A DNA stretch of 64,000 bases from Sphaerisporangium album (GTDB lineage Bacteria > Actinomycetota > Actinomycetes > Streptosporangiales > Streptosporangiaceae): positions 186,001-250,000 of the forward strand of contig NZ_QOIL01000003.1 of assembly GCF_003323745.1 (NCBI RefSeq). Direction: 5' to 3'. A program made the position numbers and the translations under genes. Below, in pieces: positions 1-64,000 of this stretch (positions within the stretch are counted from its first letter, which is position 1; each line of letters begins with the position of its first letter). Below the pieces are notes generated by a model, which searched no databases, was not told where the DNA came from, and worked only from the letters and a program-made list of their open reading frames with translations.

Positions 1-5
1 TCTTC

Positions 6-683
6 ATGCTGGAGCCCGAATTCGGCCAGGCGTACCTGTGGCGGGACGCCGGCTCGCTGACCCTCGTCGACACCGGTCGCGCCGGCTCCGGCGAGGACAT
101 CGCCAGGGCCATCGGCGAGCTGGGGTTCGCGCGCGGCGACCTGACCCGCGTGGTGCTGACCCACTTCCACGAGGACCACACCGGCTCGGCGGCCGAGATC
201 AGGGTGTGGGGCGGGGTGACCGTCATGGCCCACCGCGTCGAGGCCCCCGTGATCCGGGGCGACGTCCCCGGGCCGCCGCCCGTCTACGCCTCCGACTGGG
301 AGCGCGGCCTGCACGCCCAGGTAGCGGCCGACCTTCCCCCGGCCCCGCCGTGCCCGGTCGACCACGAGCTGGAGGACGGCGAGGTCATCGACTTCGGCGG
401 CGGCGCCCACGTGATCTTCACCCCCGGCCACACCCACGGCAGCATCGCGATCCACCTCCCCGAGGCGGGCGTCCTCTTCACCGGCGACACCGTGGCCCAC
501 CATGAGGGCCAGGTAATCCTCGGCGTCTTCAACCACGACCGCGCGGAAACCATCCGCTCCTTCCAAACCCTCGCCACCCTCCGAACAACCCTCGCCTGCG
601 TAGGCCACGGCCCCCCGATAACCGGCGACGTCGCCAAAACCCTCACCGCGACAGCGGCATCCTTCACCTCAGCCAGCTCTTGA
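6..683 (+). CDS. MBL-fold metallo-hydrolase (5' end probably outside window)
   Basis: Predicted cytosolic metal-dependent hydrolase of the metallo-beta-lactamase superfamily; substrate unknown. The zinc signature THFHEDHTG (HxHxDH) is at residues 52-60, GHTHGS at 141-146 and GDT at 160-162, the order seen in glyoxalase-II-like enzymes. The frame is open back to the first bases of the window and the first residues look like a strand inside the fold, so the ATG at 6 may be internal and the true start upstream. No neighbour suggests a pathway. Confidence 0.8.
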   Translation: MLEPEFGQAYLWRDAGSLTLVDTGRAGSGEDIARAIGELGFARGDLTRVVLTHFHEDHTGSAAEIRVWGGVTVMAHRVEAPVIRGDVPGPPPVYASDWERGLHAQVAADLPPAPPCPVDHELEDGEVIDFGGGAHVIFTPGHTHGSIAIHLPEAGVLFTGDTVAHHEGQVILGVFNHDRAETIRSFQTLATLRTTLACVGHGPPITGDVAKTLTATAASFTSASS

Positions 684-841
684 CCGCTTCCCCGCAAGCG
701 GCGCCTGAAGAGGAACTGGTCGCCCGGCATCGCCCCCTCCCGCAGGTGGACTACCAGCAGATGCGCCAGGAAGCCGACGAACTCTTCGGCTCCGAGGACC
801 GCGTCGGTGACGACGACCCCTGGGAGCGCCCCGGTACCTGA
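650..841 (+). pseudogene. Possible antitoxin-like C-terminal remnant without a start
   Basis: An open frame with no start codon, overlapping the end of the MBL gene in another frame and ending at TGA 839-841. Its tail (VDYQQMRQEADELFG, then an acidic stretch ending DDPWERPGT) reminds me of C-termini of small Phd-type antitoxins of actinomycetes; this is recalled resemblance, not a search result. There is no RBS or N-terminal domain, so I treat it as a gene relic. It fills most of the 312-base gap between the MBL and XRE genes. Confidence 0.3.
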
Positions 842-995
842 CCGCGACCGCTTCGCCCGCCCTCGTCGCCGGGTCCCGGCTTTTCGGAGGCGCTACGCCC
901 TGTAGCAGTGACATCATGGAAAGTGATCGCCGATGGTGTAAGGGCAACGGTGTGGTCGGATTCGGCCGCGCCGGACCACTATCCCGAGGGGTGTC

Positions 996-2336
996 ATGGC
1001 CGCAGACCCGATCGACCCGCACGCCTCCGCATGGCATTTGTTCGGCGCGGTCATGCGCCGCTGCAGGGAGAGCGAACCCAGGGTCGCCCTGCGCCGCGCG
1101 GCGGCCGACCTCTACGTCGACCATTCCAACCTGGCCAAATGGGAGCGCGGTGAGCGCACACCCCCGCCTGAGATGGTCTCCCGCCTGGACGAGGTGTACG
1201 GCGCGGGCGGCATTCTCACCGCGCTGTACGGCACGTTGGTGCGCCTCAACGCCGCCGCCGAGTCAGACCGGCTGCGCGCGGGTAGATATTTGGAAAACCC
1301 CGCATATCGCAATGGAGATGACGATATGGAACGCCGGGCCGCCCTCCAGTTCCTCGCCGGACTCACCGGGCTCGGCGCGCTCGACACCCTCGGTATCTCG
1401 GGTGAACCTCTCCGCCGGTTCCTGGAGCTGTCCCCTGACCAGGCCAATCGCGCCATCGAAGAATGGGAGCTGGCCTGCGCCGACCACCTGCACGCGCTGC
1501 GCACCCGGCCCCCCGCACAAGTCGCCGCCGACCTCCTCATCGACCTGCTCGCGGTACGGCGCCAGTTGGACACCTCGACCCCCGCAGACGTGATCGAACT
1601 CCAGCGGGTCATGGCGGCGCTCTCCACTCTCCACGCCAACGTACTGACCCGCCTGGGCGATCACGGTGCCGCCATCCGCTGGTGGCGCACCGCGCGGCAG
1701 GCCTCCGACGCCTCAGGAGATCTCGAACTACGGCTGTCAGTGCGCGCCACCGAGACGGGACACGGGCTCTTCGGGCAACGCGATCCTGCGACCGTCCTGA
1801 GGCTGACGCAGAGTGCTCAGCAGATCGCGGGAGATCGCCCGTCCCTGGGGCTGGCACTGATCCTCTGCTCTCAGGCCAAGGCACTCATGCTCCTCGGAAG
1901 GCATGCGGAAGCCCAGCAGACTCTGAACACCTTCCGTGAGCTTGTCACGGCCGATCCACCAGCGGTGGACATCATGCCCGGCTACTGGAACGGCGGGCAA
2001 CTACCCAACGCCGAGAACACGATCTACGCGGGTGCGGGCAACGAGGCCGAAGCGAACAGCGCAGGCGAGCGCCTACTCACCCTCAACAGTGACTATCAGA
2101 CGGCGGCCCGTGTTCGCCTGAACGAGGCCCTCTGCACGGTGGTCAACGGAGGTATCGACCAAGGGATGCAACTGGCGGCCTCGGTGATCGATGCCCTGCC
2201 ACAGGTCTATAACGACAGGATGGTGCTCGAAACCGGACGAAGGGTGCTCAGCGCCGTCCCCAAGGACCAGCCGGACCGCCCATCCGTTGCAGAGTTCCGC
2301 GAGATGCTGGCCCTTGAACCCGCTAGAAGCGCCTGA
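996..2336 (+). CDS. XRE-family HTH regulator with C-terminal TPR-like region
   Basis: DNA-binding regulator of 446 aa. Residues about 12-72 form an XRE-type helix-turn-helix: recognition-helix sequence YVDHSNLAKWERGERTPP is typical of Cro/C1-like actinomycete regulators. The remaining ~370 residues are alpha-helical, alanine-rich and TPR-like, as in the large orphan XRE regulators common in these genomes. Start ATG 996 is preceded by GAGGGG. It lies just outside the left copy of the NlpC repeat that bounds the defence island. Target and ligand cannot be told from sequence. Confidence 0.75.
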   Translation: MAADPIDPHASAWHLFGAVMRRCRESEPRVALRRAAADLYVDHSNLAKWERGERTPPPEMVSRLDEVYGAGGILTALYGTLVRLNAAAESDRLRAGRYLENPAYRNGDDDMERRAALQFLAGLTGLGALDTLGISGEPLRRFLELSPDQANRAIEEWELACADHLHALRTRPPAQVAADLLIDLLAVRRQLDTSTPADVIELQRVMAALSTLHANVLTRLGDHGAAIRWWRTARQASDASGDLELRLSVRATETGHGLFGQRDPATVLRLTQSAQQIAGDRPSLGLALILCSQAKALMLLGRHAEAQQTLNTFRELVTADPPAVDIMPGYWNGGQLPNAENTIYAGAGNEAEANSAGERLLTLNSDYQTAARVRLNEALCTVVNGGIDQGMQLAASVIDALPQVYNDRMVLETGRRVLSAVPKDQPDRPSVAEFREMLALEPARSA

Positions 2337-2390
2337 CGACAGTCCTTCCCTACCCAGGCCGACCGATGTGCGGCCGCGCGCAGGCGGCTG

Positions 2391-2714
2391 TCCGGGTTCG
2401 AGGGCGTTCAGGGAGACGCGGCGGGCGGAGCCCCACGCCCACTGCTGGTAGGTCGTGCGCGGAGCCTGACGCCCGCCCTTGCTCAGGCGGCTTGGGCGAA
2501 GCCGGAGCAGTCGAAGGCGTTCGGGCCGGTGGCGCCGTAGCGGTACGGCTTCCCCACCTGCGCGTACGCGAACTGGAGCACCGTCTTGGCGCTCCCGGAG
2601 GCCGGGCCGTCGTAGGTGATGCCGCGGCTGCCGGGGTTGCCGGGGTTGAACTGGTCGAGCCGCCGCAGCAGGCGCTCATGCTCGCCGACGAGCCTTGCGA
2701 CCCGCTTCCTCTCC
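2391..2714 (-). pseudogene. Truncated copy of the NlpC/P60 gene (left island repeat)
   Basis: About 325 bp closely matching 11812-12136, the catalytic-domain part of the intact NlpC/P60 gene, in the same orientation. The translated minus strand still shows YGATGPNAFDCSGFAQAA, with the catalytic Cys. The copy has a one-base deletion near 2459 (GCGCGGAG against GCGCGGGAG in the intact gene) and lacks both the N-terminal coiled coil and the C-terminus. Homology stops abruptly at about 2391 and 2714. The surrounding bases 2337-2390 and 2715-3018 contain no gene that I can support. Confidence 0.8.
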
Positions 2715-3018
2715 CTCAATACGGCCCGCCCGTCCAAGGCGGCGAGGCTAGAACTACTTGGCCGGAGCCTCCGGTGACCGCCCCGCCTGCACGCACACGA
2801 GTTCCACCATCTGCCGGCCCCTGGACCAGTGGGCTCCCACCGATAGCAGGATCCCCACAGGCAGGTGTCTACCAAGCGTGGGCAAGTCCACTTCGAAGAA
2901 AGTTTCCGCCTTCACCGACTCGTTGAACCACCAAACCTGCACGGGAATGTCAGTGCTTGTGGACATAATGTCCCAATTGGATGTTGTGCACAGTAGCATT
3001 CCTAGAGTGGCCCCTGAC

Positions 3019-5460
3019 ATGTTTGATCTTGACGAGGACGACACCTGCCGCCGGTTCGTGCTCCCCGCGCTCAAAGAAGTCGCGGGGTGGCCGGACGAGC
3101 GAATCCGCAGAGAGTTCCAGATCAACGATGGACGGATCCGTGCAACTACGCGGCTATTCCGGAGAGATCCACCCCTTCGTGCGGACTACATCTTGGAGTA
3201 CGCCAGCGACCTGCCCGTTGCTGTGGTAGAAGCCAAACGCTGGCACAAGGACGCTGCCGATGGGCTAGAACAGGCGAAACGCTATGCTCGGCTGCTCGAT
3301 CTTCCGTTCGCGTACGCCACCAACGGCAGGGAGATCATCGAGTTCGATTTCTCCACGGGGGCCGAGACCGTCGTCGCCTGCTTTCCTACCCCCGAGCACC
3401 TGTGGCAGCGATACCGAGCTGCCAAGGGCTTGTCCAGCGAGACGGAGTTGGCGACCGCGCTCGCCCCATTCGACCAGACTCTGCGGAACTGGGACAACAG
3501 CGCCAAGCGTCCTCGTTACTATCAGCAGGTCGCGATCAACAGGGCTGTTAGGGCACTGTCCCGAGGCGATCGGAAGGTCCTGCTGGTCATGGCCACAGGT
3601 ACTGGCAAGACGATGGTCGCGGCCCAGATCGTCTCGAAGTTATGGACCGCCCGCTGGCCGGACACTCGCCGTAGGCCACGAGTGCTGTATCTGGCCGATC
3701 GCAACATCTTGGTGGACCAGCCCAAGGACGACTACTTCTCCCCCATGTTCGGGGACGCTGTGCACAAGCTCAGCGGGGGCGATCCGAAGACGGGTCGGAA
3801 CATCTACTTCGGGCTCTACCAGTCCCTAGACAGTGGAGAGGGCGCCGAACTGTTCTACAAGCAGTTCGCTCCCGACTTCTTCGATCTGGTCATCGTCGAC
3901 GAGTGCCATCGGGGCAGCGCCCGGGACGACTCCCAGTGGCGCCAGATTCTTAAGTACTTCGAACCCGCTGCCCAGCTCGGCCTGACCGCGACGCCTGTCG
4001 ACGAGGGCAATGCTGACACATATGCCTACTTCGGCAAGCCAATCTTCGAGTACTCGCTGGCCAACGGCATCGAAGACGGCTTCCTCGCGCCCTACCGGGT
4101 GCGAAAGATCCGGTTCAACGTCGATCTGACCGGGTGGCGACCGGCGGAAGGCCAGACCGACATCTATGGCAACGAGATCCCGGACAACCTGTACGGTCCC
4201 AAGGAGTACGAGAAGGTCCTCGCTATCCTCGAGCGCACCGAGGAAGCAGCCCGCTATCTGACAGAGTGCCTCCAGCAGAACGACCGTATGGGCAAGACCA
4301 TCGTGTTCTGCGAGAACAATGATCATGCGGCACGGATGCGGGCCGCGCTCACCAACGCCAACAGAGACATGGTCCAGCGGTACCCGAACTACGTCTGCCG
4401 GATCACTAGCAGCGACGGGCCGCACGGCCGAGTGCTCCTAGACGACTTCCGTCAGGTCGACACCGATGAGCCGGTGATAGCCGTCACCTCAAGACTCCTG
4501 TCGACGGGCGTGGACATCCCTACGGTGAAGAACATCGTCCTGTTCCGTCGGATCGCCTCCATGCCGGAGTTTAAACAGATCGTCGGCCGGGGCACCCGCC
4601 TGTTCCCTGCTGCCGAGAAACTGACGTTTGACATCATCGACTTCGTGGATGCGACCCGGCTCTTCAACGACCCCAAGTTCGACGGTCCTCCGCTGCGGGT
4701 GGTACGCGACGATACCGACGAGACCGGGCACATCGTCGACACGACTTCAGAGGATCTTCCCGAAGAAGAGGTCGTGGCCGAACCCCTGGCCGACTATGAG
4801 CCCCAGGACTCCTGGAGACTCGACGGCGAGTCGCCCGATGCTCCCCAGATCACTGACCCGGACGAGATCGACCGGATCCGGGCCCGTAGCCGCCGCCTGT
4901 ATGTCAATGGTGTCGATGTGTTCATCGACGGGAGCGCCCACTACATCTCGGCTGGGGACGGCCGACGGCTACGGCTGGTGGAGCTGCGTCAGTACGTGAG
5001 AGACCGGGTGATCGAGCTTGATCTCCAGCCAGACGAGCTACGTGCGCAATGGGCGCAGGCCAGGAGCCGCAGGGCGCTGCGAGAGCGACTCACCAAGCAC
5101 GGCGTGGAACTTGAGGAGCTGGCCGAGCGGGTTGGCCAACCCGCAGCCGACACTATGGATCTCCTGCTGCACGTGACGTGGCAGACGCCACTCATCACTC
5201 GCCGGGAGCGGGTACATCGGCTTGAACGCGAGCATCGGCACTTCCTGGAGTCGTTCGCGCCGGAGGCCCGCGAGATCCTAGAGACGATTCTCGATCAGTA
5301 CGCAACCCATGGCGAGGAAGAGCTGAACCTAACGGTGCTGCGCGCGCCGGCGCTCGCCCAGCTGGGTACCCCCACCGAGCTGGCCGACCGGTTCGGCGGC
5401 CGGGAGGAACTCCGGGAAGCGGTGGATCAACTCAGCGAAAAGATCTACGCGTCCGCGTAG
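3019..5460 (+). CDS. hsdR: Type I restriction enzyme R subunit (EcoEI-like)
   Basis: Motor and nuclease subunit of a type I restriction-modification complex. Seen in sequence from the chosen ATG: PD-(D/E)xK nuclease residues D56 and E71-x-K73 (VEAKRW); helicase Walker A ATGTGKT ending at residue 198; DECH box at 294-297; GLTATP (motif III); QIVGRGTRL (motif VI). At 813 aa it fits the short EcoEI-type R subunits rather than the ~1100-aa EcoKI type. The frame is open further upstream (ATG 2968, GTG 3007), but homology to HsdR starts just after 3019; no clear SD is visible at any start. It heads the cluster hsdR-abiEi-abiEii-hsdM-hsdS. Confidence 0.9.
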   Translation: MFDLDEDDTCRRFVLPALKEVAGWPDERIRREFQINDGRIRATTRLFRRDPPLRADYILEYASDLPVAVVEAKRWHKDAADGLEQAKRYARLLDLPFAYATNGREIIEFDFSTGAETVVACFPTPEHLWQRYRAAKGLSSETELATALAPFDQTLRNWDNSAKRPRYYQQVAINRAVRALSRGDRKVLLVMATGTGKTMVAAQIVSKLWTARWPDTRRRPRVLYLADRNILVDQPKDDYFSPMFGDAVHKLSGGDPKTGRNIYFGLYQSLDSGEGAELFYKQFAPDFFDLVIVDECHRGSARDDSQWRQILKYFEPAAQLGLTATPVDEGNADTYAYFGKPIFEYSLANGIEDGFLAPYRVRKIRFNVDLTGWRPAEGQTDIYGNEIPDNLYGPKEYEKVLAILERTEEAARYLTECLQQNDRMGKTIVFCENNDHAARMRAALTNANRDMVQRYPNYVCRITSSDGPHGRVLLDDFRQVDTDEPVIAVTSRLLSTGVDIPTVKNIVLFRRIASMPEFKQIVGRGTRLFPAAEKLTFDIIDFVDATRLFNDPKFDGPPLRVVRDDTDETGHIVDTTSEDLPEEEVVAEPLADYEPQDSWRLDGESPDAPQITDPDEIDRIRARSRRLYVNGVDVFIDGSAHYISAGDGRRLRLVELRQYVRDRVIELDLQPDELRAQWAQARSRRALRERLTKHGVELEELAERVGQPAADTMDLLLHVTWQTPLITRRERVHRLEREHRHFLESFAPEAREILETILDQYATHGEEELNLTVLRAPALAQLGTPTELADRFGGREELREAVDQLSEKIYASA

Positions 5461-5471
5461 ACATATATGGG

Positions 5472-5512
5472 ACTTTTAGTTTCATGTCGCGCTCATCCAT
5501 GAAACTAAAAGT
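5472..5512. promoter_or_regulatory. Perfect 15-bp inverted repeat before abiEi (likely operator)
   Basis: Arms 5472-5486 (ACTTTTAGTTTCATG) and 5498-5512 are perfect reverse complements separated by 11 bases. The AT-rich arms stand out from the GC-rich surroundings, there is no T tract, and the right arm ends 15 bases before the first abiEi ATG. AbiEi proteins of characterised AbiE systems autoregulate by binding inverted repeats in their promoter, so an operator is the best reading; an hsdR terminator is the alternative. Confidence 0.6.
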
Positions 5513-5527
5513 GGCTATGAGTTGTCC

Positions 5528-6148
5528 ATGCGATACGCTGCTGCCATGCTGGTAGAGCCCCGGAGTGCACGTGACAGACTGTGGCGTGTCGCGTCGGGTC
5601 AGCGTGGCTACTTCACCGCGGCCCAGGCCCTACACGAGGGCTACTCCTACCAGGCACAGCGATTTCATGCCCAGCGAGGAAACTGGATCCGGATCGATCG
5701 GGGCATCTACCGGTTCCGCGAGTTCCTCGACCTGGGCACCAGCGACACCGACTCCCTCGTTCGCTGGAACCTGTGGAGCAAAGACCGTGCGGTCGTCTCA
5801 CATCAAACGGCGCTCGCCGTCCATGATCTGGGCGTCGCCAACCCCCAAACCGTCCACCTAACCGTGCCACCCGGGTTCAGACAGGCCGCCTCAGCCGTGA
5901 TCCTTCACCATGACCTCCTTGAGGAGCACGACATCGTCCAGCGTGAGGGGTTCAGGGTGACCGCACCGCTTCGCGCGGTAGCTGAGTGCGCGGCGATGTC
6001 CGTGGATCAGGATGTCATCGACTCAGCGGTGTCGGATCTGCTGGCCCGCGGCGAAGCCACCCGGCGACAGATCCTCCACGCCGCGCAGCGGCTGGGTCCC
6101 CAGGCCTCGCTCAGTGTGGAACGGGCACTTCGAGAGGGTCCCTCTTGA
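5528..6148 (+). CDS. abiEi: AbiEi-family antitoxin / transcriptional regulator
   Basis: Antitoxin of a type IV toxin-antitoxin (AbiE) system. N-terminal winged-helix region RLWRVASGQRGYFTAAQA is the typical AbiEi_4-type DNA-binding start; the rest (GIYRF, SHQTALAVHDLG, VAECAAM) follows the AbiEi fold. About 206 aa. ATG 5528 and ATG 5546 are both possible; neither has an SD and the transcript could be leaderless. Its stop TGA overlaps the TTG start of the toxin gene, so the pair is translationally coupled. A perfect inverted repeat sits just upstream. Confidence 0.8.
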   Translation: MRYAAAMLVEPRSARDRLWRVASGQRGYFTAAQALHEGYSYQAQRFHAQRGNWIRIDRGIYRFREFLDLGTSDTDSLVRWNLWSKDRAVVSHQTALAVHDLGVANPQTVHLTVPPGFRQAASAVILHHDLLEEHDIVQREGFRVTAPLRAVAECAAMSVDQDVIDSAVSDLLARGEATRRQILHAAQRLGPQASLSVERALREGPS

Positions 6149-7014
6149 CCTCATACAAGACGCCGGCCGACCTGCGAAAGGCCCTGGAAAGCAGGCTCAA
6201 GCAACAGGCCGAGGTCAACGGAACCGACCTTGGGAGACTCCGCCGCCGCGCCCTCTTCGACCGACTCGCCGCCCGCCTAGCGGCTGAAGCGTCCGATAGA
6301 TGGGTTTTGAAGGGAGGCGCGGCGCTGGAGTTTCGGCTCCTCAATCGAGCTCGGGCCACCAAGGACCTGGATCTCGCGCTCCGGGACCAGACCCTAACCG
6401 GCAACGCACTCCGGGACGAACTGATCGAGGTTCTGGCCGAGGACGTCGACGGAGATCGTTTCGTCTTCCGGGTAGGGCCGCCACAGGAACTGGACTCCGA
6501 CTCTGCGGGACGTCCTGCCTGGCGGTTCTCCGTCGAGGGGCATCTCGCGGGTAAGGTGTTCGCCGCGATTCGCCTGGATGTGGTGCAGCGGTCGGAAGAG
6601 CTTGCAGCAACCGAGCAGATCGAACTGCCAGGCGTCCTTGCCTTCGCCGACATCGCCCCTCGAAAGATTGAAGCTGTCCATCGCCGCCAACACTTCGCAG
6701 AGAAGTTGCACGCTTTCACACGCGACTACGGCGTCCGTCCCAACACCAGGGTGAAAGACCTCGTCGATCTGGTACTCCTCCTCGAAGATGGTCTACGCCC
6801 AGACCGCGAGTTACTGGCGGTTGCGGAGCATGTCTTCGCTGTACGTGCCACACATCCACTTCCCCTGTCCATCCCTGATCCTCCTCCTTCCTGGGCTGGC
6901 ACGTACCCGGATCAGGCGGCAAACCTCACCGAGGCCTCCACAGACCTACATACCGCAATGTTGATCGTCCGTGGCTTCTGGGCCACTGCTCTTGCCACCC
7001 GAACGGAATCCTGA
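6145..7014 (+). CDS. abiEii: AbiEii-family nucleotidyltransferase toxin
   Basis: Toxin of the AbiE system, a DNA-polymerase-beta-fold nucleotidyltransferase. Seen: GG motif KGGAALEF at 56-63 and the catalytic acidic pair in KDLDLAL (D74, D76); later a conserved K/D-rich segment RVKDLVDLVLLL. Related MenT/AbiEii enzymes transfer nucleotides to tRNA or other acceptors; the target here is not visible. TTG 6145 is chosen because it overlaps the abiEi stop (TTGA) and follows GAGAGGG, a fair SD. 289 aa. It ends 6 bases before hsdM, so R-M and TA genes are probably cotranscribed. Confidence 0.82.
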   Translation: MTSYKTPADLRKALESRLKQQAEVNGTDLGRLRRRALFDRLAARLAAEASDRWVLKGGAALEFRLLNRARATKDLDLALRDQTLTGNALRDELIEVLAEDVDGDRFVFRVGPPQELDSDSAGRPAWRFSVEGHLAGKVFAAIRLDVVQRSEELAATEQIELPGVLAFADIAPRKIEAVHRRQHFAEKLHAFTRDYGVRPNTRVKDLVDLVLLLEDGLRPDRELLAVAEHVFAVRATHPLPLSIPDPPPSWAGTYPDQAANLTEASTDLHTAMLIVRGFWATALATRTES

Positions 7015-7020
7015 TCTCCC

Positions 7021-8496
7021 ATGCCACCACGCGGAAACTCTGAACAGACCTCCCGAGCACGGCTCAGCTCGGTCATCAAGTCGGCCCGTGACACCATGCG
7101 CAAAGACGCCGGGCTCAATGGCGACCTTGACCGACTCCCACAGCTCTCCTGGCTCCTCTTCCTGCGAGCCTTCGATGCTATGGAGGCTAACCGGGAGGTC
7201 TGGGACGACGACTTCCGGCCGGCGATCATCGAGAAGTACCGTTGGCGCGCATGGGCGGGCAATCCATTCCTCACAGGCGACGACCTGCTGACCTTTGTAA
7301 ACGATGAGCTCCTCCCACATCTTCGGGGCCTCAAGGCCGACCGGCCGGGAGACCCTCGCAACGTGTTGTCCGCCCTCTTCAAAGACATCCGCAACCAGAT
7401 GATGTCCGGATACCTGCTTCGCGATCTCCTTGATGGTCTCCAGAAGATCGACTTCACCTCGTCGGACGACATCCACACGATGGCGTTCCTGTACGAGTCG
7501 ATCCTCAAGGAGGTACGGGATGCCGCAGGCGACTCCGGTGAGTTCTACACGCCTCGCCCGGTCATCCGGTTCATGGTCGAGCAGAGCTTCCTCAGGCTTG
7601 GCGAGTCCATTCTGGACCCGGCCTGCGGCACCGGAGGCTTCCTTGTCGAAGCCCTTGAGAACCTCCAGGGCGGAACCGGCAGCACCCACGAACGGCAGCA
7701 GCTCTGGCGGAACCTACGTGGCATCGAGAAGAAACCTCTGCCCTATCTGCTTTGCATGATGAACCTGATTTTGCACGGCGTGGAGTCTCCGTCGGTCATC
7801 CGCGACAACGCCTTGACCCGGATGCTCGACGAGCAGGGACAGAAGGTCCACGTCATCCTCACCAATCCGCCGTTCGGGGGCGAGGAAGAGAACTCCGTCG
7901 CGGCACGCTTCCCGACCGCTGTACGCACCAAGGAGACCGCCTGGCTGTTCCTTCACTCCGTCCTTACCAAGCTCAGACCCGGCGGCCGCTGCGCAATCGT
8001 GCTCCCTAACGGAGTGCTCTTCGGGGACGGAGCAGGGACTGCCATCAAGGAAAAGTTGCTGAGGGAGTGCGACCTTCACACCATTGTCCGACTACCACAA
8101 GGCATCTTTGCCCCCTACACTCAGATCCCGGCGAATTTGCTGTTCTTCGACAAAACCGGCCCAACTAAAGAGGTCTGGTTCTACCAGATCGATCCGCCAG
8201 AGGGGCGTAAGAACTACAGCAAAACTAAGCCTCTACGCTACGAGGAGTTTGCCGACTGCGCAGCGTGGTGGGGCGGCACGGATCGCGCCAGCCGCACCAC
8301 CACCAACCATGCCTGGTCTGTCCCCATCTCTGACATAATACGGGCCGGTTACAACCTCGACCTATCCAATCCCACGGTCAGCAACGACCTAGCCCATCGT
8401 CCACCGGCAGAACTCCTCGCCGATCTCCTCACCACTGAACGGGGTATTCTTAATCTCCTGGAGTCCCTTCAGCGAGACCTGAAGGTAGGGAAATGA
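7021..8496 (+). CDS. hsdM: Type I DNA methyltransferase M subunit
   Basis: N6-adenine methyltransferase subunit that modifies host DNA together with HsdS and is required for restriction with HsdR. SAM-binding motif I DPACGTGGF begins at residue 199 and the catalytic motif NPPFGG at 282; the N-terminal ~170 residues match the HsdM N-terminal helical domain (LSWLLFLRAFDAME). 491 aa, normal length. Stop overlaps the hsdS start in ATGA. Confidence 0.93.
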   Translation: MPPRGNSEQTSRARLSSVIKSARDTMRKDAGLNGDLDRLPQLSWLLFLRAFDAMEANREVWDDDFRPAIIEKYRWRAWAGNPFLTGDDLLTFVNDELLPHLRGLKADRPGDPRNVLSALFKDIRNQMMSGYLLRDLLDGLQKIDFTSSDDIHTMAFLYESILKEVRDAAGDSGEFYTPRPVIRFMVEQSFLRLGESILDPACGTGGFLVEALENLQGGTGSTHERQQLWRNLRGIEKKPLPYLLCMMNLILHGVESPSVIRDNALTRMLDEQGQKVHVILTNPPFGGEEENSVAARFPTAVRTKETAWLFLHSVLTKLRPGGRCAIVLPNGVLFGDGAGTAIKEKLLRECDLHTIVRLPQGIFAPYTQIPANLLFFDKTGPTKEVWFYQIDPPEGRKNYSKTKPLRYEEFADCAAWWGGTDRASRTTTNHAWSVPISDIIRAGYNLDLSNPTVSNDLAHRPPAELLADLLTTERGILNLLESLQRDLKVGK

Positions 8497-9641
8497 GACT
8501 ACCCGAACGTCCGCTTGGAGAAGTATTGTCCCTAGAGCTTGACGAAGTGTCTGTCGAGCAAGATGGCACTTATCTCACCTCAGGCGTCTACGGATTTGGG
8601 CGTGGACTTTTCGCCCGAGGGCCTATCCTGGGAAATGAGACGAGCTATGCTAAACTGAACCGCCTGCACAAAAACAGACTGGTGATGAGCCGCCTCAAGG
8701 CCTTCGAAGGGGCCCTCGCTGTTATCCCTAGCCATTTCGATGGCTGGCATCTCTCTCATGAATTTCCAACATTCAAGGTTGACGAGGAAAAGGCGAGTGT
8801 CGACTATATCGCTAACCTATGCGCTTGGCCAGGGCTTTGGGAACGCCTAAGCATAGAATCAAGAGGGCTCGGTGCCCGTAAGGAACGTGTTAGCGCCGAC
8901 CGCCTGCTCTCGATCCAGGTACCGATGCCTGAGCTACCGGAGCAGCGTCGCATCGCAGCTAGGGTTAACTCCGCTCTTGTGCAGGTTGAACAAATCGAAA
9001 ATCTCAGGAGTCGGCGTGATGGTCTGATGGCGGCACACCAGGAATCCTTGGTTTCGATGACGAGCAGCACTGCAACCGACAGCGAGATTCTTAGCGAGCT
9101 CCTACGACCCGCACGTTCACCAATAAATATTGATGAGTCTGCAACATATCGAGCGCTTGGGATGCGATCTTTCGGTAAGGGGACAATCCGATATCCCGAG
9201 GTCACAGGTAGCCAACTCAGCAAGCTAAGGTACTTCACCTTTCCTGCTGGAGCGCTCGCTCTAAGCAACATCAAGGCATGGGAAGGTGCAATCGGAGTTA
9301 CAACGGTAGAGGACCTTGCCTGTGTAGCTTCCAGCCGCTTCCTATTGTACGTGGCACGGGATGATCGGATCAACATAAGCTACCTTCGATACTATCTACT
9401 CAGCAGGCAAGGCCGGGCTCAAATCTCCGCCTATTCGCCAGGATCCGCAGATCGCAATCGCACATTGAGTATCAAATCATTTGAAGGCATAAAGGTTCCG
9501 CTGCCCCCCCGCCTCGAGCAGGACAGGGTAGCGTTGCTCCTGGATTCACTGACACGCCATCTCGACCCGCGCCTCACCGCAGCGGTCGTAGCGTCTCTCC
9601 GTCCATCGCTGCTCAATGCAGCGTTCAGCGGGGAGCTGTGA
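8493..9641 (+). CDS. hsdS: Type I restriction-modification specificity subunit S
   Basis: Target-recognition subunit of the type I complex, 382 aa. Two target-recognition domains are separated by conserved coiled-coil regions: PMPELPEQRRIAARVNS near residue 150 and PLPPRLEQDRVALLLDSL near 340 are the typical ends of each half. Base composition is visibly lower in GC than the flanks, with many A/T-ending codons, as expected for a horizontally exchanged, fast-evolving specificity gene. The 3' end meets the DUF262 gene tail to tail, 7 bases apart. Confidence 0.9.
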   Translation: MRLPERPLGEVLSLELDEVSVEQDGTYLTSGVYGFGRGLFARGPILGNETSYAKLNRLHKNRLVMSRLKAFEGALAVIPSHFDGWHLSHEFPTFKVDEEKASVDYIANLCAWPGLWERLSIESRGLGARKERVSADRLLSIQVPMPELPEQRRIAARVNSALVQVEQIENLRSRRDGLMAAHQESLVSMTSSTATDSEILSELLRPARSPINIDESATYRALGMRSFGKGTIRYPEVTGSQLSKLRYFTFPAGALALSNIKAWEGAIGVTTVEDLACVASSRFLLYVARDDRINISYLRYYLLSRQGRAQISAYSPGSADRNRTLSIKSFEGIKVPLPPRLEQDRVALLLDSLTRHLDPRLTAAVVASLRPSLLNAAFSGEL

Positions 9642-9648
9642 TCGGTCG

Positions 9649-11409
9649 TCAGTCGGCGGTGTCTTCATCGCGGGGTTCTTGATCGAAGGGAACGAGTGCG
9701 TCGGGGTCGTCGGGACGAGGCGGGGTGACGCGGTCCTGGTGCGGGAGGTTTCCGGCGGCCAGGTCGCTCATCCAGTTGACGATAGTCTGGGAGCGGTCTT
9801 CAAGAAACTGCTCATAATTCTGGGCGAGGGCGTGCTGCAGAGCCGACGGTTGAATGAGGCTCGTCTCAAGGCGTGTGATCAGTTCGCGTTCACCGCGCAT
9901 GTCAATCTCGTCTTGGAGGTAGAGGCCGGGAGCCTGATCTGACACCGCCTTGTTGCTAAGAGAGGTCAGCATGATGATGTTGGCAAGGACGTTGGCCTGG
10001 TCATCGCGATAGCCCTGAGTCTTGAGCCAAGCCCGGGAAAAGAAGTGATGGAACTCCATCTCGTTGGACTGGGCCAAGGCTTTACCCACATCAATGCGTA
10101 CTCCGCTGCGGAAGTCGACGGGTTCCGCAGCGGCGAGCATGAGTGCGAACGCCTTCGTCGCAGCGCTACCCCGGTGGTATGCGGTGCGACGCCAGAATTG
10201 CGCCCCCGGCAGTGAGGCCGCGACGTCGATGCCGGACGTCCGTCCGTGTGCGAATGCACTGATGGCCTTCATATCGGCAACCATTTGATCGCTCCGCCAG
10301 CCCTTGAAGTAAGAGCTCAACACCGTCCGCCAGAACCACGCGCGGATCGCCTTGAACTGGAGGTCGGTGGGCTTGGGGACCTGCCGGAAGATCTCGGTGA
10401 GTACGGCGAATTGGTTCATGTAGGGCAGGGCATCCGCGGTCGGGGTCCGAATCTGCGTGGTCAGGAAATCGACCGCATGCCGAGTCGCTGCTGCAACGGC
10501 CTCGACGGCCTCGTCGAGCTGCTCAGGGGTTCGGTTCCGTAGCTGCTCAATGTTCTCCGTCGAAAATCCGAACCCGCACGCGGCGGAGATGGCTCGCAGC
10601 AACACCTTGCGATCGACCTGGCCGTAATGCTTGCGCGCCAGCACCATACGGATCCGGTCGATCGCCTCGACAAGGTCGAACTGTTCACTCCAGGTTGCCG
10701 CCCGCATGAACTCGACAATCGTGAGCGGAGTCCCCGTCGTGTTGGTTCGCTCGAAGATCTTGCCAATCTCGGCAATGGGCATGTCATCCAGCGTCACCAC
10801 GGCCACTGTGTAGTCGGTGAACCGATCGAACAGCAGCTTGCGCGCGTCGAGATGTTCGGAGGCGGCCGGGCGGTTGAAGTAGTCCGATGGCGAGCCCACC
10901 AGTCGCACCGGGATCTGATGGAGTGGCGGCTCGTCCAGGTCCTCTCGATGCAGGAACCGCTCTTCTTGAAGGTCGTAGACGATATTCCAGAAGCTGAGCG
11001 GGTCCGGGTCATATTCAGGATCCCAGTAGAGAGCACCGCAGATTGTCGACAGGCGCTGCTGACCATCCAGCAGGTAGTCGACTTTGTCGTCAGCGCGATC
11101 GATTTCTACCTCCAAGCCGGCGATGGTTCGCGAACTGTCGAGCTCGAGAGTGCTGCTCCAGAGCAGGACACTGCCGATGGGATAGTTACGGGCCACAGAG
11201 TCCAACAGGTCGAGAACCTGCCTGCGGGTCCAGACGAAGTCACGTTGGAACGTCGGGAGACGGACTTCCCCTTCCATGACGCGTTCCGCGAGCTTGACGA
11301 GTCGTGGGGTCGTTGGCTGCGTGTCGTGCCGCGGGATCCTGATTCGGGGGGACCGACCTAAGTGCAACGACGCCTCACCTTCACTCAGCGCGGATACCGC
11401 ATCCAGCAT
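9649..11409 (-). CDS. DUF262 / GmrSD-like protein (putative DNA-targeting defence enzyme)
   Basis: 586-aa protein with an N-terminal DUF262 (ParB/Srx-like) domain: LPTFQRDFVW near 51-60, the signature DGQQRLST at 115-122, and IFERTNTTGTPLT near 218. The C-terminal half contains EFHHFFSRAWLK followed by N and LSN elements, an HNH-like DUF1524-type nuclease pattern. Such proteins include GmrSD type IV enzymes that cut modified DNA and SspE/BrxU-like defence enzymes that use nucleotide hydrolysis. It faces the R-M cluster tail to tail and is inside the same flanking repeats. Start ATG 11409 lacks a strong SD. Confidence 0.72.
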   Translation of the reverse strand: MLDAVSALSEGEASLHLGRSPRIRIPRHDTQPTTPRLVKLAERVMEGEVRLPTFQRDFVWTRRQVLDLLDSVARNYPIGSVLLWSSTLELDSSRTIAGLEVEIDRADDKVDYLLDGQQRLSTICGALYWDPEYDPDPLSFWNIVYDLQEERFLHREDLDEPPLHQIPVRLVGSPSDYFNRPAASEHLDARKLLFDRFTDYTVAVVTLDDMPIAEIGKIFERTNTTGTPLTIVEFMRAATWSEQFDLVEAIDRIRMVLARKHYGQVDRKVLLRAISAACGFGFSTENIEQLRNRTPEQLDEAVEAVAAATRHAVDFLTTQIRTPTADALPYMNQFAVLTEIFRQVPKPTDLQFKAIRAWFWRTVLSSYFKGWRSDQMVADMKAISAFAHGRTSGIDVAASLPGAQFWRRTAYHRGSAATKAFALMLAAAEPVDFRSGVRIDVGKALAQSNEMEFHHFFSRAWLKTQGYRDDQANVLANIIMLTSLSNKAVSDQAPGLYLQDEIDMRGERELITRLETSLIQPSALQHALAQNYEQFLEDRSQTIVNWMSDLAAGNLPHQDRVTPPRPDDPDALVPFDQEPRDEDTAD

Positions 11410-11661
11410 GACAGTCAGGCCGGGACCACACGCACATTTAGCCCGAAGTGGACCTATGGTGTCGCAGTGCCGTTATGGGACGCTCGAGAGTGCGAATCAG
11501 GTTGCAGACAATCGAGAGCTGCCCTCGCCAGTACAGGTCCTACAGCTATCTGTGCACCGTCTCAGCGGCTCGGGCGGATCACTCGGCAGTGATCGGACCA
11601 AGGCGGGTCAGGCTCATTGGTCTGGACGGAGGCGAGCGCCGCCGGCCCGCTGGAAGGTGGG

Positions 11662-12651
11662 TCAGGGGCGGACGGCGCCTACCAGGCGGGAGCGCCAGTA
11701 GGAGTCGAGGGTTACTACCTTGACGACGTCGCCGGTGTGGGGGGCGTGGACCATTTTGTTGTCGCCCGCGTAGATGCCCATGTGGCCGAGGCCGTTGCTG
11801 AAGACCAGGTCGCCGGGTTCGAGGGCGTTCAGGGAGACGCGGCGGGCGGAGCCCCAGGCCCACTGCTGGTAGGTCGTGCGCGGGAGCTTGATGCCCGCCT
11901 TGGACCAGGCCGCCTGGGCGAAGCCGGAGCAGTCGAAGGCGTTCGGGCCGGTGGCGCCGTAGCGGTACGGCTTGCCCACCTGCGCGTACGCGAACTGGAG
12001 CACCGTCCTGGCGCTGCCCGAGGCCGGGCCGTCGTAGGTGATGCCCCGGCTGTTGGGGTTGCCGGGGTTGAACTGGTCGAGCCGCCGCAGCAGGCGCTCC
12101 TGCTCGCCGACGAGCCTCTCGACCCGCTTGCGCTCCTTACGCACCTCGGTGAAGAGCTTGGCGGCGTCGTCGAAGGCGGCCTTGGCCTTGCCGCGGCGGA
12201 TGGCCAGGCCCCGGGTGGCGCGGTCGAAGGCGGACAGGGTGCGCGCCTGGCCCGCCGACACCTGGTCCGCCACGGCGAGGCCGGACAACGTCGCCGCCGG
12301 GTCGTCCTGCGCGATCAGGCCGGAGACGCTCATGAGGCCGCCGTACTGGTACATCGCGGACGCGGTCGAGACGACGTCCTCGCGGAGGCCGTCCACGGTG
12401 CTCCGCTCGCGGCCGTACTCCCGGTCGAGCCTGTCGTACTTCTTCCTGGCCGACGTGTACCGCTCGGAGACGGTGTTGAAGCGCTCGACCATCGCGTCGG
12501 CCTGGTCCTGGAGTTTGGCCAGCCTGGCCCTGGCCTGGGCGACGGTCGGGCGCGGCTCGGCCACCGCGCTCGCCTGCGTGGTAACGACCAGCGCCGCAAC
12601 CAGCCCGGCGACCGCCGGAACGAGTTTCCTCCGGACGTCGCGCACGGGCAC
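11662..12651 (-). CDS. Secreted NlpC/P60 peptidoglycan endopeptidase
   Basis: Cell-wall hydrolase cleaving peptide stems of peptidoglycan. From GTG 12651 (preceded by GGGAGGAAGGGG) it has an N-terminal signal (LVPAVAGLVAALVVTTQASA), a long coiled coil of about 150 residues, and a C-terminal NlpC/P60 domain with catalytic Cys in FDCSGFAQAAW and His in LGHMGIYAG. About 329 aa. This layout matches RipA/RpfB-associated P60 proteins. Part of its catalytic domain is duplicated at 2391-2714. The 113 bases to the ABC-F stop contain no clear riboswitch. Confidence 0.88.
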   Translation of the reverse strand: MPVRDVRRKLVPAVAGLVAALVVTTQASAVAEPRPTVAQARARLAKLQDQADAMVERFNTVSERYTSARKKYDRLDREYGRERSTVDGLREDVVSTASAMYQYGGLMSVSGLIAQDDPAATLSGLAVADQVSAGQARTLSAFDRATRGLAIRRGKAKAAFDDAAKLFTEVRKERKRVERLVGEQERLLRRLDQFNPGNPNSRGITYDGPASGSARTVLQFAYAQVGKPYRYGATGPNAFDCSGFAQAAWSKAGIKLPRTTYQQWAWGSARRVSLNALEPGDLVFSNGLGHMGIYAGDNKMVHAPHTGDVVKVVTLDSYWRSRLVGAVRP

Positions 12652-12764
12652 GCCTGCCCCTTCCTCCCGATCGGCCTGTGATGGCGCGGAAGGCCGGGGA
12701 GGCGGGGCCCCGGCGATCCGCACCAGGAGGTACGCGCGGGAGTGAGGCCCGGTTCAGGTGATTA

Positions 12765-14405
<1,641 letters not shown>

Positions 14406-14445
14406 GCCCAAACGGTATCCGCCCTGGCGGGTCCGGGCACGCACA

Positions 14446-14616
14446 CCTGAGCGTCCGTCCGGGACGGCCGGGCACGTACGCCCTGAGCGTCCGTCCACGG
14501 CGGCCGGGGGCGTACGCCTTGAAGCGTCCGTCCAGAGCGGCCGGGCGGCGTACGCCTTGAAGCGTCCGTGCAGGGCGGCCGGGCGTGTACGCCCTGAGCG
14601 TCCGTCTGGCGCAGCC
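14446..14616. repeat. Degenerate tandem repeat, 36-38-bp units, about 4.6 copies
   Basis: Units start at 14446, 14482, 14518, 14556 and 14593 (partial). Each begins C(C/T)TGA, continues with GCGTCCGTC, then a GC-rich stretch containing GGCCGGG and ends with GTACGC. Unit lengths are 36, 36, 38, 37 and 24+ bases, so the array is not codon-periodic. It fills the divergent promoter gap between the ABC-F and metallophosphoesterase genes. Confidence 0.85.
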
Positions 14617-14665
14617 CCGGATACGACCCTGGGCGGGTGGCGCCGGTTACGATCTCTTTGTGACG

Positions 14666-15517
14666 ATGAGCGGCATGGCCAACGGCAAGCTCATGGCGAT
14701 CAGCGATCTGCACGTCGCCTATCCGGAGAACCGGGAGATCGTCGAGAAGCTGCGGCCGGAATCGGACTCCGACTGGCTGCTGGTGCCCGGCGACGTCGGC
14801 GAGTTCGTCGCCGACGTCGAGTGGGCGCTCGGCCTTCTCAAGGAGCGTTTCGCCACCGTCGTGTGGGCGCCGGGCAACCACGAGCTGTGGACGCCCAAGG
14901 ACGACCCGGTCAAGCTGCGCGGCGAGGCGCGGTACCGCCACCTGGTGGAGATCTGCCGCGGCCTCGGGGTTCTCACCCCCGAGGACCCGTACGCGGTCTG
15001 GGAGGGGCCGGGCGGGCCGGTGACGATCGCCCCGCTGTTCGTGCTGTACGACTACACGTTCCGCCCGCCGAACACCACCAAGGAGGAGGCGATGGCGTGG
15101 GCGCACGAGACCGGGGTGGTCTGCACCGACGAGTTCCTGCTCCACCCCGACCCGTACCCGAGCAGGGACGCCTGGTGCCGGGCCCGGCTGCGCGAGACGA
15201 GGGCCCGGCTGGACGCGCGTGACCCCGCCATCCCCACCGTCCTCGTCAACCACTTCCCGCTCGTCCGGCAGCCGACCGACATCCTGCGCTACCCGCAGTT
15301 CGCGCAGTGGTGCGGCACGGTCGAGACCGCCGACTGGCACCTGAAGTACAACGCGGCCACGGTGGTGTACGGCCACCTGCACATCCCGCGCACGACCTGG
15401 TACGACGGCGTCCGGTTCCAGGAGGTCTCGCTCGGCTACCCGCGCGAGCGGCGCATGTACGGCCGCGACGACTCCCCGCCGCTGCGCGAGGTCTTCCCTT
15501 CCGAGGACGCCACGTGA
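14666..15517 (+). CDS. Metallophosphoesterase
   Basis: Calcineurin-like phosphoesterase, 283 aa. Metal-binding motifs in order: SDLHV (D-x-H), LVPGDVG (GD), WAPGNHE (GNHE), VLVNHFPL and VYGHLH (GHxH). Start: ATG 14666 (MSGMANGK); GTG 14660 just upstream is an alternative. It is coupled to the PPTase gene by a GTGA overlap. Metallophosphoesterase-PPTase pairs recur in actinomycetes; a role in turnover of phosphopantetheine or CoA-like molecules is an inference. Confidence 0.88.
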   Translation: MSGMANGKLMAISDLHVAYPENREIVEKLRPESDSDWLLVPGDVGEFVADVEWALGLLKERFATVVWAPGNHELWTPKDDPVKLRGEARYRHLVEICRGLGVLTPEDPYAVWEGPGGPVTIAPLFVLYDYTFRPPNTTKEEAMAWAHETGVVCTDEFLLHPDPYPSRDAWCRARLRETRARLDARDPAIPTVLVNHFPLVRQPTDILRYPQFAQWCGTVETADWHLKYNAATVVYGHLHIPRTTWYDGVRFQEVSLGYPRERRMYGRDDSPPLREVFPSEDAT

Positions 15518-16185
15518 TCGAGCGCATCCTCCCCTCGTACGTGTCGTACGCGGAGCTGTTCCACGACCCCCCGGACGTGACGCTGTTCCCGGAGGAGGAG
15601 CTGGTCATCAGCCAGGCGGTCGACAAGCGCCGCAGGGAGTTCACGACGGCGCGGGCGTGCGTGCGGCAGGCCCTGGCCGGGCTCGGACTGCCCCCGGTGC
15701 CGGTGGTCCCCGGCGAGCGCGGGCAGCCCGGGTGGCCGAGCGGTGTCGTCGGCAGCATCACCCACTGCGCGGGCTACCGTGGCGCGGTCCTCGGCAGGGC
15801 CGGGGAGGTCACGACGATCGGCATCGACGCCGAGCCGAACGGCCCGCTGCCGGAGGGCGTCCTGGAGGTGATCTCCCTGCCGGAGGAGCGTGCGCACCTT
15901 CGCGATCTCTCCCGGCACGGGGGCACGGCCGGCTGGGAGCGGGCGCTGTTCTGCGCCAAGGAGTCGGTCTACAAGGCGTGGTTCCCCCTGACCGGGAAGT
16001 GGCTGGACTTCGAGGAGGCGTCGGTCGAGTTCGACCCGGAGCGCGGGACGTTCGCGGCGCGGCTGCTCGTCCCCGGTCCCGTGGTGGACGGGGTGGAGGT
16101 CAAAGGGTTCTCCGGGCGCGTGCTGGTCGAGGACGGGCTGATCATCACCGCGATCGTCGTCCCTGGGCCGGAGGCGCCGGAGTAG
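15514..16185 (+). CDS. Sfp/EntD-type 4'-phosphopantetheinyl transferase
   Basis: Transfers phosphopantetheine from CoA to the serine of carrier proteins. The diagnostic motifs are present: GIDAEPN (Mg-binding Asp/Glu, usual G-I/V-D) and FCAKESVYKAWFPL (W/F-x2-K-E-x3-K). 223 aa, normal for the EntD branch. GTG start overlaps the metallophosphoesterase stop. It is a reasonable candidate to activate the PCP domains of the two NRPS proteins at 54.8-60.9 kb, although it is ~39 kb away and likely has genome-wide duties. Confidence 0.92.
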   Translation: MIERILPSYVSYAELFHDPPDVTLFPEEELVISQAVDKRRREFTTARACVRQALAGLGLPPVPVVPGERGQPGWPSGVVGSITHCAGYRGAVLGRAGEVTTIGIDAEPNGPLPEGVLEVISLPEERAHLRDLSRHGGTAGWERALFCAKESVYKAWFPLTGKWLDFEEASVEFDPERGTFAARLLVPGPVVDGVEVKGFSGRVLVEDGLIITAIVVPGPEAPE

Positions 16186-16224
16186 GCCCTGCCCTGCCGG
16201 AGTAGTACCTGCCCTGCCGGAGTA
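16177..16224. repeat. Short 20-bp tandem duplication at the PPTase 3' end
   Basis: Two 20-base units (16177-16196 and 16197-16216, starting CCGGAGTAG) plus a partial third. The first unit includes the PPTase stop codon, so the repeat duplicates the last codons of the gene. Probably replication slippage. Confidence 0.7.
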
Positions 16225-16406
16225 CGACGTCCCCGCCCCTTCGGCGCCGCGCCCGTACGTATCGCCGCGACCCCGCCGATCCCCGAGTCCCGATCCCTTC
16301 AAGGCCGCGTAACTTCGGATCCATCCCAGTTCGCGCACGTCGGAGCCCGGGTAGGGATGGCTGATGGCGTTCCGCGTCACCGGGTCGCCAAGGGGAGGGA
16401 TCAGCG

Positions 16407-16748
16407 ATGATCAGCGTCGGTCTGCTGGTGCGCGTGCACGCCCGGCCGGGCAGGGAGCACGACGTCGAGGACTTCCTGCGGGACGGGCTGGCCCTGATCG
16501 AGGACGAGGAGCAGTGCACCGCCTGGGTGGCGCTGCGGATCAACTGCACGACCTTCGGGGTCTTCAACGCCTTCGGCGAGGAGTGCGGCCGGCGGGCCCA
16601 CCTCGCGGGACGGCTGGCGGAGGCGTTGCTGGACCGGTCGGACGAGCTGTTCACCCGGCCGCCGACGATCGAACGGGTGGAGGTGCTCGCCGCCAAGCTG
16701 CCGGGCGAGCGGGAGCCGACCTCAGCGGTGGGGTCAGGGGACTTCTAG
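16407..16748 (+). CDS. Antibiotic-biosynthesis-monooxygenase-like (ABM) protein
   Basis: 113-aa ferredoxin-like-fold protein: VGLLVRVHARPGREHDVEDFLRDG is a typical ABM N-terminus, and the later FGVFNAFGEECGRRAHLAG matches the second strand-helix of quinol monooxygenase-like proteins. Good SD (GGGAGGG) before ATG 16407. Cofactor-free monooxygenation is known for some members; most are uncharacterised. Standing alone between the PPTase and the esterase genes, its role is not clear. Confidence 0.7.
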   Translation: MISVGLLVRVHARPGREHDVEDFLRDGLALIEDEEQCTAWVALRINCTTFGVFNAFGEECGRRAHLAGRLAEALLDRSDELFTRPPTIERVEVLAAKLPGEREPTSAVGSGDF

Positions 16749-16786
16749 CTGTACGCGCGGCCCGAGCGACTCGCTCGTCTGCACGA

Positions 16787-17830
16787 TCATCCGCTGACGC
16801 GCCGGGCCAGCCAGGCGAGCGAGAGCGGATAGCGGTAGTCGATGGCGCCGTGGCCGGCCTCGAACAGCTCGAAGTGGACGACGTCCGGGGAGACCCCGCT
16901 GTCGAGAAGTGCCTGGCGGAACGCCTCGGCGCCGAGATCCAGGTAGAACTCGTCCTTGGTCCCCGCGTCGATCCAGATCGCGCGCATGCTCCGCATGGCG
17001 TCGGCGTACTCCGGCACCGTGCGGACCATGCGGACCGGGTCCCAGTCCAGCCAGCGCCGCCAGAGCTCGGGACGGACCTCCCCGGTGCGCGGGTCGAAGG
17101 GCGGCTCCGGCGTCCCGTCGGGGCGGGCGGAAAACGCGGCCGAGCAGCCGAGGACCGTCAGCAGCACGCCGTCCGCCGGGTCGGTGAAGGCGGGGCGGGT
17201 CTGGAACTCCTTCCACCAGCGCTGGATGTCGCCGTCGAAGGCGCGAAGGTGGCGGGTCGCCTCCGCGAACCCCGGCAGGTAGCAGTGCTCGTACAGGCTG
17301 TCGCCCGCGTGGGTGGCGAGCGCGCCGAACAGGTCGGGGCGGAGCATGGGCGTGATCATCGCGCCGAACCCGCCGCTGGACTTGCCCATGATCGCGCGGT
17401 GCTCGCGGCCGGGCAGCGTGCGGTAGTGCGCGTCGACCCACGGGACGACCTCGTCGCACAGGTAGGTGTGGTAGCGGCCGGTGCCGGGCGAGTCGACGAA
17501 CTGGCTGCCGCCGTAGGCCGTCCAGGCGTCCACGTAGACGACGATCGCCGGCGGCGCCTCGCCCCGGGCGAACACCTGGTCGGCGGTCTCGACGAACGGC
17601 TGCCGGAACGGGGTGCGGTTGCGCCACATGGCGAGGTGCCCGGTGTAGCCCTGGATCACGTAGACGGAGGGGTACGCGCGGGCGGGGTCGTCGTCGTACC
17701 CCGGCGGCACGTACACCCACAGCGGGCGCCGGTGCGGGTCGTTCAGGGGGTTGCCTCGCAGCGACTCGCTGTCGATCACATGCTCGTCGACACGTCCGTC
17801 GAGATCGGCCTGCCAGGGCAGCATGGTCAT
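16787..17830 (-). CDS. Alpha/beta-hydrolase esterase (esterase D / Fes-like)
   Basis: Predicted serine esterase, 347 aa, no signal peptide. Sequence features: an esterase-D-type start (PLWVYVPPGYDDDP), nucleophile elbow GKSSGG with catalytic Ser, an acid in the WIDAGTKDEFYLD segment and His in FEAGHGAIDYRY. Natural substrate unknown; relatives hydrolyse S-formylglutathione, mycolyl or siderophore esters. ATG 17830 (MTMLPW) or ATG 17824 are both possible. It is followed by no cotranscribed gene. Confidence 0.8.
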   Translation of the reverse strand: MTMLPWQADLDGRVDEHVIDSESLRGNPLNDPHRRPLWVYVPPGYDDDPARAYPSVYVIQGYTGHLAMWRNRTPFRQPFVETADQVFARGEAPPAIVVYVDAWTAYGGSQFVDSPGTGRYHTYLCDEVVPWVDAHYRTLPGREHRAIMGKSSGGFGAMITPMLRPDLFGALATHAGDSLYEHCYLPGFAEATRHLRAFDGDIQRWWKEFQTRPAFTDPADGVLLTVLGCSAAFSARPDGTPEPPFDPRTGEVRPELWRRWLDWDPVRMVRTVPEYADAMRSMRAIWIDAGTKDEFYLDLGAEAFRQALLDSGVSPDVVHFELFEAGHGAIDYRYPLSLAWLARRVSG

Positions 17831-18363
17831 CCTCCTCGTGGTGGGCGCGGCCTTCCCATCCGTATCACGGATCCGGCGCCCGGGCCCCTCGTCGCCCGTC
17901 GCGCAAATGCCACTTAATCAGCATTGAGTGGCCGACACCAGACAAACGCCACCGCAACCGCATTAATGACCACGGCCGAACAGGACGAGAAATGGCTTCG
18001 GAATTCTCCCCCATGGCCGGTGAACCTATTTACCAGCGTTGGCCGAATTGACGCCTTGGCGCGCGGTCCGCCGGGTATATCCTCCTTGCAACCGCCAGAA
18101 CGTCTCCCCATTCCGGCCGTGGGCGGGTTCTTCGCCTCGGGCTCCCCGCTCGGGCCCCCGGCGTATCGGCGAACTGCAGCGTGTACCCGATATCACCCCG
18201 CCGCCGCAGCCGCGTGCCGCCGATTCCGATCGGACTCCCATAAGAGTCTGACCGGAAAAGCATAATGAGCCGCACCCGGTTGCCGACCGGGCGCGGCACA
18301 ACGCTTTCCGGACCCCGATGCCCATTCAGGACGGCGAAAAGAAGACCGCGGTTCGGGAGGGTT
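17831..18363. other. 533-base gap without a supported gene
   Basis: Lies between two minus-strand genes, so it should hold the esterase promoter. ORFs on both strands here are short and lack SD and codon bias. A small hairpin (GACTC, loop, GAGTC near 18234-18249) and interleaved short inverted repeats (GCCACT...AGTGGC near 17910-17933) are visible, but I cannot match them to a riboswitch or operator. Confidence 0.5.
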
Positions 18364-19407
18364 TCACGGCTTCCGTGCGACGATGACGTCCCGGATGATC
18401 GCCTGGTCGACGCGGTGCCGGAAACGGCGGTACGGCCCCTCGTCCAGGACCTCCAGGCCGTTCTTGGCGAAGACCTCGGCGACGTCGTCGCGGCCCGCGA
18501 CGTAGGTGTTCCACGAGATGCCGACGGCCCCGCCCGGGCGCAGCAGGCCCGTCCACTCGGGGAGCGCCGCCGCGAGCAGGTCCAGCGGGCGGCGGCTCAG
18601 GTGCTGTTGCCTGTCGCGGCTGCCGTGCTGCACCCCGTACGGCGCGTCGGCGACGATCACGTCGAAGGACTCCCGGGGGAAGAACGCCCCGGCGGAGGTG
18701 GTGTCGGCGTTGACGACGGTCAGCCTGCGCTTCTCGCCGGACTTGTACTCCTCCTTCGACAGCCCGATCGAGACCTCCAGCCTGCGGGCGACCAGCTTGC
18801 GGTCGCGCCGGACCGGGACGATCTCGGCGGAGTGCTTCATGCGCTTGCGCTTGAGGTAGGTGCGGATGAACGCCGCGTACGCCTCGAAGTCCTTGCCGTC
18901 GATGTCCACCCCCGCCGCGTCGTAGCCGTACATCAGGGCCTGGTTGAGGGTGGTGCCCCGGCCGCACAGCGGGTCGAGGACGGCGAGCGGCCTGTCGACC
19001 ATCTCGGCGGCGAAGCGCGTGGACAGGATCGTCGCGTTCAGCAGCATCTTGGTGAAGTGCTCGTTGGTCTTGCCCGCGTACTTCTGGATGGTGATCAGGT
19101 CGTCGTCGAAGCGGTCCAGCCTGCGCAGCGGGACGGGCGCGAGCGTGCCGTCCGCATTGAGCCCGAACAGCGCGTAGAGCGACGACAGGTTGGACAGGAA
19201 CCCGATCTCACGCTCGGACAGCTCCGGCGCGGCGAACGTGATGTACGGGACGCCGCCGATCGTCTCGGGCACGATGTGCTCTAGCCGCCCGCCCAGGACC
19301 GCCCGGTCGAAGACCTCCAGCTCGGCCTCCATCAGCTCCACCGAGGCCTCGGCGTAGACCCGGTTGGCGGCCGGCATGATCAGGATCCCGTAGCGGCGTG
19401 TCGTCAC
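18364..19407 (-). CDS. TRM11-family SAM-dependent RNA/DNA methyltransferase
   Basis: 347-aa methyltransferase. SAM-binding motif I DPLCGRGTTL and a motif IV DAPYG (D-x-P-Y, as in N2-guanosine or N6-adenine methyltransferases of the TRM11 group), with an N-terminal region resembling the substrate-binding part of this family. Probably a tRNA-modifying enzyme, but the substrate is inferred from family only. GTG start at 19407. Single gene. Confidence 0.75.
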   Translation of the reverse strand: MTTRRYGILIMPAANRVYAEASVELMEAELEVFDRAVLGGRLEHIVPETIGGVPYITFAAPELSEREIGFLSNLSSLYALFGLNADGTLAPVPLRRLDRFDDDLITIQKYAGKTNEHFTKMLLNATILSTRFAAEMVDRPLAVLDPLCGRGTTLNQALMYGYDAAGVDIDGKDFEAYAAFIRTYLKRKRMKHSAEIVPVRRDRKLVARRLEVSIGLSKEEYKSGEKRRLTVVNADTTSAGAFFPRESFDVIVADAPYGVQHGSRDRQQHLSRRPLDLLAAALPEWTGLLRPGGAVGISWNTYVAGRDDVAEVFAKNGLEVLDEGPYRRFRHRVDQAIIRDVIVARKP

Positions 19408-19472
19408 CGGCCAAGTCTACGGACGGCGCCGCGCCGCCCGCGATTCACGGCGCGACCACCGGCGGGACGGGC

Positions 19473-20072
19473 TCAGGACGGGTTCAGTTCGCCGAGCATC
19501 TGCTTGATCTGCGCCGTGCGGGACAGGTCGATGCGGTGGGCGAGGTTGCGGACGTCGACGTTCCTGCCGTCGCCGTACTCGGCGCGGGCCATCTCGATGG
19601 CGTTGTGCTGGTGGCCGATCAGCATGTTGAGGAACGCGGTCTCGAACCGGGCGCCCTCCATCTTGCCGAGCTCGGCGATGTCGGACGGCCGGGTCTCGTG
19701 GTGCTCGTCGTGCTCGCTCCTGGTGCGGCGGTCCCAGGTGAGGGGCTGCTTCCACTCCAGCAGCCACGCGGTCATGGTGCGCATCTCGTAGGTCTGGGTG
19801 GCCGCGATGGCGTTGGCGAGGTCCTTGACGTCCTGGCGGACGGCCCGGGTCCGCGCGAGCCCGGCCATCTCGATGGCCTGGCGGTGGTGCGGGATCATCA
19901 TCTGCAGGAATCGCACGTCGACGTCGTTCTTGGCGCCCGTCGCGGGAGGGTACGGCGGCAGGGAGGCAGGTGTGGGGTAGGCGGTCGCCTCGGGGGCCGC
20001 CGTGGCGGCGCCGCAGGCGGGGAGCGTCAGCAGGCTCAGAGCGGCGGCGAGGGCGAGTGCGGCGCGTTTCAT
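19473..20072 (-). CDS. DUF305 lipoprotein
   Basis: 199-aa predicted lipoprotein: signal MKRAALALAAALSLLTLPAC with a lipobox LPAC, so anchored outside the membrane. Two DUF305 repeats carry the family His-rich motifs FLQMMIPHHRQAIEMA and FLNMLIGHQHNAIEMA. Family members form ferritin-like helical bundles and are often linked to metal (Cu) handling. ATG 20072 chosen: GGAAGCAGG upstream and the signal peptide begins there; the frame is open further upstream. Confidence 0.85.
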   Translation of the reverse strand: MKRAALALAAALSLLTLPACGAATAAPEATAYPTPASLPPYPPATGAKNDVDVRFLQMMIPHHRQAIEMAGLARTRAVRQDVKDLANAIAATQTYEMRTMTAWLLEWKQPLTWDRRTRSEHDEHHETRPSDIAELGKMEGARFETAFLNMLIGHQHNAIEMARAEYGDGRNVDVRNLAHRIDLSRTAQIKQMLGELNPS

Positions 20073-20279
20073 CGTGACCTGCTTCCCTTGGTGGATCGGC
20101 GTGCGGGGACACGTGCGGGAGCGAGGCGCCCGCACCGGCCGGCCGTACCGGCCGGGGAGGGACGGCCTCACTCCCGCGTTACTCCTCGGGGCCCGCTCCG
20201 TCAACGCCGTGACGGTCACCCCACGTCGTCAGCGTCGTGAACGGTACGCCGACGGGGGCCGGGCCGTGCGGGGACCGGG

Positions 20280-21023
20280 TCAGGCGACCGCCCACAGCGC
20301 GGGGACGTTCGGCGGCTCCCAGCCCTGGAGGGCGGTGTGCTGCTGGATGCAGCGGTAGCGCACGCCGTTGTACGTCACCTGGTCGCCGACCTTGTACGCC
20401 GTGCCCGCCGCCCACGTGCCGCTCGGGGCGGTGACGGTGGGAGTCGGGGTGGGGGTGGGGGTGCGCGTCGGGGTCGGCGTGGGGGTCGGGGTGGGCGTCG
20501 GGTTGCCGCCACCACCGCCGATCTGCAGGTCGACGCAGGAGTAGAACGCGTTCACCGTGTCGGCGATGTTCCAGATGGCCAGCACCTTCTGCCGGCCGCT
20601 GAAGCCGGACAGGTTCACGTTGTGCGAGACCGTCGCGCCGGGCTGCCTGCCCCCGTCGTTGAACACGGCCACGCGGGTGCCACCGATGTAGTACTCCCAC
20701 GTGCTGGTGGCGTGCCGGGCGGTGAGCGTCCAGTTGAAGGTCACCGAGGTGCCGACGGACGCGGCGGGCCAGGGCTTGCTCTCGTCGGCGAGCTGGGCGA
20801 ACCGGGCCACGCCGCCGTTGCAGCTCCGCTGGCCCTTGGGGGCCTCGACGCTCTGCGGCTCGTAGATGATGTCGCCGCAGTTGGGCACCTTGCCCTGGGC
20901 GCAGTTCGCCTGGCGGCTCGGCGGGGAGGAGATGTAGCCGTGGGCGAGCGCCGGCGAGGCGGCGAACACCGTGGCGCCGGCGGTGAGCAAGGCCGTCGCA
21001 ACAAACATGATCGTTCTTCGCAT
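20280..21023 (-). CDS. Secreted AA10 lytic polysaccharide monooxygenase with CBM5/12
   Basis: Copper monooxygenase that oxidatively cleaves chitin or cellulose outside the cell. Signal peptide of 27 residues ends ALA, so the mature N-terminus is His28 (HGYISSPPSRQ), the first ligand of the histidine brace; the second is in TLTARHATSTWEYYI. AA10 domain to about residue 193, then a Thr-Pro linker, then a CBM5/12 chitin-binding module (WAAGTAYKVGDQVTYNG). 247 aa. SD AAAGGAG precedes ATG 21023; a palindromic operator lies 38-50 bases upstream of the start. Confidence 0.93.
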   Translation of the reverse strand: MRRTIMFVATALLTAGATVFAASPALAHGYISSPPSRQANCAQGKVPNCGDIIYEPQSVEAPKGQRSCNGGVARFAQLADESKPWPAASVGTSVTFNWTLTARHATSTWEYYIGGTRVAVFNDGGRQPGATVSHNVNLSGFSGRQKVLAIWNIADTVNAFYSCVDLQIGGGGGNPTPTPTPTPTPTRTPTPTPTPTVTAPSGTWAAGTAYKVGDQVTYNGVRYRCIQQHTALQGWEPPNVPALWAVA

Positions 21024-21060
21024 ACCACGCTCCTTTGCTGGGGGGATGCCTGGAATATAA

Positions 21061-21073
21061 AGGAAAGTTTCCT
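21061..21073. promoter_or_regulatory. 13-bp palindrome AGGAAAGTTTCCT upstream of the LPMO gene
   Basis: Perfect palindrome around a central G, in an AT-rich pocket 38-50 bases before the LPMO start. The core GAAANTTTC resembles operators described for actinomycete sugar regulators (LacI/ROK type), so sugar-dependent repression is likely by inference; the regulator is not in the window. Confidence 0.5.
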
Positions 21074-21782
21074 AAGAGTAAATAGAGGGAAGCCGCAGTG
21101 AGGCTCACCGTCAAGACCACATCCCGGTACCGCTCACCCGCCGCCACCACCGCCCCTTGAGCCCCTCACCGGGCGGGAAAGGCGGGCGGTGAAGGCGGGC
21201 AGCTAGGAACGATCCAATCGATTACTCACAACCCGCCCATAAAGTCGGAAAGATGGGCAATCCACTACTCACAGTGATTTCCACTCATTCGACTCCAGGT
21301 ACCCCCACACCGCGCCACCCGCCCCCGGACGACCCCTCGCCGGCGCCCCCTCGGGCACCACCGCGTTCAGTGGCGACCACCCTTGGACCGTTCGCATATA
21401 CATCGGATGTGTCCCCGGTCGCGCCCCCTTTCTCTTGGGCGGCGAATTCGGGCTGGTCGCGGCACCCTTCTGCGGTTTCTGAGTGTTTCTGCGCCATCTC
21501 GTGGGAAACTGTTGATTCCCGGCACCATCTCCGCACCTATTGACGTGCGAAAACATCCCATGTTAACTGCGCCTGACAGCCTGAACACGGCGTTGTGCGC
21601 GGCGCTCCCGTCACCGTGCCACGCCGTCTCGGGCTACCGCCATGCCCCCCATTCCCCCGATGTTCCTCGCTTCCCGGCGTCACGCTCAGTCGCCGCCGGG
21701 GCAAGACCGACATCCGCCACGCGTTCCAGGGTCGCGTCGCGGCGAGAGGTCGCCGTCAGGAAGATCAGAAAGAGAGGAAGAC
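21074..21782. other. 709-base divergent intergenic region (LPMO / GH95-like)
   Basis: Must contain promoters for both secreted enzymes. No ORF here has an SD and consistent codon bias. The related short words GATTACTCACA (near 21221) and CACTACTCACA (near 21264) occur twice in the same orientation and could be paired binding sites; this is weak evidence. The last 200 bases are a long untranslated leader of the GH95-like gene or an unrecognised promoter region. Confidence 0.45.
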
Positions 21783-24700
21783 ATGCCGAAGAGGCTGTTG
21801 TACCGCCTCGCGTCATCGTCGCTGGCACTCGTCCTGCTCGTCGTCGGCCTGGCGACGCCGAGCCACGCCTCGCCCACGGACGCGGCCTTCGACCAGGCCG
21901 CCGGCGCGCTCAGCGTGGACTACGCGAGCTACCTGTCCAAGCACGACATCGTGTACAACCGGGCCAACACCAACCCGTTGTACGGCCTGACGGTCGGCAA
22001 CGGCCGCACCGGCGCCATGGTGTGGAACCAGAACGGCCTGACGATGCAGGTGTCCGGCGTCGACCTGTCCCAGCAGTCGACCTACGCGGCCGGGCTGGTG
22101 AACCTGTACTCCAACCCCGGCATGGACACCGGGTACACGAACTACCAGCAGCGGCTCTCGCTGTACGACGGCACGCTGACCACCAAGTGGGACTCCAACC
22201 GCACCGTCACCATCCTCGGCTCGCCGAACTCCGAGGTGATGGGCATCCACGTCGACGACACGCGCGGCGGGGTCTCCAGCGTGGCGCTGGACCTGAGCAT
22301 GTGGGACCCGGCCACCGTCCAGAACATCGCCGACGTGCCCGACCTGAACACCTGGCGGACGATCAACACCTTCGCCGACGCGCAGGTCGCCGGGTTCAGC
22401 CGCGGCCAGACCGACGCCAACGGCTTCGGCTACACCTTCGCCGCCACCGTCGAGGGGGCGAGCTACACCACCCAGGTCGTGGACGGCAGGAAGGTGCGGC
22501 TGAACATCACGCCGACCTCCAGCTACACGATCTGGCTCACCGCCTCCAGCCGGATCAACGCGCCGAACCGCGACTCGGTCGCCCAGGCCCGTAGCCAGCT
22601 GTCGTCGGTCAAGACCACCGGCTACTCCACGACGTTCACCAACTACAAGAACTGGTGGCACAACTTCTGGAGCAAGTCGTTCGTCCAGTACTCCAACGGC
22701 AACCGCGACGCCGACTACATGGAGAACGTCTACTACCTCTCCACGTACATGATCGCGGCGGCCGGGTACGGCAACTACCCCGCGCACTTCATCAACGGCG
22801 TCTTCCGGGCCACGCAGGACAACTCCAAGTGGAGCAACGCCTACTGGTACTGGAACCAGCGCGACGTCTACCTGTCGTTCCTGGCCTCGAACCATCCCGA
22901 GCTGATCGACCGCCACAACAACCTCTACAGCCGTAACTACAACGCGCTGAAGTCGTACACGCAGACGCGGTACGGCGTGGACGGCCTGTGGGTGCCCGAG
23001 ACGATGGGCTGGGACGGCAACGCCCGCGGCACGGTCGGCAGCGACTACACCAAGAACATCCTGTCGACGGGCTACGAGGCCGCCTACAGCATGTACATGC
23101 GCTACAGGTACACCAACGACACGAACTACCTGCAGAACGTGGCGTACCCGTTCATGCGCGAGACCGCGAAGTTCTACTCGGCGATGCTGTCGTACGACGC
23201 GGCGAGCAACACCTACTACATGGCCAACTCGAACTCGCACGAGACGTACTGGAACGTCCGCAACGCGATCACCGACCTGGCCGCGGTGCGCAGCATCTTC
23301 CCGCTGACGATCCAGGTCAGCCAGCAGCTCGGCCTGGACAGCGGCCTGCGGGCCGGCTGGCAGAACGTCCTGGACCGCCTGACGCCGTACGTGGTGCAGA
23401 ACGGCGCCTACCAGCCGCACCAGCCGCCGATCTCGCAGACCAGGAACAACGAGAACGTGTCGGCCGAGCTGATCTGGCCGTACGACATCACCGGCATCGG
23501 CTACCCGGACTACCAGACCGCGGTCAACACCTGGAACGCGCGGCCGTTCCCCTACGGCAACGTGTGGTCCAACGACGCGGTGCAGGCGGCGCGCCTGGGC
23601 CTCGGAGACCAGGCGTACAACGGCATGAAGACCATGCTGCAGAAGTACCAGAACTACGCCAACGGCATGACCAGCAACACCAACGGCGTGTTCGAGTACC
23701 TCGGCGTGCATCTGACGGCGATGAACGAAGCGCTGATGCAGAGCTACAACGGCAAGATCCGGGTGTTCCCGGCCGCGCCGGGCGACTCCTCCTTCGTCGG
23801 CAAGTTCACGCTGCTCGCCAAGGACGGCTTCCTGGTCAGCTCCGAGCGTGAGGCCGGCGAGGTCAAGTACGTCGGGCTCAGGAGCCTGTACGGCAAGCAG
23901 GCCGTGGTCGTGAACCCGTGGGGCACCCAGCAGGTCCGAGTGCGGCGCGCGTCCGACAACGCGATCATCACCACCAGCTCGGCCGCCGAGATCTCCTTCG
24001 CCACGGCGGCGAACACGGTGTACGTCGTGGAGCGGACCGCCAAGCTCCTCAGCTCCTACAGCACGACCCGGCTCACCGGCACGGCCAACCAGGGCGTCAA
24101 GACCCTGAGCGGGACGGCGTCCGCGCTGGGCATGGGCGCGCAGCCGGGCAACCCGGGCGGCCTGGTCAACGACACCGAGCTGACCTACGACGCCAACTGG
24201 TACCACACCACCGCTCGCGGGTACGGCGACTACAACGACGACACCCACCACAGCAACACGGTGAACGCCGCCGCGTCGTACACCTTCACCGGCACCGGCG
24301 TGGAGTACCTGTCCGAGCGGTTCAGCGACATGGGCAACGTCGACGTCTACATCGACAACGTCTTCCAGCAGAACGTCAACCTGAACGTCTCGGGCGCGCG
24401 CCAGGCCCAGCAGGTCGTCTACAGCAAGACCGGCCTGTCCAACGGCCAGCACACCATCAGGATCGTCAACAAGACGACCTCGGTGGGCATGGTCGACGCC
24501 CTGCGCATCCTCACCGGCGGCACGCCGCCGCCCGCCGGGACCATCAGCCTGCGCTCCCGGGCGAACAACATGTTCGTCACCGCCCCCACCGGCGCGCCGC
24601 TCATCGCCAACAAGGCGACGGCGGGGACGGCCGAGCAGTTCGACCGGGTGGACCTCGGCGGCGGCAACATCGCCCTGCGGGCGCGGAGCAACAACCAGTT

Positions 24701-24923
24701 CGTGGCCGCGGAGAACGCCGGGGCCCAGCCCCTCATCGCCAACCGGGCGAGCGCGGGGGCGTGGGAGACCTTCCAGCTCATCAACAACCCCGACGGGACG
24801 GTCAGCCTGAGGGCGCAGGTCAACGGCAAGCTGGTGTGCGCGGACGGCGCCGGCGCGCAGCCGCTCATCGCCAACCGCGACGCCGTCGGGCCCTGGGAGT
24901 CGTTCGACCTGATCACCGGCTAG
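21783..24923 (+). CDS. Secreted GH95-like glycoside hydrolase with C-terminal fascin-like domain
   Basis: 1046-aa secreted enzyme. Signal MPKRLLYRLASSSLALVLLV, cleavage near ATPSHA. N-terminal beta-sandwich (YGLTVGNGRTGAMVWNQNGLTM, as in GH95 N-domains), then an (alpha/alpha)6 barrel (YLSTYMIAAAGYGNYPAHFINGVF; WYWNQRDVYLSF), consistent with GH95/GH65-clan enzymes such as alpha-fucosidases, though the sugar cannot be fixed by eye. About 760-900 is a second beta-sandwich that may bind carbohydrate. The last ~130 residues hold three repeats ending in variants of QFVAAENAGAQPLIANRA, a fascin/actin-crosslinking-like beta-trefoil. SD AGAGAGGAAG precedes ATG 21783. Confidence 0.82.
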   Translation: MPKRLLYRLASSSLALVLLVVGLATPSHASPTDAAFDQAAGALSVDYASYLSKHDIVYNRANTNPLYGLTVGNGRTGAMVWNQNGLTMQVSGVDLSQQSTYAAGLVNLYSNPGMDTGYTNYQQRLSLYDGTLTTKWDSNRTVTILGSPNSEVMGIHVDDTRGGVSSVALDLSMWDPATVQNIADVPDLNTWRTINTFADAQVAGFSRGQTDANGFGYTFAATVEGASYTTQVVDGRKVRLNITPTSSYTIWLTASSRINAPNRDSVAQARSQLSSVKTTGYSTTFTNYKNWWHNFWSKSFVQYSNGNRDADYMENVYYLSTYMIAAAGYGNYPAHFINGVFRATQDNSKWSNAYWYWNQRDVYLSFLASNHPELIDRHNNLYSRNYNALKSYTQTRYGVDGLWVPETMGWDGNARGTVGSDYTKNILSTGYEAAYSMYMRYRYTNDTNYLQNVAYPFMRETAKFYSAMLSYDAASNTYYMANSNSHETYWNVRNAITDLAAVRSIFPLTIQVSQQLGLDSGLRAGWQNVLDRLTPYVVQNGAYQPHQPPISQTRNNENVSAELIWPYDITGIGYPDYQTAVNTWNARPFPYGNVWSNDAVQAARLGLGDQAYNGMKTMLQKYQNYANGMTSNTNGVFEYLGVHLTAMNEALMQSYNGKIRVFPAAPGDSSFVGKFTLLAKDGFLVSSEREAGEVKYVGLRSLYGKQAVVVNPWGTQQVRVRRASDNAIITTSSAAEISFATAANTVYVVERTAKLLSSYSTTRLTGTANQGVKTLSGTASALGMGAQPGNPGGLVNDTELTYDANWYHTTARGYGDYNDDTHHSNTVNAAASYTFTGTGVEYLSERFSDMGNVDVYIDNVFQQNVNLNVSGARQAQQVVYSKTGLSNGQHTIRIVNKTTSVGMVDALRILTGGTPPPAGTISLRSRANNMFVTAPTGAPLIANKATAGTAEQFDRVDLGGGNIALRARSNNQFVAAENAGAQPLIANRASAGAWETFQLINNPDGTVSLRAQVNGKLVCADGAGAQPLIANRDAVGPWESFDLITG

Positions 24924-24937
24924 TCACCCGTTCAGTC

Positions 24938-25044
24938 CGTCCTCCGGTGTGGACGCGAGCCCAGGGCGCGTCTTGTCGGGAAGGGTGGGATCTGTAAGAG
25001 TCGTTCAAAGATCCTTGACCCTGTCGACGCACACCGGAGGACGG
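24938..25044. promoter_or_regulatory. Long-range 14-bp inverted repeat covering the SD of the next gene
   Basis: Arms 24938-24951 and 25031-25044 (ACACCGGAGGACGG) are perfect reverse complements 79 bases apart. The right arm contains GGAGG, the SD of the gene starting at GTG 25051. A transcript reading through from the glycosidase gene could hide that SD, while one starting inside the loop would leave it open. Confidence 0.55.
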
Positions 25045-25050
25045 AACCAG

Positions 25051-26247
25051 GTGATCGGGCTGACGTCGGGCGAGTTGGAGGAGATCCTGGCCACGGTGAC
25101 GGGCCAGGACATGGAGACCCCGGGCGAGGTGCTGTACGTCGCCCGCACGGACCAGCCGTCCTTCGTCGCCACCCTGCTGAGCGCCTGGGAGCGGGACGGG
25201 CGCGAGCTCGGCCCGGGCCTGGCCCACGACCTCGCCCGGTACCGCGGGCGGGTCGCCTTCTACCGGGACCTGCACACGCGGATCGCCGCGACCTTCGGCA
25301 ACCCGGTCACGTTCAAGGGCCTGGAGGTCGCCGCCCGCTACCCCGAGCCCCTCGTGCGCACGATGAACGACCTGGACTACTGGGTCCCCGACCAGGACCG
25401 GCTCTGGACCATCGTCTCCTGGCTGGTCGAGGACGGCTGGGGCGTCCACAGCGCCACGTTCCTGAAGTTCGAGGGCCGGCTGGAGTTCATGGTCAGCATG
25501 CGCCGCCTGCCCGACGACCCGTACGGGCTGCCGTACACCGTCGAGCTGAGCACCCTCGCCATGCTGGGCGACCGGGTCGGCATCCCCGCCCGCCGCACGC
25601 TGCCTCCCCCGTGCGAGGAGCCGGCGGCCAAGAACCTCGTCGCGCTGCTGCTGGAGCGGTTCGAGCAACCGTTCCGCGCCCGCGACCTGGTCGACGCCGC
25701 GCTGCAACTGGGCGACGCGCCCAAGAAGGTGCTGAACGCGTGCGCGCTTGCCGTCCACGAGGTGGGGCTGTGGCCCGAGTACGCCGAGCTGGCGTCGCTG
25801 CTGGAGGCCGCCTCGCTGGACGTGCCGCGGCTTCCCGGCGATCTGCGCACGCTCACCCGGATGGGCCGGCTGCGGCGCCGCGCGACGGCGGTGCGCGGCC
25901 TGCGGCGCCCGATCGACCTGGCGCTGCTGGAGCTGCAGAACCGCATGATGGCCGGCCGCTCCGGGACGCTCGGGCGGCACGCCTGGCGGCTCACCGAGCG
26001 CAAGATGGACAGCAAGAGCGCGCTGGACGCGGGCCTGGTGCTGTTCGCCCTGCCCGTCGCGGGCGACCACTACGCCGAGACCGCCACGTTGCGCGAGCGC
26101 GGCGGCACGCTGTGGGCCGACACCCCGGCCGGCGGGTTCGTGCTCGTCCACGGCGACGAGATCGACGAGTCGGCGCTGGAGGGCGCGGAGGCCACGGGCG
26201 GGCTGGCCGCCAAGGACGAGGACACCCGGGAAGGGGACGACACGTGA
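25051..26247 (+). CDS. Nucleotidyltransferase-family protein (NTP_transf_5-like)
   Basis: 398-aa protein resembling the uncharacterised nucleotidyltransferase family found in some RiPP clusters. Seen: FKGLEVAARYPEPLVRTMNDLDYWV near residues 90-115, a plausible K-G plus D-x-D metal-binding element (NDLDYW), and a long helical C-terminal half. Start GTG 25051 has SD GGAGG; the frame continues upstream but lacks an RBS. Its stop overlaps the M16 gene start (GTGA). As first gene before the mini-peptide array it may modify the peptides or their enzyme partner; this is inference. Confidence 0.65.
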   Translation: MIGLTSGELEEILATVTGQDMETPGEVLYVARTDQPSFVATLLSAWERDGRELGPGLAHDLARYRGRVAFYRDLHTRIAATFGNPVTFKGLEVAARYPEPLVRTMNDLDYWVPDQDRLWTIVSWLVEDGWGVHSATFLKFEGRLEFMVSMRRLPDDPYGLPYTVELSTLAMLGDRVGIPARRTLPPPCEEPAAKNLVALLLERFEQPFRARDLVDAALQLGDAPKKVLNACALAVHEVGLWPEYAELASLLEAASLDVPRLPGDLRTLTRMGRLRRRATAVRGLRRPIDLALLELQNRMMAGRSGTLGRHAWRLTERKMDSKSALDAGLVLFALPVAGDHYAETATLRERGGTLWADTPAGGFVLVHGDEIDESALEGAEATGGLAAKDEDTREGDDT

Positions 26248-27467
26248 GGGCTCCGGTGCGCGTGGCGCTCGGCAACGGCATCCCCGTCTGGGTCCTGAAC
26301 CGGCCGGGCGCGACCGCGACCACGGTGTCGCTCTGGCTGCTCACCGGCTCGCGCTACGAGCCGGAGGCCGTGGCGGGCGGCACCCATCTGCTGGAGCACA
26401 TCCTCATGCAGGCGCCCCTGCCCGGCGGCGGGCGCCCGATCGACCTGCTGGAGGGGCTCGGCGGCGAGGGCAACGCCATCACCAGCCGCGACCACCTCGT
26501 GCTGTACGCCCGGGTGCCCTCGCCCGAGGCGCCGGCCGCGCTGGAGATCCTCGCCCGCGCCATGGCCGAGCCGGACCTCGGGGAGGAGATCCTGGAGTCC
26601 GAGCGCAAGGTCGTGCAGGAGGAGCTGCGGCTGGCCGCCGGCGACCCGTTCGACATCGTGCACGACGTGTTCTACGACGTCGCGTTCGCGGGTCACCCGC
26701 TCGCCCGGCCGGTCGGCGGGACCGCCGAGAGCGTCGGCCGGGTGAACCTGGACGACCTGCGCGCCTTCCACTCCCGGTGGGTGCGCGCCTCGTCCGCCGC
26801 CGTGATCGTCTGCGGCGACCTCACCCCCGAGGCCGTGCTGAAGGTCCTGGAGTCCGGGCCGCTGACCGCGCTGCCGCCCGGCGGCGGCGAGCCCGACCAC
26901 GGCCTGCCGAGCGTCAGCGGCGGGCGGCGCAACCACCCGCTGAACAACGACTCGGCCGGGGTCGTGCTCGGCGGCCCGGCCGTGCCGTACGGCCACCGCC
27001 TGCTGCCGGCCTGGCAGGTGCTCATGGACCTGATCGGCGGGGCCAGCTCGGCGCTGCTGTTCGAGGAGATCAGGAACCGGCGGGGGCTGGCGTACGACAT
27101 GTGGGCGTTCACCAACGCCTACCGCGACACCGGCGTGTGGCGGGCCTTCATCGCCACCGCGCCCGAGCACGTCGGCGAGGTCGTGGAGACGGCCACCGCG
27201 CTGCTGACCGAGCGGGCCGAGCGGGGCTGGACGGCGGCCGAGGTCGAGCTGGCCACGCGGCGCACGGCGGGGCTGCTCCAGCTGGAGACCGAGCAGTCCT
27301 TCGAGGAGGCGCTGCTGTACGGCCGATATGGGCTCATTCCTGGGCACGACAACTGGACTCTGGCGGGTCAGATCGAGTCGATCCGGGCTGTCACCGCGGA
27401 GGACGTGCTGCTCAGCCTGAGGACGGCGCTGGACCCGATGGTGATCACGGTCGCCGGTATTGACTAA
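26244..27467 (+). CDS. M16-family zinc metallopeptidase
   Basis: 407-aa insulinase/pitrilysin-type peptidase, single M16 unit plus inactive half, no signal peptide. Zinc motif HxxEH is present in GGTHLLEHILMQ, with the downstream Glu in ESERKVVQEEL, and the C-terminal half shows EEIRNRRGLAYDMWAFTNAY, the R/Y pair that binds substrate C-termini. GTG 26244 overlaps the previous stop. Encoded 102 bases before the ten mini-ORFs, it is the natural candidate to trim or degrade those short basic peptides: M16 enzymes cleave small peptides in an enclosed chamber. Confidence 0.88.
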   Translation: MRAPVRVALGNGIPVWVLNRPGATATTVSLWLLTGSRYEPEAVAGGTHLLEHILMQAPLPGGGRPIDLLEGLGGEGNAITSRDHLVLYARVPSPEAPAALEILARAMAEPDLGEEILESERKVVQEELRLAAGDPFDIVHDVFYDVAFAGHPLARPVGGTAESVGRVNLDDLRAFHSRWVRASSAAVIVCGDLTPEAVLKVLESGPLTALPPGGGEPDHGLPSVSGGRRNHPLNNDSAGVVLGGPAVPYGHRLLPAWQVLMDLIGGASSALLFEEIRNRRGLAYDMWAFTNAYRDTGVWRAFIATAPEHVGEVVETATALLTERAERGWTAAEVELATRRTAGLLQLETEQSFEEALLYGRYGLIPGHDNWTLAGQIESIRAVTAEDVLLSLRTALDPMVITVAGID

Positions 27468-27511
27468 CCAGTGACACACCCGAAAACTCGGTAAATAGCG
27501 ATTGTTCGCTG

Positions 27512-27536
27512 GGAGTGCACCCGGTGTTCGCACTCC
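27512..27536 (+). promoter_or_regulatory. 7-bp hairpin before the mini-ORF array
   Basis: GGAGTGC (27512-27518) pairs with GCACTCC (27530-27536) across an 11-base loop, between the M16 stop and the SD GAAGGAGA of the first mini-ORF. It could be a processing site or weak attenuator; there is no T tract. Confidence 0.35.
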
Positions 27537-27569
27537 TCGGTAGCCGATCGATCGAACGAAGGAGAGCAC

Positions 27570-27629
27570 ATGGACCGTCACGCCAAGGCGATGCGCCGCC
27601 CCAAGGTGTCCAAGCCCGCCAAGGGCTGA
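27570..27629 (+). CDS. Mini-peptide 1 of the MDR-RRP array
   Basis: 19-residue basic peptide MDRHAKAMRRPKVSKPAKG. Best SD of the array, GAAGGAGA 7-8 bases before ATG, so ribosome entry is probably here. Stop is 2 bases before the GTG of peptide 2. Confidence 0.8.
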   Translation: MDRHAKAMRRPKVSKPAKG

Positions 27630-27631
27630 AC

Positions 27632-27691
27632 GTGGATCGCAAGGACAAGGCCGTACGCCGGCCCAGGATCCGCACGACGAGGAGGAGCTGA
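27632..27691 (+). CDS. Mini-peptide 2 of the MDR-RRP array
   Basis: 19 residues from a GTG start: VDRKDKAVRRPRIRTTRRS. It lacks the usual C-terminal KKG, having RRS instead. AAGGGC at the end of ORF 1 is its only SD-like sequence. Confidence 0.75.
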   Translation: MDRKDKAVRRPRIRTTRRS

Positions 27692-27693
27692 GC

Positions 27694-27753
27694 GTGGACC
27701 GCAAGTACCAAGCCCTACGCCGGCCCAAGATCCGCAACCCGAAGAAGGGATGA
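27694..27753 (+). CDS. Mini-peptide 3 of the MDR-RRP array
   Basis: 19 residues from GTG: VDRKYQALRRPKIRNPKKG. Upstream GAGGAGGAG at the end of ORF 2 is a strong SD. C-terminal six residues are identical to peptide 6. Confidence 0.77.
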   Translation: MDRKYQALRRPKIRNPKKG

Positions 27754-27755
27754 CC

Positions 27756-27815
27756 ATGGACCGCAGAGCTATGGCGGCGCGCCGCCCCAAGGTCTCAAAG
27801 CCGAAGAAGGGCTGA
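27756..27815 (+). CDS. Mini-peptide 4 of the MDR-RRP array
   Basis: 19 residues: MDRRAMAARRPKVSKPKKG. Starts two bases after the TGA of ORF 3; SD GAAGAAGGGA lies inside the last codons of ORF 3. Confidence 0.78.
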   Translation: MDRRAMAARRPKVSKPKKG

Positions 27816-27817
27816 CC

Positions 27818-27871
27818 ATGGACCGCAGAAGGTCGGCGTCACGTCGTCCGAGAATCTCCAGGTCGAAGTAG
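27818..27871 (+). CDS. Mini-peptide 5 of the MDR-RRP array
   Basis: 17 residues: MDRRRSASRRPRISRSK, ending at TAG. Short C-terminus without PKKG. Coupled to ORF 4 by TGACCATG. Confidence 0.75.
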   Translation: MDRRRSASRRPRISRSK

Positions 27872-27880
27872 GGACGAGCC

Positions 27881-27940
27881 ATGGACCGCAGGAAGCTCCA
27901 GGCACGTCGTCCCAAGATCCGCAACCCGAAGAAGGGCTGA
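27881..27940 (+). CDS. Mini-peptide 6 of the MDR-RRP array
   Basis: 19 residues: MDRRKLQARRPKIRNPKKG. The longest gap of the array (9 bases) precedes it and contains its own SD-like GTAGGGACGAG. Confidence 0.77.
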   Translation: MDRRKLQARRPKIRNPKKG

Positions 27941-27942
27941 CC

Positions 27943-28005
27943 ATGGACCGCATGCACCACGCGACGCGCCGCCCCAGGATCGCCACGCCGAAGAAGAAGG
28001 GGTGA
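27943..28005 (+). CDS. Mini-peptide 7 of the MDR-RRP array
   Basis: 20 residues, the longest: MDRMHHATRRPRIATPKKKG. Has a His pair and an extra Lys before the final Gly. Coupled by TGACCATG. Confidence 0.77.
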   Translation: MDRMHHATRRPRIATPKKKG

Positions 28006-28007
28006 CC

Positions 28008-28064
28008 ATGGACCGAGCCATGGTGACGCTGCGCCGTCCGCGCGTGCGTCCGAAGAAAGGCTGA
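28008..28064 (+). CDS. Mini-peptide 8 of the MDR-RRP array
   Basis: 18 residues: MDRAMVTLRRPRVRPKKG. An internal GTG-containing hydrophobic stretch replaces the usual basic residues 4-8. Coupled by TGACCATG. Confidence 0.75.
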   Translation: MDRAMVTLRRPRVRPKKG

Positions 28065-28066
28065 TC

Positions 28067-28123
28067 ATGGACCGCCGTAAGAAGACCTTACGCCGTCCGC
28101 GCGTCATCGCGACGAAGGACTGA
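28067..28123 (+). CDS. Mini-peptide 9 of the MDR-RRP array
   Basis: 18 residues: MDRRKKTLRRPRVIATKD. The only copy ending in an acidic residue. SD GAAGAAAGG in the end of ORF 8. Confidence 0.75.
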   Translation: MDRRKKTLRRPRVIATKD

Positions 28124-28126
28124 GAC

Positions 28127-28180
28127 ATGGACCGCAACCGCAGGGCCGCCCGCCGGCCGCGCGTGACCCGTTCCCGCTAG
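28127..28180 (+). CDS. Mini-peptide 10 of the MDR-RRP array
   Basis: 17 residues: MDRNRRAARRPRVTRSR, ending at TAG. Last copy; 52 bases separate it from the NDK-like gene, which has its own SD. Confidence 0.75.
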   Translation: MDRNRRAARRPRVTRSR

Positions 28181-28232
28181 TCCCGACAGAACCCCCGAAC
28201 AAACCGGTCGGTAACCTTCCAAGGAGTGATGG

Positions 28233-29099
28233 GTGACAGCGATCGATTGGCAGCGGACCGTTCTCGTTCTCCTACCACCCGACGCGCTGGAACGTCACCT
28301 GTGCTCCTCAGTCCTGGACCTGCTGGAACGTCACGCGTTCACTCCGGTGCGCTATGACGTTCTCTGGCACCGGCCGCCCAACCAGGACTCCTGGCAGGAA
28401 CGCAACATCTCTTCCGTATGGGAGGCCTACTTCTACCGGCAGGTCGACCTGGTGTTCGACCTCGGACCCACCCTCGCTCTGCTGGTAGAGGACGGGCAGG
28501 CGGACGTCTCGCCCGAACCGCCCCACAAACGGCTTCGCGCGCTCAAGGGCGCGAGCCACCCGGCGGAAGCCGCCCCCGGCACGATCCGCCGCGACTTCCG
28601 CGCGATCAACGTGATGCTGGACATCATCCACACCTCCGACAGCCCCGAGGACTCCGAGCTGGAGGCGTCGGTCTTCTTCGGCCCCGGCCTCGGACGGCCG
28701 CTCGACGGCGGCCAGACCGAGCTGCGCGAGCTCGTCGCCCTGCTGGAGGCGGGCATCCCGCGGGAGACCCGGGAGTACGACGACGTGCGCGCCGGGCTGC
28801 GCTCCAAGATCACCGCCGCCGTCTGGAACGACCTGACCGCCGAGGCCCGCAAGCTCGCCCCCGGGCTGGCCACCGACCCGCGTCCCGGCGCGGGCGCCGA
28901 GCTGGCCGCGCTGCTCCCCGGCGGCGCGTCGCACCCACTGGCCGAGCTGGTCTCCTGCGAGTTCCTGCCCGACCACCCGCAGGTGGACCTCAAGCGCGGG
29001 GCGGCGCAACTGGCGGTCTACGGGCTCACGCTGGACCGCTGGGAACACGCGGTCCTGCGGACGTCCATGACCTTCCCACCCCTACGCCGAGACTCCTGA
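28233..29099 (+). CDS. Divergent nucleoside-diphosphate-kinase-like protein
   Basis: 288-aa protein whose first ~150 residues follow the NDP-kinase fold: RTVLVLLPPDALERH at 8-22 (normally ...IKPDA), KGASHPAEAAPGTIRRDF at 105-122 and IIHTSDSPEDSELEASVFF at 131-149. The phospho-accepting His (H133) and the following S-D-S are kept, but the ATP-phosphate Lys of the KP motif is replaced by Pro and the Asn before His is lost, so ordinary NDP kinase activity is doubtful. A ~140-residue C-terminal extension is unlike NDK. GTG 28233 follows AAGGAG by six bases. It directly follows the mini-ORF array in the same direction and probably acts on it. Confidence 0.72.
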   Translation: MTAIDWQRTVLVLLPPDALERHLCSSVLDLLERHAFTPVRYDVLWHRPPNQDSWQERNISSVWEAYFYRQVDLVFDLGPTLALLVEDGQADVSPEPPHKRLRALKGASHPAEAAPGTIRRDFRAINVMLDIIHTSDSPEDSELEASVFFGPGLGRPLDGGQTELRELVALLEAGIPRETREYDDVRAGLRSKITAAVWNDLTAEARKLAPGLATDPRPGAGAELAALLPGGASHPLAELVSCEFLPDHPQVDLKRGAAQLAVYGLTLDRWEHAVLRTSMTFPPLRRDS

Positions 29100-29107
29100 C
29101 CCGAGCT

Positions 29108-29210
29108 GCCGTGCCGAAGGCGCGGCAATAAGCACTGGTCGGGGCGCGGCGGAAGAACACCGACTCTAAGGCGCCCCGAACCGCCGTGCCGGAGGCGCGG
29201 CAATAAGCAC
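29108..29210. repeat. 28-bp direct repeat at the 3' end of the first FemAB-like gene
   Basis: Copies at 29108-29135 and 29183-29210 differ at one base and are 75 bases apart. The second copy encodes the last residues (VLIAAPPAR) of the minus-strand gene; the first lies beyond its stop. It looks like a partial tandem duplication of the gene end. Confidence 0.75.
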
Positions 29211-30335
29211 AGTAGTGCTCGCGCTGTCGGCCACCACGTCGGCCAGTGCGGGGTCCGTCGCGCGTATCCAGCCCGGCGTCGGGACCGCCTCGCAGCCGCG
29301 CGACAGCTTGGCGCGCCAGGCCGCGTGGCCGTACTGGAGCCGGCGCGCCCCGGCCTCGGAGGCGACGCGCACGGGCTCGTAGAACACGGTCGCGAAGTAG
29401 GCGTGGCGCGCCTCGTGGCGGCCGTAGTCCATGCCCGTGCTCACGCAGACCCAGACGCCGCCGTGCCGGACGAAGAGGCTGTGCCCGACCAGCTCGCCGT
29501 CGCCCGGATCGTCCGGCGCGGCCAGCTCGGCGCGGAACAGCAGCGGGGTCGGCACGCCGGCGAACCCCTCCAGGCGGGCGCGCACCTTGTCCCGGTCGGC
29601 CGGGCGGCCGCCGTTGTACTTGGCCGAGTGCGCGCACTTCGACGTCACCACGTCCTCGGGGACGGAGGTCATGGGGACCGCGCGCACCCGTACGCCGGCG
29701 TCCGCGAGCGCGCGCAGCTCGCGGCGGACCTCGCCACGCCGCTTGCGCGGCAGGGCCGCGAGGTAGCCGTCGAACCCGTCCCCGGGCACCGGCAGCTCGC
29801 ACGAGTAGGACAGCTCGACACGGGAGAACCCCTGGCCGGCCAGCACGTCCTGGAGCGCCGCGGTGGACGGCGGCGTGTAGAGGCAGGCGACGGCGCGCAG
29901 GCCCCGCTCCCCCGCCCAGGCGACGATCGCCTCGACCAGCTCCGCCAGGGCGACGGGGTCGCCGGCCAGCGGGCCGAGCGGGTGGCACTCGTAGCCGGGC
30001 AGCATGAGCACGAGGCTGGGGTACCAGCTCTCGGGGGACGGGGGCCGCCACGTGGCGCGGGCCGCGCGCGTCTCCGGGCTCAGCGGCAGCTCGCCGGGGT
30101 CTCCCGACAGGATGTACGGCAGGTCGAAGATCTCGCCCTCGGGCACGCCGTGCAGGACGCTGCCGTACAGCGCGAGCCGCGCCTCACCGTCCTCGCGCAG
30201 TACGAAGGTGAACAGGTCGCCGGGGATACGGCCGCGCATGGCCTCCAGCCACTTCGCGGTCGCGAACAGCGGGGCGCCCGCCGTCAGCCGGTTCCACTCG
30301 TGGGGACGGCCGGGGACGGCCTGGAACTCGCGCAT
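29166..30335 (-). CDS. FemAB/GNAT-like acyl- or aminoacyltransferase 1
   Basis: 389-aa protein with the double-GNAT layout of FemAB/peptidogalycan-type proteins: FDGYLAALPRKRRGEVRRELRAL matches the conserved central helix, and GMDYGRHEARHAYFATVFYEPVRVASEAGARRLQYGHAA the C-terminal GNAT half. Characterised FemAB relatives transfer amino acids from tRNA to amines; others use acyl-CoA. Start ATG 30335 overlaps the stop of the upstream gene (TGATG), so both transferases are coupled. The operon converges on the NDK-like gene and diverges from the ThiS/PP-loop gene. Confidence 0.68.
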   Translation of the reverse strand: MREFQAVPGRPHEWNRLTAGAPLFATAKWLEAMRGRIPGDLFTFVLREDGEARLALYGSVLHGVPEGEIFDLPYILSGDPGELPLSPETRAARATWRPPSPESWYPSLVLMLPGYECHPLGPLAGDPVALAELVEAIVAWAGERGLRAVACLYTPPSTAALQDVLAGQGFSRVELSYSCELPVPGDGFDGYLAALPRKRRGEVRRELRALADAGVRVRAVPMTSVPEDVVTSKCAHSAKYNGGRPADRDKVRARLEGFAGVPTPLLFRAELAAPDDPGDGELVGHSLFVRHGGVWVCVSTGMDYGRHEARHAYFATVFYEPVRVASEAGARRLQYGHAAWRAKLSRGCEAVPTPGWIRATDPALADVVADSASTTVLIAAPPARRFGAP

Positions 30336-31351
30336 CAGACGTGCAGCAGGCAGGCGTCGAGGGGCAGCGGCGAGAGCCCGTGTTTGAGCTTGAAGGCGTG
30401 GTTGCTGCGCCCGCCCTCCAGGACGAGGCGGCCCTCCCGCAGCGCCTGCGCGACCGACTCGGTGTAGAGGATCGGGTAGGGGCTGTAGTTGGCCCGGGTG
30501 TCGTAGTCGACGCCGCAGGCCCACGCGTGGAAGCGGGTCTGGTCGCGTAAGCAGACCGCCACGCCGACGAGTTTGGCGTCCTCGCGCACCTCGACGAGGC
30601 AGGCGCGGTCGCCGAGCGCGCCGACGAAGTCGGCGAACAGGCCGGGCGGGTAGAACGCGCCGGTTCCGTGCCGGGCGGTGGTGGCGGCGCACAGCTCGGC
30701 GACCTCCATCAGGTCGCCCTCCCCGGTGTCCATGACGCGGATCGTCACGCCCGCCTCCAGCGCCCGGCGGCCGTTGCGGCGCAGGTTGGCCCTGCCCCTG
30801 GGCCGGGCCCCGGCGATGTAGTCGTCCGCGCTGGTCATGCCGCGCAGGTCGACGGTGAAGCGGTACTCGATGTGCTCGGCGGGGAAGCCCTCGGCGATGA
30901 GGGCGTCGCGCAGCGGCGAGGTGTGGGGGACGTTGATGAAGCCGTACCAGTCGGCGCCGAGCTCGGCGGCGAGCGCGCGCATCTCCCCGATGACGGCGCT
31001 GGTGACGGCGGCGGTGTGCGGCGCGCCGGGCAGCCAGGCGTCGTAGCAGTGCCAGACGTGGCTGAGCAGGCCGCGGTCGCCGGCGGAGACGGGGTAGCGG
31101 GGGCGCAGATGGCCGATGGGGTCGACCCCGCGCAGCAGTGAGACGGGCAGCACGGCGACGGCCCGCCCGTGCTCGCGGACGACGAAATAGAAGAACGCCT
31201 CGACGCCGGTCAGCGGAAAGCGCTCGTAGGCACGCAAATACCGCTGGTGATAAAACACCGGCGCGCCTGCCCTCGATACAACATCATCCCATTCACCCTC
31301 GTCAACAGCATCGACGGACTTATGTACTTCGACGGTCAATGACGCGCTCAC
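30335..31351 (-). CDS. FemAB/GNAT-like acyl- or aminoacyltransferase 2
   Basis: 338-aa paralogue of the preceding protein. Diagnostic pieces: YHQRYLRAYERFPL, then ARPRGRANLRRNGRRALEAG (central helix) and the C-terminal YCDTRANYSPYPILY-like segment GVDYDTRANYSPYPILYTES, typical of the peptidogalycan biosynthesis/recognition family. GTG 31351 with only a run of G upstream as SD. Two such transferases side by side suggest sequential additions to one acceptor, possibly a peptide; that is inference. Confidence 0.68.
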   Translation of the reverse strand: MSASLTVEVHKSVDAVDEGEWDDVVSRAGAPVFYHQRYLRAYERFPLTGVEAFFYFVVREHGRAVAVLPVSLLRGVDPIGHLRPRYPVSAGDRGLLSHVWHCYDAWLPGAPHTAAVTSAVIGEMRALAAELGADWYGFINVPHTSPLRDALIAEGFPAEHIEYRFTVDLRGMTSADDYIAGARPRGRANLRRNGRRALEAGVTIRVMDTGEGDLMEVAELCAATTARHGTGAFYPPGLFADFVGALGDRACLVEVREDAKLVGVAVCLRDQTRFHAWACGVDYDTRANYSPYPILYTESVAQALREGRLVLEGGRSNHAFKLKHGLSPLPLDACLLHV

Positions 31352-31392
31352 GGCCCCCCCGACATGGATTCACGGTCCATCGACTACGACGC

Positions 31393-31423
31393 TTGACGCG
31401 AATGGCGTAAATGACCCCATACT
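31393..31423 (+). promoter_or_regulatory. Possible promoter for the ThiS/PP-loop operon
   Basis: TTGACG (31393-31398) and CATACT (31418-31423) with a 19-base spacer, 35 bases before the GTG start. The spacer is long, so this is tentative. The same 106-base gap must also serve the divergent transferase operon. Confidence 0.35.
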
Positions 31424-31457
31424 AAGCGGACACCACAGCAGTGAGGGAGAAAAAGCC

Positions 31458-32663
31458 GTGGCCCACGTCGTCTTCCATGACAAAGTCGGCGGCTCGGAGA
31501 CTCTGAGCGCCACCCCCGGACGGCCGCTGACTGAGGTCCTGACGGCGTACGGCATTCCCGTAAACGCCGTGCTTACGACCCAGAACGGGAAAATCGTTCC
31601 CGAGGAGACCACGACCGTCGGGGCAGACGACGTGATCGAGATCCGGCAGGTCCGCCACTACGACCTGGACGTCACCCGCAAGCCTCAACGTACCGTTTAC
31701 GGCACCCCCGATCCCGTTTACGTGAAAACGGTCATGTTCGACGTAAACGGACAACTGGAGCATCGGTCCGAGCAGTTCGACCGCGAGGGCTTCGTCCGGT
31801 ACGTCGAGGAGACTTTCGTCCAGAGCATCCTCAGCCACTCGGTGCTCCGGCCCGGCGAATCGGTCGTCATCGGCCTTTCCGGGGGACGGGACAGCGTGGC
31901 GTTCGTCAAGCTTCTGGAGCGCGTCGGGGACCGCCTGCCCAAGGTCCCCATGACCTCGGTCACGATCACCGGCCTGCCCGACTGGGACGAGCCGGCGACG
32001 TTCGAGGCCGCCCGCGCCTCGGCGGCCGGGCTCGGCATCGACCAGGTCATCGTCACCGCCCAGGACATCGAGCGCGTCTTCAAGATGCGCCGCCCGTTCG
32101 TCGAGGCCATGAACAGCGTCGTCTCCGGCGAGCACCGGCACTACAACATGGTCGTCGGCCACCACGTGCTGCGCCGCATGCTGGAGAACTACGCCCAGGA
32201 GCACGGCGCGAGCACGGTGGCGTTCGGCTTCAACGGCGACGACCTCGTGGCCAGCATGGTCACCTGGATCACCAGCGGCTACCGCATGGGCGGCATCCCG
32301 GTCCGGGAGTTCGGCGGCCTGCGCTACATCTTCCCGCTCTACCGCATCACCAAGAAGGAGCTGATGCTCTACCTGGAGCTCGTCGCCCCCGAGCTCAACC
32401 GGCAGGGCACGCCGGGCCGCTTCACCACCGGCCCCCAGGACCGCTCGATCGCCTACGCGCTGGCCGACCACCTGTACGGCCTGTGGCCCGGCATCGACTA
32501 CTACCTGTTCGAGTCGTTCGCCAACATGCAGCGCTACATGTTCCCGTTCGTGGAGCAGAAGTGCCGCATGTGCGAAGGGGTCTACATCCTCCAGGAAGGA
32601 GTACAGAACCCGCCGGACCTCTGCGACGTGTGCGAGTTCTTCGGCAAGATGGGCTTCTCATGA
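31458..32663 (+). CDS. Fusion of ThiS/MoaD-like domain and TtuA/CTU1-type PP-loop ATPase
   Basis: 401 aa. Residues 1-68 form a beta-grasp, ubiquitin-like domain (PLTEVLTAYGIPVNAVLTTQNG; VGADDVIEIRQV). Residues ~90-330 are an adenylating PP-loop ATPase with SGGRDS at 141-146 and FGFNGDD, the counterpart of GHNLDD. C-terminal C369-x2-C372 and C389-x2-C392 look like a zinc or Fe-S knuckle. In sulfur-inserting TtuA/TtcA proteins a central CxxC binds [4Fe-4S]; here that place reads VVGHHVLRR, without Cys. The carrier is fused N-terminally and lacks a free Gly-Gly end. So the reaction is probably ATP-dependent activation, but thiolation as in TtuA is uncertain. GTG start with GAGGGAG upstream; ATGA overlap with next gene. 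Confidence 0.75.
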   Translation: MAHVVFHDKVGGSETLSATPGRPLTEVLTAYGIPVNAVLTTQNGKIVPEETTTVGADDVIEIRQVRHYDLDVTRKPQRTVYGTPDPVYVKTVMFDVNGQLEHRSEQFDREGFVRYVEETFVQSILSHSVLRPGESVVIGLSGGRDSVAFVKLLERVGDRLPKVPMTSVTITGLPDWDEPATFEAARASAAGLGIDQVIVTAQDIERVFKMRRPFVEAMNSVVSGEHRHYNMVVGHHVLRRMLENYAQEHGASTVAFGFNGDDLVASMVTWITSGYRMGGIPVREFGGLRYIFPLYRITKKELMLYLELVAPELNRQGTPGRFTTGPQDRSIAYALADHLYGLWPGIDYYLFESFANMQRYMFPFVEQKCRMCEGVYILQEGVQNPPDLCDVCEFFGKMGFS

Positions 32664-34567
32664 CGCGGTGGTACGCCGAGTACTTCACCGCCGACTACTG
32701 GAGCTTCGCCCGCCACGAGTACACCGCCGCACGCACGGCCGGTGAGGTCGCCTACCTGGTCAAGACGCTGGAGGAGCACGCGCCCGGGCGGCGCGTGCTC
32801 GACCTCGGCTGCGGAATCGGCCGGCACGCCGTCGCGCTGGCCGAGCACGGCTTCGAGGTCGTCGGCGTCGACGTCGGCCGGTGGGCGCTCGACCGGGCCG
32901 AGGAGTCCGCGCGGCGGGCGGGCGTCCCGCTGACGGTGGTGCTCGCCGACCTGTTCGGACGGGCCGACCTGCCGGAGGCGGACGCGGCGGTCTGCCTGCA
33001 GAACTTCGGCTGGGGCACCGACGACGAGCAGCGCCGGTTCCTGCGCCGGGTGCGCGAGCGGCTCGTCCCCGGCGGGGTGCTCGTCCTGGACCACTCCAAC
33101 GTGACCGGGATCCTGACCAGGTACCAGCCCACGGCGCGGTTCGAGGCCGAGGGCACCGTCTTCGACTTCTTCCGCTCCTATGACCCGGTGACCGGCCGCA
33201 ACCAGGGCGAGCTGCGCGTCACCCACCCGGACGGCACCGTCGCGCGCCTGCTGGACGACGTGCGGCTCTACCAGCCGCCCGAGGTCGCGGCGATGCTCCG
33301 CGACGCGGGCTACGAGATCGTCCGCGTGGACGCCGACTTCGCCGCCGGGTCCGAGGTCCGGATCGACACCCGGTATGTCCAGTTCGTCGCCCGTGCGGCC
33401 GCCAGGCCCGAGCCCGCCGTCCTCGACTACACCCGCGTCACGCCCGCGCCGGGCGACCTCGACCTGCGCTGGGCCCCCGACGAGATCGAGTTCGTCCGCG
33501 ACGTGATCGACGAGGTCTGGGCCGAGGTCGCCCCGCACGGACGCCCCACGCCCGCCGCCGGCGACATCCCCGACCACCGGCCCGATTCCGCGCCCGCCGA
33601 CCACTCGTACCACAGGCCTAACTCGGCACCGGCCGAGCACCCAGACCACCGGCCCGCCTCAGTGCTCGCCGACCTCGCCCGGCACCTCGCGGTCACCGAC
33701 CCGTACGGCGGCGTGCGTGCGGCACCCGTACTGAGCGCGCACTTCGGCGCCGATATCACCCCGGAACGGGTGATCGCGGGCGCGGGCACCACCACCCTGT
33801 TGCACGCCCTTGGCGCGCTCGCCGCGCCCGGGACGCTGCTGTGCACGCCGTACTCCCACCCGGACCTGCCCGGCTGGGCGGCCCGGCTCGGCGCGACACT
33901 GCGCCCGTTCGACCCGGCCGCCGACGACGCGCCCGAAACGATCGCCCGGCTGCGGCCCGCGCTCGTGCTGGTCGAGCGTCCCGGCGTCCTAGGCGAGCTT
34001 CTGCCCCCGGACCGCGTCCGCGCCCTCGCCGAGGCGGCCAGGGACGTCGGCGGGCTGCTGGTGCTGGACGAGGCGTGCGCGACGTACGCCGGGCCGGAGG
34101 CCAGCGCCGTGCCGCTCACCTCCGAGGCCGAGGGGCTCGTCGTGCTGCGCGGCCTGTCCAAGGGGTACTGCTGCGGCGGCCTGCGCATCGGATTCGCCAT
34201 CTGCTCGGCCGGCACCGGGGCCACGCTGCGCCGGGCCGCGCCGCCGCTAGCCGCCTCCGCACTCCCGCTGGAGGTGGCGCTGCGCCTCCTCGAACGCGGC
34301 GACGTCCTCCAGCCGCTGCGCACGGCCCTCGCCACGGCCAAACCCGAGCTGGTCGCAGGCCTGCGCCGACTCGGCCTCACCGTGGCACCGGGACACCCGA
34401 CGCTGCCGTGGGTCACGGTCGAGGGCCACGTCCCGCCCGGCCTGCTCGGCAAACCGGTACGCCCGATCTTCGGCGCCCCGCGCACCCGGATCAGCGTGCC
34501 GCTGTCGGCCGCGCGCCGGGACGCGTTCCGCGCGCTGGTGGAGCGGGCGGACGCGGCGGGCGGATGA
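32660..34567 (+). CDS. Methyltransferase-aminotransferase fusion protein
   Basis: 635 aa, two enzymes in one chain. N-terminal SAM methyltransferase with motif I LDLGCGIGRHA at 47-57 and motif post-I VVGVDVG; ends near residue 245. A Pro/His/Asp-rich linker with repeated DHRPxSAPA-like units (about 290-330) leads to a fold-type I PLP aminotransferase: VIAGAGTTTLLHAL, VLDEACATYAG (PLP Asp) and the PLP lysine K501 in LRGLSKGYCCGGLRIG. It resembles histidinol-phosphate-type aminotransferases. ATG 32660 overlaps the previous stop. Substrates unknown; a small-molecule or peptide-terminal amino acid is likely from context. Confidence 0.8.
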   Translation: MTRWYAEYFTADYWSFARHEYTAARTAGEVAYLVKTLEEHAPGRRVLDLGCGIGRHAVALAEHGFEVVGVDVGRWALDRAEESARRAGVPLTVVLADLFGRADLPEADAAVCLQNFGWGTDDEQRRFLRRVRERLVPGGVLVLDHSNVTGILTRYQPTARFEAEGTVFDFFRSYDPVTGRNQGELRVTHPDGTVARLLDDVRLYQPPEVAAMLRDAGYEIVRVDADFAAGSEVRIDTRYVQFVARAAARPEPAVLDYTRVTPAPGDLDLRWAPDEIEFVRDVIDEVWAEVAPHGRPTPAAGDIPDHRPDSAPADHSYHRPNSAPAEHPDHRPASVLADLARHLAVTDPYGGVRAAPVLSAHFGADITPERVIAGAGTTTLLHALGALAAPGTLLCTPYSHPDLPGWAARLGATLRPFDPAADDAPETIARLRPALVLVERPGVLGELLPPDRVRALAEAARDVGGLLVLDEACATYAGPEASAVPLTSEAEGLVVLRGLSKGYCCGGLRIGFAICSAGTGATLRRAAPPLAASALPLEVALRLLERGDVLQPLRTALATAKPELVAGLRRLGLTVAPGHPTLPWVTVEGHVPPGLLGKPVRPIFGAPRTRISVPLSAARRDAFRALVERADAAGG

Positions 34568-34671
34568 ATCTCGTGGTGGTGGCCGGTGGGCGCCGTGCGG
34601 GCCGACGAGCGCCGCTGAGCTCGGTGAAGGCCGGGTGAGCATCGTTGCGGGCCGGTGAGCGCGGTGAGCCG

Positions 34672-36930
34672 GTGAGCGTCCGGACCGTCGTCGAGCGGAT
34701 GCACGCGTCCTTCGACACGGCGGCCGCCATGGCCGACGTCGCCGCGGTGTGCGGGTTCGACCGCTACCAGGCGTCGTCCGGGGTCATGGCGGCGGCCGAG
34801 TACGTCGCCCGCCGGGCTGAGCAGGCGGGTCTCGCGGACGTCCGGCTACTGGAGTTCCCCGCCGACGGAAGCAGCCGCTGGTGGAGCTTCCGCGCCCCCA
34901 CTTCGTGGACGCCGCTGCGCGCCGAGCTGACCGCAGTAGGGCCGCCGTCGTCCGGAGCCGCCGGGAACGGCTCCGTGGAGGTTCGCCCGGACGAGCCGTT
35001 CGCCCCCGCCCTGTCCGAGCCGTTCACCGCCTCCCTGGCCGAGCCGTTCACCGCCTTGGCCGAGCCGTTCGCCTACTCCCTGGGTGAGCCGCCCGCCCCC
35101 TCCCTGAACGCGCCGTTCACCGTCGCCGCGTACCCGGACGAGCCGTTCACGCTCGCCGCGCACTCCGCGGCCACCGGCCCGGACGGGGTCGAGGTGCCCG
35201 TGGTCCGCGCCGGTTCCGGGGGCGCGTCGCCGCGCGGGGCGCTCGTCGTGCACGACGACCCGGCGATCCCGCTCGCCCGCGCGCTGGCCGAGGCCGAGCG
35301 GGAGGGCGCGCTGGGACTCGTCACCGACCAGGTCTCCGGGGACGGCCAGGTGGGGCGGGTCGAGCTGCGCGGCGGCACATCGCTGCTCGCGTTCAGCGTC
35401 CGCCCGGGACGGCTGGCCGAGCTGCTCGCCCGAGGACGCGCCCGCGTCACCGTCACCGCGCACGACACCGCGCCCATGCCCCTGGTCACCGGGCTGATCC
35501 CCGGCGAGGAGGCCACCGAGACGCTGCTGTACGCGCACCTGTGCCACCCGCGCCCGAGCGCCAACGACAACGCCACGGGAGTGGCCGCCCTCCTCGGCAT
35601 CGCCCGGGTGCTGGCGAGCGCCGGCGGCGACGCGCGGAGCGGCGCCGGCGCCCGCCCGCGCCGGGGCGTCCGGTTCGTCTGGGGCCCCGAGTTCACCGGC
35701 ATGGCCGCCTACCTGCACGATGTCGCGGAGTCCGTCCCGATGGCCGCGGTCAACGTGGACATGGCGGGCGAGGACCAGCGGCTGTGCGGTGGGCCGCTCA
35801 TCGTCGAGCGCGCGCCCGACCACCTGCCCGGGTTCGTCAGCGCGCTCGCCGAGCACGTCGTCACCCTGCTCCCCCAGGCCGCACGTTCCTACACCGGGGC
35901 CGTGGCGTGCGACACCTGGGCCTGGCGCGCCACCCCCTTCGTCGGCGCGTCCGACCACAGCCTGCTGGCCGACCGCTCGATCGGCTGCCCCGCCGTCACG
36001 CTCGGGCACTGGCCGGACCGGTTCAACCACAGCTCGGCCGACACCCTCGACAAGGTGGACCCGGAGGAACTGCGCCGCATCGCGACGGTCGCCGGAGCCA
36101 CGATCGCCGTCCTGAGCACCGCCACCCCGGCCGACCACCCCGAACTGGAGGCCATTGCCATCCACTGGGCGGCCGCCCGATTGCTGGAGTGCCTGCCCAG
36201 CGGCCGCGCCGTACCCGACATTTACGAAATGTCCGGTAGGGAAGACGGCCACGACGCGAGCGGGACGGAGCGTACGGCGGGGCGTGAGGCTCGGCTTGGA
36301 GAAAAGAATGGGGCACGGGCCGGGTCCGCGCTGAACGCGCGTCCGCTGGAGTTGTTGTGGCATCGTACGGACGTGGCTGTCGCGGCGGTGGGGTGGATCG
36401 ACGAACTTTGCGGGGACCGCGGCGGGTCCGCGTCGCGGCGGTGGGTCGAGGATCTCGCCGCCCACGTCGCCACCCTGCTCCCGGGGGACCACCCCCGACA
36501 TCGGTCCCCGTCCTCGCCGCCGGGCGAGCGCGCGGGCGGTGGGATTTGCGTGCCGCGTCGCACCTGGGCTGGGCCGTTCAACCTGCGGGGGCTGGTCGAG
36601 GCGGCCTCGCCTGGCGGGCGGGAGTGGATCGGGGGGCGACTCGCCGAGGAGCGGGCGCGCGGGTACGCGCTCATGCTGGCGCTGGCCCACGCCGTGGACG
36701 GGGTGCGCGACCGCGAGGCCGTGGCCCGGTACGCCGGGCTCGCCACGGGCCTTCCCGTCGAGGACGGGTTCGCCGGACGTTTCCTCGACATTCTCGTGGA
36801 ATCGGGGTGGGCCGCCGAAACGGCCACCGCCGGCGAAGAGAAAGCGGGGGCGGCCGGGCGGGGTGTGGGCGGGGTAACGGCGGGATCGGCCGCCGGGGAT
36901 GGAGGCACCGGTGCGCCGGCTGATGCGTGA
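34672..36930 (+). CDS. M28-like zinc aminopeptidase with repeat insertion
   Basis: About 752 aa. A DUF4910/M28-type peptidase core is seen in HLCHPRPSANDNATGVAAL (metal His/Asp), WGPEFTG (Glu), NVDMAGED (Asp) and FVGASDHSLLADRSIGCPA; metal ligands appear complete. Residues about 107-165 are an odd insert of repeated (E/A)PFT-A-L-x units. The last ~230 residues are an alpha-helical domain with low-complexity ends. No signal peptide, so cytosolic. Start is uncertain among several GTGs; GTG 34672 is used. Its 3' end overlaps the MFS start. Peptidase plus exporter following modifying enzymes is a layout typical of RiPP clusters. Confidence 0.72.
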   Translation: MSVRTVVERMHASFDTAAAMADVAAVCGFDRYQASSGVMAAAEYVARRAEQAGLADVRLLEFPADGSSRWWSFRAPTSWTPLRAELTAVGPPSSGAAGNGSVEVRPDEPFAPALSEPFTASLAEPFTALAEPFAYSLGEPPAPSLNAPFTVAAYPDEPFTLAAHSAATGPDGVEVPVVRAGSGGASPRGALVVHDDPAIPLARALAEAEREGALGLVTDQVSGDGQVGRVELRGGTSLLAFSVRPGRLAELLARGRARVTVTAHDTAPMPLVTGLIPGEEATETLLYAHLCHPRPSANDNATGVAALLGIARVLASAGGDARSGAGARPRRGVRFVWGPEFTGMAAYLHDVAESVPMAAVNVDMAGEDQRLCGGPLIVERAPDHLPGFVSALAEHVVTLLPQAARSYTGAVACDTWAWRATPFVGASDHSLLADRSIGCPAVTLGHWPDRFNHSSADTLDKVDPEELRRIATVAGATIAVLSTATPADHPELEAIAIHWAAARLLECLPSGRAVPDIYEMSGREDGHDASGTERTAGREARLGEKNGARAGSALNARPLELLWHRTDVAVAAVGWIDELCGDRGGSASRRWVEDLAAHVATLLPGDHPRHRSPSSPPGERAGGGICVPRRTWAGPFNLRGLVEAASPGGREWIGGRLAEERARGYALMLALAHAVDGVRDREAVARYAGLATGLPVEDGFAGRFLDILVESGWAAETATAGEEKAGAAGRGVGGVTAGSAAGDGGTGAPADA

Positions 36931-38167
36931 CCCCAGGTTCGTCCTGCTCTTCGCCGGCCAGGCGATCAACATGTTCGGCGACCGCGCGCTGCTCGTCGTG
37001 CTGGCCATCTGGGTCAAGGAGCTGACCGGGTCGGACGCGCTGGCCGGCGTCACGTTCGTGCTGCTGTCGCTGCCGTCGCTGCTCGCGCCGCTCACCGGCC
37101 TGCTGGTCGACCGGTTCCCCCGGCGCCTCACGCTGATCGTCAACGACCTGGCCGCGACCGTCCTCGTGCTGTGCCTGCTGCTCGTGCGGGACGCGGGCGA
37201 CCTGTGGATCGTGTTCGCCGTCACGCTCGGCTACGGCATCTCGAACCAGATCTTCAACGCCGCGCGCGGCGGCCTCGTCCACTCCATGGTGCCGAAGGAG
37301 CTGCTCGGCGACGCGAACGGCCTGTTCGGCTCGGTCGGGCAGGGCCTGCGCATCATCGGCCCGCTGCTCGGCACCGCCATCTTCGTGGCGGTCGGGCTCG
37401 GCGGGGTCGCGATACTCGACGCGGCCACGTTCGTCGTGTCGGCGATCATCCTCCTGATGCTCAGGACCACCCCCGACCTGGTGCGCGCCCGCGAGAAGGC
37501 GCCGGGGCGGCTGACGGGCGACCTCACGGCGGGCGTCCGGCACATCCTGCGCGACCGCGAGCTGCGAGGTGCGGTCCTCGCGGTCGGCCTGGCGCTCGGC
37601 GCGGGCGGGCTGCTCAACACGGCGATGTTCGCCGCCGTGGACGAGGGCCTGCACCGGTCGACGGCGTTCATCGGCGTCGTCGCCAGCTTCCAGGGCGCGG
37701 GCTCGATCGCGGGCGGCGTGGCCACCGGAACCCTGATCAGGCGGTACGGCGAGGCGCGCGCCGCCGCCATCGGGTTCGCGTTCGGCGCGGTCGGCATGGC
37801 CCTGGTCATCCCGACCAGCGTCGTCGGCATGTGCGTGGGCGCGGTGCTGGTCGGCGTCTCGATCCCGGTCTTCCTGGTCGCGACCACCACGCTCGTCCAG
37901 CGGCGCACGGAGGGCGAGCTCCAGGGGCGGGCGCTGACGGCGATGGAGGCGCTGATCGACATCCCCTTCATCGCGTCCCTGGGGCTCGGGTCGCTGATCA
38001 TCCAGTTCGTACCGTTCCGCTTCATCTACGCCTTCAGCGCGGCGGCGTTCATGAGCGTGGCGGTGTACGTGCTGATCGTCCGCCGTCGCGGACCGGACGC
38101 GGACGCCGAGGTGCCGGCCGCCACGACGCCGTCGCAACCCGCGGCGTCAGAGCCCACCGCCTCCTGA
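36911..38167 (+). CDS. MFS transporter (putative product exporter)
   Basis: 418-aa integral membrane protein with 12 predicted segments; N-terminal LMRDPRFVLLFAGQAINMFGDRALLV and the loop-2/3 motif GLLVDRFPRR are typical of MFS_3 drug/siderophore exporters. GTG 36911 preferred because GGAGG sits five bases upstream; ATG 36899 is the alternative. It overlaps the peptidase gene, so it is cotranscribed with it and is the likely export route of this cluster. Confidence 0.85.
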   Translation: MRRLMRDPRFVLLFAGQAINMFGDRALLVVLAIWVKELTGSDALAGVTFVLLSLPSLLAPLTGLLVDRFPRRLTLIVNDLAATVLVLCLLLVRDAGDLWIVFAVTLGYGISNQIFNAARGGLVHSMVPKELLGDANGLFGSVGQGLRIIGPLLGTAIFVAVGLGGVAILDAATFVVSAIILLMLRTTPDLVRAREKAPGRLTGDLTAGVRHILRDRELRGAVLAVGLALGAGGLLNTAMFAAVDEGLHRSTAFIGVVASFQGAGSIAGGVATGTLIRRYGEARAAAIGFAFGAVGMALVIPTSVVGMCVGAVLVGVSIPVFLVATTTLVQRRTEGELQGRALTAMEALIDIPFIASLGLGSLIIQFVPFRFIYAFSAAAFMSVAVYVLIVRRRGPDADAEVPAATTPSQPAASEPTAS

Positions 38168-38197
38168 AGCTGCGAGGGCCGGCGCTGAACGCGCGGG

Positions 38198-39481
38198 TCA
38201 ACGCCAGGTCGCCAGCGGGACGAGCATCTCGTCCGGGGTGAGCGCGCCGTGCTCGAAGGCCATGCCGGGCACGGGGAGCGGGAAACGGGGTGAGGTGGCG
38301 ATGGCGACGACCTCGCCGAGCCGCTCCCCCACGGCGGCGGGCAGACCGGTGAGCCCGGCACCCGGTAGGCCGGTGGACCCTGGACCTGGCGGGCCGGCGA
38401 GCCCGAGGCCGGGCAGGTCGGCCGCCGGGACCACCAGGGCGTGGCCGTCCATGGCCTCGCCGAGCCGTTCCAGCGCCTCGGCCGCGCGGCCCTCGCGCGG
38501 ATACAGCCAGCGGGTCCGTCCCGCTCCCCCGGCCGGGAGCCGGCACAGCTCGGGGGTGTCGACGCGGGCCCAGGCGAGCTCCAGCCCGGCGTCGGGCTCG
38601 CAGGGCACCTGGCCGTGGTCGGAGTGGGCGAGGACGGTCCACCCGCGCCGGGCCCAGGACAGCGCGTGCCGTTCCAGCGCCTCGACCGCGCGGGCCGCGC
38701 GGTCGTCGTAGCCGTGCCGGTGGACGTGGTCGTCCAGGTTGACGTACGTCCAGAGCAGGAGGGGACGGTCTTCGCGGTGGGCGGCCAGGACGTCCTCGAC
38801 GTCGCGGGCCACGGCCGCGACCATGCGCTCGGGGTCGGCGGCCTCGGCGGCCAGCGTCCGGGGGTCGGGTCTCGGGCCGCGTGAGGCGCCGGCGAGCAGC
38901 GCGGACGCCCAGGGGCTGCCGATCGCGCCGATCTCCCTCGCCCTGGCCACGGGCCGCGCGCGGGGGGCGGCGGCCTGGAAGACGGTGGGCATCGCCGCGA
39001 GAACGCCGGGCGAGACGGAACTCCCGGCGGCGACGGGGGTGCGGGGGCCGTCGCCCGTGCCGTGGTCATGCGGGGCGCGGGGACCATCGGGCCCGTCGTG
39101 GGGGTCGGCGAGGAGGGTGCCGAAGATGACGTCGGCGAGGGCGTCGTCGTCGGGCGAGCGGTAGGCGGCGCCGACGACGAGGTGCTCGGTGAGAGGGGCT
39201 CCGGTGACGGCGGTCATCCAGGCCGTCGCGGAGGTGCTCGGGAACGTGGAGGTCAGGCATTCGAGGGCGGCGTCGCGCCAGCCCGCGCGGGCGGCACGCC
39301 ACGACAGGCCGTCGACCGCGAGTACCACGATTCCCCGGGCGGCATGGTCGAGCTCGGCCAGAATCCGCCCGGGTATCGCACACAACGATTGCCTCGGATG
39401 CGGAGTGATGCCACCCGCAGCCGCAATCGCGCATTCATTGATCAGTGCGATATCGTCCAGCAAAGGAGTCGATCTCCGCAC
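38198..39481 (-). CDS. Alkaline-phosphatase-superfamily phosphodiesterase / nucleotide pyrophosphatase
   Basis: 427 aa, no signal peptide. Metal and nucleophile motifs of the Phosphodiest family: VVLAVDGLSW (Asp), TSTFPSTSATAWMTAVTG (Thr nucleophile), TYVNLDDHVHRHG (Asp/His) and VLAHSDHGQVP (DHG). Start read as GTG 39481; no strong SD, so initiation may be a little downstream. It follows the 47-residue peptide gene by 56 bases in the same direction and probably shares its promoter. It could remove phosphate or nucleotide groups from an intermediate. Confidence 0.78.
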   Translation of the reverse strand: MRRSTPLLDDIALINECAIAAAGGITPHPRQSLCAIPGRILAELDHAARGIVVLAVDGLSWRAARAGWRDAALECLTSTFPSTSATAWMTAVTGAPLTEHLVVGAAYRSPDDDALADVIFGTLLADPHDGPDGPRAPHDHGTGDGPRTPVAAGSSVSPGVLAAMPTVFQAAAPRARPVARAREIGAIGSPWASALLAGASRGPRPDPRTLAAEAADPERMVAAVARDVEDVLAAHREDRPLLLWTYVNLDDHVHRHGYDDRAARAVEALERHALSWARRGWTVLAHSDHGQVPCEPDAGLELAWARVDTPELCRLPAGGAGRTRWLYPREGRAAEALERLGEAMDGHALVVPAADLPGLGLAGPPGPGSTGLPGAGLTGLPAAVGERLGEVVAIATSPRFPLPVPGMAFEHGALTPDEMLVPLATWR

Positions 39482-39537
39482 GGTGGATTAACTGGCGCAA
39501 GATCGACGCCAGCCGCTCGGCCGAACCCGACGCTTGG

Positions 39538-39681
39538 TCACATATTCGGGACGCAGTCGGTGCAGGTCGTGCGGAACTTGATCGCCAGCTCCGCCTGGCG
39601 TGCGGCCAGCATGTTCTGCACCAATTCCGGCGTGAGCAGAACCGGGGTTTCGGTCGTCTTCTGCACGAGCTCGGGCGTCAT
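39538..39681 (-). CDS. 47-residue candidate precursor peptide
   Basis: Small ORF starting MTPELVQKTTETPVLL, preceded by a near-perfect SD (AGGAGGT, five bases before ATG 39681) and a consensus promoter. The word TPELVQ occurs twice (residues 2-7 and 17-22); the second is followed by a helical stretch (NMLAARQAELAIKFR), and the C-terminus is TTCTDCVPNM with two Cys and three Thr. Leader-like helix plus Cys/Thr-rich tail is the usual layout of a RiPP precursor. No family recognised. Located between the putative modification genes and the MFS at 40.5 kb. Confidence 0.72.
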   Translation of the reverse strand: MTPELVQKTTETPVLLTPELVQNMLAARQAELAIKFRTTCTDCVPNM

Positions 39682-39731
39682 CCCTACCTCCTACGGGAAA
39701 TTGACGGCTGCCCAAAATGTCGGGCGAATGT

Positions 39732-39760
39732 AGCGTAAAATACGCCTAGATAGCTGTCAA
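39732..39760 (-). promoter_or_regulatory. Consensus promoter with embedded 13-bp palindrome
   Basis: On the minus strand TTGACA (39760-39755), 17-base spacer, TACGCT (39737-39732), 51 bases before the peptide ATG. The palindrome GCGTA-AAA-TACGC (39733-39745, plus strand) overlaps the -10 and spacer, an ideal repressor site. Confidence 0.7.
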
Positions 39761-39934
39761 CAGGGAAATGTACGGTAAACGACCCCATAAAGCCCTGACG
39801 GCTTGACGTGGGACATCTCAGCAGGACAAGCCCCACAGGCGCCCATCCCGCCCCCATGATGCCCCGCCGACGGACCCCGTGAATAGCCGTTCACCTCTGG
39901 GACATGGCGCAGCGGGAACTCACGGTTACCAGAT

Positions 39935-40312
39935 GTGATCCGTTATTCGCCGGCCCGCCGCGGCCCCTCCGCCGCCCGCCCGTCCGCGGATCGACCACAT
40001 CCCCCCGTACATACGGTCCGAAATCCGGGCGGCCGGTCCCCGGGGTTCCGTCCGACGATACGGGACGCCCCGGTCCCCGGCCAGAAGGTCAGGGCTGCCC
40101 CGGGGCCGGAGCGGACGGCGGCCGGACTCCCGCGCGGGCGCGTGCCCGGCTCCGGCTCCGCGGCCACCGGCGAACCGCCCCGCGTCCGGCCCGTCCGCGC
40201 ACGGCGCGAGGTGCCGGACCACCTGTTCGACCGCGCGTACGAGGAGCTGGGCGACCCGGAGTTCCGCGACCTCTCGCCGGCCGTGTTCACCGCCTGGGGA
40301 CGGCGCCCCTGA
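39935..40312 (+). CDS. Doubtful small ORF; only its 3' end looks coding
   Basis: 125-codon frame from GTG without SD. The first two thirds are Arg/Pro/Gly-rich and look random; the last ~33 codons (VPDHLFDRAYEELGDPEF...) are amphipathic, with actinomycete-like third positions. Either a short true gene begins internally (GTG near 40211) or it is a relic. No family recognised. Confidence 0.25.
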   Translation: MIRYSPARRGPSAARPSADRPHPPVHTVRNPGGRSPGFRPTIRDAPVPGQKVRAAPGPERTAAGLPRGRVPGSGSAATGEPPRVRPVRARREVPDHLFDRAYEELGDPEFRDLSPAVFTAWGRRP

Positions 40313-40476
40313 CCGGCCCGCGGAGCCGTACGGAACCTCCGCTCCCTTTGGGCGCCCGCGGTCGCGTGGCGCCGGGCCCGGCGTGAATGTCCACGTCCGT
40401 GTAACCGGTGTAAGCGTAGGGATTATCGTGCCGGAAAAATGTGAAACACAGCGGTAATTGACGCCCGTCGTCGCCC

Positions 40477-40486
40477 TGTGATCACA
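40477..40486. promoter_or_regulatory. Palindrome TGTGATCACA upstream of the MFS gene
   Basis: Perfect 10-bp palindrome 44 bases before the TTG start, in an AT-rich promoter-like segment. Similar cores bind CRP/FNR or GntR-type regulators; no cognate regulator can be named. Confidence 0.4.
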
Positions 40487-40530
40487 ATAACGCACGATTA
40501 GCCACGCCCTATCGACCCACGGAGGATCCG

Positions 40531-41856
40531 TTGTCCACGGAGAGTCAGTCAGACTCCGACGCGCCGGAACTCGCCGCACCACGAGACCGGGGACTCTGGT
40601 CCAACCACGACTTCACTAAGTTCTGGGTCGGCGAGACCATTTCTCTGATGGGCGTGCAAGTCACCGCGCTCGCTTTGCCGCTGACCGCCGTACTGGCGCT
40701 GAACGCGGGCCCCGAGGAGACCGGCGGCCTGCGCTTCGCCCAGTTCGTGCCGTTCCTGTTCCTGTCGCTGCTGTTCGGCGTCTGGGCCGACCGGCGCAGG
40801 AAACGGCCGCTGATGATCGGCGCGAACGTCGTCAGGTGTGTGCTGATCGGCCTCGTGCCGCTGCTCGCCTGGATGGACGTTCTCAACATGTGGTCGCTGT
40901 ACGCGCTGGCGATCGGCATCGGCGTCTGTACCGTCCTGTTCGACGTGTCGTGGATGTCCTACGTGCCCACGCTGGTCGACAAGGAGCACCTGGTCTCGGC
41001 GAACGGCAAGGTCAACTCCAGCTTCTCGGTAGCCGATCTGGCGGGCCCTGGTATCGCCGGTCTGATCGTGCAGATATTCACGGCGCCGTGGGCCCTGCTC
41101 ATCGACTCGTTCTCCTACCTCGTCTCGGTGATCACCCTGTCGTCGATCCGGCGGCCCGAACCCGAGCCGAAGCCCGGCGCCGAACGCCATCTGGGCAGGG
41201 AGATCCGGGAGGGCATCGTCTTCGTGACGAGCAACCCGTTCCTGCGGGTCATCGCCACGATCGGGTCCGCGTACAACTTCTGCTACATGTTCATCGACGC
41301 CCTGTTCGTGCTGTACTGCATTAGGACGCTTGGATTCGACCCCTTCACGCTCGGCCTGACGCTGAGCCTGAGCTCGGTCGGTGGCCTGCTCGGCTCGCTC
41401 GCGGCCGGCACCTTCATCAAGCGCTTCCCCTATGGCCGCGTCTACATGGTCGCCGTGGTGATCGGATACTGCGGCCCGCTGCTGGTCCCGCTGGTCACCG
41501 GGCCGACCTGGCTCGCCGCGATCGTGATCGGCGGCGGGTTCGTGTTCACCCGGTTCGGCCTGTCGGTGGCCAACGTCGTGGCGCTCAGCCTGAGGCAGGC
41601 CGTGACCCCGCAGCACCTGATGGCGCGCATGACGGCCGGAATGCGCACCCTGCTGTCGGGTCTCGGCACCCTCGGCGCCCTGGCCGGCGGGTTCGTCGGC
41701 GCGAGCATCGGCCTTCGCGAGGCGATCTGGGTGGGGGCCATCGCCTCCGCCGCCGCCACGCTGCCGCTCTTCTTCTCCATCATCCCGCGACTGCGCAAGC
41801 TCCCGGAGAACCCCGAAGAGGCCATGGAGTTCGCCGCCGCCCAGCGCACGGCCTGA
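40531..41856 (+). CDS. MFS transporter (EntS-like exporter)
   Basis: 441-aa membrane protein of the MFS_3 group: LWSNHDFTKFWVGETISLMG opening, loop FGVWADRRRKRP, then 12 hydrophobic segments. TTG 40531 is preceded by ACGGAGGATCC, a good SD. Placed ahead of the hydroxylase-ArgG-formyltransferase genes, it may export their product. A GC-rich hairpin follows its stop. Confidence 0.85.
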   Translation: MSTESQSDSDAPELAAPRDRGLWSNHDFTKFWVGETISLMGVQVTALALPLTAVLALNAGPEETGGLRFAQFVPFLFLSLLFGVWADRRRKRPLMIGANVVRCVLIGLVPLLAWMDVLNMWSLYALAIGIGVCTVLFDVSWMSYVPTLVDKEHLVSANGKVNSSFSVADLAGPGIAGLIVQIFTAPWALLIDSFSYLVSVITLSSIRRPEPEPKPGAERHLGREIREGIVFVTSNPFLRVIATIGSAYNFCYMFIDALFVLYCIRTLGFDPFTLGLTLSLSSVGGLLGSLAAGTFIKRFPYGRVYMVAVVIGYCGPLLVPLVTGPTWLAAIVIGGGFVFTRFGLSVANVVALSLRQAVTPQHLMARMTAGMRTLLSGLGTLGALAGGFVGASIGLREAIWVGAIASAAATLPLFFSIIPRLRKLPENPEEAMEFAAAQRTA

Positions 41857-41883
41857 CCCGAAGCGGCGGCCGGCACGAGGCCC

Positions 41884-41910
41884 GCGCCCGGGACGACCCC
41901 TCCCGGGCGC
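41884..41910 (+). terminator. Hairpin after the MFS gene
   Basis: GCGCCCGGG (41884-41892) and its exact complement at 41902-41910 with a 9-base loop, 28 bases after the stop. No T tract, as is common for actinomycete terminators. Confidence 0.55.
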
Positions 41911-42132
41911 CACGGGTCCCTCCCACCGTGCGCCGGCCCCGCCCCGGGCTCCCTGTTTCACGACGGCTCTCGTAAGAGATTTCGATAGACCGTTCAACAA
42001 CTATGCGTATTGCCATCCTGTACGGAGCGCGGCTTATGCTGCACTCCGGATCCGGCCGCCCGCCATCGGGAATCCAGTCCCTTGTCCATAAACCCATGAT
42101 TCAAGCCACAGCGATACTCCAAGGAGGCGGCC

Positions 42133-42894
42133 ATGTCGGATGTCGACGCGCTGCTACTCGATCTGGAAACGCACCTCGCCACGAGTGTGAGCGAGGATTC
42201 CATCGCGCGGGCGCGGCGTAATTTCTCCTACCTCGGCCACGCCAAGATTCCCTTTCTCGTCCCCGACTCCGTGAAGAAGGCCGTCGCCGCCGAGGTCAAC
42301 GAGCTCCTCGACGTCGGCAGCGTGCGCCGCGACGTCAGCTTCAAGGAGACCGACTTCAGCCCCCGCCGGATGCGCAACGTCCGGCGCAAGGAGATCGCCG
42401 AGTTCGGCACGATCATCCCCGAGGTCTACAAGTCGGCCAAGCTGCTGCAGGGCCTGGCACAGATCGCCGGCGAGCCGGTGCACCCCTGCCCGTACGAGCC
42501 CGAGCAGTACGTGATCACCTGCCTGGAGAAGGACGGCGACACGCACGGCTGGCACTGGGACGACTACAGCTTCGCCGTCGTCTGGGTGATCGAGACCCCG
42601 CCGATCGCCGACGGCGGCTTCGTGCAGTGCGTGCCCGGCACGACCTGGAACAAGTCCGACCCCCAGATCAACCGGACGCTGGTGAAGCACCCGATCTACT
42701 CGGTCGAGCTGTTCGCCGGCGACCTGTACCTGATGCGGACGGACACGACGCTGCACCGCGTGTACCCCGTGGCGAACGGCACGCGCAAGATCATCAACAT
42801 GGGCTACGCGTCCACGCAGAACCTGACGATGGAACTCTCCCACGAGACCATGGACGGTCTCTGGGCCGAACCGGAAACCGTGGAGGTCTCGTGA
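42133..42894 (+). CDS. BesD-family Fe(II)/2OG enzyme, predicted amino-acid hydroxylase
   Basis: 253 aa. The facial triad is H141-x-D143 in THGWHWDDYSFAVVW and H208 in TTLHRVYPV; R218 is a likely 2-oxoglutarate anchor. The 67-residue spacing and surrounding sequence match the BesD/Hal group, which acts on free amino acids such as lysine. Halogenases of that group have Gly in place of the Asp; here Asp is present, so hydroxylation is predicted. SD AAGGAGG before ATG 42133. Coupled by GTGA to the ArgG-type gene, so it probably supplies a hydroxylated basic or amide amino acid to this pathway. Confidence 0.78.
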   Translation: MSDVDALLLDLETHLATSVSEDSIARARRNFSYLGHAKIPFLVPDSVKKAVAAEVNELLDVGSVRRDVSFKETDFSPRRMRNVRRKEIAEFGTIIPEVYKSAKLLQGLAQIAGEPVHPCPYEPEQYVITCLEKDGDTHGWHWDDYSFAVVWVIETPPIADGGFVQCVPGTTWNKSDPQINRTLVKHPIYSVELFAGDLYLMRTDTTLHRVYPVANGTRKIINMGYASTQNLTMELSHETMDGLWAEPETVEVS

Positions 42895-44120
42895 CCAGCA
42901 ACGCCGGGAAATCGCCGGAGCACATCGTCCTCGCCTTCTCCGGCGGGCTGGACACCTCCGTGGTACTGGTCTGGCTCCAGGAGCGCTACCAGTGCCCCAT
43001 CACCGCGTTCGTCGCCGACCTCGGCCAGGGCGAGGAGCTGGAGACCGCCCGCCGCAAGGCGCTCGCCCTCGGCGCGGTCGACGTGAAGATCGTCGACCTG
43101 CAGGAGGAGTTCGCGCAGGACTACGCGTTCCCGATGTACCGGGCCGACGCGATGTACGAGGGCCAGTACCTGATGGGCTCCTCCATCGGCCGCCCGCTCA
43201 TCGCCGCCGCCCAGCTCCGGGTGGCCGAGGAGGTCGGCGCCGACGCCGTGGCCCACGGGGCGACCGGCAAGGGCAACGACCAGGTCCGGTTCGAGTACAC
43301 CTACGGCGCGCTCCGCCCCGACATGAAGGTCATCGCCCCCTGGCGTGACTGGGAGTTCTCCTCGCGCAACGACCTGCTGGCGTACGCGAGCAAGAACGAC
43401 ATCGAGGTCGACCTGTCCAGCGGCGAGCGGCCGTACTCGATCGACACCAACCTGCTGCACACGTCCTACGAGGGCGTGGCCCTGGAAGACCCGGCGCTGC
43501 CGGTGCCGACGGGCCTGCTCACCCGGGTCAAGGACCTGCTGGACGCCGAGCCCGAGCCCGAGGTCGTGCGCGTGTCCTTCGAGAAGGGCAACCCGGTCGC
43601 GGTCAACGGCGAGGCCCTCTCCCCCGCCGGGGTGCTGCGCGAGCTCGGCGCGATCGGCGCCCGGCACGGCGTCGGCCGCCTCGACATCGTCGAGAACCGG
43701 ATCTTCGGGATGAAGACCCGAAATGTGTACGAAGCGCCTTCGGGTACGATCCTGTGGCATGCCCACCGCGCCGTACAGTCGCTGGCCCTCGACCCCGAGG
43801 TGCTGCACCTCAAGGACGAGCTGATGCCGCGCTACGCCAGCCTGGTCTACCGGGGCCTGTGGTTCGCGCCGGAGCGTCTGATGCTCCAGCACGCCATCGA
43901 CTGGAGCCAGGATGTCGTCACCGGCGAGGCCAGCCTGCTGCTCTACCGGGGCAACGTCCAGGTGGTGGGCCGCACGTCCCCGCACAGCCGCTACGACATC
44001 GCGTTCGCCACCTTCGAGGCCGACGACGTGTTCGAGCAGCGCGACGCGGCCGGGTACATGAAGGTCAACACCGTCCGCTTCCGGGCCGGGCGGCGCGCCG
44101 CCGGCGGAGCCGCCCAGTGA
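42891..44120 (+). CDS. argG: Argininosuccinate synthase (ArgG-type), probably pathway-specific
   Basis: 409 aa. ATP-PP motif AFSGGLDTS, AHGATGKGNDQVRFE and SIDTNLLHTSYEG are all intact, so ATP-dependent condensation of a ureido group with aspartate is expected. The sequence resembles the GQGEELE / MYEGQYLMGSSIGRPLIAA subtype and not the usual actinobacterial housekeeping form as I recall it, and it sits between a hydroxylase and a formyltransferase with 4-base overlaps, away from other arg genes. A secondary-metabolic paralogue is therefore likely. No ArgH partner is visible. Confidence 0.82.
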   Translation: MTSNAGKSPEHIVLAFSGGLDTSVVLVWLQERYQCPITAFVADLGQGEELETARRKALALGAVDVKIVDLQEEFAQDYAFPMYRADAMYEGQYLMGSSIGRPLIAAAQLRVAEEVGADAVAHGATGKGNDQVRFEYTYGALRPDMKVIAPWRDWEFSSRNDLLAYASKNDIEVDLSSGERPYSIDTNLLHTSYEGVALEDPALPVPTGLLTRVKDLLDAEPEPEVVRVSFEKGNPVAVNGEALSPAGVLRELGAIGARHGVGRLDIVENRIFGMKTRNVYEAPSGTILWHAHRAVQSLALDPEVLHLKDELMPRYASLVYRGLWFAPERLMLQHAIDWSQDVVTGEASLLLYRGNVQVVGRTSPHSRYDIAFATFEADDVFEQRDAAGYMKVNTVRFRAGRRAAGGAAQ

Positions 44121-45037
44121 GAGTCCTGTTCATGGGGTACGGGGAGCTGGGCGCCAACATGCTCGGCGGCCTCGTCAGACGCCACGACGTGGTGACGGCG
44201 CTCACCCACGTGGCCGAGTTCGGCGGGCTCGGCGAGCCCGACGTCGAGCAGCTCGCCGGCAAGCTGGGCATCCCCCTCGTCTACTCCTCCACGGCGGCCG
44301 AGCCGGAGCTGTGGCGGAAGGTCGAGGAGCTCGCGCCGGACGTGATCGTCTCCACGAACTGGCGGACCCGCGCCCCGATCGAGCTGCTGCGCATCCCGCG
44401 GCTCGGCGCGATCAACGTGCACGACGCCCTGCTGCCGGAGTACGGCGGGTTCGGGTCGGTCAACTGGTCGATCAGGGACGGCCGGTCCGAGATCGGCCTG
44501 ACCGTGCACTTCATGGACGCGGAGCTGGACACCGGCCCCGTGGTGGCCAGGGCGCTGGTGCCCATCGGCCCGCACGACACCGCGGGCATGGTTCTCCAGA
44601 AGCTGATGAGCGAGTACGTGCCCGTGACGCTGCGCGCGCTGGACCTGGTCGCGGCCGGGCACACCGGCGAGCCGCAGCCGGCGACGGGGGGGACCTTTTA
44701 CCACAAGATCGGGCTTGAGGACACTCGGATCGACTGGCGCGATTCCACCACCGAGGTCTACAACCTGGTCCGCGGGCAGAGCGACCCGTTCATCAACGCC
44801 TGGACGACCCACAACGGCGCCCGGCTGTTCATCAAGGTGGCCCGCCCGCCCGAGCGCGGCTACTGCGGCACGCCCGGCCGGATCGTCAGGGCCGCCGAGG
44901 ACGGGGTCGCGGTCGCCTGCGGGCGGCGCGGGGACCCCGACGCGCGCGGGCTGATCCTGCTGCAGGTGAAGACGGAGGACGGCCCGCCCGTCCGCGCCGT
45001 CGACTACTTCAGGAAGGTACGCGGCTACCTGGAATAG
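44117..45037 (+). CDS. Formyltransferase (Fmt/ArnA-like)
   Basis: 306 aa, N10-formyl-THF-dependent formyltransferase fold. Catalytic N100, H102 (INVHDALLPEYGG) and D138 (MDAELDTGPV) are present; C-terminal OB-like domain follows (FYHKIGLEDTRIDW, VRGQSDPFINAWT). Housekeeping Fmt usually stands beside def or fmu; here it is coupled by GTGA to the ArgG-type gene, so an amine of the pathway product is the likelier substrate. A strong hairpin follows. Confidence 0.83.
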   Translation: MRVLFMGYGELGANMLGGLVRRHDVVTALTHVAEFGGLGEPDVEQLAGKLGIPLVYSSTAAEPELWRKVEELAPDVIVSTNWRTRAPIELLRIPRLGAINVHDALLPEYGGFGSVNWSIRDGRSEIGLTVHFMDAELDTGPVVARALVPIGPHDTAGMVLQKLMSEYVPVTLRALDLVAAGHTGEPQPATGGTFYHKIGLEDTRIDWRDSTTEVYNLVRGQSDPFINAWTTHNGARLFIKVARPPERGYCGTPGRIVRAAEDGVAVACGRRGDPDARGLILLQVKTEDGPPVRAVDYFRKVRGYLE

Positions 45038-45052
45038 CCCGGTGGATCCGCG

Positions 45053-45088
45053 AGAGGCGGCCGCCCCGCAACGGGGCCGGCCGCCTCT
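45053..45088. terminator. Bidirectional terminator between convergent genes
   Basis: AGAGGCGGCC (45053-45062) pairs perfectly with 45079-45088 around a second GCCCC/GGGGC stem. It separates the formyltransferase and ridA stops. Confidence 0.75.
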
Positions 45089-45116
45089 GCCGTTCCCGCC
45101 GTTTCACGCCGTGGGG

Positions 45117-45506
45117 TCACTCGGCGGCGACCGCCTCGACCTCCAGCAACCAGATCGGGTCGTAGATGCCGGTGATGATGATGGTCATGGCGAACTGGTG
45201 ACCGGCGAAGTTCTCGTTGCGCACCCGGGACAGCGCCGCGCGGTACTGGCGGTCGCTGAGGTAGATCGTCAGCTTGACCAGGTTGGTCACGTCCATGTCC
45301 GCGGCCTTGAGCAGGGACCGGATGTGGCCGAACACCAGCCGGGCCTGGTCTTCGAAATCGGGCGGGACGTGGCCGTCGGCGGTCTCGGGAATCTGGCCGC
45401 TGATGTAGAGAAGCCGTGAGAAACCGGTCAGTTCCTTGGCGTTCGCGTAGTAAGGGCCGGTGCCAGGGACCTCAGGGGAGGTGATCGTCCGCATCTCCAT
45501 GGTCAT
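45117..45506 (-). CDS. ridA: RidA/YjgF-family protein
   Basis: 129 aa. RidA proteins hydrolyse reactive enamine/imine intermediates; some act as dedicated biosynthetic partners. The fold is recognisable in PYYANAKELTGFSRLLYISGQIPET and LLKAADMDVTNLVKLTIYLSD, though the usual catalytic Arg region reads RVRNENFAGHQFAMT. ATG 45506 chosen, no clear SD. It is oriented with the distant P450/NRPS operon and may once have been its last gene. Confidence 0.82.
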   Translation of the reverse strand: MTMEMRTITSPEVPGTGPYYANAKELTGFSRLLYISGQIPETADGHVPPDFEDQARLVFGHIRSLLKAADMDVTNLVKLTIYLSDRQYRAALSRVRNENFAGHQFAMTIIITGIYDPIWLLEVEAVAAE

Positions 45507-45555
45507 GAGTGTGACACAAACCCCGTGCCCCCGAAGCGCGCCTCGGACCCGCTCC

Positions 45556-45584
45556 GGCAAACCTTCCGGCAACACGAAACGGCG
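45556..45584. repeat. 29-bp direct repeat, left copy
   Basis: Starts GGCAAACCTTCC and matches 51223-51251 at 28 of 29 positions in the same orientation, 5667 bases apart. Homology stops sharply at both ends. Lies 50 bases upstream of ridA. Confidence 0.85.
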
Positions 45585-45758
45585 AGCAGGCGATCTTGTG
45601 GCTGAGCCTGTCGGCTCCTGTCCGGTGGCGTCCGGAGTCCGGTGTGAATCGGGGGCGTAGTTCCGGCTTCATGGTGAGGCTACGCGGTGCGGTGGCGGTT
45701 CGGTGTGATCGGCTTCGTGGGGCTGGTGGCGTGTTGGGGTCGGAGGTGGCCGCCGAGA

Positions 45759-46184
45759 TCAGGGGCGTAGTGCTGTTGCGGCGGATTGGAGCAGGTGGAC
45801 GAGGCTGTCGCGTTGGGTGCTGGGCCAGGAACTGAAGCGGGTGGTCAGGGTGGTGTTGATGGCCTGCTGGAATTGGCCGGTGACCGCCTCGCCCTGGGGG
45901 GTGAGATGGACGCGGGTCATCCGGCGGTCGTTGGGGTCGGGTTGGCGGGTGAGCAGGCCGCGTCGCTGAAGCCGGTCGACCAGGCCGGTGATGTTGGTCT
46001 TGTCGCAGTGCAGCAGGGTCGCGAGCTCGCCGAAGGACGGCTGCAGATGTTGGGCGAAGCACAGCAGTTGCGCTTGCTGGGGGGTTAGTCCCAGCCCGCG
46101 GCTCGTCGTGCTGAACAGGCCGTCGATCTCCATGAAGACGCCGATCAGCGTCTCGACGAGTTCGTCATCGGGTGCGGCGGCCAT
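45759..46184 (-). CDS. MarR-family transcriptional regulator
   Basis: 141-aa winged-helix repressor. PSFGELATLLHCDKTNITGLVDRLQRRGLLTRQPDPNDRRMTRVHLTPQG contains the full recognition helix and wing. Divergent from the SDR gene with a palindromic operator between them, so it most likely represses itself and the SDR gene in response to a small ligand. Confidence 0.9.
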   Translation of the reverse strand: MAAAPDDELVETLIGVFMEIDGLFSTTSRGLGLTPQQAQLLCFAQHLQPSFGELATLLHCDKTNITGLVDRLQRRGLLTRQPDPNDRRMTRVHLTPQGEAVTGQFQQAINTTLTTRFSSWPSTQRDSLVHLLQSAATALRP

Positions 46185-46238
46185 AGCAGGCAGTCTACTA
46201 CCTGGACAGTTGACACCCTCTACTAAAATAGTCGACGC

Positions 46239-46253
46239 TATGGACTATCCATA
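46239..46253. promoter_or_regulatory. Palindrome TATGGACTATCCATA, likely MarR operator
   Basis: 6-bp arms around CTA in the 91-base gap between the divergent marR and SDR genes, 22 bases before the SDR start. Position and length fit a MarR dimer site. A TTGACA lies at 46210. Confidence 0.6.
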
Positions 46254-46275
46254 GGATCGACCAATTGGAGGGGTC

Positions 46276-47007
46276 ATGCGTATCGAGGATCGGGTCGCGG
46301 TCGTCACCGGCGGATCGCGCGGCATCGGACGGGCGATCAGCGACAGGCTCGCCGCGGCGGGGATGCGCGTCGTCATCGGCTCCCGCGACCAGGAGACGGC
46401 CGCGCAGGCGGTGGACCAGATCAAGGACGCGGGCGGGCTGGCCACCGCGGTCCGCACTGACATCACCCGCCCCGAGGCGGTCAAGGAGTTGTTCGATACG
46501 GCCGAGAGCCAGTACGGCCGGGTGGATGTGTGGGTGAACAACGCGGCCACTGCGACCGCTGGGCCGCTGGCCCGCGCCACCGATGACGACTTCGACCAGT
46601 ACCTGCACGCCAACGTGCGGTCCACGTTCGTGGCGCTGCGCGAGGCCGCGCAGCGCATCAGCGACCACGGCCGGATCATCTTGATCTCTTCCGCGCTGAC
46701 CGTGTCGCCGCTGCCCGGCATGGCACTGCTGGCCGCGAGCAAGGCCGCCGGTGACCAGCTCGCCCGCACGCTGGCCTGGGAGGTGGGCGCCAGATCCGTG
46801 ACGGTCAACAGCGTCCTGCCCGGCCTGACCCGTACCGACGTCATCGGCACCGTGCCCCCGCACGTCATTGACGACGCCAAGGCCCGCACACCGCTGGGCC
46901 GCCTGGGCGAACCAGCCGACATCGCCGACGTCGTCGCGTTCCTGGCCTCCGACGCCGCCCGCTGGATCACCGGCCAGACCATCAACGCCGCCGGAGGCAT
47001 GATCTAA
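46276..47007 (+). CDS. SDR-family oxidoreductase lacking the catalytic Tyr
   Basis: 243 aa classical SDR: NAD(P) motif VTGGSRGIGRA, NNAAT, Ser in LISSALTVS, Lys in ASKAAGDQ and the C-terminal GRLGEPADIADVVAFLASDAARWITGQTINAAGG. The residue four before the Lys, normally Tyr (YxxxK), is Leu (LLAASK). Activity may be changed or lost. SD GGAGGGG before ATG 46276. Probably controlled by the divergent MarR protein. Confidence 0.85.
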   Translation: MRIEDRVAVVTGGSRGIGRAISDRLAAAGMRVVIGSRDQETAAQAVDQIKDAGGLATAVRTDITRPEAVKELFDTAESQYGRVDVWVNNAATATAGPLARATDDDFDQYLHANVRSTFVALREAAQRISDHGRIILISSALTVSPLPGMALLAASKAAGDQLARTLAWEVGARSVTVNSVLPGLTRTDVIGTVPPHVIDDAKARTPLGRLGEPADIADVVAFLASDAARWITGQTINAAGGMI

Positions 47008-47034
47008 CGAGTTGGCGCCGGGCCAGGGCCGGAT

Positions 47035-47199
47035 GATGCAGCCGGTCTCACCCGGGAACCGGCCGATGACCTTGGCGCGGCGGCGGGTCTCGCCGAAGGT
47101 GCGCTCGATGAAGTCGGAGTGGCGGATCCGCTGGTGGTGCTCGGCGGGGAAGCGTAGGTAGGCGGTCAGTCCTTCGCGGTCGGTGTCCAGGATCTTCAT
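47035..47199 (-). pseudogene. IS256/mutator-type transposase C-terminal fragment
   Basis: About 55 codons translate as LRFPAEHHQRIRHSDFIERTF followed by GETRRRAKVIGRFPGETGC, the conserved end of IS256-family (mutator) transposases. No N-terminal part, no terminal inverted repeats were found, and the frame runs into unrelated sequence next to the SDR stop. Relic of a past insertion. Confidence 0.75.
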
Positions 47200-47291
47200 C
47201 GCGGCCGGGCGGTGCCTCGGAATCGATGAGACGAATCGATGAAGTCACGTCTCATCGATCATGAGGCAGATCTGCGGACGTCTCGGCCCGG

Positions 47292-48236
47292 CTAAATCGG
47301 GAAGCTGCCGCGGCGCCAGTACCAGTGGCGGCCGGCCTTCAGGTGGTCGACGACCGCGCGCTGGAGCACGGTGCGGCGCGGCAGCTGGTCGAGCGGCGTG
47401 GTCAGGGTGCGGAACACGAACCGCAGCACCTCGACGTCGGCGTCCAGCCCTTCCGGCTCCTCGTAGGGCTCCAGCTCGAACCTCCGCTGGAACCGGACGA
47501 TGTTGGAGTCCCCGGGCAGGTACTCCAGCAGCTGCGGGTCGAGCAGCCACGAGCCGCAGGAGAACGCCGTGTATCGCTCGTCGGGAAAGTGGCGCGGGAA
47601 GAACGCGCGGGCCTCGTCCAGCGACGCCGCGACCGCCTCCGGGGTCATCGGCCCCGACTCGGGGATGTGCAGGTCGATGGCGGTGCCGCCGCGCTGGTGC
47701 TGCAGCCGGCCCAGCTCGTAGACGCCGCCGCGCGCGTGCAGCGTCAGCCAGCTCTGCATGACCGGCCAGCCCTGGCGGTGCATCCGCCGGTCGATGGCGA
47801 GGTTGCGGCCCAGGTCCGCGAGGGTCACCCACGACACGGCATCGGGGATGCCGTGGTCGCGGTGGTACCCCATGACGACATCGACCAGGGCCAGGTGCGC
47901 GTACACGTAGAGATGCCGCCAGGCGGGGCCCCGTTCGCGCGGCAGCTCCGGACCGGGCGACAGCCAGTCGTGGCCCCCGAGATCGGCGCGGACCAGGGCG
48001 ATCGAGCGGTCGAGCAGCCAGCGCAGCTCCGGAGTCCACAGGGGAGAGTCGGGGTCAGGCCAGCCCGCCATGATCTCGGCGGCGTCGTCCGGCCGCACCG
48101 CGAGCCGGTCGAGGATCGCGGGCGCGTCGGCCTTGGCGGGCAGCGGAGCGGACGGCCGGTCGCCGGCGAGCCGGTGCACGCGGTGGACGTCCTCGACGGG
48201 TACCCCGAGCCGGGCGGCGGTGTCGTCCAGATCCAC
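47292..48236 (-). CDS. Acyltransferase-domain protein (NAT_N / GNAT_C type)
   Basis: 314 aa. The segment IDLHIPESGPMTPEAVAASLDEARAFFPRHFPDE and CGSWLLDPQLLEYLPGDSNIVRFQRRFEL match the GNAT-like C-terminal domain of a poorly characterised actinomycete acyltransferase family, and residues 1-130 the matching N-domain. Acyl donor and acceptor unknown. GTG start 48236. It follows the five-gene small operon by 14 bases and may be cotranscribed with it. Confidence 0.65.
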   Translation of the reverse strand: MDLDDTAARLGVPVEDVHRVHRLAGDRPSAPLPAKADAPAILDRLAVRPDDAAEIMAGWPDPDSPLWTPELRWLLDRSIALVRADLGGHDWLSPGPELPRERGPAWRHLYVYAHLALVDVVMGYHRDHGIPDAVSWVTLADLGRNLAIDRRMHRQGWPVMQSWLTLHARGGVYELGRLQHQRGGTAIDLHIPESGPMTPEAVAASLDEARAFFPRHFPDERYTAFSCGSWLLDPQLLEYLPGDSNIVRFQRRFELEPYEEPEGLDADVEVLRFVFRTLTTPLDQLPRRTVLQRAVVDHLKAGRHWYWRRGSFPI

Positions 48237-48250
48237 GCGGACGATCCTAC

Positions 48251-48415
48251 TTACCTTGTGTCCTGTTTTGTTGATCTCCTGCTCTCCTCGGCGCGAGAGG
48301 ACTGCGAGGGCACCAACTGCCTCAAGTCGGTGATCTCCAGGTGCCAGGTAAGCCGCGGCGGTCCGGGGTTCTCGCGCTCCGGCTCGGCCATGACCTCGAC
48401 CGGTGGCCGTGTCAT
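48251..48415 (-). CDS. Small protein of unknown function (54 aa), last of coupled set
   Basis: Starts MTRPPVEVMAEPERENPG and contains LTWHLEITDLRQLVP; ends in a basic Ser/Arg tail. ATG 48415 overlaps the stop of the preceding gene (ATGA), which supports translation. Not recognised. Confidence 0.5.
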   Translation of the reverse strand: MTRPPVEVMAEPERENPGPPRLTWHLEITDLRQLVPSQSSRAEESRRSTKQDTR

Positions 48416-48699
48416 CGGGCCTGCCCGAGGAGGATGCGCTCCCACAGCGTCGCGATGTCAGAGTGACTCATCCGGTGCGTCTGCGCGACGGCGCCCTTCC
48501 CGGCGCGTTCGATGTAGCCTCGGCCGCCGGCCGTGACGAGGGAGTACACCACCGGCTTGCACTGGCAGGTCCAGCGCAGCACCCGCCGCCGGTCCTCGCC
48601 GCTGGTGGCCGCTTGCCAGGCGATGCGCTCGGCGTCGGCGTTCGGATCCGGGACGTGCGGGCCGTGCCCGGCGGTGCCCTCGGTCGCGGTGAGCGTCAC
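48412..48699 (-). CDS. Small conserved-looking protein of unknown function (95 aa)
   Basis: Contains RRRVLRWTCQCKPVVYSLVTAGGRGYIER, with a C-x-C pair and a beta-rich middle. Both ends overlap neighbours by four bases. Function not recognised; the phrase VVYSLVTAGGRGYIER suggests a short beta-hairpin domain. Confidence 0.6.
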   Translation of the reverse strand: MTLTATEGTAGHGPHVPDPNADAERIAWQAATSGEDRRRVLRWTCQCKPVVYSLVTAGGRGYIERAGKGAVAQTHRMSHSDIATLWERILLGQAR

Positions 48700-49091
48700 G
48701 GCCGACCTCCCTGCTCACCCTCGCCCAGGACCACGACGGCGCAGTCCTCGCACGCCATGGGGTCGAACCGGCTCCAGATCACGGGCACCCCGGAGATCTC
48801 CGCCACCCGCGCCTGGACCGCGCACGCCGCGGCGACCACGGCGTTGGGCGTGGCCACCTCCCACAGCACGGCGTGCCGGATCAAGCACGGGGTGAGGAAC
48901 GCGACCGCGTACAGCGGACCGCCGGCAGCCGACGCGGGCGCGGGTGCCTCCTCCTCCCGCCAGTCGACGAGCGTCAGACGCGGGAAGTAGCCGCCCACCG
49001 AGATCCGCGCGTCCGGCCCGAACCCGTAGACGTCGCGCTGTTCGGCGCCGCGCTCGGCGGGTTCGCGGGAGTGCCTCCCGGGGCTGGTCAT
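48696..49091 (-). CDS. Protein of unknown function (131 aa)
   Basis: Starts MTSPGRHSREPAERG; contains LYAVAFLTPCLIRHAVLWEV and a C-terminal MACEDCAVVVLGEGEQ with a CxxC. ATG 49091 overlaps the upstream stop. No recognised family. Confidence 0.6.
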   Translation of the reverse strand: MTSPGRHSREPAERGAEQRDVYGFGPDARISVGGYFPRLTLVDWREEEAPAPASAAGGPLYAVAFLTPCLIRHAVLWEVATPNAVVAAACAVQARVAEISGVPVIWSRFDPMACEDCAVVVLGEGEQGGRP

Positions 49092-49381
49092 GCGACCCAC
49101 GCCCGGTCTCGGCCGATCGACGCCATCGCGCCGAGCTCGGCCTCGCGCATCTGCTCGCGCAGGTCCTCGACGGTGGCCGCCTCGACCCGCAGATGGGCGG
49201 GGGCCCGCCAGAGGGGGATGGCGACGAACTTACGCAGGCCGATGCCGTAGAAGACGCACCATCCGGGCTCGACCTGGTCGAGCCGCGCGGCGGTCGCGCG
49301 TTCCGCCTGGTCCCAACTCCGTGGGGTCACATGGAGCGCAGGCCGGGCGCCGACCCGGTGCCGTCCCTCCGGCCGGCTCAC
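49088..49381 (-). CDS. Protein of unknown function (97 aa)
   Basis: From GTG 49381 (VSRPEGRHRVGARPALHV). Has EPGWCVFYGIGLRKFVAIPLW and an amphipathic C-terminal helix VEDLREQMREAELGAM. The frame is open far upstream, but the GTGA overlap with the previous gene decides the start. Confidence 0.6.
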   Translation of the reverse strand: MSRPEGRHRVGARPALHVTPRSWDQAERATAARLDQVEPGWCVFYGIGLRKFVAIPLWRAPAHLRVEAATVEDLREQMREAELGAMASIGRDRAWVA

Positions 49382-49761
49382 GCCGCCACTCCTCGCCGCG
49401 ACGGGCCGCGCGACCCGATCGGCGGCGGGATGTCCGGCGCGCGGCCGATGCCGACGGACAGGGCGGACGCGGCCGGCCACGGCTGCCGTCCGGGGTGCGC
49501 TATGGCGAACGGGCGAACCCTCACCGGCCGGAACGGCCCCGCCAGGAACGGCCCGTACAGGCCGAGCCGCTTGCGCGCCTCCAGGCGGGCGCGCATCTGC
49601 GCGGTGGTGGGGTGCTCCCACTGGTGGTGGCGTCGTTGCGGCAAGCTCGCCGCGTCGTGAGCGTAGGGGGCGTGGCCGCACCAGCGACAGCCGAGCGGTG
49701 ACGGCGGGGCGTCCGCACTCCAGCGGATACGTACGGCGCGAATGCCTCTAATCTTGGGCAT
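49378..49761 (-). CDS. Protein of unknown function with CxxC (127 aa), first of coupled set
   Basis: ATG 49761 (MPKIRGIRAVRIRWSADAPP); carries GCRWCGHAPYAHDAASLPQRRHHQWEHP, a Cys/His-rich segment that could bind zinc, and a helix RARLEARKRLGLYGPF. It heads a run of five genes joined by 4-base overlaps, downstream of the XRE regulator gene and a complex inverted-repeat region. Confidence 0.6.
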   Translation of the reverse strand: MPKIRGIRAVRIRWSADAPPSPLGCRWCGHAPYAHDAASLPQRRHHQWEHPTTAQMRARLEARKRLGLYGPFLAGPFRPVRVRPFAIAHPGRQPWPAASALSVGIGRAPDIPPPIGSRGPSRRGVAA

Positions 49762-49789
49762 TGGGTCAGGGCCTCGTTTCCTGATCAAG

Positions 49790-49886
49790 GCCCCGGGGTC
49801 CCCGGTGTTCCAGCACCGGGCCGGGGCCGTCTTCACGTTGGGCAACGTAAGACCCGAAGACGGCCCCGGTGTTTCCGTATGGAAAC
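49790..49886 (-). promoter_or_regulatory. Nested, mutually exclusive hairpins (attenuator- or terminator-like)
   Basis: Stem A: 49790-49796 plus 49801-49807 pair with 49814-49827. Stem B: 49821-49834 pairs perfectly (14 bp) with 49856-49869. They share 49821-49827, so only one can form. A third small hairpin (GTTTCC, GGAAAC) is at 49871-49886. On the minus strand they lie between the XRE stop and the small-gene operon. Confidence 0.6.
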
Positions 49887-49891
49887 CTTCG

Positions 49892-51109
49892 TTAGATCAG
49901 GTTCATCCGCCAGGCCAACCCGCGGAGTTCACGACTGATCGTGTTGTCGTACATGTCCGCGACCAGTTCACGGACCATAGGGTTCTTGTGGACGCTGGCG
50001 ACCGAGAGCTTTTCGGCTTGGCGCAACTGCTGTGCGGCGGCGTCGTTCCTGCCGAGCATGGCCAACGCGCGGCCCTGCTCGATCGCCAGGGCGGCCTTCC
50101 GGCTACGCCTCAGGAGCGCCTTCGCATCCACGCCCCTAGCGACCTCTAGCGCTTTCTCCGGCTCTCCGGCCTCTACCGCGAGCATGGCTTTCCACACACC
50201 GACGTTCGCAGGCCCGAAGCTCTGCCACCCCTCACCCGTTGCCCCATCGGGTTGTTCTCCGAGTCGTTCGGCGACCCGGCCGGCTTCGGCGATCCGGTCG
50301 GCTGCCCCGGAGGTGTCGTCCTGGAGGTGCCGGGCGAGCGCAGCGTACAACTGGAGCATCCCGTATACCTCGTGGCCGGTACGGTCGTCGCCTAGGTGAC
50401 CTTCAAGCCTGTCCGCAACACGTTCGGCATCACGCAGTGCTCGCGAGAGCGAGGCGGCCGGGCGAGCACCCGCCTGCGCGAACGCCGCTGCGCCGATCAT
50501 CACCGGATCATTGAGCGACCGTGCGGCCCTTTCGGCGCGGTCGGCGGCGATCCATGCCAAGTCAACCTGTCCGAGGTGCCGGAGTACGTTCGTCGCCGAG
50601 GTGCAGAGATCGACCAGCAGACGTAGCGCGATGGCCCGTTCTCGCTCATCCCCCGTGGCCGCGTGCACATGGAGTTCAGCGAGCACAGGCGGCAGGGCGG
50701 TAGCGAGCCGGGCATCGTCGGCACCCCGCCGATACTCGCGGATATCACCGTTGACGATCTCTACGAGCGCGCCGAGCGGCCGCGCTCCGATATCCAGCGG
50801 GCTGTCGAGAGAGGCATCAAGGAAGACCTCCCTGAGGCGCACGACGTCGCCGTACGCCCGCTCACGTGGACGGATGGCGGGTACAGGCTCCCCAAGCAGG
50901 TCAGAGGCCGAGACCTCTAGGGCCTCGGCGAGGTCGCGGATGTCGCTGCGCCGCTCAAGCCTGGCGTGACCGTTCTCGATTTTGCTGAGCCATCCCTTGG
51001 ACCGGCCAGAGAGCCCGGCAAGGGTCTCCAGCGACATGCCGCGGTAGCGACGGGCGGCGCGTACGTTCTCGCCGATCCGCCGCATGCCGTCGTCAACGGC
51101 GTGCGCCAT
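49892..51109 (-). CDS. XRE-family HTH regulator with TPR-like region
   Basis: 405 aa. N-terminal HTH RIGENVRAARRYRGMSLETLAGLSGRSKGWLSKIENG at about 11-47, then ~330 helical residues. Closest in style to the orphan regulators that accompany small unknown genes in actinomycetes. ATG 51109 has SD AGGAAGG. Likely regulates the five coupled genes downstream. Confidence 0.78.
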   Translation of the reverse strand: MAHAVDDGMRRIGENVRAARRYRGMSLETLAGLSGRSKGWLSKIENGHARLERRSDIRDLAEALEVSASDLLGEPVPAIRPRERAYGDVVRLREVFLDASLDSPLDIGARPLGALVEIVNGDIREYRRGADDARLATALPPVLAELHVHAATGDERERAIALRLLVDLCTSATNVLRHLGQVDLAWIAADRAERAARSLNDPVMIGAAAFAQAGARPAASLSRALRDAERVADRLEGHLGDDRTGHEVYGMLQLYAALARHLQDDTSGAADRIAEAGRVAERLGEQPDGATGEGWQSFGPANVGVWKAMLAVEAGEPEKALEVARGVDAKALLRRSRKAALAIEQGRALAMLGRNDAAAQQLRQAEKLSVASVHKNPMVRELVADMYDNTISRELRGLAWRMNLI

Positions 51110-51222
51110 GGTCCAGCCTTCCTGCAAGCTCCGATACCAACTGCCACGGTACGTGGCCCGCCGTACGTCCGTGCAGGGAACGCAGACGCCCAGCCGATCC
51201 ACCCACGGACGGGTGGGTCCTA

Positions 51223-51251
51223 GGCAAACCTTCCGGCGACACGAAACGGCG
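51223..51251. repeat. 29-bp direct repeat, right copy
   Basis: Partner of 45556-45584 with one mismatch. Its last seven bases form part of the P450 terminator stem. Lies between the XRE start and the P450 stop. Confidence 0.85.
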
Positions 51252-51283
51252 GGTACGGGGCCGGTCCGCCCGTACCCGCCGTT
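51245..51283 (-). terminator. Terminator hairpin of the NRPS/P450 operon
   Basis: 14-bp perfect stem (51245-51258 with 51270-51283), 11-base loop, seven bases after the P450 stop on the minus strand. Very stable. Confidence 0.7.
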
Positions 51284-51289
51284 CCGCGT

Positions 51290-52531
51290 TCAGCCGCCGT
51301 TCGGGTGGAGGGTCACCGGCAGGTGGGTGATGCCGTTGAGGAAGTTGGAGCCCAGGTGGCGGGGCTCGCCGGTGAGCTCGAAGGACTCGACCTGCTCGAC
51401 GAGTTCCTCCAGGAGGAGCTGGACGCCGGTCTGCGCGGGCGAGTTGCCGATGCACCGGTGGGAGCCGAAGCCGAAGGCGACGTGCTGGTTCGGGGTGCGC
51501 ACCGGGTCGAAGGTGTAGGGGTCGGCGAAGATCTCCTCGTCCCGGTTGGCCGAGCCGATCCAGGCCGCGACCAGCCCGCCCTCGGGGATGACGTGGCCGC
51601 CGAGCTCGACCTCCTGGGTCGTCCGGCGCAGCAGGTGGTTGACCGGGCTCGACCAGCGCAGGGTCTCCTCCAGCGTGAGCGGCAGTGTCGAGCGGTCGGC
51701 CTCGCGGACGCGCCGCCACAGGTCGGGGTTCTCGGCCATGGTCAGCACCAGGTGCGAGGACGCCTGCGGGATCGTCGGGTTGGCGCCCATGATGAAGGCG
51801 TAGCAGTTGACGAGGACCTCCTCGTCGGTGGCGGGACGCCCGTCGACCTCCATGCCGAGCAGCAGCGAGATCAGGTCGTCGGTGCCGGGGCTCTCCCTGC
51901 GGTCCTGGATCAGCTCGATGAACATCGAGAACAGGAACACATGGGCGGCCCGCAGCGTCGCGGCCTCGTCGCCGATCGAGAACGCCGGGTCCTCGGGCGC
52001 CATGCTGGCCACCGTCCAGTGCGCGGCCTCGGTCCACTGGTCCTGCGGGATGCCCATGAGCTCCCCGGCGACCAGCATCGGCAGCATGGTGACGAGCTTG
52101 GCCATGTCCGCCTGCCCGTCGGCGATGGCGCCGGCGACGAGCTTGGCCACCCGCTCGCGGATCTTCGGCTCGTGTCGCCGCATCACGCGCATGGACAGCG
52201 CGCTGATGGTGGCCCCACGCACCTGCCCGTGCCGGGGCGGGTCCATCAGGTGGATGGCCTGGCCCGCGGCGGTGTCCCGCTGGAGGACGCTGAGCATGGT
52301 GCTGTGCTCGGAGCTGAACCGCCGGGTGTCGCGCAGGATGTCCACGACGTCGCGGTACCGGGTGACCGACCAGAAGGGCGTCCCGTCCGGCGCCTCCTGG
52401 CGCCACACCGGGGCCGTCTCGCGCAGGGTCCGCCAGGCGGCGTGCGGGTCGCCCGAGCGGTAGAGCTCGGTGCCGTACAGATCGATCTCGTCCAGGGATA
52501 CGGATTTCGCGCCCGCGTCGGTCAAGCGCAT
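51290..52531 (-). CDS. Cytochrome P450
   Basis: 413 aa soluble bacterial P450. Heme loop FGFGSHRCIGNSPA with the Cys ligand; ExxR in LEETLRWSSP; I-helix AFIMGANPTIPQ, where the usual acid-Thr pair (AGxD/E-T) reads GANPT, so proton delivery may be unusual. Stop-to-start contact with the upstream gene places it last in the NRPS operon. Probably oxidises a carrier-bound or released amino acid or peptide. Confidence 0.9.
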   Translation of the reverse strand: MRLTDAGAKSVSLDEIDLYGTELYRSGDPHAAWRTLRETAPVWRQEAPDGTPFWSVTRYRDVVDILRDTRRFSSEHSTMLSVLQRDTAAGQAIHLMDPPRHGQVRGATISALSMRVMRRHEPKIRERVAKLVAGAIADGQADMAKLVTMLPMLVAGELMGIPQDQWTEAAHWTVASMAPEDPAFSIGDEAATLRAAHVFLFSMFIELIQDRRESPGTDDLISLLLGMEVDGRPATDEEVLVNCYAFIMGANPTIPQASSHLVLTMAENPDLWRRVREADRSTLPLTLEETLRWSSPVNHLLRRTTQEVELGGHVIPEGGLVAAWIGSANRDEEIFADPYTFDPVRTPNQHVAFGFGSHRCIGNSPAQTGVQLLLEELVEQVESFELTGEPRHLGSNFLNGITHLPVTLHPNGG

Positions 52532-53677
52532 CTAGCTCTGCCTTTCCACTGCTACATCTGAGTCAACCGCGGCTGAGTGGACGGCGGCCAGCCGGTGCCG
52601 GCCCGCCTCCTGCCAGAGCGCCCCGGGCGGCCCGAGGCGGGTCGCCGCGGACCTGATCACCTCGAAGAAGCGGTGCACGGGCGCGCCCAGGGTGAGCCCC
52701 CGCGCGCCGTGCGCCTGTACCGAGATCCTTATCGTGCGCAGCGCCACCTCGGCGGTCCAGGCCAGCGCCTCGGCCGCCTCCCGGGCGAAGGGCTCCCCCG
52801 CGTCGGCCTGCCAGGCTGCCCGGTACACCAGCAGCCGCGCGGCCTCAAGGTCGATCTTGGCCTTGGCGAGCGGGAAGGCGACGGCCTGGTTGTCCAGCAC
52901 GAACCGGTCGAACTGCCGCCGGTTGGCCGTATGGGTGACGGCGAGCGCGTGCGCGCCGAGGCCGAGCCCGAGCAGGTACCCGGCCTGGCGCACGCGGTGC
53001 CGGGCCAGCAGCCCGGCCGGGTCCGACAGCGGGCTGCCCGTGCCGAGACCGCCGACGACCTGGCCGGACGTGACCGTCACCCGGTCGAGGGGCAGGGAGG
53101 CCGGGCTCTCCACCGGGCCGCTCCAGGGGAACGCGCGCCCGGCCGGGGGCCGCCACACCGAGGCGGGCAGGACGGCGAGCAGGACCTCGCCGTCGGCCTC
53201 CTCGGTGCGGAAGGCGGCGCAGCACGCCTGGTCGGGCTGGACGTCCTCGACCGTGAGGACGCCGGACGGCCGCCAGGCGTCCTCCTCCAGGCGCGCCCGT
53301 CCCGCGGTCGGGCGGCAGACCAGGTCCAGCCCGGCCGCGACCACGACCTGCTTGCCGGCCACCACCGCGGCCGCGATGTCGGCCCCGGGTGCGTCGTCGC
53401 CCGCCTCGGCCAGCGCGTCCACCACCAGCATGCCGCCGGTGTAGACGTCGGGCAGCGCGCGGCGGCCGAGCTCCAGGCTGATGGTGACGCCGCAGGACAG
53501 GCCGAGGTCGAAGCCGCCGAGGTCGATGGCGGCGGCGAAGGCGAACCCGTCCATGTCGGCCAGCGCGGCCTGCGCCGAGGTGCCGTCGGGGCCGGGCTCG
53601 GCGACGCTCAGGCCCTCGCGTATGGTTCCGGCGATCCGCTCCAGGACCGGGTCAGATCTCAGATCCACCGCCGGCAC
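52532..53677 (-). CDS. Acyl-CoA-dehydrogenase-like protein, diverged
   Basis: 381 aa. The C-terminal helical domain is recognisable (YLLGLGLGAHALAVTHTANRRQFDRFVLDNQAVAFPLAKAKIDLEAARLLVYRAA), but the N-terminal and middle domains are degenerate, with no clear FAD/catalytic-Glu signature. It may be a non-catalytic partner of the next acyl-CoA dehydrogenase, as in heteromeric ACADs. GTG 53677 overlaps the upstream gene by 26 bases. Confidence 0.75.
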   Translation of the reverse strand: MPAVDLRSDPVLERIAGTIREGLSVAEPGPDGTSAQAALADMDGFAFAAAIDLGGFDLGLSCGVTISLELGRRALPDVYTGGMLVVDALAEAGDDAPGADIAAAVVAGKQVVVAAGLDLVCRPTAGRARLEEDAWRPSGVLTVEDVQPDQACCAAFRTEEADGEVLLAVLPASVWRPPAGRAFPWSGPVESPASLPLDRVTVTSGQVVGGLGTGSPLSDPAGLLARHRVRQAGYLLGLGLGAHALAVTHTANRRQFDRFVLDNQAVAFPLAKAKIDLEAARLLVYRAAWQADAGEPFAREAAEALAWTAEVALRTIRISVQAHGARGLTLGAPVHRFFEVIRSAATRLGPPGALWQEAGRHRLAAVHSAAVDSDVAVERQS

Positions 53678-54836
53678 CCCCGATCACGTCAGGCCGGTCG
53701 AAGGCCGAGCTCGCGACCAGCTCCAGCATCATTTCCGAGGTCCCGGCCGACAGGGTCAGCCCCGGGCCCTCGCGGTACCCGGCCTCCAGCACGGCGGCCT
53801 TCTCGGGGCTCAGCGCGCGGAGCCCGTACCCGTGGCCGTGCACGAGGGCGGCCCAGGTCGCGACCTGCTGCGCGGTCTCGCTGGTGTGGTACTTGCTGAT
53901 GGCCGCCGACGTCGGGTCGAGCGGGCCGCGGCCGAGCTGGCTGATCGTGCTCCAGGCGAGCAGGCGCCCGGCGTCTACGGCGGCGCCGTACCGGCCGACC
54001 TCCTCCAGCAGCGCGTCGTCGGTCGTCTCGGGGATCAGGCCGGTGAGCGTGGCGTCGTACCAGCGGGCGGCCTTGAGCGAGTAGTCCAGGCCGGTCCGCT
54101 CGATGGCCAGGCAGCGGGTGAGCAGGGACCAGCCCTCGCCCTCCGCGCCCAGCAGCGCGTCCTCGCCCACCCACACGCGGTCCAGCTCGACGCGGTCGTA
54201 CTGCTCGTCGGCCAGGCTGGCGATGTGGCCGCGGGTGACGCCCTCGGCGTGCAGGTCGACCAGGAACAGGCTGATGCCCTCGTACTTGGTGGTGCCGGTC
54301 CCGGTGCGGACGGCGCACAGGCCGAGGTCGCTCATGCCGCTCTTCAGTCCGAACACCTTGGTGCCCGACAGCCGGTACCCGTCGCCGTCGCGCACGGCGG
54401 TGGCGCGCAGCGAGGCCAGGTCGGACCCGACCTCCGGCTCGGTGTAGAGGACGGTGGCGAACAGCTCGCCGCTCGCCAGCTTGGGCAGGTAGCGGGCCTT
54501 CTGCTCCTCCGAACCGGCCTCCAGCAGGAACAGGCCGACGATCTGGACGCTGAGCACCTGGAGCATGTCGGGCATGCCGCCGCGCACCAGCTCCTCGATC
54601 ACCGCCGCGGCCTCCAGGTGGCTGACGCCGCGCCCGCCGTACTGCTCGGGCCAGCTCGCCGCGAACAGGCGGTGCGCGGCGAGCGCGCGGTACAGCGGAC
54701 GGACGTCCGGCTCGCGCTCCCCCGAGGCCATCGCGCGGCCGAGGTCGTCCAGGGCGGAGCGCACCGGGGGCGTGCCGAGGACCTCGCGGACCTCGGCACG
54801 CAGCGCGCGCTCGGCGTCGCTCTCTCCGAAGTTCAT
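53652..54836 (-). CDS. Acyl-CoA dehydrogenase (flavoprotein)
   Basis: 394 aa. Typical ACAD elements: FAASWPEQYGGRG, LYTEPEVGSDLASLRATAV (substrate/FAD loop), LSGTKVF and C-terminal LSAGTSEMMLELVA. In NRPS clusters such enzymes desaturate or oxidise carrier-bound acyl/aminoacyl groups. ATG 54836 overlaps the NRPS stop (ATGA). With the diverged paralogue next to it, a heterodimer is plausible. Confidence 0.87.
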   Translation of the reverse strand: MNFGESDAERALRAEVREVLGTPPVRSALDDLGRAMASGEREPDVRPLYRALAAHRLFAASWPEQYGGRGVSHLEAAAVIEELVRGGMPDMLQVLSVQIVGLFLLEAGSEEQKARYLPKLASGELFATVLYTEPEVGSDLASLRATAVRDGDGYRLSGTKVFGLKSGMSDLGLCAVRTGTGTTKYEGISLFLVDLHAEGVTRGHIASLADEQYDRVELDRVWVGEDALLGAEGEGWSLLTRCLAIERTGLDYSLKAARWYDATLTGLIPETTDDALLEEVGRYGAAVDAGRLLAWSTISQLGRGPLDPTSAAISKYHTSETAQQVATWAALVHGHGYGLRALSPEKAAVLEAGYREGPGLTLSAGTSEMMLELVASSAFDRPDVIGGAGGGSEI

Positions 54837-57800
54837 GCGGAGCCGTCGCCCTCCTGGTCGCCGAGGAGCCTGGCGACCTCTTCCTCGGGCATCTGCTCCA
54901 GCAGTGCCAGCAGCTCCTCGTCCGACAGCGACTCCTGCTTCTGCGCGTCCACCACGCCGGCGAGGTGGGCGACGGTGGGCGAGCGGAAGAACTCGGCCAG
55001 GCCGAGGTCCACGCCGAACCGGTCGCGGATGCGGGACACGAGCTGCGTGGCCTGAAGGCTGTTGCCGCCGATCTCGAAGAAGTTGTCGTGGATGCCGACC
55101 TTGGTGAGCCGCAGCAGCGGGGCGAAGATCTCCTCCGCCAGCACCCGCTCGGTCTCGGTGGTGGGCTCGGCCGAGACGCCGCCGGTCCTGGCGCTCTCGT
55201 CGGGGGCGGGCAGCCTGCGCGCGTCCACCTTGCCGGCCACTGTCAGCGGGAGCTGCTCCAGCAGCACGACGTACGCGGGCACCATGTGCCGGGGCAGGTG
55301 CTCGGACACGTACCCGCGCAGCAGCGTCACCTCGGGGCTGGTCCCGGCGGCCGGGCTGACGTAGGCCACCAGGTGCTTCTCGCCGACCTCGTCGGTCCAT
55401 GCCTGCACCGACACCTGGCCGACGTCGGGGTGGGAGGCCAGCACGGTCTCGATCTCGCCGAGCTCGATGCGCTGGCCGCGGATCTTCACCTGGGCGTCGA
55501 TGCGGCCGAGGCACATCAGGTTGCCGTTGCGCAGCCGCTTGACCAGGTCGCCGGTGTGGTACAGCCGGCCGCCGGGCGCGGTGCCGAACGGGTCGTGCAC
55601 GATCTTCGCCTGGGTGAGGAACGGGTCGTTGAGGTACCCCGGCGTCAGGCCGACGCCGCCGATGACCAGCTCACCCGCGACGCCGTAAGGCAGCAGCTCC
55701 ATGTGCTGGTCGACGACGTGCGCGACGTGGTTGGCGTACGGCAGGCCGATCGGCGGGCCGGACTCGAAGTGGCCGATGCACTCGTAGTACACCATCGCGA
55801 CCGTGCACTCGGTGGGGCCGTAGCCGTTGAACAGGCGGCGCCGCCGGTTCCACCGGTTGACCAGCTCGCCGTTGAACATCTCGCCGCCGACCATCGCCAG
55901 CCGCGCCGAGGTGAAGCGCTCGGGGGTGAGCAGGGCCATCACCGGCGGCGGCAGGTCGATGATCGTGGTGCGCGTCTCCTCGATGAGCTTCTGCAGCGCC
56001 TCCATGTCCAGGCGCTCCTCGTCGCGGACGAGGTTGATGCGCGCGCCGCGGCACAGCGCGGTGAAGATCTCGAACACCGACACGTCGAAGGTGAGCGACG
56101 CGAACGCCACGATCCGGTCGCTCGGCACGATCTCGAACATCTCCGAGATCGCGTCGACGAACTCGACCACCGAGTGGTGCTCGATCAGCACGCCCTTGGG
56201 CCTGCCGGTCGTCCCGGAGGTGAACAGGACGTACGCGACGTCCTTCAGGCCGGGCCCGTAGTCGAGGTTCGCGTCGTCGTACCCGGCGAGGATGTCGGCG
56301 AGCTCGTCCAGGACCAGCACCTTCGGCCCGCCGTCGGGCAGGTTGCCGGCGACGGAGCTGTGCGAGAGCACCACGGCGGGCGCGGCGTCCGCCAGCATGC
56401 CGGCCACGCGCTGCGGCGGGTGCGAGCTGTCGATCGGGACGTAGGCGGCGCCGGCCTTCAGGGTCGCGAACATCGACACGATGAGGTCGTGGTCGCGGGG
56501 CATCGCCAGGGCGACCCGGCCGCCGCGCTCCACGCCGTTTTCGGCGAGCAGCCGCGCCAGGCGGTTGGCCCGGCCGTTCAGCTCGCCGTAGGTCATCGCC
56601 GTCCCGCCGGCCACGACGGCGACCGCGTCCGGGTCCCGCTCCACCTGGAGCTCGAACTCCTGCGACAGGGTGGTGGTGGCGTTCGGGCGGGTGGGGCCGT
56701 TCCACTTCGTGAGCAGTTCCTCGCGCTCGCTCGGCGTGATCACCGGCACGCGGGAGATCGGCGTGTTCAGGAACGGGACGAGCGCGCGCAGGACCTGCTT
56801 GTAGTGCCCGGCCAGCGCGTTCATGGTGTCGGCGTCGAACAGGTTGGTGTTGTACTCCAGCGTGAAGACCAGCCCGTCGGTGGTCTCCATGAGGCCCCAG
56901 GTCATGTCGAACCGGGAGGTGTCCAGGTCCGGGGACTCGGGGACGACGGTGAGGCCGGGCAGCCGAGGCGGCTCGGCCAGGTTCGACAGGCCGAAGCCGA
57001 TCTGGAACAGCGGCGTGCGGGCCGGGTCGCGGGGCGGGCGCACGACGTCGACCACCCGGTCGAAGGGCAGCTCGCCGTGGGCCATCGCGCCCTGGACGAC
57101 GTCGTGGACGCGGCCGATGAGCTGGCGGACGGTGGGGTCGCCGGACAGGTCGTTGCGCAGCACCAGGATGTTGATGAAGTAGCCGATCATCCGCTCGACC
57201 TCGGTGCGGCTGCGGTTGGCCGCGGCCGAGCCGACGGTGAGGTCCTCCTGGCCGGTGTGGCGGTGCAGCACGATGAGGAACGCCGCCAGGTACACCGCGA
57301 AGGGGCTCGCGCCGGTCTCCCGGGCCAGGCCGTGCAGGTCCTCCATGACGTCGGCGGTCGTCTGGTGGTGCAGCGTGGCGCCGTCGAAGGTCGCCTCGGC
57401 GGGACGCGGGCGGTCGGTGGGGAACTCGACCACGGGCGCGCCGGTCAGCCGGTCGCGCCAGTACTCGTTCAGCTCGTCCAGCACCTTGCCCTGGAGCCAC
57501 TCGCGCTGCCAGGTGGCGTAGTCGGCGTACTGGAGGGCGGGCGGCTCGGGCGCCTCGATGCCCTCGACGCCGGTCCTGATGCCGTAGAAGGCGGCGAGCT
57601 CCTGGCAGAACACGCCCATCGACCAGCCGTCCCAGATCACGTGGTGGACGACCAGCACCAGCAGGTGGTCACCCTCGTCGATCCGGTACAGCATGACCCG
57701 CCACAGCGGCGCGGCGGTCAGGTCGAACGGCTCGCGTCCGGCGTCGGTCGCGAGCTTCCTCGCGGCGGCCAGCCGCTCGTCGGGGGTGGAGCCGGCGGGC

Positions 57801-58174
57801 TCGATGACCGGCATTTCCACCGGGACCGTGTCGTGGATCCGCTGGAGTCCCTCGCCACCCTGGTCGTGGAGGCTCGTGCGCATCGACTCGTGCCGGGCGA
57901 CCACGTCGGCGAAGGCCGCGCGGAACGCCTCGACGTCGAGGTCGCCGCCGATACGGAACGCGCCCGGGACGTTGTACGTGGACTGGCCGGGGGCGAACTG
58001 GTCCAGGAACCAGAGCGATTCCTGGGAAAAGGACAGCGGCGCGGTGTCCCCGCTCTGCCTCGGCTGCATGACGGCGGCGCTGCGCTGCTTCTCCGACTTC
58101 AAGCGATTCAGCAGTTCCGTCCGATGGTCGCCGGGTTGCCGCGCAAAATCGTCCTGTAGCTCGCTCATGCTCAT
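54833..58174 (-). CDS. Nonribosomal peptide synthetase module C-A-PCP
   Basis: 1113 aa. Condensation domain about 45-470 with intact HHVIWDG at 177-183; adenylation domain about 495-1000 (A3 LFTSGTTGRPKG, A5 NGYGPTE, A7 YHTGD, A10 TVAGK); PCP with IGGNSL near 1060, then an acidic tail. By-eye specificity residues are D-V-F-D-M-G-G-V-A-K, which I cannot match to a known amino acid. There is no epimerase or thioesterase, so it needs partners. First gene of a minus-strand operon with the two ACADs and the P450. Confidence 0.93.
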   Translation of the reverse strand: MSMSELQDDFARQPGDHRTELLNRLKSEKQRSAAVMQPRQSGDTAPLSFSQESLWFLDQFAPGQSTYNVPGAFRIGGDLDVEAFRAAFADVVARHESMRTSLHDQGGEGLQRIHDTVPVEMPVIEPAGSTPDERLAAARKLATDAGREPFDLTAAPLWRVMLYRIDEGDHLLVLVVHHVIWDGWSMGVFCQELAAFYGIRTGVEGIEAPEPPALQYADYATWQREWLQGKVLDELNEYWRDRLTGAPVVEFPTDRPRPAEATFDGATLHHQTTADVMEDLHGLARETGASPFAVYLAAFLIVLHRHTGQEDLTVGSAAANRSRTEVERMIGYFINILVLRNDLSGDPTVRQLIGRVHDVVQGAMAHGELPFDRVVDVVRPPRDPARTPLFQIGFGLSNLAEPPRLPGLTVVPESPDLDTSRFDMTWGLMETTDGLVFTLEYNTNLFDADTMNALAGHYKQVLRALVPFLNTPISRVPVITPSEREELLTKWNGPTRPNATTTLSQEFELQVERDPDAVAVVAGGTAMTYGELNGRANRLARLLAENGVERGGRVALAMPRDHDLIVSMFATLKAGAAYVPIDSSHPPQRVAGMLADAAPAVVLSHSSVAGNLPDGGPKVLVLDELADILAGYDDANLDYGPGLKDVAYVLFTSGTTGRPKGVLIEHHSVVEFVDAISEMFEIVPSDRIVAFASLTFDVSVFEIFTALCRGARINLVRDEERLDMEALQKLIEETRTTIIDLPPPVMALLTPERFTSARLAMVGGEMFNGELVNRWNRRRRLFNGYGPTECTVAMVYYECIGHFESGPPIGLPYANHVAHVVDQHMELLPYGVAGELVIGGVGLTPGYLNDPFLTQAKIVHDPFGTAPGGRLYHTGDLVKRLRNGNLMCLGRIDAQVKIRGQRIELGEIETVLASHPDVGQVSVQAWTDEVGEKHLVAYVSPAAGTSPEVTLLRGYVSEHLPRHMVPAYVVLLEQLPLTVAGKVDARRLPAPDESARTGGVSAEPTTETERVLAEEIFAPLLRLTKVGIHDNFFEIGGNSLQATQLVSRIRDRFGVDLGLAEFFRSPTVAHLAGVVDAQKQESLSDEELLALLEQMPEEEVARLLGDQEGDGSA

Positions 58175-58469
58175 CCCATTTCCGCACCGACTTTTCCAGG
58201 GCTCCGCGATCCACAGTAGGGATCGGCGCGCAGAACCGGCATCCGTGAGCGCGTGAAGTTCGGCGAAACGGTGCGCTTAACCGAACAACGGGATGGGCCA
58301 AGAAACTTGCAACGTCATCACGTGAGAGGCGAAACCAGGCTGCCTTCATACCAATGGATCACGTATTCCAAGGCTCATGGGCCATGGCGTACGGTGACGG
58401 TTCCGAAAGCAGTACGAGGGCGCGCGCAGGCGCTCGGCAGAGATTCCCGTGCGGGGGAAGGTCACAGCC
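58175..58469. promoter_or_regulatory. Divergent promoter region of the two NRPS genes
   Basis: 295 bases separating NRPS start codons at 58174 (minus) and 58470 (plus). No ORF with SD. Relatively AT-rich around 58260-58400. No operator palindrome of note was found. Confidence 0.5.
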
Positions 58470-60866
58470 ATGCCAGATACCGATCACTTCGAGCTATGGA
58501 CGGACGAGCCCCGGCGGGCGGGCCGGCCGACTCCGGACGGCACGGTCGAGCTGGTCTTGTCCGAGGCGGACGCGGACGCCGTCCGCGCGCTCGCCTCGCG
58601 GGGCGGCGCGAGCCTGGGGGCGGTGGCGCTGGCCGGGTTCGCGGCCGTGCTGCACCGGTACACCGGCCGGGCGGAGATCCCCGTCCAGGCGGGCGCGGAG
58701 CCCGGCGCCGAGACCGTCCAGGCCGACCTGTCGGGCGACCCGGGCTTCGCGGCGCTGCTCGGGCGGCTCAAGCTCGACCAGCGTCAGGCCGCGTTCACTG
58801 CGGACGGGCTGTCGGTGAGCCTCGACGGCTTCGGCGCCCCGGACGGCGGTACTGGTGGCGGTACCGATGGCACGGACGGCACGGCCGGTTCAGGGCCGCG
58901 CGTCGTGGCCGGCTACGACCGCGGCCTGTACCACGAGGACACCGCGCGGCGCCTGGCCGGCCACGTGGCGACGCTGCTGGCCGGCGCCGCCGCCGACCCT
59001 GCGCTCCCCGTCTCACGCCTGCCGCTGCTCACCGCCGCCGAGCGCGAGACCATCGACGGCTGGAACGCGACCGAGGTGGACTACCCCACGGCGCACACCG
59101 TGCCCGAGCTCATCACCCTCCAGGCGCGCGCCACCCCGGACGCGGTGGCGATCCGGTTCGAGGGAACGTCGGTCACCTACCGTGAGCTGGAGGAACGCGC
59201 CAACCGGCTCGCCCGCCACCTGCGCGCGCTCGGCGTCGGCCCCGACGCCGTGGTGGCGGTGCACCTGGAGCGGTCGGTCGAGCTCGTGGTCGCCCTGGTC
59301 GCGACGCTGAAGGCGGGCGGCGCGTACCTGCCGCTCGACCCGCAGTACCCGCCGGCCCGGCTGATGTTCATGGCCGAGGACGCGCGGGCGCGCGTGCTGC
59401 TCACCAGGCGGTCGCTGGCCGGCCGGGTGAACGTCCCCGACCTGCGCCAGGTCTGCCTGGACGACCCGGCCGAGGGGCTGGACGACCTGCCCGCCGAGCC
59501 CCCCGCCGAGGCACCGGCCCTGGCCGACCTCGCGTACGTGATCTACACCTCGGGCTCCACCGGGATGCCCAAGGGCGTGATGAACACCCACGCGGGCCTG
59601 CTCAACCGGCTGCTGTGGATGCAGGAGACCTACCGGCTCGGCCCCGGCGACGCGGTGATGCAGAAGACGCCGTGCGGGTTCGACGTCTCGGTGTGGGAGT
59701 TCTTCTGGCCGTTCCTCACCGGCGCCCGGCTGGTCGTGATCAAGCCGGACGGGCACAAGGACATGGAGTACCTGGGCGAGGTCGCCGAGGCGGAGCGGGT
59801 GACGTTCCTGCACTTCGTGCCGCCGATGCTCGCGCTGTTCCTGGAGTTCGCCGACCTGTCGAAATGCGGCTCGATCCGCCAGGTGGTGTGCAGCGGCGAG
59901 GCCCTGCCGGCGGACCTGGTGCGCAGGTTCTTCGCCTCGGGCCTCTCGGCCGGGCTGGACAACCTGTACGGCCCGACCGAGGCGGCCATCGACGTCACCC
60001 GGTGGGCCTGCGGCCCGGAGGACCCGATCATCCCGATCGGCGCGCCGATCGCCAACACCACCGTCCACGTCCTGGACGCGCACGGCAACCGGATGCCCGT
60101 CGGCATGGCCGGTGAGCTGCACCTGGGCGGCGTCCAGCTCGCCCGCGGCTACCTCAACCGGCCCGACCTGACGGCCGAGAAGTTCGTCACCGACCCCGAG
60201 GACCCGGACGGGCGGCTGTACGCCACCGGCGACCTGGCCCGCTGGCGCGCCGACGGCGTCGTCGAGTTCCTAGGCCGCATCGACCACCAGGTCAAGCTGA
60301 ACGGGTCCAGGATCGAGCTGGGCGAGATCGAGGCCGCCCTGCTGGCCAACCCGGCCGTGGCCCAGGCCGTGGTGGTGCTCGGCGAGGACAACCGGGGCGA
60401 GCCCGCGCTGGTGGCCTACCTGGTGTACCGGGGCCACCCCGAGCCGGGCGGCCGGGTGCGCGCGCGCCTGGCCGAGCGGCTGCCGGAGTACATGCTCCCG
60501 ACGATGTACGTGGCGCTGACCGAGATCCCGCTGTCCCCGAACGGGAAGGTCGACCGGGGCGCCCTGCCCAAGCCGGCCGTGCGGGACCTCGGCACCTCGG
60601 AGGCCGAGTTCGTCGCGCCCCGGGACGACGTCGAGCGCCTGCTCGCCGACCTGTTCGGCAAGGTGCTCGGGCGCGGGCCGATCAGCATCAAGGACAGCTT
60701 CTTCGACCTCGGTGGCCACTCCCTGCTCGCGGCGAGGCTCACCGCGCGGCTGCGCAGGAACTTCGGCATCGACGTGCCCATGCGCATGCTCTACGCCGGG
60801 CCGACCGTGGAGAGCCTCGCGGTGGCGCTGGTGGAGGCGGCGCTGGTCGCCGAGAGGGACGCGTGA
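58470..60866 (+). CDS. NRPS with truncated condensation domain, serine-type A domain and PCP
   Basis: 798 aa. The first ~190 residues correspond only to a piece of a condensation domain (VALAGFAAVLHRYTGRAEIPV matches its C-terminal half) and have no HHxxxDG, so this part cannot condense. A domain: YTSGSTGMPKG, FDVSVWEFF, LYGPTE, YATGD, NGKVDRG. Specificity residues read D-V-W-H-V-S-L-I-D-K, the classical serine code. PCP LGGHSL near residue 745. ATG 58470 has SD GGGGGAAGG. Likely loads Ser for the C-A-PCP partner or for tailoring. Confidence 0.92.
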   Translation: MPDTDHFELWTDEPRRAGRPTPDGTVELVLSEADADAVRALASRGGASLGAVALAGFAAVLHRYTGRAEIPVQAGAEPGAETVQADLSGDPGFAALLGRLKLDQRQAAFTADGLSVSLDGFGAPDGGTGGGTDGTDGTAGSGPRVVAGYDRGLYHEDTARRLAGHVATLLAGAAADPALPVSRLPLLTAAERETIDGWNATEVDYPTAHTVPELITLQARATPDAVAIRFEGTSVTYRELEERANRLARHLRALGVGPDAVVAVHLERSVELVVALVATLKAGGAYLPLDPQYPPARLMFMAEDARARVLLTRRSLAGRVNVPDLRQVCLDDPAEGLDDLPAEPPAEAPALADLAYVIYTSGSTGMPKGVMNTHAGLLNRLLWMQETYRLGPGDAVMQKTPCGFDVSVWEFFWPFLTGARLVVIKPDGHKDMEYLGEVAEAERVTFLHFVPPMLALFLEFADLSKCGSIRQVVCSGEALPADLVRRFFASGLSAGLDNLYGPTEAAIDVTRWACGPEDPIIPIGAPIANTTVHVLDAHGNRMPVGMAGELHLGGVQLARGYLNRPDLTAEKFVTDPEDPDGRLYATGDLARWRADGVVEFLGRIDHQVKLNGSRIELGEIEAALLANPAVAQAVVVLGEDNRGEPALVAYLVYRGHPEPGGRVRARLAERLPEYMLPTMYVALTEIPLSPNGKVDRGALPKPAVRDLGTSEAEFVAPRDDVERLLADLFGKVLGRGPISIKDSFFDLGGHSLLAARLTARLRRNFGIDVPMRMLYAGPTVESLAVALVEAALVAERDA

Positions 60867-61074
60867 GAGGGCGCGGCGGGGCCGCGTTGTCATCACGGCG
60901 TTGAATCGCGCCGCGAAATCTCATCGCGGCGTGCCATCGGTGGCGCACGGCATCAACGGGTGGCGTCGGCGGGAGTCCCCCTCCTGTGGATGTGTACCCG
61001 AGTGCCCGACTTGTAGATTCGCGGCAAGTGGAGAGCATTCTCCCCGGCGGGGTTGAATCGTTGACGGAGGTCAC

Positions 61075-61707
61075 GTGGACATGGTTTCTGGGGCGAAAAC
61101 CGGTGTCCCGCCGTTATCCGTCGTCACCATGACGACCCTGCGGCCCGTCGACCTGACGGGGCACTGGAACAATCGCGGGATTTCGGCGGCCGCAGGGACC
61201 GGATCGGGTGGTTTCAACGTGTGGCGTAATTCGTTTCCGGCCGAATACCTGCCGCCGCCGGGCGCGCAGGTGGAGGTGGAAGGGGTGCCATTTCGTTTCG
61301 GCGGGCCGGATCCCGCGGGCGACAACATTCGCTGCGCGGGCCAGTACGTCGAGCTCCCCGAGGGCCGGTACGACTGGATCCATCTGCTGACCGCCGCCGA
61401 GCGGCGGACCGAGGACACCGTGGCGCTGCACTTCGCCGGAGGCGAGGTGGACTTCGAGCCGCTGCGGGTGTCGGACTTCTGGGCTCGGGCGCACGCGGCG
61501 TTCGGCGAGGCCAAGGCGTTCGAGACCCCGGTCATGCACTACCCGCACCACGTGCAGCCACGGGTGGAGGCCCTGATGTGGAGCCAGCGGGTCCCGGTGA
61601 CCCGGCGCGCGCCCCTGCGCGGCCTGCGGCTGCCGCGCAACGTCGCGATCCACCTGTTCGCGATGACCCTGCAGACGGCCGGCGAGCCCGTGGCGGAGCG
61701 GTCATGA
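61075..61707 (+). CDS. Protein of unknown function in NRPS cluster (beta-rich)
   Basis: 210 aa from GTG 61075 (SD GGAGG). Contains VDLTGHWNNRGISAAAG, then IRCAGQYVELPEGRYDWIHLL and EDTVALHFAGGEVDFEPLRVSDFW; alternating pattern suggests a jelly-roll/galactose-binding-like fold. Coupled by ATGA to the BtrH-like gene, so probably acts in the same step. Not recognised further. Confidence 0.7.
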   Translation: MDMVSGAKTGVPPLSVVTMTTLRPVDLTGHWNNRGISAAAGTGSGGFNVWRNSFPAEYLPPPGAQVEVEGVPFRFGGPDPAGDNIRCAGQYVELPEGRYDWIHLLTAAERRTEDTVALHFAGGEVDFEPLRVSDFWARAHAAFGEAKAFETPVMHYPHHVQPRVEALMWSQRVPVTRRAPLRGLRLPRNVAIHLFAMTLQTAGEPVAERS

Positions 61708-62720
61708 GCACGCCGCCGGCCACGCCCGCGCTGTGGTACCGCGACCTGATCAGTTGCCTGCAGTCGACGCTCGCCGCCGCGCTGCTGCGCGAGGGCCGCG
61801 ATCCCGTGGACGCGCTCGGCGCGCACTGGGAGTTCCTGTTCAAGCCGGGCGACGTCACGTCCGAGGAGTTCTACTACCCCTGCCGGTACCCGGGCGACCT
61901 CGGCCGCAGCCTGGCCCCGCACCACGGCCTGTCCACCACCTGGCACCGCCCGGCCGACCCCGGCGACCCCCTGGAGGACGTGCGGCGCGCGCTCAAGGAC
62001 GGGCACTTTCCGATCATCGCGGTCGACAACTTCCACCTGCCCTTCCGTCCCGCCTACCAGGACGTGCACGCCGCGCACCTGATCGTCGTGTACGGCCTGG
62101 ACGAGGCGGCCGGGCAGGCGTACGTCAGCGACGCGATGCCCCCGGCGCACGCGGGGCCGATTCCGGTCGCGGCCCTGCTTGCGGCGTGGACCTCGTCCAA
62201 CCCCAAGGACGTGCAGGACGCGTTCTTCAGCGACTCCGCCATCGGCGGCCGCTACCTGACCGTCACCGTGGGGGACGCCCCGGAGACCACCCCTGCGTTC
62301 GTGCGCGAGGTGCTCACGGCCAACGTCGCCGGGTTCGAGGCGGACCGGGACACCGCGGGCTGGGGCGGCCTGGCCGGCGTGCGGGACTTCACCATGAGCC
62401 TGGCCGGCCGGGCCCGCGCCGGCGACGCCCGCGCGCTGGAGGAGGCGTACCCGTTCGGCTGGGGCATGCAGGCCCAGGCCGCGCTGCACGCCGAGTTCCT
62501 GCGCGCCTGCGGGACGCGCTGGGAGGTGCCCGCGCTGCGGGAGGCGGCCCGGCTGGCGGAGCACGTCGCGCACGCCTGGACCGGGGTGCGGATCACCGCC
62601 GCGCACGGCAGGAGCGACCCCGCCGCGGCGGCGCCCGACCTGGCCCGGCACGGGGGACGCCTCGTCGCCGCGTACGAGGCCGCCGTCGCGGGACTGCGCG
62701 AGGCGGCCGGGTTCCTGTGA
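61704..62720 (+). CDS. BtrH-like acyltransferase
   Basis: 338 aa. N-terminal BtrH domain: [16 protein letters not shown] with a putative catalytic Cys and later [24 protein letters not shown] with His/Asp, a papain-like triad. BtrH transfers an acyl group from a carrier protein to an amine in butirosin biosynthesis. With no thioesterase in either NRPS gene, this protein is a good candidate to release the PCP-bound product onto an amine; this is inference. Confidence 0.8.
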
Positions 62721-62748
62721 CGGCCTTCCCAGCCCTGGAGGGGACACC

Positions 62749-64000
62749 TTGACCAGCCCAGAGACCATGCCCGGCGCCGCGGCGTCCGGGCGAGACCGCG
62801 GCGCGGCCGGCGACAGGGATCGGCGGCTGGCCGCGTTCGGCGGCAGGCCCGCCGTGCCGAGAGAGCTGCGCAACCCGCCCTGGCCGGTGATCACCGACGA
62901 CGACCGGGCCGCCGTGCTCGGCGTGCTCGACGGGGCGGCCCTGGTGTCGGACACCGACGGCGAGACGGCGGTGTCGGTCCTGGAGCGGCGCTGGGCCGAG
63001 CGGACGGGGGCCGCGCACTGCGTGGGCACGTCCAACGGCACCACCGCGCTCCAGCTCGCGCTCGCGGCGCTCGGCGTCGGCCCGGGTGACGAGGTGATCG
63101 TCCCGGCGCTGAGCTTCATCGCCAGCGGGCTGGCCCCGCTGCACCAGATGGCCATCCCGGTGTTCGCCGACATCGACCCGGTCACGTTCAACATGGACCC
63201 CGCGGCGGTGGAGGCCCTGGTCACCCCGCGGACCGCGGCGATCCTGCCGGTGCACCTGCACGGCCACCCCGCGGACATGGACGCGCTGAACGCGATCGCC
63301 CGCCGCCACGGCCTGGCGGTGGTCGAGGACGCCGCCCAGGCGCACGGCGCCTTCTACAACGGCCGCCCGGTCGGCTCGCTCGGCGACGCCGCCGCGTTCA
63401 GCCTCCAGGTGACCAAGAACCTTCCGACCTGCGGCGAGGGCGGCCTCGTCACGATAAATGACGACAAGGTGGCGGAGACGGCCCGGATGACCCGCCAGTT
63501 CGGCGAGGTCATCGAACCCGGCCGCGACCGCGACTACATCTCCTACCTGCTCGGCTGGAACCACAAGCTGAGCGCCGTGCAGGCGGCGTTCACGCTCTCC
63601 CAGCTGGAACGCTTCGACGCCTACGACGCGGCGCGGCGCGGCAACGTCACCGCCTTCCTCGCCCGGCTGGCCGAGCTGCCCGGCCTCGTCGTGCCCTCCC
63701 GCGTGGGGGACGTCACGCACGCGTGGCACATCCTGCGCTTCCGCTTCGACCCGGTCGCGGCGGGTCTGCCGGACGTGCGCCCCGAGGCGTTCCGCGTGGC
63801 GCTGCACCGCCTGCTGCGCGCCGAGGGCGTCCCGGTGTCGCGCTACCAGTTGCTCGCGCTGCCCGAGCAGAAGGTCTTCACCGACCGGATCGGGTACGGC
63901 TCCGGCTACCCGTGGGCCGCGGGCGACCCGCAGGCCGACGCCGAGCATCCGGTCGCCACGCAGGTCATCGCCGACTCGCTCACATTGCAGAAGCGCCACC
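62749..64000 (+). CDS. DegT/DnrJ/EryC1/StrS aminotransferase (3' end outside window)
   Basis: PLP-dependent aminotransferase, at least 417 codons. Features: [37 protein letters not shown] (PLP Asp) and the PLP Lys in [16 protein letters not shown]. Homologues aminate keto-sugars, cyclitols or make AHBA-type precursors. Read from TTG 62749, which follows GGAGGGG by six bases; ATG 62767 is possible. Its pairing with BtrH recalls aminocyclitol pathways, so the NRPS product may be joined to an amino-sugar-like unit. Confidence 0.9.

Follow-up and report, generated by a model that had tools for sequence, protein, structure and literature searches.

The window analysed here, a stretch of 64,000 nucleotides of DNA from an actinobacterium of soil type, contains ten tandem mini-ORFs encoding short cationic peptides, and these mini-ORFs are peptide genes under purifying selection at the protein level. 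On balance we lean towards the view that they are an accessory set of precursors within a RiPP-like biosynthetic cluster and that the encoded peptides are cut by an M16 metallopeptidase encoded next to them. A longer peptide of the KFRT type, encoded further along the cluster, is probably the main precursor.

Layout of the mini-ORF array

Ten complete mini-ORFs of 17-20 codons follow one another on the plus strand, each encoding an MDR-x5-RRP peptide in which D2, R3, R9, R10, P11, K/R12 and V/I13 are present in 10/10 copies. The initial annotation had described ten consecutive complete frames with these residues, including basic and aliphatic ones at positions 12 and 13, and the description was confirmed throughout.

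27570 to 28180, plus strand: mini-ORF array, ten copies of MDR-x5-RRP-[KR][VI], 17-20 aa
27570 to 27629, plus strand: first mini-ORF copy, K12 type (RRPK)
28127 to 28180, plus strand: last mini-ORF copy, RRPRV type

The mini-ORFs start at 27570, 27632, 27694, 27756, 27818, 27881, 27943, 28008, 28067 and 28127, with ATG in eight cases and GTG in two, and encode peptides of 19, 19, 19, 19, 17, 19, 20, 18, 18 and 17 aa in that order. Their net charge (K/R minus D/E) is +6 to +8, their unmodified masses are 2.11-2.40 kDa, and each contains one or two prolines. The stop-to-start gap is 2-3 nt at eight of the nine junctions and 9 nt at the other, and Tandem Repeats Finder reported a 62-nt period. 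Conserved and variable positions alternate along the mini-ORFs with no clear leader/core split, and no Pfam/NCBIfam model matched the one copy of the ten that was long enough to be scanned. Shine-Dalgarno matches of at least 4 nt were found at 3/10 mini-ORF starts, compared with 16% of 550 ATGs in the window; because such matches are few, translation of most mini-ORFs probably depends on stop/start coupling.

A strict scan, requiring MDR-x5-RRP and a stop within 26 codons, found ten matches in the window versus three in total in 100 simulated 64 kb first-order Markov sequences. In the organism's own genome, a single-copy DNA pattern gave 17 matches (the ten of the array and seven scattered ones), with 11 in the reversed control, and whole-genome scanning with this pattern revealed no second array.

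Genes surrounding the array

The array is embedded in a group of genes with enzyme-like products, listed here in order.

25039 to 26247, plus strand: NTP_transf_5-like nucleotidyltransferase, sub-threshold Pfam match, NDLD motif
26241 to 27467, plus strand: M16 metallopeptidase (PF00675/PF05193), HLLEH motif
28233 to 29099, plus strand: NDK-domain protein, C-terminally extended, His-containing stretch IIHTSDSPE
29166 to 30332, minus strand: FemAB-like protein, second copy, aminoacyltransferase candidate
30335 to 31351, minus strand: FemAB-like / Acetyltransf_6 protein
31458 to 32663, plus strand: PP-loop ATPase, ThiS-like stretch at the N-terminus, CxxC pairs at the C-terminus
32657 to 34567, plus strand: SAM methyltransferase (MTase) fused to a CobD/HisC-like PLP enzyme, Lys of SKGY kept
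34645 to 36930, plus strand: M28/DUF4910 aminopeptidase-like protein
36899 to 38167, plus strand: MFS transporter
38198 to 39481, minus strand: PF01663 phosphodiesterase/nucleotide pyrophosphatase-like protein
39538 to 39681, minus strand: second precursor-like peptide (47 aa and a stop codon), ...ELAIKFRTTCTDCVPNM

The initial annotation had placed nucleotidyltransferase-like, M16 and NDK-like genes in one direction around the array. All three indeed lie on the plus strand and have Pfam matches: E 4e-27 and 6e-22 for M16, E 1e-13 for the NDK domain, and a sub-threshold match for the nucleotidyltransferase (27.2 bits, cut-off 31.2; E 3.5e-6). The HLLEH motif of M16 is kept in 8/8 aligned rows, and, where the alignments cover them, the DLD or DVD of the nucleotidyltransferase, the NDK His, the PLP Lys and the M28 motif stretches are kept as well; we take the roles of these residues to be those known from their families. 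The name ThiS-like is based on inspection of the sequence and on a weak 1ryj match. Beyond fold and motif, the enzyme functions are putative. No PqqD-like RRE domain was among the Pfam hits (E up to 0.001) of nine neighbours and the phosphodiesterase, a search that distant RREs could escape.

The M28 gene contains tandem repeats of 24/45/69 nt at 34992-35122 (plus strand), coding repeated EPF-type segments. An ORF at 38026-39087 was rejected as a gene, as it overlaps the phosphodiesterase gene in another frame. Further along, at 42133-45037 (plus strand), genes for a HalD/BesD-like halogenase, an argininosuccinate synthase and a formyltransferase stand in a row. This set is 88-96% identical in, and adjoins the cluster in, two of the four relatives checked (13.5 kb). 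Since it lies beside the cluster in only those two, it was rejected as part of the cluster and is probably a separate small cluster.

Conservation and structure of the array in relatives

The NDK-like protein was searched against 297 genomes of the same family, with matches in 158. A near-full-length homologue was present in 12 genomes besides the organism's own (E 3.6e-48 or better); the remaining matches, among those listed, covered the NDK domain or little more. When the regions around the 12 homologues were compared with the window, eight were found to share its order of NTP_transf_5-like, M16, NDK-like, ThiS/PP-loop, MTase/PLP, M28 and MFS genes, with mini-ORFs in the M16-NDK gap in 8/8 and both FemAB-like genes in place in seven; the eighth, L040, has one FemAB-like gene, displaced. 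In L041, L042 and L043, NDK-like and FemAB-like homologues occur with no PP-loop match by tblastn, and the neighbours in L041 and L043 look by eye like candidate phosphonate-type genes (PEP mutase, alcohol dehydrogenase).

Together with the window and a locus of Nonomuraea soli (L047, from the scan for PP-loop relatives), the eight regions make up ten array loci, which are related and not independent. Loci that had received two labels were counted once (L033=L046, L037=L044, L038=L045, L040=L048, L053=L032, L062=L047, L064=L051, L065=L050 and L058=L049). The array lies between the M16 and NDK-like genes in 10/10. Copy numbers per locus are 10, 8, 6, 6, 5, 5, 3, 3, 2 and 2, giving 50 mini-ORFs; L035 and L036 are entered with five each including a shortened copy, or four each by a stricter filter. 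Among the 46 mini-ORFs in register, R3, R10 and P11 are invariant, R9 is present in 45 and D2 in 44. The four out of register comprise the shortened copies of L035 and L036, one per locus (MALQARRP...), and two others that contain a six-residue spacer.

A strict tandem pattern was found in 7/341 family genomes, always at the array locus, with one match in the reversed control. It misses three known array loci (L038/L045, L040/L048 and L047), where the copies have diverged or lie far apart, and it could likewise overlook diverged arrays elsewhere.

The first and last copies differ consistently. Lys occupies position 12 in the first copy of 10/10 arrays and in the last copy of 0/10 (Fisher p 1e-5, uncorrected for shared descent), and R[VI] occupies positions 12-13 in the last copy of 9/10. 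The two-copy arrays (L037/L044 and L047) contain one copy of each type. Taken together, these patterns suggest that the array may derive from two distinct ancestral peptides and that the middle copies expanded later.

Purifying selection on the mini-ORF peptides

Changes in the mini-ORFs between sister species are mostly synonymous. In six orthologous mini-ORFs of L032 and L033, eight synonymous changes and one non-synonymous change were counted (pN/pS 0.04); in five of L035 and L036, the shortened one included, there were eight and three (pN/pS 0.14). The dN/dS values for the two pairs are 0.04 and 0.13, and pooling both pairs gave a Fisher p of ~6e-7, the numbers of sites being approximate. 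Of the four amino-acid changes, three lie within X5. In the seven loci that have at least three copies in register, paralogues show pN/pS values of 0.76-1.07 in X5 and 0.11-0.29 at the frame positions; we do not count the latter range as evidence, since conservation was the criterion by which those positions had been chosen. The mini-ORFs are therefore peptide genes selected at the protein level, as the initial annotation had argued. Two of the three refuting conditions that it named were put to the test and do not hold: dN/dS across copies, determined here between sister species, is not near 1, and the array is conserved at ten loci.

A second peptide and the constant part of the cluster

The peptide gene at 39538-39681, upstream of the phosphodiesterase gene, was overlooked in the initial annotation. 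The C-terminal end of its 47-aa product is KFRTTCTDCVPNM, and no Pfam/NCBIfam model matched it when it was scanned without its last residue. Its wider occurrence emerged from a comparison of 23 loci, all with a ThiS/PP-loop relative and located via the PP-loop or the NDK-like gene. Ten of these loci have the array and 13 do not. PP-loop relatives without an array occur in Streptomyces, in Streptacidiphilus, in Streptantibioticus and in other members of the window's family. L055, a locus from a Legionella sp. MAG, and the Geobacillus stearothermophilus plasmid pGS18 also carry such relatives, the plasmid-encoded one at 34% identity. Overall, PP-loop relatives were found in 15/341 genomes of the family, 5/394 of the class (the organism's own included) and 4/394 of the Streptomyces-type family.

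A scan for the KFRT/RFRT motif found such a peptide in every array locus, the window included. The array-less loci except L055 have a short ORF ending in KFRT[TN]C[TS]DCVPN[FYL], RFRTCCADPRAS[RK] or, on pGS18, RFRTCATDPITSW, so that the peptide is present in 22/23 loci. Its gene adjoins the PP-loop or the phosphodiesterase gene wherever its position was examined, and its last residue is Y, M, F, L, R, K or W, never Thr. Two chance peptides from a loose filter, one in L035 (CGDVS end) and one in L036 (CGDSF end), were left out.

Two loci have additional features. On the conjugative plasmid pGS18 (L059, 8139-16532), the RFRTCATDPITSW peptide gene is accompanied by genes for the PP-loop enzyme, an MTase, a phosphorylase-family protein and an MFS transporter. 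In the MAG locus L054 (1585-2910), a KFRTNCSDCVPNL peptide gene adjoins a gene for an ATP-grasp protein whose C-terminal domain is of the L-amino acid ligase type.

An M16 homologue adjoins the array in 10/10 array loci and is found in 0/13 array-less loci, absence meaning no match at E 1e-5 within the 14-25 kb examined per locus. Among the genes compared, only the presence of M16 tracks the array exactly, a linkage that may partly reflect shared descent, since the array loci are related. MTase/PLP, M28 and phosphodiesterase homologues occur in 10/13 array-less loci (20/23 overall for each) and FemAB-like homologues in 9/13 (19/23 overall). The constant part of the cluster is thus the PP-loop gene and the KFRT/RFRT peptide, to which the array and M16 are an add-on of one branch.

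These results divide the proposal of the initial annotation, which had seen in the mini-ORFs a multi-copy precursor family matured by the neighbouring enzymes. Selected peptide genes in a biosynthetic-type cluster were indeed found. Maturation by the neighbours in general is not supported in that form, as 13 of the 23 loci have no array and ten of those 13 keep MTase/PLP, M28 and phosphodiesterase. Given that the same enzymes occur in array-less loci and that the KFRT/RFRT peptide occurs in 22/23, the majority of the neighbouring enzymes probably belong to the KFRT-type pathway.

Possible roles of the mini-ORF peptides

If the mini-ORFs are accessory precursors, the array would be translated from a polycistronic message by stop/start coupling. 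D2-R3 and R9-R10-P11 could serve as a recognition and cleavage frame within which M16 would cut the peptides, and the variable X5 and C-terminal parts would then give rise to a small cationic library. The remaining enzymes would primarily build the product from the KFRTTCTDCVPN-type peptide of the same cluster. Conservation and protein-level selection point indirectly to ribosomally encoded precursor genes, as a RiPP would have, and modifying and processing enzymes are clustered with them, M16 alone being array-specific. Since neither the mini-ORF nor the KFRT peptide matches a Pfam/NCBIfam model, the RiPP label has no external support. The missing leader/core split, the lack of an RRE hit and the weak Shine-Dalgarno sequences at 7/10 starts may also count against accessory precursors.

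Other explanations have to be weighed against the accessory precursor set. The mini-ORF peptides might be joined to, or co-matured with, the KFRT-type product, perhaps through the FemAB-like enzymes, and so act as a cationic carrier or co-substrate within one final molecule. Both kinds of peptide gene share one cluster in 10/10 array loci, and two FemAB-like homologues are present in 9/10 (one in L048), but a homologue of the second FemAB-like gene is also found in the array-less loci L039 and L054, and we consider this explanation unlikely. Joining is the boldest reading. It could be extended to a two-precursor pathway in which a KFRT-C-DC-type product is combined with an M16-trimmed MDR-RRP library, so that the array diversifies the product combinatorially, which we find rather doubtful. 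In such a pathway the KFRT-C-DC part would be shared and made by the ThiS/PP-loop, MTase/PLP, FemAB, NDK and phosphodiesterase proteins, whereas the MDR-RRP library would be strain-specific and its M16 peptidase dedicated to it. It is improbable that the peptides work without modification, as small cationic antimicrobials or signals that the cluster only exports or trims: a net charge of +6 to +8 at 17-20 aa and an MFS transporter within the cluster would suit this, whereas no signal peptide or double-Gly leader was seen by eye, the mini-ORFs are surrounded by modification genes, and with one or two prolines each the products are not proline-rich peptides.

The position of the array directly upstream of the NDK-like gene and its tight stop/start spacing would fit a regulatory leader that sets translation or attenuation of that gene, with the peptide sequence of minor importance. 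Against such a leader, for which we see little chance, stand the protein-level purifying selection between sister species, a copy number varying from 2 to 10, the lack of any Rfam match at gathering scores in the whole window and the lack of a terminator-like site within 27300-28400. A neutral DNA repeat family, open by chance, would explain the 62-nt period and is hardly credible: residues are kept while codons change (five different Arg codons at R10 across the mini-ORFs), orthologue dN/dS is low, and no tandem match was found elsewhere in 341 genomes. The accessory precursor set is thus favoured over unmodified peptides and a regulatory leader, and a neutral repeat is contradicted.

Two further ideas were rejected. 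For an anti-phage role, PADLOC matched one of nine cluster proteins, the MTase half of the MTase/PLP protein to mads_2, which we read as a shared domain. For a viral origin, 111 pattern stretches were found in viral_contigs, of which none was confirmed as a PP-loop relative, and phages gave none (E up to 1e-10); around the single viral match of the tandem pattern (300 bp), reading all three frames of the strand concerned gave no MDR-type mini-ORF.

Significance

The gene cluster around the KFRT-type peptide is apparently undescribed; among the listed open-licence PMC articles, judged by title and abstract start, no description of MDR-RRP or KFRT-type peptides was found. If our interpretation is true, it represents a family of peptide natural-product clusters that combines unusual enzymes with precursors lacking any match among Pfam/NCBIfam models, and that we find both in Actinomycetota and on a plasmid of Bacillota. 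One branch would have acquired an expandable array of genes for 17-20 residues, under the usual limits of gene calling. The array yields concrete precursor sequences and masses to search for, and offers a straightforward genetic way to find out whether such an array makes a product more diverse.

Comparison with known systems

Daptide clusters, as described in PMC10036551, share with the window cluster several similar short ORFs per cluster (more than ten in some Bacillota clusters), a PLP aminotransferase and a SAM methyltransferase. Daptide precursors have a C-terminal Thr, whereas no peptide of the window cluster or its relatives ends in Thr (0/50 mini-ORFs at the ten array loci), and the RRE fusion and alcohol-dehydrogenase-type decarboxylase of daptides are not among the Pfam hits of the window cluster. 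The MTase half of the window's MTase/PLP protein matches the NCBIfam model daptide_MTase with E 9e-15 and 54.8 bits, the cut-off being 175.

PqqF of the PQQ pathway is an M16 protease in RiPP maturation; the window precursors are presumably unlike PqqA. M16 leader proteases also include PttP1/PttP2 of class III lanthipeptides, and the likeness lies in an HxxEH-bearing M16 peptidase encoded next to short ribosomal peptides. PttP1/PttP2 form a two-chain complex (PMC10885120), whereas the window encodes one M16 chain, and no lanthipeptide synthetase is among the window's Pfam hits. For nucleotidyltransferase-like proteins, PMC9266682 links one to hexose addition on a phosphorylated lasso peptide.

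With the tRNA thiolases TtuA/TtuI (6scy, 3vrh), the PP-loop domain and the C-terminal Cys pairs of the window enzyme align. The CxxC of TtuA/TtuI is an Fe-S site. The CxxC of TtuI (6scy) is absent from the window enzyme and its relatives in 16/16 aligned rows, so thiolation by the PP-loop enzyme is not supported and sulfur insertion of the tRNA thiolase kind was lowered as a candidate. The window enzyme also differs in the ThiS-like stretch before its PP-loop domain.

Microcin C systems have very short precursor genes, an MFS transporter, nucleotide-handling enzymes and PLP and MTase domains, together with a ThiF-like adenylyltransferase, MccB, and a peptide that ends in Asn. The window cluster shares the tiny precursor genes, the MFS transporter, the nucleotide-handling enzymes and the PLP and MTase domains, but it has no ThiF (MccB-like) Pfam hit and its peptides have no terminal Asn. 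The likeness to microcin C-type peptide-nucleotides (cf. PMC9239234) is an analogy of parts only.
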